From positions 17,233,917 through 17,297,916 of the forward strand of contig NC_092571.1 of NCBI RefSeq assembly GCF_037975245.1: DNA of 64,000 nt. The letters are read 5' to 3'. The notes below the pieces were generated by a model. That model searched no databases. It saw only the letters and a list, made by a program, of their open reading frames with translations, and had not been told where the DNA came from. A program made the position numbers and the translations under genes. This DNA is from Apostichopus japonicus. Lineage: Eukaryota; Echinodermata; Holothuroidea; Aspidochirotida; Stichopodidae. This document shows positions 1 through 64,000 of the stretch, in pieces; the first letter of the stretch is position 1; the number at the start of each line of letters is the position of its first letter.

Positions 1-427
1 TGCCCTTTTTTCTACATAAAAATTGTACTCTTGATCACCTTATTAGGTCAGCGATATTTCAGTAAGAGATCTAATCCTCATTTAGAAGTATTAATGAATT
101 TCTGTGGGTCAAACTCAAATGTTTACTACCACAAGGTTTCTAACATTCCGGTGAGTGCCATTCATAGGGGTAGGAGCCCAGTTTGATTGGGGGGGGGGGC
201 TTGCCCGGAAAATATTACCAAATTTTTTTCAACGTGTTAATGTCAATATCATATAGACATGCATCGGTTGTTACATCGCATGCCAATAACATACAATCGT
301 TTACCGTCTTATTACCCTTCCATATTGGATAGAATTATTGGGGAAGTCGTTACAATAATAATGATAATAATTAGATCAGGTTAACCATTGAAAAACACAT
401 TGCAAATTATTTTTCTTTCAGTAGGTG
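1..427. other. Non-coding, no feature seen
   Basis: AT-rich DNA with a G10 run near 190 and a short ATA/ATG-rich stretch near 353-372. I see no coding exon. Confidence 0.5.
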
Positions 428-602
428 CAAGGGACGAAATAACTGGGTTCGCATAGCAATTTGCTACCCAAGAATTGCCAGTAGCTAATCAATATTACTT
501 TTGATTAGCAAAAGATGCAGTACCTGCTAATGCTAATTGCTATTTCCAAGAATTGTCGAGCAATTATTGCTAATCAATTCTCTAAAACTATTTCGTCCCT
601 TG
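428..602. mobile_element. 175-bp MITE-like element with 14-bp terminal inverted repeats
   Basis: CAAGGGACGAAATA at 428-441 is perfectly inverted at 589-602 (TATTTCGTCCCTTG). AGGTG flanks both ends (423-427 and 603-607), fitting a 5-bp target duplication. The interior is partly palindromic (repeated ATTAGCAAT-type words). It is too small to encode a transposase, so it would be a non-autonomous DNA transposon. Confidence 0.7.
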
Positions 603-607
603 AGGTG

Positions 608-3560
608 CCCGAAAAATTCTCAGCATATTGCCCGAATTTTCACAAACATTTTTGGTTTGAGGGCTGCAGCCCCCAGCCCCCCCCCCCCCGCCTCCTACGC
701 CTATGGTGCCATTATGCATATTCAATTTGCCAAAAAAAATTCTAATGCATTTCCAAAAATGCATTGCTATATTACATTGTGACTTTGTAATAAGCGGAAG
801 CCATTTATAGCCTACTATTAATAATGAATATAGTTTTAATATCCCATAACCTACCCCATCCTTTCGTATTTTGACATAGTTCATTTGCTTTCATGCATGT
901 ATCGATCGCGTGTGCAGGGACTTTATAATGATTTCACCTAATTTTGTCTCGAAGAAAAATTGTTTCCCAATTTGCACATATTGCAGTGCTAGTATGCAGT
1001 TTTTCCTTGAAGGGGGGGGGGGGGGCGTTGATGGCGTGATGTGTATACGCAAATAAGATAATACAATAAGAGTTATATTGGGTACTAAATATCAGGTTGC
1101 ATCAGTCCAATCGAATTTCTGAAAAGTGCCCTTCGACGTCGGTGCCCCCCCCCCCCCCAGATTAAAAGTGCTTCCGCCGCCCTTGAAGGCATCACTCATA
1201 ATACCATGATCACAGGAAATTGGTTGAACTTGTACAGTACGTTATGTGCCTTATAAGCATTCATAACCATGTTGTGTTAAATATATTCATTTCTAAATGA
1301 ATTTAAAATGTTTGTTGAACATCGATATCACGACGGCTTGGATGCGCAAAGTCGAATATAGTACTAAGGGCCCAAGTAGACTAGGCTAGGCCCTAACAAT
1401 AAACATGCATGTGGAAATCCCCAAGATGAGCCCTAAATACTACAATATACGAAACTTTTTAAAAAGTTGTATTTAACAAGCAGCCTATTGCGAGTTGGCG
1501 CTACTTATAAAATACATACTAAGGATAATGACACAAGACCCCGTTAGAGGTTCAATGCAGAAAATCAAAAACCACACTTCAAGATTATCAGTCATTTTGG
1601 TGAAAACATATTCGCCGACAAAGCATGGAACTGCTTAGTTCGTTAGGCTTAACTGTGCCATATTCTAACAACGAGTGTTATGTTCGTTAACACCAAAAAG
1701 TGAAGACTTGTTTTTGTTTCGTGTCAGAATATACCAAGACACATTCGACAGAGTTTTAAAGCTTCAATGCTAGTCAAGTGTATTAGTCATAATTACAAAG
1801 TACAACCTGGCAATGGTCAGTGCAAACCAAACCCAGCATGAAACAGTACAAAACGATGAAAAACAATAATAATTCTGTATATATGGTTACTGAGTCGTCT
1901 TGAAGACATGCATTGAAATGTAGGCTAAAACATTAACTACTGAAGGGATGAACATAAATAAACTACCTTCTTTTCATGTTGAAGTGACTTAAAATTAATT
2001 CTTGGAGATAGCTTGGCAATTCTTTTCCACGCTAACTGATTATTTTACTACCTTGATCACACTTTTCCATCAAATGAACATTCATGAATAACCAAATAAT
2101 GAAGTTGAATCAGTCCTCGATATATTTTTAGTCAAGGCACTATAAAAGTCACAGTATTTAAAGATCTGCTTTATTGGCTCCAATTATAGCACGCTATAGC
2201 TAGGAAAGTGTTGTCATTACGTAATCGACCTGCCACGGTCGTATATCGACCTCAAGTTCCACAATTAGCCTGCACACCATTAGGCTCTTTGTGTAAACAC
2301 TGTGTGGAAATATGTTCATGTATACACTGTAGTTAATCATACAGCGTTGACCCAAAGACCCCCATAATAAAAATTAAAAAAAACATGTGGCAGGCGTTGC
2401 AGACTAATTGGTAAAAAAAGAGGTCATGTTACGACCAAGGCAGGTCGTTTACGTAATCTCAAGAAACTTTACCATGACAGCGAGCTATAGTTGGGGCCTA
2501 TAGAGCAGCCCATTAGGTGGTAAAACACCTCCTAATTCTTTCATGATGCATTTTCTACATGCTATCAGTTATAATTCGGGAAAAAAGGAGTTTTGCAGTT
2601 TTTCACCAGACTGTACATAAGACTGTAAATAAAACTGTTCGTTCTTTGTAGTCTGATACTTGTATCTCCAATGAAATGGTCTGATTAGACCATAGAAATT
2701 TATACTACATCAATTTCTATGGATTACACAACACACACACATATATTTACATGCCCTGAAATAGTCCCATGATAGTTAAATTTCTATAAATAGTCCTTAG
2801 CAAAATGGGGGCGCAATTCCAAGCAGGAAGTATCTTACAAAATTATAACATTGCAGTAGAAATTCTTAATATTACGTATTCGGGCGGCCATTTTGCTGTT
2901 ATCACGTTCCTGACAAACCGTCAGGAGTCAGTCTATCTACTAAGCCTAGATTGGTTTCATTCTCCGGTGAATGTATGCTTATCAACGTAGTTGGAAGTTA
3001 CTGCTTTTTTATTGAATTTGCGACCCAATAACGTAAGTAATGTATATATTCTTATCTCAAACCAAATGTTACCCTAGCCTAACGTATGGTACAAGTGGGT
3101 AATTAGGGTGTTATACATTTAGGCCTAGGCTATGCGAATTGCGATGTAAGCTAGGCCTAGCAGCAATGATAGACAAGAGTAGTTGTAGTGTTAATTTAAT
3201 CAAATTGTAACGACTTTTTCAATCTACAAATCTTTAACGAAATGGGCCAAGATTTTCACAGTGAAACTAAGAAACATTGGATCAAGTCCTCGTACCGGGT
3301 GTTTTCATCGATTGTATTTAGCCTAGGCTAGGCCTAGTGTTCAAACGATTATGCTTTTTTAACAGAAAATAGCGGTTACCGATTATTTTTGTCATAATCG
3401 GGCCGATTCCGATTATACCAAAAAGAGAAAATATCCCGTTTATACGAAATCAACAATAAAGTATGTGATAGAAACAATTATTGTTGTGATTTTCCTCTGT
3501 TTCCGTTTGCTTTCATTGTAATAGAAGGCTCTTAGGCCTAGGTATCCTTTTGTATGGTTT
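608..3560. other. Non-coding upstream DNA, no convincing exon
   Basis: AT-rich with G or C homopolymers (C run near 669-688, G run near 1012-1025, C run near 1145-1158). AGGCCT-containing words cluster at 3120-3165 and 3322-3340. An ATAAC/GTAAGT donor-like site at 3034 could end a non-coding first exon of DFFA, but nothing confirms it. Confidence 0.4.
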
Positions 3561-3643
3561 CAGTTGTTTTCCGCATACGTTACTTTCCGCTGAAAAAAAT
3601 CTTCTGCGGAAAGCACCTATTTTTCACTTACCTGTATAGTAAA

Positions 3644-4226
3644 GGCTTCATAATTGACGCACCCCCGTAATTGACGCACCTTCAATTATTACTAGCAACG
3701 ATACAGCAGGCCACCTAAACTTTTTGCAGTCAAGCAGAATGACATATTTCATGAGTTTGAATCCATTTCAGCTATTTGCTGACCAAATTGTGGTATTTTT
3801 TAAGCTTTTAACACCCTCCCACCAGTTTTGCACATTTTTTGGTCATTTGGAAATCTTACTCCCTAAAAATAACCAACATTACCTCAATATGATAACACTG
3901 CTCTCTGGAACCTGACCAGTCTGAGCTTAGAGGCTCAGAGCATAGCAAACAGCATCTAAAGTCAATGGATGTATACTAAGGCCTACACTACAGTTAGCTT
4001 TACAACGAATGTGTCAATTTAGGGGTATGAAAGAACTTGACACGGCAGACATTTTGTGGTCAAATTCTGCTCAATTGTACGGTGCATAAGAACAGAACCT
4101 TAAATATTTTGAGATCATAACATTTCCGAGGAACTACACATATGAAAAAAACATACAGTCGAGTGATTTGGATTTTTCCTTGATAGATATCGTTAATCAA
4201 ATCCTTAAGTGCGTCAATTATGAGCC
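3644..4226. mobile_element. About 580-bp inverted-repeat element
   Basis: The left end GGCTTCATAATTGACGCAC (3644-3662) is inverted at the right end (GTGCGTCAATTATGAGCC, 4209-4226), with one extra base on the left. The left end also holds a second direct copy of AATTGACGCACC. The interior has no convincing coding frame and I found no clear target duplication. It is probably a non-autonomous DNA transposon. Confidence 0.55.
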
Positions 4227-4817
4227 CACCATGCTACACTATATTTTTTCCGCAATTTTGAGATACCAAATTCAGGCAGGATGATTAAAATAACATGAGA
4301 AAGTATCAAAGAACGTCGATCAAGGATGGTTAGACTGAGTTCATGTCAGAAAAGTTAAGCTGCTTATAATTTAGAGGAAGCTTGGGGTGTTTGTAATTAC
4401 GAATTATTAAAGAAGTATGAGACGGTCGGCGGATAATAGGGCAAAGGGACCCCCGCGTTATGAAGGATTGAGTATATAATTATAGTATTAAAAATTCGGC
4501 CCGCGTAATGATTGTTTAAAAAAAAGGGTGTAAAAGGCAGTATCTTTGATTTTCGCTGGAAATAAAATGGCTGTATAAGTAAGGCATGTCGAAAACTACA
4601 ACCCAAAAGCGTGGCGCTGTTTAATTAAAATTAAACTTGTGCTTACAGCCTAATCTAGTGCTTACAGCTTAAGCTACAAGTACAACCTTAGCTATCCTAA
4701 ATCTAGTCTCGAAGCTACATTTTATCCTGTTACAGTCAAGTCCTATCTTATCCATCTTCCTAAATCCTTCCATGTGCCTAATCATTTCAGTAAGTCATTC
4801 TGTTCCTCCCAAAAAAA

Positions 4818-4924
4818 ACGGTACTTTCCGCTGAAAAAAACGTTGTTTTCCGCTGACAAATTTGTTTGCGGAAAACACCGTTTCGTTTCAGCGGAAAGTA
4901 ACGTGTGCGGAAAATAACGGTACC
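4818..4924. repeat. Foldback repeat able to form a long hairpin
   Basis: TACTTTCCGCTGAAA (4822-4836) is perfectly inverted at 4886-4900, and GTTTTCCGC (4845-4853) at 4868-4876. Together they give a two-part stem around AAATTTGTTT. A related partial copy lies at about 3566-3616, with the same TACTTTCCGCTGAAA word. Confidence 0.6.
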
Positions 4925-5349
4925 CTTTTGTATGTAGGCCTACCAAATTACCTCTGGAGTTTCCCTTCGTGAGAGCTTTTGAAAACAACTCAAAACAACA
5001 CATTTTCCATGCAGGATTTTTTGTTGCCTTTCTGAAAGCCAGTGGGATATTCTATAAATGTTCCAAGTTAAAGCAGATTTTCAGGCCTCATAACCTTCTA
5101 GTCGATTTCAGATGTGAATTCCACTGTGATGTTACTGTTCAGATTATTGAAATAACATTGGAACAAGGCAACTACATATAGGCCTATAAATAGCCATTGC
5201 ACAATGTTTACAGTAGTCACTGTCTGTTATAGAGATCAATTGATCTATGTTTGAATGGATTATACAAGTTCAGTTTTAAGTTTGGAGGCATGATATACTG
5301 CATTTTGAGTGGTTAGTTTTTTTCTTATTCCCTTTCAGGGTTTTTTGTC

Positions 5350-5674
5350 ATGGCTGCCTCTGCTGTTTCTCACACGCCATCACCACGTTTCAATTCGGAC
5401 TCAAGCTCGTACACTCATGCATGTTCCTCCAAAGATGGTGCTCATACATATTGCCAGATGAAAATAGGTGATTTGACAGAACCCTTCAAGTTCTGCAGTC
5501 AACACTCGTCAGTTTCCTACCTCAAAGCTATAGCAAAAGAAAAAACTTCACTAGAAGAAAGCTTTGAACTTTGCTCGGAAGAAGATGACACCATAGTTGA
5601 TGATGATGATTATTTAAAAAGCTTGCCAGAAGACACGACTCTTATCGCCTTAAGTGATGAAATGACTGTCCTAG
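5350..5674 (+). CDS. DFFA: DFFA coding exon 1: CIDE-N domain
   Basis: It encodes 108 codons plus one base. A Ser-rich leader of about 30 residues precedes a CIDE-N fold (ubiquitin-like, mediates pairing with the nuclease CIDE-N). The run EEDDTIVDDDDYLKSLP is the family's acidic face and is close to the vertebrate sequence. The donor is CTAG/GTTAGT. Reading past the donor gives a premature stop, which supports splicing here. Confidence 0.93.
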
Positions 5675-8600
5675 GTTAGTTTTGTTCTAATTATTATTAT
5701 TATAAATTTGATATAGTGTACCAATAACCAAGAGTTGTAGCAAATAAATGTATCTGGTTTTAAAGCAAAGAATGACATTAAAGCTTTCATTTTTTATTAG
5801 CACTGCTGAGATGCAATCATGTGAACAAAACTTAATAGGTTTTCGATTACCGAAAGTTGCTTTTTTAAGTGACTAATTCCAATTAATCTGCACACAATAT
5901 GAAGTTGAGCTTAATGAGCTAACTTGCATAATTTTAACAAGGGAAAGCACCTCAGGGCATCTGTGGAAACTTAGTCGTCGAACGAAGAATAAACTTCCAT
6001 GGCCCTTTTTGGTTCCTTGCTTTTTGCAAAGCAAGGAACCTATGCTTTCAACTTGGCGTGTGTGTGTGTGTATAGTGCACGATATCTCAATAAGGAAATG
6101 ATGTATCATGATCAAACTTGGTGGGTGGATAGCCCATAGTAAGAGGAAGATCCCTATTGTTTCTTTTTGGTGCCCGCAAAGGTCAGTTAGATACCAAAAA
6201 CCAATATATTAAAAACAGCAATAACTCCCATTGACAGGGTCCAATATGGTTGATATTTTGGGAGTAGTTGTGAATGGGGTAAGGGACCGTTTCCAAACAT
6301 AACGGTAATGTGATGGAAGGTCAACAAAGGTCAATTAATGATAAAAAAAACTAGTATTTTTGCGATAACTTGAGAACGAAATGTCCGTTAGGTTTGGGAG
6401 TTGCTTCAATGTAATCCAATTGTTGACCCGCATCTGGGTGACCCTTGACCTCAATCTGACCTCTGGTGACCTTTACGTGTTTTGGGGATTTTTACAGTTT
6501 TGATGCTATTATCAGATGTCAAAGGTACCTTCTGATCATAAATGTCAATAGGTTGACCCCGTGTGACCTTTTTGTGCGAAGTTTTATGGGGTCAAAGTTT
6601 TTCGGTCGGAGTAAGGATGGCTGTACAGACTTGTCTTTTTGTTTTTTGGGAACCAGGAGATAGAACTACATCTGAAACCAAGGTGAAAAGGTCAAAGGTC
6701 ACTTTAGAAAAAATGTGCTTATTTTGGGAGGAAACTAGCAAAAAAGAAAATGTTTAGTTTTGATGCTAGATTTGGATATCAAAGGTACCTTCCGATCAAA
6801 AATGTAAATGGGTTGACACCCGTGTGACCTTCGTGTGCGAAGTTATGCAAGGTCAAAGTTAATTTTCAGACATTTAATGCAATAACTCCCAGTTCCAAGG
6901 TTTGACACAGTTGATATTTTTGGACAAGTTGCAAATGGTATGGGGGAATACTTTCAAACTTAACGGTCATGTGATCCGAGGTCAATTAATGTTAGAAAAC
7001 TAGTATTTTGGGGGGAGAAAATGGGCAAAGAAAAAAATGTTTGAATTTTTATAGTTTGATGCTATAATCAAGTCTCACCGATGAAACATGTCAATAAGTT
7101 GACCCAAGGTGACCTTTGTGTGTGAAGTTATGTATACAAGTTCAAAGTTAATTTTTAGACATTTAATGCAATTAAATCCCAATGCTAAGGTGTGACACTG
7201 ACACGGTTGATATTTTGGGACAAGTTGTGAATGGGGTGGTGGAACATTTTCAAACTTAACTGTCCTGTCATCTGAGGTCACCAGTGTTATCATATCTGTT
7301 GACCCGCTTGTAGGTGACTTTATATTTCGTACATTTTCGATGCCATATTTAGATCTCAAAAGTGCCTTTTGATCAAATACCTGATCACAATTTGTGATCA
7401 CAAAAGTGTTGGCTATAGTGTTGGTTACTTTATGGGTACATGTAGGACCACAATTACTTGGACTATTTGAGCCCAATCTTGCTTGATATTATTATGTGTA
7501 TTGTCATATACCCCTACGCAAGGAACCACAGTGCCCTTGGGCCCTTGTTTTACAAAGATATTTACAGTAGTTACTATTAACATTTATCATGAGAAAACAT
7601 AAAAATGTTTGTCCTCATGTCTGAAATTCTGGAAAAAATTGATGTCTGCAACTTATAAGCAATTTATAGGTCTGTAAAATTTTGTTTTGTTTTTGTTTTG
7701 GCCAACAACATACTGGTAAGACTGATAATCGGATTCTGTGTACACAGGTTGCAATATAGTTTTTTTTTTATTCCTTGCTGGATGCACAAGGAATCTATGC
7801 AATGGTGATAGTAAGTGTAATTGAGCTTAATGTATGTGACACTTGCTGTGTAAATCATTGCAAAAAGTTAATGGTGGATTCACTTCATACTTGGTATGTG
7901 GATCCATCTTATTTCAACAGAGGTCAGAGTCTGAAAAGTTTGTTAAACATGATAAAAAAAACGGAATGAAGTTCATACCAGATAGGTAAATTGCATTTGT
8001 GCAAGAACCTTGTTGATCACTTGAAGTTGGATATGCAGGCCGCAAATTTCTGAACTGAACTGTGTGGAATTTAGCGAGAGATATGCACACTGTAGGTACA
8101 GGGATTTTTGAAGAGTTGGTTGTTGGAATCGCTGCAAGGTCAAAGCATGGAGCTAGTACTACGGAGTTGGCGAGTAGGGAAGTACCAGGGCGGACGAAGA
8201 GGAGGGGGTGGGGGAAAATTGGTTGAAACGGCAGGATGGGCGAAAGAAGGGGTGGGCTGGGCCGCCCTTGTCAAACAGCTAAGCTAAGGCACTGAGCAAT
8301 CTGCCCTATCTATTGTGTATCCCATTCACTAAGTACAGGCAGTAACACAATCACATCTTTACGATTAAACTAGTAAAAGTAGTTCATACAATAAACGCAA
8401 TTGTTGTTCGATCGGGCGCAAGCTTTTTGGTTCCTTGCTTTAGCAAAAGGAACCTATGCAGTCAGGTTGGCGTGTGTGTGTGTGTCTGTGTGTGCATCTG
8501 TGACACTTTCTTGGGTACGCTCTATCTCAATAAGGGAAAGTTGGATTGAGGCCAAACTTGGACTATAGATCCGCCATATGGAGAAGGTGTGCCCTATTGT

Positions 8601-11600
8601 TTTTGGTGCCCACAAAGGTCAGTTATGGTCCAAAAACCGAACATATTAAAACTGCAATAACTCCCAGTGCCAATGTGCGACAAGGTTGATATTTTGGGAA
8701 AAGTTGTGAACTGGTTAGGGGAACATTTTCAAACTTAACGGTCATGTGATCCGAGGTCACCAAAGGTCAATTAATGATAAAAAACTAGTATTTTTGCGAT
8801 AACTTGAGAACCAAATGTCCGTTAGGGTTGGGAGTTGCTTCAATGTTATCCAATTGTCGACCCGCATCTGGGTGACCCTTGACCTCAATTTGACCTCTGG
8901 TGACCTTTACGTGTTTTTGTGGATTTTTACAGTTTTGATGCTATTTTCAGATGTCAAAGGTACCTTCTGATCATAAATGTCAATGGGTTGACCCTGTGTG
9001 ACCTTTATGTGCGAAGTTATATGGGGTCAAAGTTTTTCGGTCGGAGTTAGGATGGTTGTACAGACTTGTCGTTTTGTTTTTTGGAATCAGGAGATTAAAC
9101 TTCATCTGAAACCAAGGTCAAAAGGTCAAAGGTCACATTAGAAAAAATGTGCTTATTTTGGGAGGAAACGAGCAAAAAAGGAAATGTTTGGTTTTGATGC
9201 TAGATTTGGATATCAAAGGTACCTTCCGATCAAAAATGTCAATTGGTTGACACCCGTGTGACCTTCGTGTGCGAAGTTATACGAGGTCAAAGTTAATTTT
9301 CAGACATATAATGCAACAACTCCCAGTTCCAAGGGTGTGACATGGTTGATATTTTTGGACAAGTTGCAAATGGTATAGGTAAATATTTTCAAACTTAACG
9401 GTCATGTGATCCGAGGTCACCAAAGGTCAATTAATGTTAAAAAACTAGTATTTTGGGGGCAGAAAATGGGCAAAGAAAAAATGTTTGAATTTGTATAGTT
9501 TGATGCTCTAATTTAGGTCTCATCAATCAAAAATGTCAATAAGTTGACCCAAGGTGACCTTTGTATGTTAAGTTATATGAGGTCAAAGTTAATTTTCAGA
9601 CATAAAGTGTAATAACTCCCAGTGCCAAGGTGTTACACGGTTGATATTGTGAGACAAGTTGCAAATGGTATAGGGAAATATTTTCAAACTTAAGGGTCAT
9701 GTGATCCGAGGTCACTAAAGGTCAATTAATGATAAAAACTAGTATTTTTGCGATAACTTGAGAACAAATTGTCCGTTAGGGTTGGGAGTTGCTTCAATGT
9801 AACCCAATTGTCGACCCGCATCTGGGTGACCCTTGACCTCAATTTGACCTCTGGTGACCTTTTCTTGTTTTGTGGATTTTTACAGTTTCGATGCTATTTT
9901 CAGATGTTAAAGGTACCTTCTGATCATAAATGTCAATAAGTTGACCCCCATGTGACCTTCGTGTGCGAAGTTATAATAGGTCAAAGTTAATTTTCAGACA
10001 TTTAATGCAATAACTCCCAGTTCCAAGTTGTGACAAGGTTGATATTTTTGGACAAGTTGCAAATGGTATAGGGGAATATTTTCAAACTTAACAGTCATTT
10101 GATACAAGGTCACCAAAGGTCAATTAATGATAAAAAACTAGTATTTTTGCGATAACTTGAGAACAAATTGTCTGTTAGGGTTGGGAGTTGCTTCAATGTT
10201 ATCCAATTGTCGACCCGCATCTTGGTGACCCTTGACCTCAATTTGACCTCTGGTGACCTTTTCGTGTTTTGTGGATTTTTACAGTTTCGATGCTATTTTC
10301 AGATGTTAAAGGTACCTTTTGATCATAAATGTCAATGGGTTGACCCCCATGTGACCTTTATGTGCGAAGTTATAATAGGTCAAAGTTAATTTTCAGACAT
10401 TTAATGCAATAACTCCCAGTGCCAAGGTGTGACAAGGTTAATTTTTTTGGACAAGTTGCAAATGGTATAGGGGAATATTTTCAAACTTAACGGTCATGTG
10501 GTTCAACGTCACCAAAGGTCAGCTAATGTTAAAAAAGTAGTATTTTGGGGGGAGAAAATGGGCAAAGAAAATATGTTTGAATTTTTACAGTCATGCTCTA
10601 TTTAGGTCTCACCGATCAAAAATGTCAATTGGTTGACCTCCGAGTGACCTTTGTGTGTGAAGTTATGTATACAAGTTCAAAGTTATTTTTTTGAAATTTA
10701 ATGCAATTAAATCTCAATGCCAAGGTGTGACATGGTTGATATTTTGGGACAAGTTGTGAACGGAGTGGTGGAACATTTTGAAACTTAAAGGTCATGTCAT
10801 CTGAGGTCACCAATGTTATCATATCTGTTGACACGCTTGTAGGTCTCTTATATTTCTTACATTTTCGACGCCATATTTAGATCTCAAAAGTGCCTTTTGA
10901 TGCAAAATCCGATCACATTTTGTGATCACAAAAGTGTTGGTTACTTTATGGGAACATGTAGGACCACAATTACTTGGACTATTTGAGTCCAATCTTGCTT
11001 GATAATATTAGGTGTATTGTCATATACCCCAAGCAAGGAACCACAGTGCCCTTGGGCTCTTGTTTTAACGTGACGATAACTTTTTGGGGGGCTTGCGTCC
11101 CTGAGACACAAACATTATTCCAAGGATAAGTGGCACACGGCGGAGTGTTTGGTGTGTAAATAAATTTCCCCACGAAAAAAAAGAACGGGAAAATAACCGA
11201 ACACGTACATCACATGCTCTAGGATCACTTTGCCAAAAAAAATTCCCGTTTTCTAAATAAAGTTCCAAAGTAAAAACTCATCTAGGGACAAACGACAAGC
11301 CAAAGAGTACAATAATGCCTCGGGAAGACAGATTGAAGCGGTTAAAAACCGCTGAACTGTAGGAGACCGTCAGGAAGTGTGAGCTGAAAAGATGTTGCCA
11401 AGATTTTGAAGAGCAATGTAGTCAAGTCATCGCGATCACAAGAAACCCGTTGGATAGACCACAGACGAAAAGCACTGAACTGTCTGGCCACGAATTATCA
11501 GTGTGTGGTGACACAATTCGAAGAGCAGGCCACTGGGCAGCGGAGAGATGTACCAGCTGCTGATGCCGCCAAGATAATAAGTTACTTGAAGCTTCTGAAA

Positions 11601-14600
11601 TCCTGCAAGTTTGTTTTACCCATGGCATTATACCAGGATTTGGTTGACAACATGGCTGAGGTATCTCTCGAGTTTCAGCGTGACGTCCTGCCTCTTTCTT
11701 CAGTGAGAACCAGTGTTGTGCTTGCAGAAGCAAGCTTAAGGAGGAAGAGGATAACTCCAGGCCCTCACCTGAGACCAGTACTTGCTGCTGTCAACGAAGC
11801 CAATGGAAAAGGCACCTTCCTCTTCAATGGTGTTGAACTTCAAGCCAGGTCGACAGAGCCATTCAAACGGCAGACAACAGACATCATCAACACCATTGTA
11901 TCTTGCATCGGGACCAGATTTTCTAGCTTCAAGGATGATCCAGTGATCATGGCTACTGAAATCCTGGATCCTTCCAATTATCCATCTGATCCTGAAGCAT
12001 TGTTGGATTATGGTTTGGATGAGGTCCAAACCATATCTGACCACTTCAAGCTACTGCTTCCTAAGAAGGGATGTGATGTCACCAAAATTGAAAAGGAGTG
12101 GATGAAGGCAAAGCAAGACATCAAAAAACATCATCAGAAGGAGCAGTTTCTCCCCCCCTGGAGGAAGATGCTGCTAGAAAAATCTGGTAAATACCCGAAC
12201 CTTATTCACCTCATACGAATCATCCTGGTTTTACCAGTTGCCACATCACAGGTTGTGCGTCAGTTCTTTTACATCAAGCGCTCTCTGGGTGACTGGCGTC
12301 TCAGCCTGAAAGCTTCCACAATAGAAGATCTCCATATATTTACACAGGGCCCTGAACCAGAGCTCTTCAACCCTGCACCAGCTGTTGCGAGATGGTGGAA
12401 CAGTGGAATCCACACCAAGCGTCCAAACGTAAAGAAATACAAACCTAGGAACCCTGCACAAATCAAGACTCAGACTCATCTGCCTGTTCATCTTCTCCAG
12501 TCGATGACTTGTCTTCTGACGTTGATCATGCTGATGGAATGATTGACATCATTGCTGATCTGTTGCCTGTTCAGGTGGACAGTATTGATTCTTCATCAGC
12601 ATCCGAGCCCGAATAGATAGATACTTGACCATGTGCTTTAAACCAGAACTGGTTACAAATATCAACCCTTTTTGATGATGCATACTTCCAATGAGTGATG
12701 GCAGTTCGGTTTCTTAATTTTTGTGTACATGTACTGCATTTCTTAGGACCTGATTTGCTGTTTTTTGAATAATTTTTCAGCATCAATAAACAAGTTAAAA
12801 AGAACTTACTGTTGTTAGTTACATTTTCAGCATTAACCACATAAGCCTAACCACCCCTATAAACAACCCATCAAACTCAAAAAAGGCATTTTTGGGTGAA
12901 TATTATTCTGTTCAATTAGTGTTGGCATGGATTGAGGACTACTCCAGTAATCTGATAAAGGTTTACAGTTTACATGAGATACCCCCATAATCAGAGTCTG
13001 TCCATAAATTTATGAGTTGAGTTACCATAACGATGTTTGATTTTGCTAAGGGTGAGGAAGGACTCGAATAAGAGTCAGGGTTAAATCTATTGACAAAAAG
13101 GAAAGCAAAGTGAGAGATACCACCTTCTACTGTAGTGTCTGCCTCATTAAAACAGCTGCCAGGACCTGAACAGAAATTGTTTCATGATGGTAATTCTTTA
13201 TGGCCTTGTTGCCCTTCGTTAAGATGCAAGTTGGCCTTGGTGCCTTACCTCATGGCCTTGGTGCCCTTTACAATTTTGCCCCATTCAAGGCCAAAGTGGT
13301 CTTGCCCTAAAAATTGTGAAATTTAAGGCCTGATATTATAGTCAACAATTTAAAATCTTGTTTTCAATTTTACTGTTAATGTTAATACCTTAATGTTAAT
13401 ATGCGAAATGTGGCAAGTAACTGCTTATAAAGCAAACTGGCTTTCTGGTTCCTTAGTCACTTTTTCGCAAAGCATATTTGCAAGGATCATTGGATAAATT
13501 ATTTCCCTGAAATTTGATTTTCCAGATATGGATGAAGACAGAAAGCCTTATGACGCTGCAGTGCGGAAGCTGAAAGGAAACCTGGGTTCTGTGTTTGTTT
13601 TGTCACAAGATGAGTTGCTGGTAATTATGGTTCACTCCACAGAGGCTTTACTATGACCTGCCTGCATTTTCAACTGCTTCAATTACTGTAGAGTTTTATT
13701 GTCTTACTTCTCTATAGTTGGAATTTAACAAACATATATAAATAACACGCCTTTTTTTATGTCCAAAAAAAAAAAAAAAAAAATCATGAATATTATCATG
13801 GTGATACAGTTTCAGATTGTGCTCCCAATTTGTTCTGACTGGTCCTGACAAATATTGCACACTGTCGTGATGCTGCTGCTATAATTATGTTTATCCAAAT
13901 GAATTTGGAAATGTTTGAATTTTGAAATTTGAAAATTTTGAAAAAAAATTGAACATTTGAAATTTTGAAAATGAATTTTTATCCAAATGAATCTCAATCC
14001 CATATCTTCCTATCGATCGGTCTTGAAGCTCCCAACTCCATTTTCAAGTTTCTATTCTCTGTTTTTATTCGTCAGGCTTTACACGAGGCAGAAGAAGAAA
14101 GACTTGGGTCATATTTGAACATGACACCTGAGGCAGCAGATGACTTCAGGTGGCTCTGCTTTGACATCGCCAGTCAGAGAGACGAAGAAAAAGACAAATT
14201 AGACTATCTGGAACTCGGTAGAAAGGCTATTGAATATGGTAAGATGTGGCGGGTTTATAGATTCTCTGAGCTTGTCAGTTAAATAGCAGTGTATTTAATT
14301 CTGAAGTTCAAATTTTACAGTTTTGCAGATGTGAGTTGATGTGGAAGTGGTTGTTCTTGGCTGTTTTGTTGGTATAAATTTAAAAAAAATGCTACATGAA
14401 GAATTTGTTAACTTTTGGATGTAAGAGATCATGTATCCCTAGTCTAGGTTCCCCAGTGCTTAATTCTTGGACGAATTTGACTGACTTGCTCTACTACATT
14501 AAGCCAGATATGTGGAAGTTTGCTTGCTGGTAACATAGATTCTGAATTGGGTTGCAGTATGGCATCAGTGCTCCTCTTAAAGCTGGTGGTCACAGTTGTC

Positions 14601-15156
14601 AGACAACCTGTGCTATCTGGATTAGAACTGGGATCATGTCTGTACAATGTCCTCTTCCCTGCCAACCTTTTTTCCAAAGAACACTCACTATTTCATCATA
14701 TTGTTTGTTTATTTGGTGATAAAGTGAACAGGGGGTGGGGTATTGTGGGGGGGATTTAAAGTGTATTGTGATAGAGGGTGTCTTATTTTGTTTTTTGGAG
14801 CTAGTATTTGTCTACATGACCAGTGGACCAAAGTATTACCTTTAGAGGCAATTCTTCAGTCCCCGTGCTGGTCTGAACTACTTTTTTGAACTACTTTTTT
14901 GCATGTTGATAGACGCTGCAATACTTTTTTCTTCTGTAGAACAAGAAAAGGGAAAAGCAGGATCACAGGATAGAGTCAACTGCAGTGATGTTGAAAAATG
15001 GTCAATCAAGGAGGACCCCATCAAGGAGGACCCCAGCAAGGACCTCATCAAGAAGTTGACGCCAAAGCTGGAGGTCGACCTAGCAGCTTTGATGACTTTG
15101 ACAGAGGAAGAGTACCAGGTAGACTTTTGAAGCACTTGCATTTTTGAGCTAAGATA

Positions 15157-15207
<51 letters not shown>

Positions 15208-15469
15208 TTGAAAACCGGTAAGAAAGTCGTAATTCCGCTGTAGGCGTTTGTCACCTGCATCGAACAATACTAGTTCTGTTTTGGTGACATATTTTGCCTT
15301 ACTCTAGAGGTCAAACATGATGCTAACCAACTCAAAATCATTTGTGATTCCTAAAGCTGGATCTCGATAGAGATACTTTGAACAGACTAAATGTTAATGA
15401 AATGGAGGTAAACGACAAAGGCAAATGAATATATATATTTGAAAATCGTAATGAGTTGGAAAATCAAGA

Positions 15470-15505
<36 letters not shown>

Positions 15506-15869
15506 GAATATATATACGCACACATACATATATAACTAGTAGAGTTGTTTTAAGACTAAAGTATTGTATATATCATAAATGTGTAACATGTAAGGTTTAA
15601 TAAAAGAGGACTCTTTATGGATACGTTTGACCTCTTGGGTGTGGGGGGGGGTGCTCATAGGCAAATCATTATTTATGGAATTTGACATCTCTATCCTTTG
15701 GCAGGAATTACTGAAAGATAACTTTGCCTTGCTGAAAGAGCTCAACATTCCAAAGCAAATCGTTGAAGATGCGGCCAGATTCTGCAAGGAGCAACAAGCT
15801 AGTTTGAAAAAAAAGAGAGAGCTGGTGAAATTCTATGAAGAGGATCGAAGGCTCCTGGAAGTTTCTTGA
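5350..15869 (+). CDS. DFFA: DFFA/ICAD (DFF45) homologue, whole gene, five coding exons
   Basis: The product is the chaperone and inhibitor of the caspase-activated DNase (DFFB/CAD). In the known family it holds the nuclease inactive until caspases cleave it during apoptosis. Joined coding exons are 5350-5674, 13526-13620, 14076-14238, 14940-15118 and 15705-15869. They give 308 codons and a TGA stop; human DFF45 has 331. All junctions are GT-AG and phases agree (1, 0, 1, 0). Residues about 25-107 form a CIDE-N domain with the acidic signature TIVDDDDY. Residues about 110-195 match the central DFF-C region, and the C-terminal helical domain follows. The start ATG sits 10 nt after a possible acceptor (CTTTCAG at 5333-5339), so a non-coding 5' exon is likely. 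A polyadenylation signal AATAAA lies at 15921-15926. The first intron is about 7.85 kb and full of repeats. Confidence 0.93.
6004..7551 (+). mobile_element. GGTTCCTTGC-family repeat, copy 1, in DFFA intron 1
   Basis: It begins with a perfect hairpin, GGTTCCTTGC and GCAAGGAACC around TTTTTGCAAA, then a (GT)n tract. It ends with GCAAGGAACCACAG and CCCTTGTTTTA. The interior shares long segments with the second copy at 8428-11067: TTGACC/AGGTCA-rich units and AACTAGTATTTT words. The short inverted ends and lack of a transposase frame suggest a non-autonomous element. The superfamily is not clear. Confidence 0.65.
7765..8000 (+). repeat. Related CCTTG-hairpin repeat fragment
   Basis: ATTCCTTG and CAAGGAAT flank CTGGATGCA, followed by CTATGCAATGG. 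This hairpin start resembles the starts of the two large neighbouring elements but with different sequence, so it may be a fragment of a sister family. Confidence 0.35.
8428..11067 (+). mobile_element. GGTTCCTTGC-family repeat, copy 2, with internal tandem units
   Basis: It has the same ends as copy 1 (CTTTTTGGTTCCTTGC at the start, GCAAGGAACCACAG and CTTGTTTTA at the end). The interior is repeated: the word TTGCGATAACTTGAGAAC occurs near 8788, 9748 and 10149, the last two 401 bp apart. I count over 30 AGGTCA/TGACCT hexamers. No coding frame is credible. Confidence 0.7.
11406..12616 (+). pseudogene. hAT-type transposase relic (ZNF862-like) in DFFA intron 1
   Basis: An open frame of 378 codons (11406-12542) begins near an ETRW motif (residues 13-16), typical of the hAT transposases related to ZNF862. 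It carries the C-terminal dimerisation-type block near residue 275 (LPVATSQVVRQFFYIKRSL, then DWRLSL) and an ARWWN motif near 330. The N-terminal zinc finger and most of the catalytic part are missing. From 12467 another frame encodes an Asp/Ser-rich tail to a TAG at 12616, which suggests a frameshift near 12460. It is most likely a dead transposon; host use cannot be excluded. Confidence 0.7.
12617..13525. other. DFFA intron 1, remainder
   Basis: AT-rich with TTGGCCTTGGTGCC-type repeated words at about 13200-13275. No exon is seen before the DFFA exon at 13526. Confidence 0.4.
13526..13620 (+). CDS. DFFA: DFFA coding exon 2
   Basis: The acceptor is TTTTCCAG and the donor CTG/GTAATT. Two bases complete an Asp codon from exon 1, then 31 codons follow. 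The stretch AAVRKLKGNLGSVFVLSQDE aligns with the vertebrate DFF45 segment that begins the region after the CIDE-N linker. The linker itself is about 25 residues shorter than in human. Confidence 0.88.
14076..14238 (+). CDS. DFFA: DFFA coding exon 3
   Basis: The acceptor is TTCGTCAG and the donor TATG/GTAAGA. It encodes 54 codons plus one base, rich in Glu, Lys and Asp and helical in character (ASQRDEEKDKLDYLELGRKA). It aligns with the long helix of vertebrate DFF45 before the C-terminal domain. The open frame extends upstream into the intron from 13965, but that part is AT-rich repeat and not coding. Confidence 0.86.
14940..15118 (+). CDS. DFFA: DFFA coding exon 4, with a small internal repeat
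   Basis: The acceptor is CTTCTGTAG and the donor CAG/GTAGAC. It encodes 59 codons after completing a Glu codon. It holds a 15-bp near-perfect direct repeat giving IKEDPIKEDPSKD, then the first helix of the C-terminal domain (LTPKLEVDLAALMTLTEEEY). The intron after it opens with a (TC)n(TA)n microsatellite. Confidence 0.86.
15157..15200. repeat. (TC)n(TA)n microsatellite in DFFA intron
   Basis: A short TC run at 15157-15170 continues directly into (TA)n at 15171-15200. Confidence 0.9.
15705..15869 (+). CDS. DFFA: DFFA coding exon 5, C-terminal helices and stop
   Basis: The acceptor is TTTGGCAG. The 54 codons plus TGA encode the last helices of the DFF-C domain (ELLKDNFALLKELN, then a Lys/Glu-rich helix), aligning with the vertebrate segment that ends in the basic tail. 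The human tail of about 25 residues (which carries a nuclear import signal) is mostly absent, although KKKRELVKFYEEDRR is basic. Confidence 0.88.
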   Translation, partial: ELLKDNFALLKELNIPKQIVEDAARFCKEQQASLKKKRELVKFYEEDRRLLEVS

Positions 15870-15920
15870 TTTGTGAATTCTTTGATTTATAAGAAAAATC
15901 ATGCCAAAGATTGCCAAAAT

Positions 15921-15926
15921 AATAAA
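15921..15926 (+). terminator. Probable DFFA polyadenylation signal
   Basis: An AATAAA hexamer lies 52 bp after the DFFA stop codon. No transcript evidence is available, so the 3' end could also lie further downstream. Confidence 0.45.
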
Positions 15927-18900
15927 ACCTCTCATTTAAGAGAAAAGAACTTTGAGGAGACAGTAAGAAGAGGAGAAAAACTGTTATTGGTCTATCTAGC
16001 ATATTTAGGGGCAGTACCGATCGTTTCGTTGTTTGTCGGTGACCCAAGGTAGGAGTCAATCTTCCATCAGCAGTGTTGTGCAACGACTCAAGGGAGGTGG
16101 TGAAGTATATCACCATAGAAACAGTACCGTGGACTAAAGCCAACAACTCGACTCACGAAAATCACAGGCAACTACTCAACTCAAAATGAATTGACTGGTT
16201 ACAACTCTGTATGTACATAACAGTTTGGAGTTATCAGAGGTGAACCAGGTATTTCCTTAGTTTGATGTCTCCTTGCCTCGTTGTAGCAGTTTCAGCTGTT
16301 TTTTCATTCAAGGCTTTCTAGCCTTTTAGTCTTATGTGAGAAAGTGAGATGATTATAAATTGGATTTTCAAAACATGTGTCCATCAGTGCAGTCCATCAG
16401 CTATACATGTCTTGAAGACAGCATAGGAACGTTAATGAACACGCCGAGTTACCACGCACCGCAACACCAGAGGATGGACGGTGCTTCATTGCAACATGAC
16501 ACCACAGAGTCGCTGTGTAGAAATGTTATGTAAATAATTTGATTTTCTTTCTTTCTTTCTTTTGTTTGTTTCTTTTTCAGTAGATCAATGAGTACAATCG
16601 TAAGCATTTCAGTTACAGCAAGCATTCACACTCTCCAGGGTAATAATATGACCAGGAAAACTTTGGATGATATGACAAGCCCTGTGAAATAAATTTCTTG
16701 TTTGGAATGACGATCATTCATCTTTTGCACCCATGATCGTTCGTATGTAATGCCCAAAATGCACCAGAACTGTTTTAAAGCTAAAATATAAACGATAGTT
16801 TTTCCCCCCCCTTCCTGGACAATCATGGAAGGTCATTTATGAGGTTATGTGTGAAGTCGTAGAATGTGTATATTTTTATATGTGTATATATGTATAAATG
16901 TAAATTATGTATAAAGATCACTGCAAAAAGAAAAGACAAGTGATAGGAAAATGGATTTTTGTTTCTTTGTCATTTCATTTAATCTAATTATTTCCATTGA
17001 ATCATGAAGCATTATCTATGTACAAGCAAGCTAAATTCACAATACAATTAATAAGATTGATAAGCAGTATGATTGACCTTTGACCTCACATGAGTATTTT
17101 TGCATGCTATAAAGAAATTGCATTCTTGATAATGAATGTTAAACGTTAACATGGATCTACTATATGAATGCACATCACCTTTTACTACATGACACTTGAC
17201 CTTACTGTGGGGTTAATAAGAACATAGGAAAAGGAGGGAAAAATGGAGACAACAAATTTACTTTAACTTAATATGTGTCATAACATTAACAATTTAAAAA
17301 GCTTTTATATTCTTTATTTCATCATTTATATTTAAAGATGGCTTTAAGTCAACTAAACAAAAATATCTCTAACTGAAGATACTTTTGAACTTGTGATCAG
17401 AATGGTATGTGTAATAAATGGCAGTTAAAACTCCATAAAACTTTGGTTGACCTCTTCTTTTGTTTTATGACTTTCGACGACTTTTTAAGTCGTTCCATCA
17501 GATATTTAATCAAGTTTGCGTCAACAGGTGCCAGCGAAAGTAATTCATAGAGTTCACAGCACATTATTTCAGTTTTTGTATACTCTCCTGTTAGATGCGC
17601 TATAATAAGAAATGAAATTTTGTCTTCTTTTTCTCTGAAACTCTGACAAAATCTCCATTTTGCTTTGTTTCTTCAACGTAGATTGCTTTATAGATCCTGC
17701 GGTATATATTTTACATAATTAATTACTTTGAAAAACATTTAAATTGCATTTTAATGAAGAGACTTCTTCTCTGCAGCCAATAAGACATTGCAATCAATTT
17801 CTAACCTACCAGTCACATTCAATTAGATAAGTTTGCAGCTTAATGAGACATAATACACACATTGATCAATATACATGTAATGTTGAGCCACGATAACATA
17901 CTCATTAGAGATGCCTAAGTACTGAATGAGAATTCAAAACTTTTCTTTTTAAATACTGAAATATAATGCACAGAAATAAATGGCATAAAAGTTTCAAAAT
18001 GCCTGTATTGTCTGGTACTTTTTAAACTTTTTCATTATTTCATGTTATGAATCTATTTTTAAAATTTGCATGTAGAAATTGAATTAGTTTATATGGTCTA
18101 AGCTGCCCTTGATAATACATTCATAACTTTATCCCATTAAAACTACACTTTGGGGACTTAGCAAGGTGCTGTTTGTGTTTTATATTTAATAGGGCGACTT
18201 TGTGCAGCTTTTGAACAGAAAATGTACAATTTTCCTATTAGATGACATGTTTGGCTTATACAATGCATGCTTAAAACTTGATTCTCCTCTAATTCCCCTT
18301 CCCACTGCCCCTCCCCTCCCCACTACCCCCCTCCCCACTACCCCCCTCCCCCACAGCTCCTCTTCCCCTCCACACAGAGTTACAAATGTAACAAGCAATT
18401 GCTACCCTTTATAACATGAACCATTCTATACATTTCAAAACCGCTTCTTTAATACAGTTTGTTACTTAAGTTTAAAGAAAAAAATACATTTCCCACTTAT
18501 TAACTTAATTTACAGTTATGTTTCCTATCAATGGTTGGATAGATTTGTTCTTGTAATTACCTGTGGCAAAACTATTATCCCAATGTCTTCAAGCAAGTTA
18601 GGCTAGGTCAATTTTGGATTTGCAAGGATTAACACGTCTGGCGAAGAGCTCATCAGTCTAGACGAAGAGCTAATCAAACTAAGAAAATGTGTTCCAAATG
18701 GTTTGTCAATGGTGGGAGATATTACCATGGAAACAAACCAATTTTATCATGATTCTAACCTTATGATATTCCTGTTTTATTTGTGTATGGGCAGCTCCTT
18801 GCTTGAACACCCAAGACTGGATGAAGCAAGTTACCGTAGCAGGTGAAAGTGTTACAGTCAATAACAAAACGTGTGCCTTGGTTAAATACCAAACACTTGT

Positions 18901-19864
18901 ATCACTTTAACCATATAAGAAAAACTTGATTGAATATCCAATTAATTAAAACTGGCAAGAACTTGTGCTTTGATATTATGAACCCCTCCATCCCCCTATA
19001 AAGTAAATAATAAAGGTTCAAAATAGTAAAACCTGTCATCATATTGAACAATTGATGGACTGTACTGGACATTTGCATAGCACATCCTGCAATACCAAAA
19101 CTGTCCTTAGCTACACCGGTAAGAGCAGTCTGTACTACTAAATCTGATGCTAGCAAATGCATAGTTTGTTTGGAAGATAAACGCAAAATAAAAACAAGGA
19201 AAGGGGAAAAAAAAAACAGTTGAGATTAATTATCACGCAAATGGTTCGGGTGGTGTTCTACTTAACAAAAAAAAAAATACTTATATGTCAATGGAATAAG
19301 TGAGTATAAAATGGTTTTCAGAGCAACATAATTTTTTAACAATTTTAAATTTACACTCAAGTACTGATTGCTAGCTGCATGATACAGCTTTATTTTAACC
19401 AATTTTCAGTATGTCCAACAAATTATATAACTCCTATCAGATTGCTAACTTAAAATGACTGACAGAAAAAACCAATTGAAAGCAACAAGGGTAACTAGAT
19501 TGCAGCAAGCAAAAAAAATAAAAAAGCTTATTTCTTTTAACCTAAATATGTAAAATAAGAAATGCGTAAAGTTAAAACAAAATATGAGGTTTGTACTGCC
19601 TTTGAAAATGGGTTTGCCCACAGAATTGATCTCAGTTGATGAATATGTGTAATACAACATGGCAGAAATGTGACCCCCCTCCCCACCCCACTCCCACTCT
19701 TTGACAACATTACATCATGACATGTTATAACTACCTCAGATGTCAAGTTATGATCATAATTATGTTTTTTTAATAGTTTGCATGAGAAGTTGAAAACAGG
19801 TTAGGCCTCCTGATCACAAATATGCTAATTCTGCAATGAATATTCATGCTGCTATATATATATA

Positions 19865-19895
<31 letters not shown>

Positions 19896-22100
19896 TTTTT
19901 TTTAATACTGCATAACTTACATCAACAATACCACTTGCAACATATTTTATTTACAAACTTATCTACATTATCCTTGCACAGAACTCTATCATTGACATTT
20001 TTGCACAAACCAATTTTCTTTGAAAATTTTGAACTTTTCAATTTGCTTTTAGTATTAATTAAATATAGCTACTACACAGTTTTAAGGACTTGCACCAAAT
20101 ATACATTTTTCAAACAGACAAAAGACGTGGGATACGCAGCACTACTCCTTAAGTAGGGTAAACAAAATATATAGATATTTATATATGTATTTATATTGTT
20201 TTCATAGGAAAAATAAAACTTCAAGTAATGGACTGCTATTGCACAAGGAATACATCACTAAAAACAAACATTGCTAAATATTAAATAAATTGCACAGCTT
20301 TTTCTATTTTTTTTCTTTCCAATCCACAATTAGCACAAATTTAATTTGAACTTGTTTGCATAAAAAGCAGGTAAGTAATGCTATCCTTCATAAAAACAAA
20401 AGAAGGAGAAGCTTTTAGCAAGAAAAATGTTTTTTTTTCTCACCCCTTTCCTTTCCAAACTGAGCAATTCTGACTGACAGCTTCAGTGTTTAAGATTACT
20501 TTCTCTGTAACCATGGTTGTCATGGTAGCATCAGAAGAATAAATTTCTACATTCTTCATTCATAACTTTTAGATTTCATTTGCGGTTGATCAGGCACCTT
20601 AAACATTTTTCTAAACTGCCTCCATACATGGGAATGACTACAGAATTATTCCACAGAGTTTAATATTGATTTATATTTCCAAAAGAATTTGACATCATAA
20701 TCGAGAAGATCCACAAAGACACAAACTCAGCATGCCTTGTAACTGTGTGGCAGTCGTTTCTGATAGTTTCTGATAAAATACTACTTGGAACAAATAAACA
20801 TATTAGAACACATGTTCATTCCAACCATTTGCCCCCCAAAAAACCACTCCCTTTCTATTTTTATTCTCTGTATGAAATAAAAACCTGAAAATTATTTATA
20901 AATTTGTGTAATTTAGTTCCTTCTCTTTTTTCTTTCTTCTTCTTGAAACTTCACTAGATGCAGTTATTTATCTTCAAATTTCTGATTTTTTTTTTTACAT
21001 ACAAGTTATCGTCTGACTTCCAACAAACTGTTTCCTTACTCTGACAATCTTCCACAGAGCATGATAAAGATACTGGATAAATCGTTCTGTTAATAGACGA
21101 TCATGATACGACTTTTAGACTACTGTAACAACGAATACATTTGGCGACACTTTGACGGTGGATAAGCCTTAAAATCTGTACAGCGAGGTAATCGTAGGAG
21201 GCGGCTTGAAATAACTACTTATGCACAACTCTCTTTTCAAATACATACAACCTTCGTAAAAGCCTTTCAGAAAAGCAAAAGCACCGAATTGTTTGTTTTC
21301 ACACATAAACCATTATTCGATAGTGATCCACATAAGAATAAAATCTTGGTCCGTTTGTCAAAGAAGATAATTCTCAAATTCGTAATTTCCAAACTACACT
21401 CCACTGAAAGGTCCTAGCAAATAATGTACATACATGCAAATTGTTTAAAAGTGAGGCGTGCATTCGCTTCTAGTCTGGTGGATGGTATATGTGTCAGAAT
21501 GCCATGCCCTCTATACATGAATACTGGTGATTATAAGCACTTTCACCACCCTATCCCCATATCCATATACCCCCCCAACCCCACCACCCCCCCAAGGACA
21601 CCACGCTTAATCCTTATGAGATCTTCACTGGTCCTTAAGCAATTACAAAAGTGTGCAAACTTGACTGCACACTCTTCAACATATTCAAAAGTGAATGGTT
21701 TTATCTTTGAACCAGGCATTATGAAATACCTTCCCTTCTTTCAAGTGGCCCGAGACATCCTGAAATGACTTCTACATCTCTGATGACTCCTGATCCACTG
21801 TTATCTGAGTATATATCACCCGATATTTCTAACAATTCCACAATTTCGTTTTTCTGTTCCCGAGTCGACACGTCATGGGAAACAGTACACTGCACACGTT
21901 ACGCATAGTTCGTTCACAGGCATTTCAAAGTTTGAAACCACGGCGTACAAAAATTGCACCAAGCATGAGTTGCATAGAATCATGAAGGAAATGGGAACCC
22001 ACCCGCAGCACAGGGGGTTGGGGGGGGGCCCTTCCCTAAAAACTTATGCCTCTTTTCACTTTGACATTTGTTGCTTTTGTTGCATTCACAATAGTGGGTG
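15927..22100. other. Convergent intergenic region between DFFA and KIF1
   Basis: About 6 kb with no coding exon that I can support on either strand. It is AT-rich, with (TTTC)n near 16540-16560, a C/T-rich stretch with CCCCACTAC repeats at 18290-18370, a (TA)n tract at about 19853-19893, and X-box-like palindromes at 18720-18733 and 20507-20520. Parts may be 3' untranslated sequence. Confidence 0.5.
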
Positions 22101-22120
22101 AAGCTATTAATAAAACAGTT

Positions 22121-22130
22121 TTTATTTATT
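22121..22130 (-). terminator. Candidate KIF1 polyadenylation signals
   Basis: The plus strand reads TTTATTTATT, which gives two overlapping AATAAA hexamers on the minus strand. They lie about 440 bp after the KIF1 stop. This is position and motif only. Confidence 0.35.
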
Positions 22131-22568
22131 TTTTTTATTTTAGAGTATTGACACATTTTCAGCCGGTCAGATAGTTGCATAAGGAGTAATTAACATCTGA
22201 GAGCATATCACATACATATATCCATGCTATACCTAATTAACACCTGGTGACCTACAGGTCAAAGGATATCCCAGCAATACACACCCTGTTGGGAGAGTGA
22301 GTAAATTTAACCCCCAATGTTCATCTCTTGACTGGTTTTAATAAGACTTATAAGATATTTTTAACTTTCCAAACAAATTACAAGAATTTTTTTTCAAATA
22401 TCGATACTGACAATCATAACAGGTTTTAACGGCTTCTGGACCCCGACCTAATGTACACTATCAATGTGACCACTTTCATTGCAAAAATAGAGAGCTGTTT
22501 GTATATACAGAATATCAACCATTGCTATGGATTCTCTGTGCTTGATTCAAGATGGCGGCTGTCGAAGT

Positions 22569-22608
22569 CTACACGGCCATGTCGTTGGTCCTTCTTGCAA
22601 GTTTAGAT
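22569..22608 (-). CDS. KIF1: KIF1 exon 28, short terminal exon with stop
   Basis: The 40 nt encode [12 protein letters not shown] and TAG after completing the Arg codon from exon 27. It aligns with the vertebrate KIF1A end SKLSRRRSAQMRV. The acceptor is TTACCCACAG. Its size and the in-frame stop after exon 27 make it easy to overlook. Confidence 0.9.
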
Positions 22609-25600
22609 CTGTGGGTAAAAGTAAAGTAAGGATTGAAATTACAATATTAAAGGAAAACTGACTAGTTTTTATGTTGAAAAGCAAATCCAACAGATAAGGC
22701 GAATATATTGGGAATGGTAGTCGGTTGGAGAGGGGTAGGAAAGGTGAGGGGAGGGAGTGGGAGAGGGGAAAGACGGGGTGTCCAAGTGACTTTTTAGAGT
22801 GTACTGTGCTGCGTGTGAAAGGCACTTTCACAGAGCTGTATATCGTAGCCTTCCTAATCTTTCCTCGGAAAATTGATCTCAACATGTGACTTAAACGACA
22901 GACATTGTAGACAACAGCAAAACAGAAAAAAAGAACAAACAAAATGATCTAATTTCAACGATAGAAAATGAAAGAAACAGAACTTCCATTTATACTTGGA
23001 GAACATACTTTTCAGGCAATCCTACAGGCAAATGATAATAAACCACTTATGTTGAAAAAACAAAAATATATATATAAAATTAAGAATTTCCTAATATGTA
23101 AAATTAGTGTGTAAAAGTAAGTTGGCCTGACGTTTCAATCCTAGCAGGATCTTCTTCAAAGGCTAAATGACAAGTCAAAATTTGTATAAAAATAAAAATA
23201 ATTCTACCGCTCTCTTACCTAATAGAACCGGCTAAGAGAGGATTGAATGCATACAGCCAGTCAAAGAGATCCTTATCTGCCAGAGTCTGAAGTAGAAATC
23301 CTCGGTACTTGGTACTGACTGTGAACGTGTTGGGAGTCTGTAGACCGAAAGAATAGTTACAAGTGATACTTAAACAGCAACGTCTGCAAGAGACTGTTTC
23401 TTGACTCGCTGGTCTCATGACGACAATTGCTGCTTCAAAGCAGCCATAAAAAATGGAAGAAGATAAAGAAGAAGAAACCGCAACGATTTATTTGTTCAGT
23501 TATTGACGCCGATATACTATTGAAAACCGATAAACTGAATCAACAGAACTCCTATATAAGTTAGAAAGACCAGTAATGTAAAACTAGGTCGAAGTTTAAG
23601 ACACAATTGACAGATACAGGCTTTCTTCGGGGAAAAAGAAAAAGGCCCCGGGAGATACTGATCTGTAGACTCTAAAATTACCACCGACCCAGCGATGCGT
23701 ATTAAGAAAATATTGGCAATAATTAAAGATTTCCTGTATGTGAAACATGCTTGATTTTTTTTTTCGGAGCAAAATTATGAAGTTAAATAAATGAATGAAG
23801 CTAACTTAAAGTGCAGGGAAATTTTCAGGAGAGGTGGCACCTGGGAGGTACCTTGGTCCACCCCTGGATACCACCGTTTTTGCTGCCACCTATGGATATG
23901 TTTCACTTCCGTGAAACGTTTCACGGTCCGATCTGACCTTACCCAATGTATAGGGGAAGAGTCTCATATTAAGACTATAAAAATGTCAGGCTCATTTGTG
24001 AAAAGTCTTAAAGACAATCTAAAATTTCAATAATGTTGAGGGAAATAAAATGAATTATTGTCCTTACATATAAAATATGAAGTCTTTTTTAACTAGTTTC
24101 ATATTTGGAGGCAGCATTTAATAAGTGGTAAAATAAAGCTTTCTAAAAATATACAACAATGGTCGGATAACGCATTACATCAACTATCAGCATTCATCCC
24201 GCCAGCACCCTTTTCACTATTAAACTTAAAAAAGATTTAAGAAGCATGCAGATGCCTTTCAGAATTCTCTCCAGTGTCATAACCAGGATATGCATTGAGG
24301 GAGATGGTTGGGAGAGGGGTGCAAGAAGGGTTTGGGAAGTTTTCAATTTTCATTTTCCAAAGACAACTTGAAGGTTAACCCATTTCACATTTCGGACTAC
24401 ACATTTACTATGTAAATATGTAAAAATTGTCTTTCTATTTTGTTTGTGGCAGGGAGTAGGGGAGGGAAAAGGGTTGTGGGGAGGGGGAAGGCTTGATTCT
24501 GGGTACAGGGGAGAGGGTCTCTCTCCTTCTCACTACTACTCCAGGTTATGTCACTGATTCTGCTGATTAAATTTGTTTTCAGTATTCACCTGTTGAGGAG
24601 GTGAGGCGGCCATTACTCTTTCAGAATCACTTACCCTCAACATAGCCTGCTGGTCCTCGCTGTACTCAATCCTGGCCAATGCCAAATTGATTAATCCCCT
24701 CTCTACGGGATCTTTATCGGTTGAGTAGATAAAGACATATGGCCGCCTCACCACTACGTATCTGGTCACCCATCCGGCGGTCTCTTCTTCCAGGAAGTTC
24801 AAGAAACCCCTCCGAGACACCACCGGGCTGAAGGGAGGAAAGAGGAATTCAGACACAGCCCTAAGTAACTTTATCGAGTCCGATTTCGATGGTACGCTCC
24901 AAATTTTTGTGTTTTCCTTTGAGAATTTTGGAATTATTCACTGATAAATAGGAGATAAACATCCAGGGACACAAGCGTATTTTTCCTGTGAAGTGCACAG
25001 AACTTCAAAGTCTCACTCGATCACTCGACCGATTTAGGCGGTTGGCATGGACCCATTTGGAAGGGCCAGAGTTAGATTTAAAAAAAATAGGAGGTGTGGG
25101 CCCAGGGTAGCTGATGCAGACTCCAATGAAGGTTTACACATCTAACGGTGTATTCTGAGGCATATTTTGACTTTGGTCTATAACTATGTCTGTAATACAA
25201 AGTTGTGCCAATGAAATACTCTTTGAATTCGGGCTTTCACCAATTCACATGGGAGTGTTAGCTCAGTGGTTAACGCCTGTGCCTTCCAATAATAAGGTCC
25301 CCGGTTCGAATCACTCCAAGATTAATGTATGTCGTCCAGTTACAGAGTTGTTGACAATTGACAATTCTTCATCATGGACGTTAAATATGAATCTTAAAGA
25401 CTGACTTCGGTCAGCTTGTGGCTTTGATTAGCCAATGAGGCTTCTTTGCGAGTTCCTGCTTGCAGGAGGATCTAAAATACATACATACATACAAATGATC
25501 TATTCATGCTCTCACTGACCCCCTACATACTCCCATCACCCACCCTTGCTTTACCTTATTCTGATTTCATCCACCTCCGGTACGAACATAGGACGGTGGT

Positions 25601-28600
25601 ATTTCCGGTGCCCAAATTCGTCCAGATCTCCTTCAACGCCTGTCCGCTGTAAGCCCGGTAGGTCGGTTGGAACGGGCACCTTCCTTCCGTTCTGTGGTTC
25701 AAGGGACGACGCCTCCTGAATCATAGGATTGGCAACAATATCATTGGTAGAGGTTACAGTGCCATCGCATGGCTGCTCGCCATCCTCGTCCGCAGACTGA
25801 AGTGTAACCAACGGCAGTTCCATGACCTGAGGTGATGGTATTGGGTGGCATGCACGACCAAATTGGCAGGAGGGTAGATGGGTGAGTATGAAGGACACCC
25901 GATGCAAAACCAAAATTCAAAGCGGAATGGCAGAGAGTATTAGTGGGTTGGTGGGTGAGTGGGTTGGTGGGATAGCAGTGACATGGAGACAAAAATATGG
26001 AAGAATCATGCGTAATTTCAAAATAAGCAAAATAAATTGGATATATGCAAATGACGGGAGATAAAAGAATCGGCCACACAATATGAAGAGACGGAACAGA
26101 TTTGAAAGAGCAATTAATAGCAGAACCAAAAGGTGTGTTACCAGATGGAAAAATAAGACATGAAAATAAAGCATAAAATTAAAAAAAAATGAATAAAAAG
26201 TTAAAGATTAATAACGTGGGAAAAACACAGGAGATTTTGATGGGGGGTAGCATGTTGTGTGTGTATGTGGGGGGGGTTGAAATTTATATTATTATTATAA
26301 TCAAAATAAAAAACAAAGAAACAATTCAGTACAAATTATAAAAAAAGCAAAGATAGTTTATATATGAGAAAGTAGATGGTTATAACACAAAGTTTCGCAT
26401 GGTCAAAAATAAAGCAAAAAGCATGGGGTGTCATGGAGGTTTGTGGAAAGTAGGATGAAGAATTGCGGTGAGTGGGAAAAGGGGTTGAAGGAGGGTAAGA
26501 AAAGAGGTATCAAAATGACCTTTGTTAGTGAAAGAAACTATCCACGCAGCAGTCAATTAGTATAAACCACCGCATATTATGATGATAACATGCAAAATGT
26601 GAATGAATGATGTGGGAGAATCAGTGAGTTAAACCCCCCCCACCATCCCTCCCACTCCTCAACCTCACCTCCCCCCCACTCTGGGTATCAAAACATACTA
26701 TATATTTATGTATTCTGGGTGGTAATTCATTTTAATGTTTTCTCCTATGGCAAGAAGTCTGAACACATGATCAATTCCTTGTGCCACCATCATCCCTCCC
26801 CTCTTACCCTTCATTCGATTGTTACACCCCTGATGACTATTAAGGAAATATCTTCAAACAAACACACACGTCCAAGAGGAGTTTTATTACATGAAATGTT
26901 TGGCAGTTTTCTTCTTCTAGAATACTTCCAAATCTATATCTTTCTTGTCAAATGCCAGGCAATTTTTCTAGACTATTTTACCTTTCCAATCGGTGGGCTA
27001 AGCTGTGGTGGTTGAGACTGCGTGAGCAGTTTGAGACAGCGGGTGATCAGAGATTTCTCCCGCTCGGAGGAATCTGTCTCGTCACTTCCGTCGGTGGCAA
27101 GCAGGCTGTCTTGGGAGGTGGACATCTCCTTCTGCAGAAGATTGATCTGACCGTCCCGAATTTCACGAGTGTTGTACTGATCCTGAGCTAGTTTCTCGCG
27201 TAGCAAGAGTTCGTGTCTAGCTTTCTCCACCTGCAAAAAAAAGAAGGGGGTTATTGAGAACCATATTCATATTCCATAAATAGAGAAAGAGATGGAACAG
27301 AAGAACTTAATTAAATGTATTTTGTTATAAATGAAATTGAACATATATTTACATAATTTAAACTTAAAATTGGCTTAAAATGGCTAAAACTTGGCTGAAA
27401 ATTTTAACTTAAAATGTCCATACATTAATGGTAATACGGCCATCAGCAATTAAAAATTACGGAGTGTTAGCTCAGTGGTTAACACCGGTGCCTTCCAATC
27501 ATAAGGTCCCTGGTTCGAGTCACTCCAAGATTTATGTATGTTGTCCAGTTACAGAGTTGTTGACAATTACAATTCATAATCATGGACATTTAATATGAAT
27601 CTACGAGACTGACTTCGGTTAGCTTGCGGCTTTGATAAGCCAATGATGGCTTCTTTGCAAGTTCCTGCTTGCAGGAGGATCTAAAATATATACATACATG
27701 CCTTTTCTTATATCATTTCCAAATTTATGAAGGAAGATGGAAATAAGACTGTTTAAATGTTTAAGTCATTCAAATCAGCTTCTGGAGTTTGGTGGTAAAA
27801 TAAGTATTTGAGATCATGAAGGTTATTTCATATGAAACACTGAGGGCAATGACTAGAGTTAAAATTTGTCTCATATGATTTTAATTATGTGCACCAAAAC
27901 CAACAACAGAAATATCAACATCATAGCCTTCATCTCTCCATTATCTTTTCAGTTCTTCTCGGGTATTCTGGGAATCCTAAGCACGTCGTACAGAACTCAC
28001 ACTTTTCTTTGATAATTTACCCCAACAGTTAAAAAGAGTAAAGTGTAATAAATGAATTAAGCAACTGTTGTCACTTTAATTTTCTGCAATTTCCCCACAG
28101 ATGTTTGATTTTACCCTTACCTCTCCCTCCTCCCCCCCACCCCCACCAACACTCATCTAACACAATCCTCCCTTCCATGTATACCTCTTCTAATCGGGCC
28201 AGTTTCTCTAGTTCCCACTGATGGTCTAAGATGAGAGAATCAGCACGAGGGCGCCATCCCTTCAAGTTCTCCTCTCCCCTTACGTAGGTGCCCGATGTGT
28301 CGATGACTTTACGTTGACGTCTTTGTGTACCTGTGGTGGACCGAAAGATCTTATCGGTTAAAAACTGAAATTTCTCTCCGTTATTTTTCAGATTTCTTTA
28401 AGTTTTACAGGGACTGAAACTGCTTTGGAATGAGAGGAAGTTCAGAGGGGTGGGGAAAGGGTGTGGGGGGGTGGAGAAGGTCCTAGGTATTGTGTCATAC
28501 ATCTTACTACAAACCTTCTTGTTTAAGAAACAAAACTTACATGAAACAAAAACTCAACATAATGAAAATACCAAATAAATAAATTAAGCATCTCAAAACC

Positions 28601-31600
28601 CAGACCTTCAATGAAAATTTGAGGGAACTAATTTGAGCAAGAAATAAACAAAATACATCCCTAAATGAGGTAATTGCACCAAAGATGACAAAGGTATATG
28701 ACTAAACTCAAATGCAGATTTGCCCTGTGCAAAAAAAAAAGTGACAGCCAATGAAAATTGAAGAGGAGTTTTATCCCAGCGATTTACTGTCTCTTCAATT
28801 TCCAATGCATATCAAAGATACAGAAATGATAAACATTTTACACAAAACGACAGCGGTAGAATACACACAACAGGGAAACAAAACAGCTCATGCATATTCA
28901 TAAATATAATCTCACATCCATTTAACTGTTTTTAACTACACATAAGAATGAAAATAATGGATGAATATTCTCTTTAGAAAAAAAACGTTCAAATGCAGTG
29001 TACATAGGACAAATGGTGTAAAAACCAGACTTTTGAATTAAATCCTGGATTCTGTGGGTTCTGTTGCAAGTATGGAATTTGCAAAAGGTGCATTGTTAGA
29101 TACAAAATTTGTATGAAAAGTAATTAAATCCCTTCTTCCACTACTTGTTAGGAACAATATAATTGTGCATATTAATATGATATGCTTTGTATTCAATTTC
29201 TGCTTGCTCTATTTCGTCAGACTTAAAATTCAAAGTTTTTATACCAAGAAGACCCAAAGAGGGTGATGGCAAGGGTTATCAAGAACAACTTGTTTTATCG
29301 TTGCAAATTATGTTTTCTAACTCAAGGATAATGTTGGACAAGGAAGAAAGGTGCAAAGGGGGAGGAGGGGAGGGGTGGGGAGGGAGGTAGGTGGGTTCAG
29401 AACTTTGAGAACTACATGGATCCAGCAGTAATAGTATATAATATAAAATAGCCCAGAATATTCTTTGAATGTGCAAGCAATATATATCGTGTAGCTAAAC
29501 ATACAACAGCTGTTGTTATTGTACAAAATCTTAATTTTGCCTGCCAGAGATTGACTGAAGACTATAAATGAAGGCACATATTTTGTTATAATCTATTGAT
29601 TGACATAATTCCAAGTAATTTGCACCATAAAATATTGCTCCGATTTTTAAATGTGGTGGCAAGCTGAAGGTTGGCAATAACACATGCAGAGTATACAGTA
29701 CACAAGTAATAATTATAGAACAGCAAATATTTACTGTGGGTCATTTACCTTCACCAAACTTAATAATAGACGGTTGTATTCCAATACTTTCGAGGTCCTA
29801 TAGCCAAATTATCTGTTAACTATCCTCACATCGGTATTTCTCTTCTCTGAAGCATCTTAAAATTCATGATGCGAAGAAAATTTCTCCTTGGCTTTTTTTT
29901 CTTACCAAGGTTGATGATGCTTGTATAATTTCACTCCACTATATTTTTTGAGGTTGCATTATTTCTTGTATCACATGCAAACCTGTTCACTCCACTCTTC
30001 ATTTCAGAGGTAATATTATATTTGAGGTTACACTGTTTTTTGTATCACATGCAAACCTGTTCACCATTTCAAGTCACCAAAAAAAAAAAAAAAATTAATC
30101 AAGGCCTGGAAGAGACTTATTTCAGGCACACACAATTTAAAAGTAATTTCCACAGGTTATGTTTATGTATTAGTGTTAGTAAACCACCATAGAATCTCAA
30201 AATATTTTAGTAGAACCCACATTGCGTGAACCCAACACCCAACACCGTACAGCCGATATTGGGACTATGGATCGTGTTTTAGCCTCATTCAATCAGTCTG
30301 TAGCACAGCCAGCATAATAGTATTTCTTATATTTTGTGTCTTTACCAAAACCACACAGTGCAGTGCCATCGTCATTAAGGAGAGTAAGGTAACCATTACA
30401 TATATACAAAATGGTTGGCATCTCTTTAAACAACTAATCAAATGAGGAATTGTTGTATTGCTCCTAATACTGTTGTATTCCCCTACTACTCAAGGAGTGT
30501 TAGCTCAGTGGTTAATGCCGGTGCCTTCCAATCATAAGGTCCCCGGTTCGAGCCACTCCAAGATTAATGTATGTCGTCCAGTTACAGAGTTGTTGACAAT
30601 TGACAATTCATAATCATGGACGTTAAATATGAATCTAAGAGACTGACTTCGGTCGGCTTGCAGCTTTGATAAGCCAGTGACGCTTCTTCGCGAGTTCCTG
30701 CTTGCAGGAGGATCTAAAATACATGCAAACATATTTTGATTGCATTGTTTGCTTATGTTGTTTTTCCCCCTAACGTTGGAATACAAACAAATACTTTTGA
30801 TTGATATTTGATTGATTACATGTCTCCTCTCAGTTTGAATATTGCAGATGAATGAAACCCTGCATGTTTCTTCAAAGTATTTGACCCTGGCTGTGCTACA
30901 GTGGCTGACCTCAATTATTCGTACGACCTTTGACCTTTGTAAATATTGACTGACCTTTCTTCCTCTTCTTGGTATAGTGTCTCATAAATAAAAAGTGGGC
31001 TGATTAAAAAGTCAAAAGCAGGGACTTTTAAAGACAAGAGATAGCAACATTTCACACTTTAACAGAAACACACCTTCTAAAATGTTGCATTTTTGGTTGA
31101 TAAAAGCTGCAAAAGCAATCTTACATTTACAGAAACAGAAGGAAAACAAAAATATGACAAAACGGGAAGAAGCATTAAGAAAACAACAAAGCCAAAGACA
31201 GCATAGGAAATACAATCAGCGACCACTCTTTTTACTAAACTGACCATTTCTGTATCACACAAATTATCCAGAAACATGACATCCCCTATTGCTTCAATAC
31301 AATCCTTGATGTCTCATACAAATACCTTTCCAAAGCCTTGTGACGTTCCCTTCATTTTTATTCAAAGACACTTTTTTTGAGCAGCAATATGTGAATGATT
31401 AAACAAGACTTTTGAAGAAATATGAAAATGGATTTTGTTTTTTTTTATAAAGAAAAAAAGAAAATATGAACACCAAACAAAAGTGGACTATTGACTAATA
31501 AAGGAAAGAAAAGAAAAAAAATTAAGAATGATAAAACAAACAAAATTTCACAAAAATTTGCATAAGATATGAAGACAATCAGAGCTTAAAGAAGGCTTGA

Positions 31601-34600
31601 CATAGAGAAAAGCAGGATCTATCCAGGACTAATACATTAACCATCAAGATTCTTACCACTAATTTGTGGCGAGTTAGGAGCAGTCGATTCAAGCAGTTCT
31701 CTTAGATCATTGTGACTGAGCGAGAAGCCTGTAAGTGGGAAGTTTTTTTGGTTTTGTAAAAAAAATTAGATTTGTATGTGGAGATTTGGTTTTGGGCAAA
31801 GCACCAGATATTCTTATAAGTATTAGCAAAAGAATGAAGAAAAATGTACCATTTTCTTGTCAATGTTCTGGAAAGGTTTTCTTTTTTGGGGGGAGGGGGG
31901 AGGAAAATGCATCAAACTGTATTATAGGACAATAGGACAGACCTTGCCCCTCCCCCACCCCCCACCCCCTTGTCGTATTCATCAAAGTGAACATAAGCTA
32001 ATTGTCAAAACCAAAAGATGACAGAATAAAAACAAATCTCCCACATCCAGATTCCCAGTACCACAAAGAGCGAAGACAAAAGTCAATTAGCAAGGAGTTA
32101 GTGTTCAGGATAGCACTTTTAAGATAAGAAATAACTGGAAACAGAGGAAAGTTGTGTGAACCCAATCGAATACCGTTTACTTTTGAAAATGGCCGAGATA
32201 TGACCTAGAAAGGAAATACCGATTTGGAATATGATGCACTTTTCATTTTCTACCTCAATTTTTTTGAATGAATCACTGCATCCTCTTTGGTCCAAATATT
32301 TTTTTTTGGGAAGTCGATGGTAAATGAATGAGAGAAAAGATAAACAGAAATTCAAGATTCACTTGTGAAAAAAAAGTACAAAAAAGTAGTTTTATCAAAG
32401 GAATCGCTCGTGATAATGGAAAGGAATTTACTTTAAATCTGAGAGACATTTGAGAAGAGTCAGACTAAGTCAATTTTTAAGTTTTGTAATGAATTTTATT
32501 CTTTAAAATTACAGAGTAAACCCTCACTTTAAATCAAATCCCCCCACCCACCCCCACCCCCACCCCCCGCCAAAAAAACAAAACAAGAAAACAGAAAGAG
32601 AAACAAGAGTTACAAACCTGGACTCAAGGCTTCTGCAGATCTTCGCAAGGAGACCTCATAAATTCCGCTCACTTTGTTGCTGCAGGGCGGAAGATGTATG
32701 AAAAATGGAAATATCAAAATAATGTTGACGATTTGAAACAGGCATTCTCAATCTTCCTGGATAGTATGGAACATTTATATCATTCCATGGAAAGAGAAGT
32801 CACATTCAAAACCAATTCATCTCTCATCTGAATCAAACAGATAATTCACCACAATGTATATCATCAGCAAACATCTCCATCTCGTGTCAGGGACATGCCA
32901 AGGAATGATTTATGCAGTGGGGGGAGGGGGGGGGATTGGCAGGAAATACGGCAAAAGTTCTACTAGAAGATAAATAACAAACTTAAAAATATACCCAAGA
33001 CCTGAACATGTAAATTGAAATCTTTCAAAGACAATAAAGTTAAAAATATTACTCTTCTATCACAAGTGAATTCAAGACTTACATCTCCATAGGTTTGTAC
33101 GAACTCCCAAAGAGGGTCCTTAGGGTGCGGGAGGGGCTGGTCCTTGCATCCCTCTCGTACATGAGGAGACAGATGTCCTTGGTGATGCAAGCAGACTGAC
33201 CGCAGTTTTCAAGCTAGATGTGAAGAATACCAAACAACTCGTAAAATACAAAAAAACTAGACAAATTCTGATGTAAGTAAGAAGGTGTCAATAAATGACA
33301 TCATGATTCCGTTTAGCGACCTTGGGTCTACATCAAGTCGCTGGTGAAGTTGGGCCAGTTTCAAGTATGTTTTCTTTTGGGGTATGAAGGGAGGGAGGGG
33401 GGGGGTGAGGAGTTGAAAACTGTTCAAAGAAGGAGGAAAAATGAAATTTTCTGAAGGTCTTTAAACCTCTCTTCCCTTTTTTTCTTATTACTCTCATATC
33501 TTTTCTTGCTCTCATCAGATATTCATAACCATGTGAGGATAAAATGTGAAGTTGGCAAATGCTGAATGCATCATGTCTTTTCCATGAGATCAGAATATGG
33601 CATATGTGATAACACTATGCCTTATGGGGGTTTCCTGTGACATTTGTTGGATGTACAAGCAAAAGATACATTCCAAATTGAAAAGAAGTGAAAGCAATTT
33701 AAGGAAAAAAGAAGGAAAAAACAACTTACTTCAAGGTAAGCTGAGAGGGTAAGATACACTGCCTCTCCATAGGGGGTGACTCGATTAAGGAGGATGGAGT
33801 TATGAAGAGAACTGTCCCAAGCCGCCTCAAATCGGAAGAAAGTTCTAGGATAAAATCAGATAAAATGTTATGATTGTCGTTAGAATACAATGAAGAATTA
33901 AATGTTATGAAAGCTGACTAAACTCATTTAAATAACAGAATACATAAAACCATTGTTCCCTGAAGTATAAAACTCATGCACTCTTTCTATTGATCACTGT
34001 GGAGATTTTCCAAAGACAAAATTTCTACTGATAAAGAGTGCATTACCATCAAAATAAGACTATTTCTCTTTACAAGCCAACAAACCAGTCCCACTTGCTA
34101 TGGAAACTATTGTTGCATGAAGCAGACAAAGTTTACAACATGTCAAAGTTACTTTTATATCATTCAATATTTAGAAAATACATCCTTTCTGCAATCTTTT
34201 TTATCTTGGCAGGGTAGGGTGGGGTGCCCACAAGGGGTGTGCAGTCAGCTTCAGAGGAAGATGGGGGAGAGAGGGGGAGAGAGGGGGGGCGAGGGGGTTA
34301 GCCAGATCTAGATTGTGACAGATGGGAAAGGCACTCTATTAAAATTATAAAAAAATGATTAGGGAGTGGTTTGTCATTGATGGGAGATCTGCCCGCTGTC
34401 CCTTCCCACCTCCCCCCGCCACTAGACACCATGGCTATATACCATGCACTGGTCTCCTCACCTGTCATCCCCGGGGTGGACGATGTAGTTGGCTGGTAAC
34501 AGGTTCAGAGATAGAACAGAAGTCTCACTGTCTGGCTCCGTAACTTCTACCGTATTTCGGATCCGTCCTACAAGATGAAACAGATAGTTTTTGCATGAAT

Positions 34601-37600
34601 ATTAGACCAGCAAAGCCACTGGATATTCAGAAATGTTTAGTAAATTATGACAATTTGATTTATTGAAAGATATGTGGTACTTACGTAGATATATTTGAGG
34701 GGTTTAATAAACCTATTCCATACGTATGTATGGGTGTGTGTGTGTATGGGTGTATGTATGTATGAAATGCACTATGGATGAACAACTTCAGTTTCCAATA
34801 GAAACTAGCAGTTTCTAGGTAACATGACACCATTACAATACCTATCTCTTTTATGTATCAACAGTTTAATATCCTACGAGCAAGTACGATTCTTTGGCAC
34901 TGACCTACGACTAGTTCTCTGACGTCCTTCCAAACCAGTTCGTTGGTCGCCTCGTGGATCACCGTGATTGCGATTCGTCGCTGGATGCCCTGGTGGAGCA
35001 AAAAGACGCCGTTGCAGGGCGTATCGTCCAGATGATCAACGTACGCGGGAATGTACCTGTAGACGAAAAAAAATCATATTTATCAAATACTATATTTTAA
35101 TGTAGTCATGTAGCTCATTTAGCTAAACTTGTCATTTAGCTTTTGAAGAAGATCCTGCTAGGATCGAAACGTTAGGCCATCTTACTTTTACACATTCTCT
35201 TACACAGGCTCTCTAGTGGATAAGCAGTTTGCTAACAGTTTTATTTTATTTTGACTATATTTTAATAGTACAAAGGTTTATTCAGAGACAGAATTGTCAG
35301 CTTATTGTAGCATTGATTCCAGAAAATGATCACACCAAGACAATGGCGTACCCTCCAGTTTGATTGTAGTCTTAAAAAAATAAAAAATAAAATAAAAAAT
35401 GCATAGACCAGGTTTTCACATCATAACTAAATCGGGTAAATTGATCACCATCACGAAACCTATACTATCATTAACATTAATTTTATTATAACAACTGTGG
35501 AAAACTTTTTAAAAGATATTTTTAATTTTTAATTTTTTATATTTAAATCATCTGGGGCATTTTTATGATACTTAACGTTTTGGTGTCACTTCAGTCCTGC
35601 CATGCGGACAACTCGTTTGTTACTTTGCAGATGTTTTCAACTTTGACTCCACAGATTTTAAAATTTGATGTTATCAAAAAGACACATGAATAAAAGGATG
35701 AGATGAGAAATATCTTTCAAATTAACTGCTTTATCAACTAAAAATAACTGTCTAGAAAACTGAAATGCATAAATGATAAATGGTCCGTTTTATAAATCTC
35801 ACAAGGATCTTCTTCGGAGGCAAAGTTTTCTTATGATGAAGAAATCCTGCAAGAATGAAACTTTAAAACGGGGAAAAAAACCAAGATAGATGAATGGCCA
35901 ATACTTACTCTCCAGATGGAGCCAGTTCGCATATCTCAAACCAGACCAACAAATCGTGTTTTGAGTGAAGGTGGCTGGTACTTGGAGTGTTTATAAGACC
36001 AATTTTTGGAGATGGAACTGGAAAAGGAAATGAAAAATTACGGAGTGTTAGCTCAATGGTTAACGCCGGTGCGTTCCAATCATAAGGTCCCCGGTTCGAG
36101 TCACTCCAAGATTAATGGGCACGTGCTCCCCCACTTTTTTCCAAAATAGCAAATGTGCCCTATTGGCAAATAATAAGTGCCCCTTTGATGAAGAACTGTC
36201 TTTTAGATATCTTAAGCCTTTGTTAATTTTAATATTTAATTTTAATTATTTATTTTTAGTGTGTACATGCTATTTTTAATTAGCATCCCTCATCTTCTTG
36301 TAGCACGGTTAACAATAAACAATCTCAATAAATAGTATTGATAGCATACTAACACATCATATATATTTAAGTGATATGGCCGGTGTGTATTGGTTTATAG
36401 CATAACAAGTGGTGGTTGTGGAATGAGAAATTGCCCCTCTGATGTTGGTCCCCCCCCCCAATTTTTTGGAAGCTTTCTGCCCCTCTGTACATATCTGAAG
36501 GTATCTAAGATGCTCACCTGGTCTGGCTAGTGGTAATGTCGGCGGGAAGATGCGCTTCGAAGGTCGGACTCTGAAATGCGACGGAAAGACAACTTGCTTT
36601 AGTTCTACGAATAATGCTGCTGATGTGAACATTAGCTATTAAAAAATTGGTCCGCTCTACTATGAGAAGAACATAGACATTTGACCTGAATGCAATATAA
36701 CTAATTCAAAGACATCTGGTGCAATAAAAAAACACGGTAAAACAGAAATATGTAAAGTAAAACAGAAATTATGCTAAGATGGAGGAAGCGAACAAGAAAG
36801 ACATGAGATATTTAACACTTGCACCGTGCCTGTGGAACTCACTTCCAGAACATGTAAAAATGTGCAATACTGTGAACGGTTTCAAATCAGCTCTCAAAAC
36901 GTACCTTTTCACCAAAGCATATATGTTATAATTGTTATTATTATGTTAAGCGCTACGAGAATTATTTCATAGTTTGTTTGGCGCTATATAAAAATGAAGT
37001 ATTATTATTATTATAAATGATGTTAGTTTTATGTTTTGAAATTAGAGAAGAAATAACCCTCTTCTGAACTTTTGTGGCAATCATTTCAAGGAATACCTAC
37101 CTCCCCCCCCCCCCCCCACACACTTACAATAACTTCTGACAATCTTCTAAACTGTTCATCAGGTGTATGGGTTGCACTTTGGGTATCAGCCTCTACTGCT
37201 GTCCTGCACAAGCACCAAAAACAGCTGTGTGCACAATAATTATTTTTTGTTTTGTTTTTATTTGTTAGTATATGTTTTGTATAAAAATTGACAATATCCT
37301 CACCTGGTATGTTGTTGGCTCTGGGTATGAAGAGGGTGTGCTTGGTAATGCCCCAGTACCTCAAAGACAACAGGAGAGGTCTTTATATAGTCGACGAACG
37401 CTTTCGTAACAGTCACAGAGATCTGTTTTAAATCACAGGAAAGATCAAACATGATTAGGACATTTATTGTGGATCAGCAGAGGGGAAAGGGATTTCACCT
37501 CAACATATTTTGATTACTTTTCTGTCGACTGATGGAAGATTTAAAAACAAACATATGCATTAATATGTAATGAATAAATCAACAAGAACTGGAATAGGTA

Positions 37601-40600
37601 CTTCCACAAAAAGGTGGCATTAAATTATGCTGAATTGTATATTGCTGGATTTGTAACATATTTATACTACGAGGGATGACATCATAATAGCAAGACTATA
37701 ATACATGTATTGGTTGCTATGGTGACATCATTCACTCTGTTGTTGCCAGGTGCAAAATAAAACCAATATATGACAAATGTATTTCTAAGTTGCCATACAG
37801 TATGCTATGAAGCTGTGACTTTGACCTATAGATGCAGACAATCTCAATTTTCTAGAGCAATTAACTTTTGCTACCAAAATATCCCTTTAAGAAATTTATA
37901 TATAAAAATTACAAATCATAACCTAAAAGCTAAGTCCTGAAACCAAGACATAAATATATAGCATACTGACCGCTCCTTCTTTTACCACACCGACCACTTC
38001 TAATAAACTGACCACTCCTTTAGTATGTAAACAAGTATCAACATTTAAAGAGTAAAAACAGACACTGCTAAAAAGCATGCATTTTCACCAGTGTACTGGG
38101 CACATTTAAGGCAATTAAAGACAAAAGCTTGTACTGAAAAATGGCTGAACAGAAAAACAAAAATAAAATGATGGAAGGTTTTCAGCAAAGGTTTACCAAA
38201 GACGTAAACTGTGGAACTGATATAGCACACAGATGAAAACTGGTTTTAGTTTTGTAACATAGAAAACATTTTCAAAAAACTGTTTCCGTTACCTACAACA
38301 TCATAATTTGCAAATATTGTTCACATTCTTTCCTTTCTCTTTTTGGAACCAAAAAGGAGAGTGATAAGAAAGGGAAAGATTAAGCTTCCCCCATAAATGG
38401 ATACTATCAGTTTTTGCTGTTGCTTTAACTTGACACTTTGCAACTAGTGCCTTCAGAATTCTAGACTACATCAAAATCAGAGAGCAAAAGGGCACAATTT
38501 AGACCCTCGGACCAGATTGATAAATTCCTCAATTTGAACATTAAATGAAATTTTTATGTTGAAAAAGAAAAAGAAAATGACCCAAAAATATGTAAAAAAA
38601 AAATTATAAATTACAATCAATTTGACTAATTAAAATTCACTAGGTGGGGTCACTTCTTAATTTCACAGTAAACTAAAAATCAAACCATCCCACTTATTTG
38701 ATATTTTGAAATATTCTTCAACTAAGTCGGTTTTAACATCAAAACGAATTTCAGACTTACTGATTCATCGTAAGTCTGCCAAGAGCTCTCAAATTTAGGC
38801 ATAAAACGTCAAAGTAAATTTGCACACGAAACATGATAAAAACACAAAACATTTCTGTATATGGATTAAAAAGATAAATATTACTAAAACCCACTTCTTG
38901 GGAGCAGCCAATTGCACATATTAAACCACATACCATGTCCATTATAAATGACATTGACCGTTTTGCAATAATTATGAGAATGTCGCCTGATTTCTGCAGA
39001 ACCGAACAGACTTAACGATCCCCAACCCAAACTTGCAGACTCATAGAGAGCGATTCAGTTCTCAAACAGATTAAACCACTTACATTCTGTACATAGTATA
39101 CGCCAAGGGCCCTACCCGTGTGGTTGTTTTCAACTGACGGAGTTACAAATGCCTCATGCCCATGCAGCAAACTGTCGAGAAACAGAAATTTTATGCAGGT
39201 GTTTTGCGTCATGAAAAGTAAAATCGAAGCAGGGCGTGAAGCGGAGCGATTTTTGAGACAGCGAACTGCAAAAAAAGAGGTATGTGTTGTGGCGATGGGA
39301 AAACGCAGACGTTGTATAAATAACGAAACAGGGGATTTTGACATTTTAGAAAAGGGAGAGAATTTATAACTCCAAAACTTTGTTTTTAGACATTTTAAAG
39401 TAAACTCTGGAGTTAATATAATCAGTTGAGGATATGTTTTACAAATCTTTCAGAAGGAAAGAAAAATTGAGCAAAGTTGTTAAAAAACTTAATAAAGCCA
39501 ACTAGTTAAATTAATTCTCAAATGATTTTGGTTATTGATGTTTTTGTTGTTGTTTCTGTTTTTGATAGAAAAAAATATAATTAAGTTTAGCTTTACTATT
39601 TCTTGAAAAGATTGATTTTTTAAACTACTTTCAACACACTCGCGGACGCCCAAGTTGGAGATGATAGCATTTAATCGCCGCTATGTTTCGATAACTTGCA
39701 ACTACTGTTTAAGATTTGTTTGTATATGTAGTGAAATTAATTTCCATGGAAACAGCCTTTAGTGAAATTTATTTCCATGGAAACAGCCTTTTCGACAAAT
39801 TACAGCAAGCAACGATTATCTCTTTTTTAGTTCGGGTCATGGTTTTTCTTTTATCCTAACAAACCTGCGGAAACAATCGCATTAATAAAATTGGCCTCAA
39901 TTTTAAAAGAAAACTGAAATTCCAGCAAAAATCTTTCACGAGGTCTCCTGTGTCATGATAAAAGAGTTTTAAACAAAATTTTCAAACAAAGCAATGAAGC
40001 TCTGTAAACTAGCAAGATATCTCTCATTTTCTTATTTATTTTTTACCCATTTCTTTACAGACTTTGATAAATTATTCATGTTTGATAAATCATTGATAAA
40101 TACAGAGTTTAAGTAAAATTATGCAAAGTTATGAAAAAGCTTCTGGTTTGGAGAAATAATCTGAAAAAAAGGTGTGAATATTCTTGTCTGGGTGTGGCTA
40201 GGAACTGAGCATATTCTAACCAAAAGCCATGTCTCTTTGTAAATTTTTGATCTTGCAATCCGGGCTTTTCCGCAACATCCTAAAAAATCTTAATCATCAG
40301 TGAAGTAAAATTTGACCTTAAAGTCTGTGCCGACAAACTTATGCAAAGGATACAATTTAGCCACAGATAAACCTAAAATTTGCTCTTTACAAATTATGAA
40401 ACGTTTTTTTTAAGAAATAAGGTAATCAAATGTTAGGCAGTTTTAATATTTCCAAAGTTGGAGTGTTTAAGTTGGTGTTTAATCAGCTTGCATAAAAAAA
40501 AAAATTGTGAAATAGCACTTAAAGCTAAGACTTAAAATTAGCTTTTATAAATAGCATGCCGAATTATTCTCACATAAAACTCCTGTTCCAGTTTTTCTCT

Positions 40601-43600
40601 CATTCTTTCTTGGTAAAATTTTTGGAATCTGTCTCCATTTTAAGAAACTAAGATTCTTAAGTTTTGGGTTTATATTTTTAAAAGTTTGCAAGGGCGTGTA
40701 GAAAACAGGTAAAGAAAACACGCACGCACAAAAATAAAAGAGACATTGATTAAACATTTATTATAAATCATAATAATAATAAAATAGATAGCAGAGAGCA
40801 AAAATGATAGGTAAAGGCACATAAAACACAAAGCTGGTGAATGGAAATCTTTTGGCAGCGCCGGCAAAACCTGTTTGGCGCAACTTACGTTCTGCACGTG
40901 ATAAAAGCCCATAGGGGGCCCGTTAGGGGTGTTTTTAAGGGGTTCCGTGGAAAATGCTTCGTCATGGTGATGCAAGAAACTTCGAGAGAGAAAATAGCAC
41001 AATCGATGAGATGAGATAAGATAAAAAAAAATAGATGATTTGAGATGCACTCTCCATATTTGAGACACATTCATAGAAAATCCGGTGTTTGGATTTTTGA
41101 AATAATCTTTTCTAAGTTTTGATACAAAAGTAAGCTATATACTACTTTTGAAGTTATTGAAAATCAGTCATAGATCATTAATTATGGGAATTTTGACAAA
41201 CTTTATGAGTAAAATCTTATCACTCCCCACCCCTCCCCTTCCTCTACCACAGAAAAATGGTTTGTATCTTTTAAGTAATTCATTTACCAATTCTTTTCTC
41301 CTTTTGCTGTTTGCTTTCCTTGTTCTTTGTCATCACATAGAAAACTTCATCACGTAGGAACGTCAGAAATATAGATTAAGTACAGATTAAATTAAAAGCA
41401 TGCCATCAATCTGTCTCGCAGACTAAATCCAAACAGTCACTGATTATTTTGCTAACCAATGTGGGGGGCAAAACTTACTTGAACTGGCAAAATATGTCTG
41501 AATATTCCGTAGATATGCAGGATGCTTGCAATACTGTCACGCGGAATGTAAACGTCGATCCTATCTTGAGGTGTTCGGGTTCGACCCCATCACTCTGCGA
41601 AGTGACCGATTCCGCCTTGCAAACGTCATCCATTTCTTGGGCTGCTTCTTCAAGGTCTGAGCGGGGAAAAAAAAAAATTTGAGTGGAAAATCGTTTTCAT
41701 CCTTTCTCAGTTATTTCCTTGGATTTTCTTTACCAATAAAAAAAAAAAACCCAAAAAACAAGAAGGGTTGCAGAAGCATCTGCTTTTGCTTAATAATATA
41801 TAAACATAATTAACAACATATATTAACAAAATATAATATAGTAAACATAGTCCAGTTCCCTTGATCTGCATATTGGTCTGTATGCAGGATTTTCTATAGG
41901 GTGGGGCGTTTACTGAAGATGTGGACCGTTTTATTAGCACCGTCCTGGGGGTTGGTGTCTATATTTGTACAACTATGGGTGCTTAGAGACAACATCTTTA
42001 CTACAACCATATCAATTTGTTTCATTTTTATGTCACAGCTGGTGTTTACCTCCCAGCAGCAGGAAAGACCATTTCTCTATACCCTGCAAACAATGGACCA
42101 TTGAAACCATCAGGTTATTTTTTAACAACATTATCTTATATTAAATTTAAAAATGTTTTTTTTTCTTCTACAAAGATTTATGAAGCTCTTCCATATATTA
42201 ATGTAAAACTTCATGTTATATTACAGAGTGGTGAAATTGGACAATATATGACAAATTTTTAGAGTCTAGCAAAACAATGTTGTCAGCAGACTATGTGACT
42301 AAAAATGTGGTGTATCAGAAAAACTAATAGTGTTGAAATATGTTTAAAGGGTCAATACAAAATATGATAGATATACTAAAATGGTCAAGAAGTTCCTAAG
42401 ACATACAACATACTTGTCAGACACTTTCTGTCACAGTTCTCTCTCGAGTATTAACTTTTCAAGGTAATCAACATTTTGTGACGATATTTGTGTTCCCCAA
42501 GTATTCATGGTGACCATAAACTAAGCTGCATTTTTTGGGGGGAAAATCAAAAATGATATTTCTGTTTGCTTTGATTTTATAGTTGCTTTTAAATGTTTAA
42601 TATTAGACTGAAACCTACTGCATTCTGAGCTGTCTCGATGACCCTCCACGATCCGTATGTTATCTTCCGACATATCGGACCTGCTCATGAGCGAGACGTT
42701 GGTTGGACTCCGTTTGAATTTCTTGTCAAAGTATTCCTCGTCGTTGAAAGTGATCTTTGCCGTGCCGGACTGCCGTACTCCCGAGCCGTACTCGTGAGCG
42801 TTCTCATCCTCGCTCACGTGTTGCACGGCAACCCGGAGGTATCCCTTCACGTCCCCCTTGTCGTTGACGATAGCCACTCGATGTACCAGGGGGAGGGGAC
42901 AGAGTAGGTTGGACAAATAAACAAATGCTCTGTTGGAAAAAACAAGAAGACGAAAACATGTGAGAACAGATGTCCGTACCATGAGCGAACATCAGAGTAG
43001 TATTAACTAGGAGTGTACGACTGAGGGAGTCTGAATAAGAGGGAGGAGGAGGGGAGGGGGGTTGCAGTAGGGGTGGGAAAGGGGTAGACTTTAAAGATAA
43101 CAATTCAGAGCTATATTTAGAAAGGCCATGTGAATCCTTCAAAAATCTTGCAAGTAAACATATATTGGCATGTTTGCACAAATGTTTAATAAATAGAACT
43201 TGAAATTGTATTTAGGCATACCCATGTGGATATTTTGTATCCCCATTGCAACTCTTATGGCTTTTTTCAATATACATTGTCCCTTAAATAGAAATATAAT
43301 AAGTTCATGAATTAACTTTTTTTTTTCTAATGATGTCTCTCCAAGTGTCCAAGTTTTATGTCTGTTTAATACATGTGCATTAGCTCACTAATCGATACTT
43401 CCGCAATTTCCACCAAAATTCATAACTTTCTCCAGATTTGGACCATCTGTTGTTACTATTAACGTAATAAACAAACAAAGAAGTGTATTGTCCAGATCAA
43501 TGGTGACAACTGTAGCTCCTCCTACTTCACTGCAACCAACTATACCTTAAAGTTTAAAATAGGAACGCGATGAGCAACCAATGAGTGACCTACCTCCCTA

Positions 43601-46600
43601 CTAGTCGAAACCATGGAAACCTGTCGTAGAAGGGATCTCTACAGGTCAAACTATTTTCAAAGTTCACTCCGGGCTCCGGACTAGTTGGCGTAGATTCTGC
43701 AGCGTTATCGTACATTTCCCTCATCACCTCGAGCCGTTTGCTAAAAAAACAAGATTTATACAAAAAAAAAAACACGCATCGGTTACATGACCTATGTCAA
43801 GAATATTCCTACATATGCTTTCAAAATCTCCCACGAATGACGAGTGAAATGTTGTATAAATTGTCTCTTGTTTATCTTTTATGAAGTTATGGGTTTGCTT
43901 GCACGCACCACTAATTGAGGGTTTCAACAACACTAGCTGATTCCTGGAAACCGACTGGGCAAAAAATAACAAGCTTTGACTTCAGGAGGGCAGTAGATAG
44001 CTTAAAGTTTCAAGCATGTTGTACACATTCTGCAAATATTTAACTTATCCTACATGTAGATCCCAGATACATCGATAACAGTAAGTGTATGCTAGCCTAA
44101 AGTCACCACTGATCACATAATGGTCAGCAGTGAAAACTTTAGACGAATTGATGTTCCAATGTAAATACCTTTCCTCCCCCCACCGCCCCCCCCCCCAATG
44201 GGATTTGGGAATAGAACAAGTTACAGAAGCTAGTAGCTGTCTTACATTCTTTCAATGTGCCTTTCAATCATAATTGTCCCGAGTTCAAGTCACTCCAAGA
44301 TTAACGATTAATGATAGTTACAGAGTTGTTGACAATTGACAGTTGACAATTCATAATCATGGACGTTAAATACGAATCTAAGAGACTGACTTTGGTCAGC
44401 TTGCAGCTTTGATAAGTCAATGTTGGCTTCTTCGCAAGTTCCTTCTTGCAGGACTATATAGAATACATACATACATACACGCACACACCCACACACACGT
44501 ACAAACAGTATAGTAGCACACATAGTTAAACTGTATGTATGCAAAATAACGAAGAATTGAATACTAAATATTAATTGAAATGGTTTGCTTGTCATATTAG
44601 GCAGCTATCGACTGTTTGGTTTTATGGTTTTTATGGTTTGGTTATGTTTCTCTATAAATGCCTTACCGCAGTTTCTCCAAGGTCCAATAGTGTGTAGCAC
44701 CATTCTTTTTGTCCTGTACCTCCGCAGCCACCACTGTTCTCGGGAACGGGCGCTGCCATGTCACCAGACTGTCGTCGTTGGGCATGAGGTCAGAGGTCAA
44801 AGGTGAATACAAGGTGTCACTCAAAAGTACAAACTGAAACTCAACCTGCACAAAAGAGATAATTTTCTAGTTTTAAGTTTTTACATTTTAACCAAAACAA
44901 ATTCCAAAATGGCAGAAAATTGAGAATTTTTGAAAATGGGTATAGAAAAACAAAGATCAAGATAGACAACATCAGGTATAGGATAACTTCTAACTGACAG
45001 GTTATGCAAATGATGTCATAAAAGCACTAACTTTGATAAGAAATTTTGTCTGAGGTGGAGTAGGGAGTGGTTGGTGAGGGGACGGGGTTGCTACTGGAGG
45101 GAAGGATATTAAAGAATGGTGGTTAATAAAAAATATAAAAAAATTATAAGTTTAGAACAAAGCCTTTGCTCATTTGCTTTTCATCTGTGCTCAATACCAT
45201 TGTGTTTTTACATTATTTTTCATAATTTTTCTGTGGTGTTAGTGAAGGTAGAGAGAGGCGTTTGGAGGTTGGTAGAGTTTTCCCACCCTACAGAAAATGT
45301 TGAAAGTTCATTACCTTCTTCTTGAGTTCAACACTGATAGCGTTCGCTTCCTTCAAGAATTTGGCATTTCCCCAAAGGTCGTCCTGTGAATGACATGTAA
45401 TGATGGATGCCGTCAAATGAGAAAGTATTTTGTACGAGATATCAGATAACTTATTCATGCTAAGCTCCTTTAAACTAGCTATAGGTCTCTAGAATCATGC
45501 TATTAGAAGGAAATACACAGAAATTGTTTTATGATACAAGAACTCACTCTAAGCTACTTTAAAGAAGCATTCAGGTCTGATTCAGCTTCAGGAATCATAC
45601 AAAGGCTTACATAACATTGACCATATTATACACAAGAACCTATTGTACACTCCTTAAAAGCAATATGTAGGGTTTTTAATTCTTCTTTTAGTAGGAGTGT
45701 TAGCTGAGTGGTTAACGCCGGTGCCTTTCAATCACAAGGTCCCGAGTTTGAGTCACTCCAATATCAATGTATGTCGTCCAGTTACAGAGTTGTTGACAAT
45801 TTGCAATTCATAATCATGGACGTGAATTGTGAATCTAAGAGATTGACTTTGGTCAGCTTGCGGCTTTGATAAGCCAATGATGGTCTTCTTCTCGAGTTCC
45901 TGCTTGCAGGAGGATCTAAAAGACATACAATTTAATTTATAAAGCATTACACTAAAGAGATATACACCATTGACAGTACCAAAGAAGACTATATGCTACA
46001 CTCCTTTAAAGTAACATGTTGGGTTTCATTCAGCTTAGTTAGCATTACGCTACAAGGTATACACACCATTGATAGTATCAAAGAAGAAGTCATATTAAGT
46101 TTGTTCAGAACCATCCATCCAGGTGGTTCGTTTGGTTCGTATTTATAATGGAATCTATCATGTGGATTTACTTGTGGCATACGGTATGTGCCAGACACGG
46201 TAATCGCTAAAGAAGAGATCGTACTCACCCTGATGGAGGTAAATCTGTAATTCTTCCACTTTCGAAGCACCCAGATAGCCAACTGTTGTTCAGCTTCTGT
46301 CAAACCTGATGAGAGAGGAATGAAAATCAATATTATTTGATGGAATAACTCAACAAATTTATTTTACTGCAAATTCTCTCTGTTTTTGTCCAGTATATTA
46401 TATACATATTTTATCTCATTTTATCCTTTTGACAACAGATTATTAATATTATATCAGAGAAATTAAATAGATAACGTTTGGTAATAATTAAACTTTTATC
46501 ACTGAACGTTATCATACTATAATCAAACTCTATAACACCATTGCGTCCATTTCAGCAACATCGTTCATTTGTGAGAAACGGTTCTCATTTGACTTTATAT

Positions 46601-49600
46601 CTAATGTTAGAAGTCAGTATTGCACCCATATTTTCTACCACAAAATGAAACAAAACAAAATTGGTCACATTAACTGAAAGTTTAAATTTCTCAGTTTATA
46701 CTACTTTTTAGCACATTTTTGTTTATGTTAGTCACATTCTGGGTTGAATTTTGGAGAACATGAGCATTTCTTGTAAATTGTTAGTCAATTTAGATATGTC
46801 ACAAATTTGATTGCAATACAGACGACCTTTCATTACTATAATTATCCAATATAAACAATAAAACAAATAAATCCATCTGACTCATATTAAGATAAAAGGA
46901 GCAAATTAAAGAGAGTAAACAACTCACCTCCATCATCCAATTGCCAGCTTATTTAAACAAATTTGTTACCATGGAAACAGCATATTTAATTAGCAGTATA
47001 TAAGTTGGATACTCCTTGTAATTTGCTCCTTTTCTAATTAAGTATAAACTGAATATTCAGTATTATGTAATTACTGGATTAGTCAGGAAAAAAACTAACA
47101 TTTGCCAGGATAGAGAACTTTACCATTTTTAAGCTAAAAATCTTCTTTTCTGAATAACTTTGCATGCCACCAAAGAATTCAACATTCTTTTGAGAGACTG
47201 AGCCAGTCAAAATAACATCATTTAATGTCTTTATCAGGAAATATACGCTACAAGTAGTAGTAAAGAGGATTGTAAAATGATTTAGCATGTGACCACTTCA
47301 TAACTAGTATTACACCAAAAATATGCCAGAAAGAACACCGGTGCTAACTTATTTTGGAACTGTATATCCCCTTTTTGTAAGTTCTACGTTCAAAGCATTT
47401 TCATCACTTAGAAATTTTCTCTAACTTTGAGCTACATCAAAACCTACAGGAAAATAATTTCCCAAGATTTTCATCTAGCAGATAAAACTTTGGAGGCAAT
47501 GCAACATGAGCTTTCATTTCCTGGCAAAGTTAGAATAAAAAAATATATAAAAAATATAAATTTTGAAAAAAGGAGGGAATGTTAATAACAGAGAGAAATC
47601 TGGCGTGCAGAGCTTGACGGTAAAAATGAAAGAATGAAAATACAAAGGAATAAATTGATTAAATAAAATAAAAAATTTGATGTTATCTTGATTCATGCAA
47701 TACAATGCATGTCTATAAAATTAAAAGGAAGAAAAAGGTATAAATTCAAATAACTTGACTAAAAGTGAAATAAATTAACATATAGTTCTAAACCTAAATA
47801 CAATGTGGGCAATGAGATGAGACACACGTTGGGCAGAAGTACAGTGATTAGTGGTTAATTGCGTTGAAAGTATACATTGTAGAATGAATAGTTTTTATAA
47901 TCCTCCAGGTTTCTACATCTTTATGTGAGAGGTAAATTGTTGTAGCAGTTTCTAAGTATTACAGGGATATATCAGTTACAAATTAAAAATAGACAAAAGA
48001 AACAAATGTTAGAGACAACGATTTATACGTGGAATATGAACCAGAAGTAACTGTTACGTTTCTATCTGACTCATGTCAAACATGTCTAATGTCTTCTCCG
48101 AACCCTGTAGTCACACGAAAGGTTCACTTTGCTCATAATTAACCAGACAACTAAGCAAATAATTTCATGTTTATCAGAATTTGTGGGTATTAAAAATTTG
48201 AAACAGTTAAGATAAAGAAAGTATACGCTTTGTAAAAGTATCTGTCCTGAACAAATCCACCCTCCCCCACCAACTTCCTTTGGGAAGGGGGAGGGGAGGA
48301 TGAGGAGGAGGAGCATAAGGGGATGGGAGATGGGAACCTTTAGAAAACTCTTTGGCCTCTTAACAAGCTAAAACATTGGGCCAATACAAGTCTTTGTAAA
48401 AATTTATGTTACACACTTATGGATGGTTGAGGAAACAAACTTCTCCAAGACTCTCCAAGCTCTTTGTGAACGACAAGACAAAGAAGCAATCCCTGGACAA
48501 AGCATTTTGTTTTTGTATGTGGCAAGCTATCATAAATGAATGTTAAATAAAGATACTACACAAATATCATACAAAGGAAAAGTGTTATCAAAGCAGATGT
48601 TGAAATAAGAGAAGAATAGCAGAGCATAATAAAAATAAAGGCAAAAGGAACAAAACATGATTAATCAGGGAGTCATTTATGAATACATAATTGTTTTGAA
48701 AAGCAAAACAATGTTTACACCTTGAAGATGGAAGAAGCCAGAATTTTGCATTTTGCTTTACAAATTACAAGTGAGAAAAGGATGGGGCTTAAAAGGTTTC
48801 TGGGGAGGGGCGGGAGGGTTGGGGGAGAGGTAGGGGAAATGTTGGTAAATAGTTAAGTTTCAGGCTCTAAGTATGCTGTTTGATGTGTCATGAACTACAA
48901 GCATATCTATGTAGTAGGAACAATCAATGTCAGTTTGTGGTGGGAAGGGAGAGTAGAGGAGCAGGAGAGGGGGAGGGCGGGGGGGGGGGACGTATGATCT
49001 CTATTAATCTAAATTAAGGAAACCACCAAAATGCTGATTGTGAATTAAATACAATAACCAACAAAGAGTCAACATTACGGCTTTTGTAAATACATTTTCA
49101 CTTTCTGAAGCATTGTTACAAGGAGCATCCAACATTGTTTCCATAGTAACAAAAATGTTTAAATATTAAAGCAATAGCAGTAAAATCAATCCTACAGCAA
49201 CAAAGGCGGCTAGGAGAAAGTCTTGTAGAAGATCAAGAGGCTTCCAAAATGAATCAATGAGGGCTTCTCAGTACAGGTTTCATCCAGTTGGTGTGATACT
49301 TTACATAATAAAAAATAGTTTCCTTGGAATTTTCAAGGCAAGAGCATTCTATGACCTTGCATTTACACAGTATGAGTAATCTTAGAAGATAGCTTTAAAT
49401 AACCTAAAAATATAATCACTTAACAAACAACAATTTACTTAATCTAAGATTAAGCTCTTTCTTTATGCCTCGTTTTGCTATATATAGCACTTGTTACAAG
49501 GAATTTTAATTTTAATAATGACAATAATGTTGAAATGTTACAAAATTTGTATGAATGGAAATTATATTCATTCATTTGACAGTCAGAATAAAACTGACTT

Positions 49601-52600
49601 TGTTTGAATTTATTAAAAATATAAAATTTGGACAATTGAGTATCGACACAACGTAACATTACGTCTTATGCCCGACCCTCCATGAAGGCATATTACAATA
49701 TCATAGAAGCAACAACAACTGCTGAATCTGTTAAATTAAAACAATTAAAACACAGGAATAGCTCATGACAATATCTATTGCATGAGACCTTAAATGCCAA
49801 GCTGAATAATCCATTTAGCTGACATGGACGAAATGATCTCGATTTTCCCTGCTTCCCATCCTCCCTCTCTCAGATGATGTTTAAACGAGAGGCTGACGAG
49901 AAAAGAAGACGATGACTCATCAATCCAGTCCTTCAGTTTAATTATATCCTCTGTTATCAGCTGCGTGGTGCGTGCGGCTCCCCAGTTTATAACGAGAATG
50001 GTTCGGGCTTCCTTGCAAGTGTTCAGAGTATGTGAGTCACGGCAGGCATCTTCCAATCTCTCGACACAAACAGGGAGGGAAGACATTTTTGGGATAACAA
50101 TTGTCATTAATATCCTAGGATAATTGTGTGTGTGGTCCTGACATCACCAGTGATGCATTATGGGTAAATTGAAATACTTTTGATGGGTCAGGTTTTAGGA
50201 GGATGATTCTTTGAAATTTAGGTTAATGAGATTTAAAGTCCCTTGAGTGAGATAGGATGTTCCTGTTGACATGCTTTATTAAGGGTCAATGGGAATTAAC
50301 CTTTTTATAATGGATATATGTTTAGTTGTTATTTTCATATTTTGTGGTATAAAATTATTCCCATCATCAAATGGTATAAAATAAAGAACCTGTATGTTCA
50401 GATATTCAACCCTCCCCGGGTTGGGATGGGAGGGGGGAGCTGGGACCAAGACAGGAAATCCAAGCAGGTTGAGAAAAAAATATGCTAGATACTAGTCTGG
50501 AATGTAAACCATCAAACAGGGATCTAGCAAGGCACGGTCAGTATTTACTTCATTGTTTCAATTCTTCGGCAAACGGTTCAAACATTGGTGCTCATAGATG
50601 AAATTTGTTCGTCTCAAAATAGCAAAAGTGAACAAGATAAATTGCAAGATATAAACGACCGACATTTGGTAAAACATTTAAACGTGTAATGTGCAAAAGA
50701 ACTGAGATTTCTATTTGCACCGATCCAAATTACAATTGGGAGGGGGGGGGGTGGATTTTGGGAAATTGAAGACAACCAGTGTTAATTGTTTAATCGTCAA
50801 TGGAATTGGAACCGAAAACAATTTTAAATGATATCAAATGTTCCATTGTTTTTGTGGGCATTTAAATTAAGTCAGTTTTCATGGAAACACGGACATTGTT
50901 AAACACTAAATACTACAAGCTGTTTTCTTAAATGATTAAAAATTTGATTCAGACAAAGACAAATGGATTGTGAGCTATACATTTATTTCTATAAAATCTC
51001 TTTTTGCTATTTACATTTTTGTAAAGCTTTAAAATGACATAAAAAAATATGAAAAAGGAATGACAGAGTACTGCTCAAATGGATTTGTCTGCAAACTTTT
51101 GAGAGGAAACTTAACTTTTAAAACAATTTGTGATCAAAACCTGCGTGAGTGATCAGAGATTGGCTTCAAAGTTTTAGTACGTATCCATGGTAACACGATT
51201 TATACTTGATCAAAACTAACAAAACAGTTTTTGAACTTAATAGAGACTCATCCAGATGCAACTTTTGCAGACGGCCAGGCAAATTGGATGTTAGCGGATG
51301 CAACAAAGTAAAGCAAGTTATAAGTTTTGAACAAAAACAGGGTTTTAGTTAAGGTGTCAAACACCACAAAGAAAGACGGTGTTATGGTGTTGTAGTTCTG
51401 TTTCAGTTGAAGGAGATGCTCTGTACATACATATCTTTGAGCTTACACGTTGCACAACCTAAGGTGCCAAATTCACAGTGACATTTAATGCCAGGCTTAC
51501 AATATGCTAGATCTAAGATGAGGCATTGACATTAACAGCTAGCTGTGGCAATAGCTGATTTGCAATAGGGCAAACAACCAATATAAGTTGGAAATATGCA
51601 ACATTTGGGAGAAGAACCAAAAATAGAATGAACAAATTAATCCTTCACTATCAATAATTTAAACATTTATGTAAAAGCTTTTGTGTAACCAAGAACAAAA
51701 ACTCAAAGATTGTAGCCTAGCAACAGAGCTGGCTACTAACATTTTGAACAGCTTCAGGCTGTGGTGTGGAGGGGGAAAAAATACAGTATCCTTTGAAACC
51801 AAACTCGTTCTTGAAGCAAGTCACTGCAGGTTCACTTTAGAAAATAAATACACAAAACTCGACCACAAATTGATGGTTTTTAGTACACATTTCCTGTCAC
51901 AATTTGACTATTTCAGGTATCACTGACACACAATAAATAATGAAAATTTAGGAAACGTCAGGTTTCATTTTAATCGATGAAACCCAATCAAAGATATTAA
52001 TTTTTAATTAATTAATTTATCTGGTGGTAATTAGTACAGATACTGACCACAGAATTTAGGAAGAAAGGAACACTGCCTAGAAGCAGTTCTAGGTTTAATA
52101 CGTACAAAAATACCATCTCAAGTAAGATGGCGTATTCTTGTTAAATTTTTATCAAGGTATGAAACATTTTTTTTTGTACCAAACTAACAATTATAATGTT
52201 CTCCATAGCCAGTTTACAATTTTAAGGGAGGAGAAACAGAGTATCATTAAGGTAGTTGCACCTTACCTCCCACTTCCCCCTCCCAGTGCCCCCCTCTCCA
52301 CCCCCACCTTGCTCCACCTCCAATAAAATATTAAAACTAAGAAGGAAAAAACACCCATCTCAAATAGACCAAAAATTCTACCAAATTAATTCTTCTAAAG
52401 GCAACTGAACAGCATACATAAACTTTTGGAAGCACAAGAAAAACTGTTTGGCATAGAGGGATAAGTGAAATTGTTGTTGGCATAAAGCAGATATATATAT
52501 TTTAAATATGATACTACTTAATCATAAAAACACAACAGAAAAAACACCAACAATAACAACAACAACTTGCATATTAATGTAACTGAATACTTAAGAGGAT

Positions 52601-54640
52601 GAAATAATTTAAATAATGAATATTCGTAACCTACTGTTATCAGGATGGATACTCACATATTGCACTTAAATACATGAAGAAGTTTCAATGAATACCTCTG
52701 ACTTGCTGAATATTTCAAAATTACTAAAACCAAAGACAACAAATAAATCATGCTCATCTACTTTGAAGATTTTAACTTGAGATTAATGTAACCATCTAAC
52801 CCAGTTCACCTCCTCCCCCCCCCCAACTCCCTCACCATCACCACCCTCACATTTAAGCTCCCCTGCCAGATCACAAAATGAGATGATTTCCTCAAAACAT
52901 TTATGATTGTTTTCTTGAAATGCAATTTGATAAAAATGATCTTGAATTTTTCTCATAACAAATTGAGTAAGTTGTCCCTACTGACTGAGAATGTGTAATT
53001 ATAAAGCTTTTCTTTCAAAAATATCAAGATACCAATGACGATCTCACAAGAATCTGTTTCCATGGCTACTTGAACCAAAACAAGAAACACTAACACAAAA
53101 AATTAATCTTATGGACAGTTTTTTTTTTAAACTTATATTATGACACAAGAAAAGGCACTTGTAAAACATATAGCACCAAATGTAAATTACCATGAAACCA
53201 TTTTCTTAAACCAAAAACCATATTTTCAACCAAAGAAATTGATTTAAATTGCGCTTTCAGATCACTATGGAACACTTGAAGCACACATGTCAAAATAGTC
53301 TTCTGTATTGTTGGGGTCTTTTTTAAAACACAATTTGCTATGATCAGAGATGTTGGAAGCGTTTGCTGATGTTTGATCTGATGGTAGAATTGTGGTGCGA
53401 TAATTCACAAAAGTGAAGTATAAAGAACTTGACCAAATGACCTCCTAAAGTCACATGGGCAGTGATCTGCAGCTTGTTCCATCAGACAACGTAACAATTA
53501 GTCTTTCTGACAACTTTCGGTAAAAACAGAAGGGAAACGAATGGGATGGTCAAACTAGTGCACGACTAACTTGATCGAACCGACATTTCTTAAAACAACC
53601 TTTAAACGTTTACAATTCAAAAACTTAGCATTCTTCTAGCAAAAAGGTTTTTTTTCCCTTCTGCACATAACGATGAGCAATGTTTGTTGGTACTTTTTTC
53701 CTTAAAACTGTGTAAATGTACCATTTGTGTTGCCAGAAAGACTCTTACCAAAGTCAGCTATTTATGGAAGGATGGACCATGTTAAATTAATGTAATATCA
53801 TATTTTTGAATTTTTGAATTTTTTGGTCCTAAAATGTTATGTTCCCAAAGCTCTCCCCATTGGCTCCCTTCATGCTCCTTTTATCACCCAGATCAACAGA
53901 ACACCAAAAGGACTAGAAATATTACACAGACCCCCTCAGAGCAACTCATTTGTGTGAGAAGAAGGGGGCAGGGGGGAGGGGGGAATGATGATAACTAATT
54001 TACCCATGAGGTAGCTAAAGGTATATTGTTCCAAAAACCCATGTCCCATTTTCATTGGTCACCTGAAAAACTTTGTGCATCATCGGTTGAAAACACAAGA
54101 CAATATTCCTGATTGCATACTTTGTGTTTAAATCTGAGATCTAAAGACGATTTAGTTCGTCTATTTTAATAATAGTTTTGGAATAATTTGTTCCACCAAC
54201 TATTGGTGTACTGTTCAAATTACAATCTCTACCTCCCCCTACCCCCCCCCCACCCCCAGCTCTCCCACCTAGCCCATATGAGGATAGCATGTGTTTTTTA
54301 CTCTCTAATCCTAATTTTACATCGATCTGTCATGAAATATTTTTCTTCTTTTTTTGCTGGTTTTTGCCTATTTTCAACGACAGTTTCCAGTCAAAACAAT
54401 AATAAAAATTGTAAGTAACAAAATCAGTAGAAATTGAATTATTAAAGTTGTATAAATTATTGCTAAATTAACTGAGATAAAGTGAGCAGTCAACAATAAA
54501 ATGTAGAGAAAAAAGGAACAGAAATGTATGTAAATAAATATTAAGATTGTCTGAATACCGTTATTAATAATAATTACTGTAACTGAAAAGAAAACTGTAT
54601 TTTGGTCTGAAGTAAAGAAAAATTCAAACAACTCCAACAG

Positions 54641-54680
<40 letters not shown>

Positions 54681-57600
54681 CGTTTGTAGCAAAATCACAT
54701 CAAAACTGAAATCATATACGGATGAAAACTGAAAAACAGAAAAAAGTAACTCAATGAACATAAATTTTCTGAAAAATGTTAGTAAAAAAGATCTACAATT
54801 TTTGTCACCGACACCGACTTGTGAAATTAAGAACGAAACTATTCCTAATCTAATTTCTTATTTGGTTTCTGGTTACAAGTTTATACAGAATGTAGCTGCT
54901 TGAATTTATTTTTTTTGACATTTCACAAGCGACCATAGAGAGGCGTGCAACTCGTAAATTATACCCAAAGCATGATGGGATACCGGCACGAAATATATCG
55001 AGCTTGATTCCAAGGACGCTACGAGTAACTTGAGAGCATCGTAAAGTGGAAGCCTCAGCGACGGGTACTAGAAATAACACAAATTAATCAATGAAGTTGC
55101 CAAGGAAACAAGATGAGCGCCTCTGACTTTCATAAGATTGTGAATTATACTTCTAGCAGTATCAACAATGTGTTTTAGTAAACGTTGGATAAAAGCTCGA
55201 TATATTTCTCAAAACTTTCTTCTCAGTTAACCAAGAGTACTTACCCCAATGTATTTTGACAAATCTACCAACAGTTCTTGAGAAAACACACCACACATTA
55301 AAAACGACTTTTTTTTGTCGAAATTTGTTAGCTTTGTCTTGCAGGTGGGAAGGTCATATAAATGCCCTTAATAGCATTTTTTCCACAACTTTTGACACAC
55401 TACCTCTTCGATTGTGCTTTCAATATAGGTACAAATTTTCATCGGGGGGGGGGGTGGTAAGTGACTCTTTTGTCTCTCTAACCTTTCCGCACCCCTCTCT
55501 GGGCCGCATGTCACCTCATCTCTGTTTTCAGGACCAGATAACAACTCACGAGAAACAGAAACGAAATGATAATCAGCGAAAATTGATAAATATACCAGAA
55601 CACCGCTGCAAGGAAGAGAATGGTCATGAACTTACTCTCGATGTGATCATCGTCCTCATCGCAGCTCAGGCTCCCCGGGGTGGTGTTTCCCGACAGGAGG
55701 GTCACCTCCTCGACTTGCTTCTGGAGGGCCAGCAGGCGACTTTCATAATCCTGAAGGAAAAATGGCAGAAAGGTGCTTTTGTATTGCGATACTTTAATGG
55801 GTAGGGTAGCTTTAAAAGAACATCAAAATATTTAAGCCGTTTCAGTCTACTCAAAATGTCGCATATTTTCCAATCCAATACTTGAAGAGTTTTAATATAA
55901 GATTATGTAAAAGACTGATACAGATGGAATGTAATTAGTATTTCCAATTTAATTTTATACTAGTTATACTAACTTTATATCATGTCAAAAGCATCCATCC
56001 GTCAAGAAAAACAACTTTAAATTTTAGGATAACAAAAATTCACAAGATAGCTCAGCATTTGTTTTGCCATATTTCTAGTTTACAGTGGTAATGGAATAAT
56101 TTAATCTCATTAATAATCTCCTTCTCTCTCAGCTACACTGTTGAATTGTACCTTGTGGATAAATCCCACGGATAAAACCCATGTGGTTTTGCACATGGGT
56201 GTCTATTACTAAAAGAGACCAAAGTACAATTCACTCTTCCATACATTTATATATTCTCCATTCTGATGACACAAGAAAATTTAAACCAAGGAAAGTTTTA
56301 GACACTTAGATTTTGTTTATTTTCAGTGGTACTTTGTGCTACAAACTTTCTTATATTTAGTTATAGTTGCTTTAGAGTCCTTTTTTAAGGCCAAGGCAAT
56401 TCTCACACCAACATTAAAACAGCTAACCTCTGGTCGCTGGTAACTTGTCACACCCAAGCATGCACAATTCAAACAGTTGCTCCTGGACATCACAGTGCGA
56501 CCGACTATCCTGTGCATCCCTGTGGGTGACATCCCATAGGGTGCAACCGATATCCAGCACACTCAACCCTATTTAATACTAGGTTAAGCACTTGACAGGT
56601 CCCCATTTATACACCTGGACAAACACATAATGATTCAACCGGGACTCGAACCAGCAATCCTTTGATTTACTATAGCCGTATACCATGTGACCACGATGCT
56701 CTGATATGAAGATATGACATTTGTTTATCCGATGTCTAAATATAGACTGATGACTCACCTGTCTCTGTTGCTCCAGGAGCAGATCTGCCTCTTCTTTTTC
56801 TTTCCTGAACTGTGTTTCCAGGGCAAGCAACCTTTGAACAAGAAGACTCTTATAATGGATGAAATGTTACCATGACAACAGAACACAAAATATTTTGCTG
56901 GAGTTGACAAAGCATGATAAATGACTTGTAATCAATAAAAACTCTAAACACAGATCGTGGAAATTATTTTTTTAAACAACAGGCAATAAATGTCATCTAA
57001 AAGAATCTATGTATTTAAACCTAGTTAATTCAATTCATCCTGATAAACTTTTCGGACATTTTTGATACGCTGAAGCATCTGCTGTTATGCTATGCAATCG
57101 ATCACACACTTTGAATTCAGGTATTTGCCCAACAGAGGTACTTACAAACACAAGCATCGGAATTATAAAGTACGCCATCTTTGGGAATTTAAAACAGAAT
57201 TTACTAAAAAAACTAACCTTTGCTGCATCTCCTCTTTAATGTCAATCCCCTGTTTCTGGAGAAGTTCTGTCTGTGCGAACGACCAGTCCACCATCTCTGG
57301 TCCGTCCCCTGCAGGGGTGAGATGGGTGTTGGTGGGGGTCGAGTGAGGTGACTTCTCACGTTCCTGCCTCAGCTGCTCCGGGTTGTTAAACCGAAAGACG
57401 TGGTATTTACCTATGATGATTCTGTATCCTGAAAGGGGGGGGGGGGGGATTGAAAGAAACAGAGCATTATAAAGTTGGCAAAGGGAGAAGTTATGAAGTC
57501 TCCGCAAATTGGTTCTGAATGGCTGGTGAATGTTTAAAACCAGTTTTATGTCGTCGGGGGCTTGCAATGATTGGTGCAGAATCCAAAGCTCCAAGGGAGA

Positions 57601-59975
57601 AAAGAACACGAAAGGTGTGGGCGCTAGATATTTCAAGGATAGCACTTTTTGAGAAGAATGGCTATTGTATGGTTTGACAAGAAGTTAGTATGTATTGTAT
57701 GTCGAAAAAAACATAAAGGTGCATTGAGAAGTGAGTGTAACAGCTTTGAGTTTCGTTCCTAAGTTTAATTAACAACTATAGAAGGAAGTATATGACCTTG
57801 GTCAGAAAAAGGCTTGATCAAGTCAAGAAGGTTTCATGTACATTTTGATACTGTATATGCATAATGATGATATTTGCATAAACTTGCATAAATTTGCATA
57901 AAGTGAAAATAGTATTTTATGTTCTGGATAAACAGGGTAATGATCAAAATCGATACTGCAATCCAGTAATATAAAGAAATTGCGTGAAGTTTTGTATCAA
58001 ACGTTCGCGATGACTTTTACGAGGGAATATTAAAAATTTAATCGGTTTAAAAGAGCCTTACCAGTTTTCAGTGGGAATGGTTCTGCAATCTGTTTTCCAT
58101 TAACAAAGCAGGTGCATCCTTCAAATGGAACGAGGGTTATCTCGCCGTTCTTGTTCTCAAACCTACAGTGTTCTTCTTTGATTTCTGGTCCACTTAACTG
58201 AATATCTTGGAGGACCTTCTCGTTAGCTAATCCCACCCTATAAGTAAAATGTACGATTATAAAGTTAGCTAATCCCACCCTATAAGTAAAATGTACGATT
58301 ATAAAGTTAGCTAATCCCACCCTATAAGTAAAATGTACGATGATACATAATAGATATCGACCCCGTCGTTGAAAGAGGTCCTAGCTTAGTCTTCTGAAAT
58401 TATTTATATAAATTCTCAGAGACGGAAGTTTTCCCGTTTGTATTCAGAAAAGAAGTAAAGTGTTTATTATGTAAACTAAAAATTTCTTTTCATTCAAGAA
58501 TGACTTTGAAATGGTACATTGCAATGTTTACGAATCACTATGTAAAAACTTAAAAATACCTTTAATTTATTGAATTCCTAAATGCTGTCCTCTCGTTGAA
58601 TTTTGAAAGATTCTATTGTTTCAACGATAGACACTTGTGAAGCATTCAGCAGTGGGAAATGAGTAACCAGAATTGAGATGTTTTATGACGTTCAAGAAAT
58701 GCAGGCAAATAGCTAACATGTTAAACGCTAATGTCACGTTTCCTCCACTTCCATAATGTTGTTGGTAACATACTAATTATATGTACTGTAAACAATTTAA
58801 CATTATTCTTTATATCTTGTACAAGTTAAATTACGTATGTATGAAGGGAAACTAAAACTTTACATTTCGATCGAAATTTTAAACTGGAATAGAAAAGTTG
58901 AGGTGGAACAATGTAACAGGTACAACCATACATAAATATAAATTTAAAAAATAATCAAGAATAATAAATAAGTATTGTCTAATTTAAAATAAAGTTATAT
59001 CACCAGAAATATTAAACCATTGAAACTGATCCAATATTGCCAAAAGCACATCACATATTTAAAAAAAATATATAAACAAAATGTGAAAAAGGAAACAACA
59101 ACACTCAGAGAAAAAAATTGATGTAAATTCCAAACATTATTCACATTCCATCCCATTCTAACTCTGCGAGGCTAAATCTGACGCACGTAGTTTATTTTTA
59201 CCTCGTCGTTCCTTCTTTGATGTAGTACAGCAGACACTCGGACATAAATGGATCTTCATTCAAGTTGACAAGATGTGGGGCCTTCTTGGGGGAAAAGACG
59301 CCTACAGTTGTCCCGTCACGTATGGCCACGCCCATTTCAGCTAGCATTTCCTCCCTGTGGCGATAGAAACAATACTCGACATTGCTTCTGGTGAATAACA
59401 CGACCATTAATGAGTCCAAAACCTGTCTTGAATTTGCCTTAGTAATATGTTGCAGATGTTCCATTATCAAACCTGCGGCTCTGTTCTTCAAAAACAAAAA
59501 TTTCTAAAAAATTGCTAGACTATATGCTAAATTGACCACAATAATTTCATACTATCTTTCCAGTCTTTACTTGACTAATTTTAAATATGTATTTGTATGG
59601 CATTCACATTAAAGTTTAATAAAAAATTTTGCATTCACATTTTTTCATGGTAGCCTTCCTTACCTAAATAAATCTGTAAAAGGAAGTATGACTTAAGCCA
59701 TTTTTATTTTTTTAAAACATTTTTTATCTAAAGGTAGGAACTTTTTTAAAAACCCGGATGCTATAAAGGGGTAGCATACTTAGGACAATGTTTTGTGCTC
59801 AACATTTCACACAATAGGGACTGCTGAAATAACAATTGCTATTGTTTAATATTCATTCAGCTTTTCTTTCTGAAACAATGGCTTATTGTTCTCACCTTTG
59901 TAGACGAATATCTTCAGTTTTCTTCAGCTTCTCTTCCCACGTTTCGTTGAGTTCTGCGATCAACTTTTCAGATTC
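22569..59975 (-). CDS. KIF1: Kinesin-3 KIF1A/KIF1B/unc-104 orthologue, 3' part of the gene (28 exons)
   Basis: The product is a plus-end-directed microtubule motor of the kinesin-3 family; relatives carry synaptic-vesicle precursors and other organelles along axons. The window holds the part after the motor domain. Exons join to 3,798 nt (1,265 codons and a TAG stop) with all phases consistent. Numbering from the first exon here: FHA domain about 55-165, coiled coils about 185-260, KIF1B domain about 415-470, conserved stalk (DUF3694-type) region about 560-900, low-complexity acidic segment about 1000-1130, PH domain about 1150-1252, basic tail at the end. Vertebrate KIF1A/B have about 435 residues before the first codon seen here, so the motor exons lie beyond 64,000. 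Invertebrates usually have a single KIF1A/KIF1B co-orthologue, so A or B is not assigned. Introns carry six plus-strand SINEs and other repeats. Confidence 0.95.
23109..23175 (-). repeat. Dispersed 67-bp repeat, minus-strand copy
   Basis: Read on the minus strand this matches 35127-35193 with about four differences. It contains GAAGAAGATCCTGCTAGGAT and GAAACGT, a stem-loop followed by GAAAC that recalls a degenerate hammerhead-ribozyme core. It lies in the last KIF1 intron. Confidence 0.6.
23219..23337 (-). CDS. KIF1: KIF1 exon 27 (PH domain, last part)
   Basis: It encodes [20 protein letters not shown] and [19 protein letters not shown], the end of the PH domain. Reading through the strong donor (AG/GTAAGA) hits TAA at once, giving a version ending in ...AGSIR. 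The acceptor is GTCTACAG. Confidence 0.96.
24635..24827 (-). CDS. KIF1: KIF1 exon 26 (PH domain, first part)
   Basis: It encodes [40 protein letters not shown] and [20 protein letters not shown]. This is the KIF1 PH domain, which binds phosphoinositides on cargo vesicles. The acceptor is CCCTTCAG and the donor AGG/GTAAGT. Confidence 0.96.
25252..25492 (+). mobile_element. tRNA-derived SINE, copy 1
   Basis: A tRNA-like head has an A box (TTAGCTCAGTGGTTAA) and B box (GGTTCGAATCA). Its first bases GGAGTG pair with CACTCC at the end of the head. A shared body of about 150 bp follows, then a (CATA)n tail. It lies in a KIF1 intron, antisense to that gene. Confidence 0.85.
25555..25826 (-). CDS. 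KIF1: KIF1 exon 25 (low-complexity linker before PH)
   Basis: The 90 codons are acidic and Pro/Ser-rich, with little conservation until the end ([10 protein letters not shown], vertebrate LVPDIEEIRP). The acceptor is CACCTCAG and the donor ATAAG/GTAAAG. Confidence 0.92.
26982..27230 (-). CDS. KIF1: KIF1 exon 24
   Basis: It encodes [20 protein letters not shown] (vertebrate VEKTRHFLLLRE), a variable Ser/Asp-rich part ([10 protein letters not shown]), then [12 protein letters not shown], matching the vertebrate CLxLLTH block. It is 249 nt, phase 0 at both ends. The acceptor is TTTTGCAG and the donor AAG/GTAAAA. Confidence 0.94.
27461..27700 (+). mobile_element. tRNA-derived SINE, copy 2
   Basis: Full-length, with the same head, body and (TACA)n-type tail as the copy at 25252. 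It is antisense within a KIF1 intron and preceded by AAAAATTAC, as is the truncated copy at 36042. Confidence 0.85.
28185..28330 (-). CDS. KIF1: KIF1 exon 23
   Basis: It encodes [40 protein letters not shown] and EKLARLEE, nearly identical to vertebrate KIF1. The acceptor is CACCACAG and the donor GAG/GTATAC. Confidence 0.95.
29930..30066. repeat. Two-copy tandem duplication, about 76-bp period
   Basis: GTATCACATGCAAACCTGTT occurs twice, each time preceded by a GAGGTT-type word and followed by CAC. It is a simple local duplication inside a KIF1 intron. Confidence 0.55.
30494..30727 (+). mobile_element. tRNA-derived SINE, copy 3
   Basis: Full-length, with intact A and B boxes (GGTTCGAGCCA) and a short ACATGCAAACA tail. 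It is antisense within a KIF1 intron. Confidence 0.85.
31657..31728 (-). CDS. KIF1: KIF1 exon 22, probable cassette exon
   Basis: The 72 nt (24 codons) encode [20 protein letters not shown] and QIS. It has no counterpart in vertebrate KIF1, which goes straight from the GIYELSL block to the RRRRK block. Skipping it keeps the frame. The acceptor is CTTACAG and the donor AGTG/GTAAGA. Confidence 0.75.
32618..32679 (-). CDS. KIF1: KIF1 exon 21
   Basis: The 62 nt encode [20 protein letters not shown], matching vertebrate NRVTGIYELSL. The acceptor is CCCTGCAG and the donor CCAG/GTTTGT. It ends in phase 1, which allows direct joining to either of the next two exons. Confidence 0.9.
33083..33213 (-). 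CDS. KIF1: KIF1 exon 20
   Basis: It encodes [20 protein letters not shown] then [20 protein letters not shown]. Vertebrate match: ...QPAVITKDVCMVFYSRDAK...LFGSG. The acceptor is ACATCTAG and the donor GAT/GTAAGT. Confidence 0.93.
33730..33844 (-). CDS. KIF1: KIF1 exon 19
   Basis: It encodes [20 protein letters not shown] then [18 protein letters not shown], nearly identical to vertebrate KIF1. The acceptor is ATCCTAG and the donor GAA/GTAAGT. Confidence 0.95.
34462..34567 (-). CDS. KIF1: KIF1 exon 18
   Basis: It encodes [20 protein letters not shown] then [14 protein letters not shown], aligning with vertebrate GRIRN...LSLNI. The acceptor is CTTGTAG and the donor ACAG/GTGAGG. Confidence 0.93.
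34905..35056 (-). CDS. KIF1: KIF1 exon 17
   Basis: It encodes [40 protein letters not shown] and [10 protein letters not shown]. The HQGIQRRI block is near-invariant in KIF1 proteins. The acceptor is TCTACAG and the donor GTAG/GTCAGT. Confidence 0.95.
35127..35193 (+). repeat. Dispersed 67-bp repeat, plus-strand copy
   Basis: It is the inverted partner of 23109-23175 and contains GATCC and GGATC around TGCTA, then GAAACGT. A weaker relative lies near 35800-35862 (ATGAAGAAATCCTGCAAGAA and TGAAAC). It lies in the KIF1 intron between exons 16 and 17. Confidence 0.6.
35909..36017 (-). CDS. KIF1: KIF1 exon 16
   Basis: It encodes [20 protein letters not shown], then [15 protein letters not shown], matching the conserved DLLVWFEI block. 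A truncated antisense SINE ends only 24 bp upstream of the acceptor (TTTTCCAG). The donor is GGAGA/GTAAGT. Confidence 0.93.
36042..36117 (+). mobile_element. tRNA-derived SINE, copy 4, head only
   Basis: Only the tRNA-like head remains, ending at CCAAGATTAATG; the body and tail are missing. It lies 24 bp upstream (in KIF1 direction) of the exon 16 acceptor. Its minus strand reads GAGCTAACACTCC, with a CTAAC branch-point match. Confidence 0.85.
36518..36570 (-). CDS. KIF1: KIF1 exon 15
   Basis: The 53 nt encode [17 protein letters not shown], matching the vertebrate RPSRRHFPRVMPLSKP segment. The acceptor is CATTTCAG and the donor CCAG/GTGAGC. Confidence 0.92.
36825..37008 (+). mobile_element. 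LINE 3' end fragment
   Basis: Plus-strand codons at about 36825-36932 read [14 protein letters not shown], then [19 protein letters not shown] and a stop. This is the typical C-terminus of a non-LTR reverse transcriptase. It is followed by the 3' words TTAAGCGCTA and TTTGGCGCTATATAAA and an (ATT)n tail. It is a short dead fragment, antisense in a KIF1 intron. Confidence 0.75.
37128..37203 (-). other. Candidate frame-breaking (poison) exon in KIF1 intron
   Basis: A 76-nt open segment is flanked by a good acceptor (TTGTGCAG) and donor (ATT/GTAAGT). It can be entered in phase from exon 14 but leaves in the wrong phase, so including it brings a stop in a following exon. A long G run lies just past the donor. 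It has no vertebrate match and may be a decoy. Confidence 0.35.
37304..37422 (-). CDS. KIF1: KIF1 exon 14
   Basis: It encodes [20 protein letters not shown] and [10 protein letters not shown], matching the vertebrate segment ending in VFGHYQQHP, then a His/Gln-rich end. The acceptor is TAAAACAG and the donor CCAG/GTGAGG. Confidence 0.93.
39084..39171 (-). CDS. KIF1: KIF1 exon 13b (alternative, diverged duplicate)
   Basis: The 88 nt encode [20 protein letters not shown] then ALGVYYVQN. It shares about half its residues with exon 13a, has one codon fewer, and the same entry and exit phases. The acceptor TCTCGACAG and donor AAT/GTAAGT are intact and the frame is open, so it looks functional. 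Including both copies shifts the frame and reaches a stop six codons into 13b. It probably gives a second KIF1 isoform. Confidence 0.85.
39730..39789. repeat. 30-bp tandem duplication containing an X-box-like word
   Basis: AGTGAAATTAATTTCCATGG followed by AAACAGCCTTT occurs twice in tandem with one substitution (AGTGAAATT and then A or T). TTTCCATGGAAAC is palindromic. Confidence 0.75.
40889..40979 (-). CDS. KIF1: KIF1 exon 13a (canonical form of a duplicated exon)
   Basis: The 91 nt encode [20 protein letters not shown] then [10 protein letters not shown]. This is close to vertebrate KIF1A/KIF1B, so it is taken as the ancestral form. The acceptor is TCTCGAAG and the donor AAC/GTAAGT. A diverged second copy lies 1.7 kb downstream. 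Confidence 0.93.
41479..41656 (-). CDS. KIF1: KIF1 exon 12
   Basis: It encodes an acidic lead-in, then [20 protein letters not shown] and [10 protein letters not shown]. It ends in phase 2 with AA, which must be completed by a T from the next exon. Both alternative next exons begin with T. The acceptor is CCGCTCAG and the donor CAA/GTAAGT. Confidence 0.94.
42619..42929 (-). CDS. KIF1: KIF1 exon 11 (KIF1B domain, largest exon)
   Basis: The 311 nt encode [40 protein letters not shown], and [20 protein letters not shown], then a Ser/basic segment ending in [12 protein letters not shown]. It is strongly conserved with vertebrates. The acceptor is TTCCAACAG and the donor TGCA/GTAGGT. Confidence 0.95.
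43594..43740 (-). CDS. KIF1: KIF1 exon 10 (into KIF1B domain)
   Basis: It encodes [20 protein letters not shown], a linker, then [16 protein letters not shown]. Vertebrate genes have a repeated DPFYDR-W motif here; only one copy is visible in this isoform. The acceptor is TTTTTTTAG and the donor GAG/GTAGGT. Confidence 0.94.
44250..44480 (+). mobile_element. tRNA-derived SINE, copy 5, degraded head
   Basis: The A-box end is lost or mutated. The B-box part (GAGTTCAAGTCACTCC), body and (ACAT)n(CA)n tail are recognisable. It is antisense within a KIF1 intron. Confidence 0.75.
44667..44845 (-). CDS. KIF1: KIF1 exon 9
   Basis: It encodes [20 protein letters not shown], then [20 protein letters not shown] and HYWTLEKL, matching the conserved block before the KIF1B domain. 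The acceptor is TTTGTGCAG and the donor GCG/GTAAGG. Confidence 0.95.
45315..45383 (-). CDS. KIF1: KIF1 exon 8
   Basis: The 69 nt (23 codons, phase 0 at both ends) encode [20 protein letters not shown] and KKK, nearly identical to vertebrate KIF1. The acceptor is TTCACAG and the donor AAG/GTAATG. Confidence 0.94.
45694..45927 (+). mobile_element. tRNA-derived SINE, copy 6
   Basis: Full-length but diverged (TAGCTGAGTGG in the A box, GAGTTTGAGTCA in the B box), with a short tail. It is antisense within a KIF1 intron. Confidence 0.82.
46229..46305 (-). CDS. KIF1: KIF1 exon 7
   Basis: The 77 nt encode [20 protein letters not shown] then FTSIR. This aligns with the vertebrate segment FELAQWAFRKWKSHQFTSLR. 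The acceptor is CATCAG and the donor AGG/GTGAGT. Confidence 0.92.
49790..50107 (-). CDS. Unrecognised 105-codon open frame inside the large KIF1 intron
   Basis: The frame begins [20 protein letters not shown], has a central [18 protein letters not shown] and a tail of mixed composition. It is not low-complexity and, unlike its surroundings, not especially AT-biased. It matches no KIF1 part I know and has no obvious flanking splice sites in a KIF1 phase. It could be a single-exon gene, an exon of something else, or an old retrocopy fragment. I cannot name a function. Confidence 0.3.
   Translation of the reverse strand: MTIVIPKMSSLPVCVERLEDACRDSHTLNTCKEARTILVINWGAARTTQLITEDIIKLKDWIDESSSSFLVSLSFKHHLREGGWEAGKIEIISSMSAKWIIQLGI
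54644..54673. repeat. (TA)n microsatellite
   Basis: A TA dinucleotide run inside the large KIF1 intron. Confidence 0.9.
55636..55750 (-). CDS. KIF1: KIF1 exon 6 (coiled-coil end, acidic stretch)
   Basis: It encodes [20 protein letters not shown] followed by a Ser/Asp-rich segment (CDEDDDHIE) in the position of the poly-Glu stretch of vertebrate KIF1. The acceptor is CCTTCAG and the donor GAGA/GTAAGT. The next intron is the largest resolved one, about 9.3 kb. Confidence 0.9.
56759..56831 (-). CDS. KIF1: KIF1 exon 5 (coiled coil)
   Basis: The 73 nt encode [20 protein letters not shown] and QQRQ, a heptad-type segment nearly identical to vertebrate KIF1. The acceptor is TTCAAAG and the donor CAG/GTGAGT. 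Confidence 0.92.
57218..57428 (-). CDS. KIF1: KIF1 exon 4 (end of FHA, start of coiled coil)
   Basis: It encodes [20 protein letters not shown], which closes the FHA domain, then a Pro/Thr-rich linker, then [20 protein letters not shown], the conserved start of the coiled coil. It is 211 nt. The polypyrimidine tract of its acceptor is a long C run (plus-strand G run at 57435-57447). Confidence 0.94.
58062..58237 (-). CDS. KIF1: KIF1 exon 3 (FHA domain core)
   Basis: It encodes [20 protein letters not shown] then [20 protein letters not shown] and the VNGK turn, the FHA core. The acceptor TTATAG/GG is repeated twice more upstream by a 42-bp tandem triplication that also copies the first 15 exon bases. 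The donor is ACTG/GTAAGG. Confidence 0.93.
58222..58341 (-). repeat. 42-bp tandem triplication across the KIF1 exon 3 acceptor
   Basis: Units lie at 58222-58263, 58264-58305 and 58306-58341 (the last 36 bp long). Each holds, on the minus strand, TTTACTTATAG and then GGTGGGATTAGCTAAC: the acceptor plus the first bases of the exon. The copies are essentially identical, so the expansion is recent. Confidence 0.95.
59202..59354 (-). CDS. KIF1: KIF1 exon 2 (entry to FHA domain)
   Basis: The 153 nt encode [20 protein letters not shown], then the conserved [20 protein letters not shown] and [11 protein letters not shown]. This is the N-terminal strand set of the KIF1 FHA (phosphopeptide-binding-type) domain. 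The acceptor is TCGCCACAG and the donor GAG/GTAAAA. Confidence 0.94.
59896..59975 (-). CDS. KIF1: KIF1 exon 1 in window (neck coiled coil)
   Basis: It encodes [20 protein letters not shown] and a few further residues, a near-invariant KIF1 stretch just after the motor/neck. The acceptor is CCCGCAG and the donor AAAG/GTGAGA; 80 nt, leaving phase 2. The exon upstream of this one is outside the window. Confidence 0.93.
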
Positions 59976-62340
59976 CTGCGGGTGAAGTAGATGACAGTGA
60001 TACAGTATCAGAGCTGTATGTATCATAACAAGGTGGTATTATGTGGCTCTGATATGTAATAAACAAAGGGTAGAAACAAACCTTTGTTCTGCCTGACTGT
60101 TATACCCAATTTTCACTTTCAAAGGCTGACTTCAAGTCCACATCTTCCCATAATAGCTAGCATGTTATATTTTTTAATGGCCAAGTTTCAAATTGACCAA
60201 CAACAGCTCACAATGACATGAGCCAGTTTCTTTCTTTGACAACCAAGTATCTAACCCACAACTGACTGCAGGGATATTAAACTAGTCTCCACTTTTTAAG
60301 GTCAAGTTTCGAACCCACAGCATGCCCATAATGAAGTGATCAAGTTTCTATTTTTAAAGGCCAAGTTTCGAACGCAGAACTACCCACAATGACTTGATCA
60401 AGTTTACCATTTTTAAAGGCCAAGCTTCAAACCCACAATTACTTATAATGAAGTGATCAAGTTTCCAGTTTTAAATGCCAAATTTGAAACCTACAACTAC
60501 CGTCAATAAATATGCTATATTTTTTTTTATATTTCTTTTAACTAGATCAGATATTTCTAGTAATAAGTGGAATGGAGTTTCACACAAATAGGAACTAAAA
60601 TTATATGGTAAAGCACTGGCTTCAATATAATGTGTAATGTACAAAGTAACCTATTCTTCTCCTTCCCTGCCCCCCCCCCCACACTCCCACTGAAAAACAG
60701 TCTTGCCAAACACTGATTGATTCCTCTACAAACTTTGTACTTAACTACATAGCTATGAGCCACCACTCCACAAATCAGTCATTAATACACTTTGTGTTAC
60801 ATATATGATATCACTGCATGATACTGCTATAAACACAACTAATGAGAGCACTGCAGGCTGAAATGTCCTTCACGAAAAAAAGACGATATTGAAGTACAAC
60901 GTCGCCAAAGTTAATGAACGGTAACCTTGATATAAAAATATAATCCATGTACTTTTGTTACGACGGTTTACAATGGAAGATGAAAGAATTATTGATGTCA
61001 TCGCTGTAGGATTAGATAGTTAACCTTGAAACTGCCTCTGTCTAACAATTAGATATCTGTCGATGGGGAATATCGATAGGAATAAATTCAACAATTACTT
61101 TCATACTGGCTCGCCGTTTATAGAGAACTCTTTGTGAGTCAGATACGACATTGAAAGAATAAGCTCCCATTTTATCCTAATCGATTTATCTTACTTCTTT
61201 CGATCAATGTTTCAGTGATTGACGTTGCTTAGAAAGTGTTTTATATTGCAAAATTCTGCTAAAATTTATCATTTTTTGATATATACACTTTTGGCCATCA
61301 CGCTGGCTAAATTAAAGAAAACCCTTTCAACGTTGATCTAGACAGATGGAAATTTATTATTAAGGTCTGATGAGACTGTTTCAGTTTTCTTGTGTATATT
61401 GGGTAGTATCTAAAGTCACAGAATGATCAATTAATATTTATACATTGATATATAGGTTAGTTCAGCTTCAAGTGCTTTTTCCCACACCAGAGTATTAAAG
61501 GAGGAGAGGTACCAATGCATCTGTTTACCCTCAAAATTCTTGGATAGGGATGTAAGATGTAAGGTAACTTTACCAGTAATCTATTTATTCCCAGTAACAA
61601 ATGGATATTTCAACTCTTCCCATATTTTTTATTCAGTTCTAGCCTTCTTCCCAAAAAACTACTACCACCACAAACATTCATACCACCTTACAAATTTTAC
61701 ACCTTAATGTCCCTCATTTAGTAATTAACTAATAAATAACTGATTCCTTGCCTATGCTGTGCCCTTGAACCCCACTCAGGGGGCCTAATGATGTCAATAT
61801 CTTTGCCGTTGCCTCATCAGAACACACAAAAATCCTGGGAAGCCTCGTTATGACTAATTACTCATGAAACAAACAGCCACTAGCCCTACATTCTGTGAAC
61901 TTGAATGTAGTTGATGTCAGGGTGAACACGTAACCCTTTATAAACACTTTCCTTCGACTTGACGACGATGTCATGAACAAATCATAACAGCTTGAACTAC
62001 ATATTGAAGGAGACAGCCTTTGCGATTGGTCGATGAAAGAAAGAAAGAATGGGTAACCTTGTCATTTCTAATTATCGGGAGAGCAACGTAGCCGATGCTT
62101 CGCTAGAATTTGACCTCCTCTAACATGTAGCAGATGTCAAGAGCGCACTAATCGAAACAAATCCCACTCATTAAAGTCACAATTAATTCCCATACAAGCC
62201 ACTCCACTGAGTCAAACAAATGACATACATCTCCTTGGAATTAATTGATTGAGAATTCACCGACCATGTCCAATGTTGCTACTAGGAGTTTAACTAGATT
62301 GCAGTCTGGAGAATGCAACCAATCCCTCCCCCCTCTACTG
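59976..62340. other. KIF1 intron, no exon seen
   Basis: Apart from the minisatellite, I see no segment matching kinesin motor or neck sequence. A C11 run lies near 60670. Confidence 0.5.
60179..60500. repeat. Minisatellite, about 60-bp period, five or six units
   Basis: Units begin with words like AAGGCCAAGTTTCGAACCCA and contain AATGAAGTGATCAAGTTT. Starts lie near 60179, 60299, 60357, 60416 and 60475, with a degraded unit near 60240. It lies in the KIF1 intron upstream of the first exon in the window. Confidence 0.8.
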
Positions 62341-62734
62341 CCTCCCTCCCTCCCTCCCCCCTCTACTGCCTCCCTCCCTCCCTCCCTCCCTCCCTCCCTC
62401 CCTCCCTCCCTCCCTCCCTCCCTCCCTCCCTCCCTCCCTCCCTCCCTCCCTCCCTCCCTCCCTCCCTCCCTCCCTCCCTCCCTCCCTCCCTCCCTCCCTC
62501 CCTCCCTCCCTCCCTCCCTCCCTCCCTCCCTCCCTCCCTCCCTCCCTCCCTCCCTCCCTCCCTCCCTCCCTCCCTCCCTCCCTCCCTCCCTCCCTCCCTC
62601 CCTCCCTCCCTCCCTCCCTCCCTCCCTCCCTCCCTCCCTCCCTCCCTCCCTCCCTCCCTCCCTCCCTCCCTCCCTCCCTCCCTCCCTCCCTCCCTCCCTC
62701 CCTCCCTCCCTCCGTCCCTCCGTCCCTCCCTCCC
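62341..62734. repeat. (TCCC)n tract, nearly 400 bp
   Basis: An almost uninterrupted CCCT tetranucleotide array, with small variants (CTCTACTG at the start, CCGT near the end). The minus strand is (GGGA)n. Long open frames on both strands here are artefacts of the 4-bp period and do not encode proteins. Confidence 0.97.
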
Positions 62735-64000
62735 TGAAAAGCCAATCATACCCAAACAGACCAAGAGTGGTGAATTTTGGTCCAGTTTGGCCATGTTGGA
62801 ACAAATGTGTTGACAAATAATTACAACATTTTTCCTTTTTTAAGTTTGACTGTTTATCCTGTAACTTTATATCTTGTGGGTAAATAAACTCCTTGTTTTC
62901 TTTAGGGGGGGGGGGGTGGGGGAAGCTGGTTAACAGTATTCTCTAAACATACTGTCGATGTCATCAACATGGACCAAACTGAGGTACAGTAGAGCCCGGG
63001 GAGGCTTTCGTTAGTCGTGCAAGTGTTTCGATATGGACATCCGATTTTGAGAGCGGGACAACTTTTGATTAAAATATGGATAGGTGGTGTCTTTCATTCT
63101 GAAGAAATTGTTCCATATTTTAGTAAGATAATCAACATTATTACCAACTGAAAACACTTCTTAACTTTAAATTGATAAGTTGTTGTCATGGTAAGGGATA
63201 TTTTTAGATATGAATTCTGACACTATATAACTCTTTGGGAGAAAAAGACTGTTATCAAACTACTTATCTACTGCAAAATGCCTGTTTAGGTCAATGCAGA
63301 CATCAGAGGGCCTTACATTTCCATCCTAGCAGAATTTTCTTCTTCTTCTTCTTGTTTGTCACAAACTTTAAATCCCTTGTTTAGGCAAACTCTTTCCTTC
63401 CACATTTCCTTGGAGATAAAGTTCTCTACTAAAAAATTTATTCTAGTTTTCATCATTGATCCTATATCACCAAGCTTCCACAGGATTTTACTTTTGCATA
63501 ATTTCACATTAGAATTTGAAAATAAAATATTAATCAGTTTTAACTCTTCCACCTTCACAGTTTTGAAAAACCGCTAAGGGCAAAGTACCACCAATGTTTC
63601 TTGGGGCAATTTTCGGCTAAAAATTGCTCTGACCTTTCAATTGTAATAGCCATGACCTTCACGTTCAATCATTTTTAACATTTACACTCATCAACATTTC
63701 ATGAATATAATTTTTTGTGTCTTGACAATTTTAATCTGCTTTCAGGTGAATATCTCAGACAGGATATGGATCGAGTGTCCTTCACTCTCAAGCAGAATAA
63801 ACAATTCATCTGCTGTCAACAGGTGACAAAACTGACAAGAAACAAATGGCAGAAAAAACTGAAGATCTTTAGTTTTCCATCAACAATTAACTCTTGTTTT
63901 AAAGTCGCAGAAATTGGGAGAGAAAAACTGCTCACATTCTTTCTCAAAAGAAGTATTGACAAGTACAAGATTAGCAAGCCCTCTTTAATTTTCAGACAAT
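62735..64000. other. KIF1 intron or upstream DNA, no exon seen
   Basis: AT-rich with a G run near 62906-62923 and a (CTT)n stretch near 63338-63352. I see no kinesin motor sequence. Confidence 0.45.

Follow-up and report, generated by a model that had tools for sequence, protein, structure and literature searches.

The KIF1/UNC-104 gene

We analyzed a window of 64,000 nt of Apostichopus japonicus DNA (the whole stretch under study), whose minus strand carries exons of a gene for the nerve-transport motor KIF1/UNC-104, a kinesin-3 (Table 1). On contig C35 of the same genome, cox1 has AAA codons at conserved asparagines (GGFGNW, PRMNNMSFW); of two genetic codes compared, only code 9 translates them as Asn, and nad4L and cox2 come after cox1. 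Both the code, which flatworms also use, and the gene order are consistent with an echinoderm. A human KIF1A sequence used as a query matched this gene exon by exon, and motor, Kinesin_assoc, FHA, KIF1B, DUF3694, and PH regions, the set expected of a KIF1/UNC-104 kinesin-3, were all found in the one gene. The motor-domain matches lie outside the window, and one of the four runs through a TAG, which can happen in six-frame matching. Judging from order and strand only, all the kinesin-3 regions would belong to one transcript. The original prediction had named a KIF1 gene, and the motor, FHA, KIF1B, DUF3694, and PH regions bear this out.

Table 1. Features of the KIF1/UNC-104 gene and of the exon pair (window positions unless a contig is given)
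Feature	Position	Strand	Remarks
KIF1 stalk stretch	33730..46305	-	13 exons per isoform; Pfam KIF1B and DUF3694 flank the swapped exon
Upstream exons, same gene	57214..59978	-	Kinesin_assoc and FHA regions
C-terminal exons, same gene	23218..24829	-	PH domain
Four motor-domain exon matches outside the window	within C11:17299258-17312076	-	upstream in the gene
Exon A	40889..40979	-	91 nt; vertebrate/worm-like version; peptide follows the shared junction Asn
Exon B	39084..39171	-	88 nt; diverged alternative; peptide follows the shared junction Asn
Constant exon upstream of the pair	41479..41656	-	phase 2 end, CAG TTC AA/gtaagt
Constant exon downstream of the pair	37304..37422	-	phase 0 start, ATC TCT
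A-B intron	39172..40888	-	1,717 nt

Two adjacent homologous exons share their splice phases

Exons A and B are adjacent, homologous, and identical in splice phase. The acceptor of A reads TCTCTCTCGAAG/T and its donor AAC/GTAAGT; for B the acceptor is TTTCTCGACAG/T and the donor AAT/GTAAGT. Reading the minus strand anew gave the predicted coordinates, leading T, phase 0 end, and GTAAGT donor for both exons.

Joining the end of the upstream constant exon at 41479 to either A or B alone, and from there to the start of the downstream exon at 37422, kept the frame. Each isoform translated without a stop across 13 joined exons, giving 568 aa with A and 567 aa with B. When both exons were included, a TGA appeared as the sixth codon in B; when both were skipped, a TGA appeared at the fourth codon. 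Joint inclusion and joint skipping are thus both non-productive, as in a mutually exclusive pair. Because an early stop follows from both exons or from none, a productive mRNA needs exactly one of them. It had been predicted that A and B could not be used together because of the TGA six codons into B, and the same limit extends to their joint loss.

Exon B had also been described as diverged but open, which is true of its frame in isoform B. This frame stays open far past the exon (39449-39012, 145 codons), so the absence of stops alone says little. The GC content of B is exon-like (0.477), and that of its 88-nt flanks is also raised (0.43–0.44), so that composition adds little evidence for an exon.

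Exons A and B are copies from a probably old duplication

The A and B peptides are identical at 14 of 29 aligned exon-encoded residues, or at 15 of 31 columns if one counts the gap and the Asn that they share at the junction; this recount agrees with the predicted identity of about 15 of 30 residues over the whole exon. The peptide alignment scored 63, against a mean of −16.6 (s.d. 8.7, maximum 23) for 5,000 shuffles (z = 9.1). A tblastn search of the window with A returned B as the sole strong extra match (E = 8e-5; next best, 0.34), and the human KIF1A query matched both copies (E = 8e-13 for A and 0.034 for B). The alignment needs a single indel, exactly one codon long.

We looked for further tandem exons in the same gene, using tblastn of the window with the other peptides of the gene and the human KIF1A query (E < 1), and found none that was convincing; the best extra tblastn match had an E of 0.005. 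In this check 7 of the 25 peptides were in the wrong frame for tblastn, and for these exons the result comes from the human query only. A search of the genome covered 671,581,487 bases in 35 contigs; queried with B it failed to retrieve A, so any single-copy statement drawn from it is loose and diverged copies elsewhere could have escaped.

At the DNA level, A and B are identical at 50 of 87 positions. Identity by codon position was 17/29, 22/29, and 11/29 for positions 1, 2, and 3, so that divergence is greater at third than at second positions (Fisher p = 0.007). Apart from a few bases just ahead of the acceptor, the introns flanking A could not be aligned with those flanking B. The duplication is therefore probably old, and an assembly or haplotype duplicate is ruled out as the source of B.

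Exon B is unlikely to be a neutrally decaying relic

The codon-position pattern could come from silent drift in A combined with neutral drift in B; that silent change in A could explain it in part is a point against the pair. We therefore simulated that case in 12,000 replicates matched to the DNA identity of the real pair; A could vary freely at silent sites and was constrained elsewhere, and B evolved neutrally. The neutral B reached the observed protein similarity in 2.5% of the replicates, remained stop-free in 36%, and retained both splice dinucleotides in 16%; similarity, absence of stops, and splice dinucleotides coincided in 41 of the 12,000. When the absence of a frameshifting indel was required as well, the joint probability was 8.6e-4, 2.5e-4, and 7.8e-5 at indel/substitution ratios of 0.05, 0.10, and 0.15, all three of which are assumptions of the model.

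Without the similarity term, the same joint probability was 0.011, 0.0023, and 0.0006 at the three ratios. Intactness alone had a probability of 0.004–0.046 at a fixed 0.3 substitutions per site and of 0.0005–0.011 at a fixed 0.45. The values without the similarity term and the figure of up to 0.046 at the low divergence count against the pair. The similarity part alone, in a separate run, gave 0.021 and 0.028. The constraint argument of the original prediction thus survives the simulation as a whole, but its protein-similarity part is modest by itself (0.02–0.03). Neutral decay of B is unlikely, to a degree that depends on the assumed indel ratios.

The duplicated exon spans a worm suppressor site

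The stalk of KIF1, from the coiled coils to the PH domain, has been described as conserved and largely uncharacterised (PMC9005198). In the same source, C. elegans unc-104(e1265) is a PH-domain mutant (D1497N) with reduced PI(4,5)P2 binding, and D948N and A950V are intragenic suppressors that restore its transport. The authors name this site a conserved loop and raise the possibility that the changes prevent cargo-dependent inhibition; either change alone in the wild type had no noticeable effect on movement or on a vesicle marker. When we compared this description with the sea cucumber gene, D948 and A950 of worm UNC-104 fell in the exon that corresponds to A and B. The worm exon shares with exon A its upstream junction (TTCAA-intron-TTTC) and the loop H-D-E-A-F.

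The loop reads HHHDEAF in A and HGH-EAF in B. Exon B thus has a single acidic residue where the worm has the D948/E949 pair, and it retains the alanine equivalent to A950. Just past the loop, its changes include S to V, E to P, P to S, and K to E. At 19 positions that a hand alignment showed to be identical in A, worm, and human KIF1A, B keeps 10 residues and changes 9, a departure that speaks against the pair. A screen yielded the worm suppressors as point mutations, whereas exon B is a natural alternative exon with a one-residue deletion and many changes.

In Pfam terms the swapped exon is located after the KIF1B/MBS region, and no Pfam family covers the segment itself. Neither its sequence nor a three-row profile gave an acceptable PDB match: an aldehyde dehydrogenase hit (E = 0.22–0.32) spans the terminal histidines of that protein and looks like a tag match. 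A longer stalk query matched only a Kif13b fragment (5b64, E = 0.0049), which lies ahead of the swapped exon. Because no solved structure can be aligned with the segment, we infer from order that it should fall in the MATH-like domain named in PMC9314371. In the autoinhibited kinesin-3 KLP-6 described there, the MBS and the following MATH domain pack against the motor or close to it, in an arrangement that clashes with microtubule binding, and the stalk domains adjoining the equivalent segment help to lock the motor.

From the loss of the acidic residue at D948/E949 and the changes at 9 of 19 invariant positions, we infer that isoform B probably alters the coupling between the stalk and the cargo-binding tail. 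The worm suppressors, which lie in the same exon, lend independent support to the earlier suggestion of a possible effect of the swap on autoinhibition or cargo binding.

Splice sites are good and no physical exclusion device was found

We scored splice sites with matrices built from 12 other exons of the gene. The donor and acceptor scores were 7.1 and 3.6 for A and 6.2 and 5.8 for B. Among intronic decoys, 5 of 206 GTs equalled or exceeded the donor of B and 10 of 189 AGs its acceptor; the corresponding counts for A were 4 of 206 and 19 of 189.

PMC5740500 reports potential steric interference for 57 human mutually exclusive clusters (9%) and incompatibility of U2 and U12 sites for five (0.79%). 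Around the sea cucumber pair we found neither of these devices nor competing RNA pairing, none of which is obligatory. The A-B intron is too long, at 1,717 nt, for steric exclusion. Both donors are of the U2-type GTAAGT form; the one match resembling a U12 donor (40353, in the A-B intron) lies off the splice sites, and no U12 branch site was detected. In the three introns around the pair, the longest exact complementary stretches, whether inside one intron or shared by two, measured 9–12 nt; between 12 and 60 of the 60 shuffles equalled or exceeded them, so that competing RNA structures were rejected. This lack of intronic complementarity is a point against the pair. Frame and decay are the only means of exclusivity that the sequence reveals, and exclusivity would be enforced at least by frame.

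Interpretation of the exon pair

We consider it probable that a tandem exon duplication in the echinoderm KIF1 (UNC-104/KIF1A) gene gave rise to a pair of mutually exclusive alternative exons. Both copies are intact and have phase and junctions in common. A splicing regulator may choose between A and B according to cell type or stage, and the products of double inclusion or double skipping would be cleared by nonsense-mediated decay. Isoform A would be the ancestral motor, and isoform B would exchange about 30 stalk residues between the KIF1B (MBS) region and DUF3694. The exchange would shorten by one residue the loop whose substitution rescues transport in the worm PH-domain mutant. Isoform B would most likely alter the gating by the stalk of cargo-dependent inhibition, or adaptor binding.

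B might instead be a dead or dying relic of the duplication, open and spliceable by chance and never productively used. About half of the invariant positions (9/19) are changed in B, its open frame reaches far past the exon, which makes the absence of stops cheap, and intactness alone reaches 0.046 at a low assumed divergence and indel rate. Yet neutral decay that preserves such intactness and such similarity has a joint probability of 8e-5 to 9e-4, both splice sites of B rank high among the intronic decoys, and the sole indel between A and B is exactly one codon; we regard the relic as unlikely. It is very improbable, in our judgment, that B serves mainly as a poison switch, in which inclusion of A and B together causes a frameshift, decay, and a lower KIF1 dosage, the protein made with B alone having no role. 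The stop at the sixth codon in B would suit such a switch, but a switch has no need to resemble A in protein sequence or to carry a phase like that of A, and B does both.

We give least credence to the reading that B is spliced and the two isoforms are functionally equivalent, through redundancy or noise splicing. Among human tandem-exon events that post-date the teleost split, 2 of 21 have peptide evidence for both sides (PMC9741552), a figure that leaves room for equivalence; B, however, alters sites that are fixed in worm, A, and the human protein (K to E, E to P, and the lost acidic residue).

The mutually exclusive pair also admits a more specific reading, which we hold to be doubtful. 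Isoform B could be a naturally "suppressed" KIF1 that escapes cargo- or PH-dependent inhibition through the lost acidic residue and the recharged surroundings of the loop. Echinoderms would then toggle a kinesin-3 between cargo-gated and cargo-independent states by splicing.

Relation to known tandem exons and KIF1 splicing

The pair would be a further case of the known tandem-exon phenomenon, at an informative site in KIF1. As in the human and Drosophila sets described in PMC5740500 and PMC9741552, the exons are adjacent, homologous, nearly equal in length, and identical in phase, and the host family is ancient. As in the human sets of PMC5740500, neither length is divisible by three and joint use breaks the frame; 377 human mutually exclusive clusters (60%) have lengths not divisible by three in that report, so that exclusivity by frame is normal for such pairs. 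Unlike those sets, the host is a kinesin-3, the divergence of A and B is high, and otherwise fixed sites are changed, a swap more radical than the mostly conservative ones of the human events in PMC9741552. The words kinesin and KIF1 are absent from the main texts of PMC5740500 and PMC9741552. According to PMC9741552, tandem-exon fine tuning is enriched among membrane proteins such as ion channels; the pair would add a motor protein to such cases.

Splicing that changes the motor or the tail is known from other KIF1/UNC-104 genes. KIF1B has short and long 3' ends (PMC2636774), and C. elegans unc-104 has a motor-domain microexon (PMC12084633). The KIF1B 3' ends represent a choice of terminal exon and the unc-104 microexon is a cassette; both affect other sites of the protein and neither is a tandem homologous pair. 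PMC2265522 includes unc-104 among splice events that change in development, with no position stated in the passage. The passages available from PMC10945585, PMC9013439, and PMC5896119 contain nothing on the exon of A and B. No tandem pair at this place in KIF1 is described among the literature matches listed. The claim that vertebrate KIF1A and KIF1B have no such pair agrees with those matches but is not proven, as rat Kif1b is listed under "mutually exclusive exons" by RNA-seq in PMC12337383, where its position is not given and the exons are said to be identical in sequence.

A natural swap of the segment hit by the worm suppressors would provide a ready isoform pair for probing the function of the loop. 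Four UGCAUG motifs occur in 14 kb of the gene; one lies in exon B (39166-39161) and another in the following intron (38081). We take the motif in exon B to be of the RBFOX type, and the two together are candidate regulatory elements, offered as a lead only.

Other features of the window

Further features in the window
Feature	Position	Strand	Remarks
Frame with hAT transposase region	11388-12542	+	open, 384 aa; dimerisation region PF05699
Repeat with tRNA-like head	25269, 27478, 30511, 36059, 45711	+	copies within 3 mismatches
Candidate KIF1 cassette exon	37128-37203	-	76 nt; cag acceptor, gtaagt donor
Long simple repeat, GGGA/TCCC type	62241-62942	both	open in several frames

The candidate cassette lies between KIF1 exons 37422-37304 and 36570-36518. 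Its inclusion shifts the reading frame, and a stop, located by eye, then falls in exon 36017-35909. The cassette would thus be poison-like, if it is real. When KIF1 exon peptides were searched against the window by tblastn, the peptide of exon 45383-45315 also weakly matched 47370-47417 on the minus strand (E 0.005, 56% over 16 residues). No GT donor was seen by eye behind this match, which may be either a chance similarity or a decayed exon copy.

The repeat with a tRNA-like head reads GTTAACGCCGGTGCC...GGTTCGAGTC. It occurs in five copies with no more than 3 mismatches, versus 0 expected by chance, and looks like a tRNA-derived SINE. ARAGORN called no tRNA. A partial copy was seen by eye at ~44265-44460. 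The PF05699 match in the frame at 11388-12542 has E 1.4e-4 and 22 bits, versus a cut-off of 21.4.

Outside the window, contig C29 of the same assembly carries several cox1 fragments with TGA codons (~14745-31219), while the full-length cox1 lies on another contig, C35. The fragments could represent either a misassembled mitochondrial copy or mitochondrial insertions.
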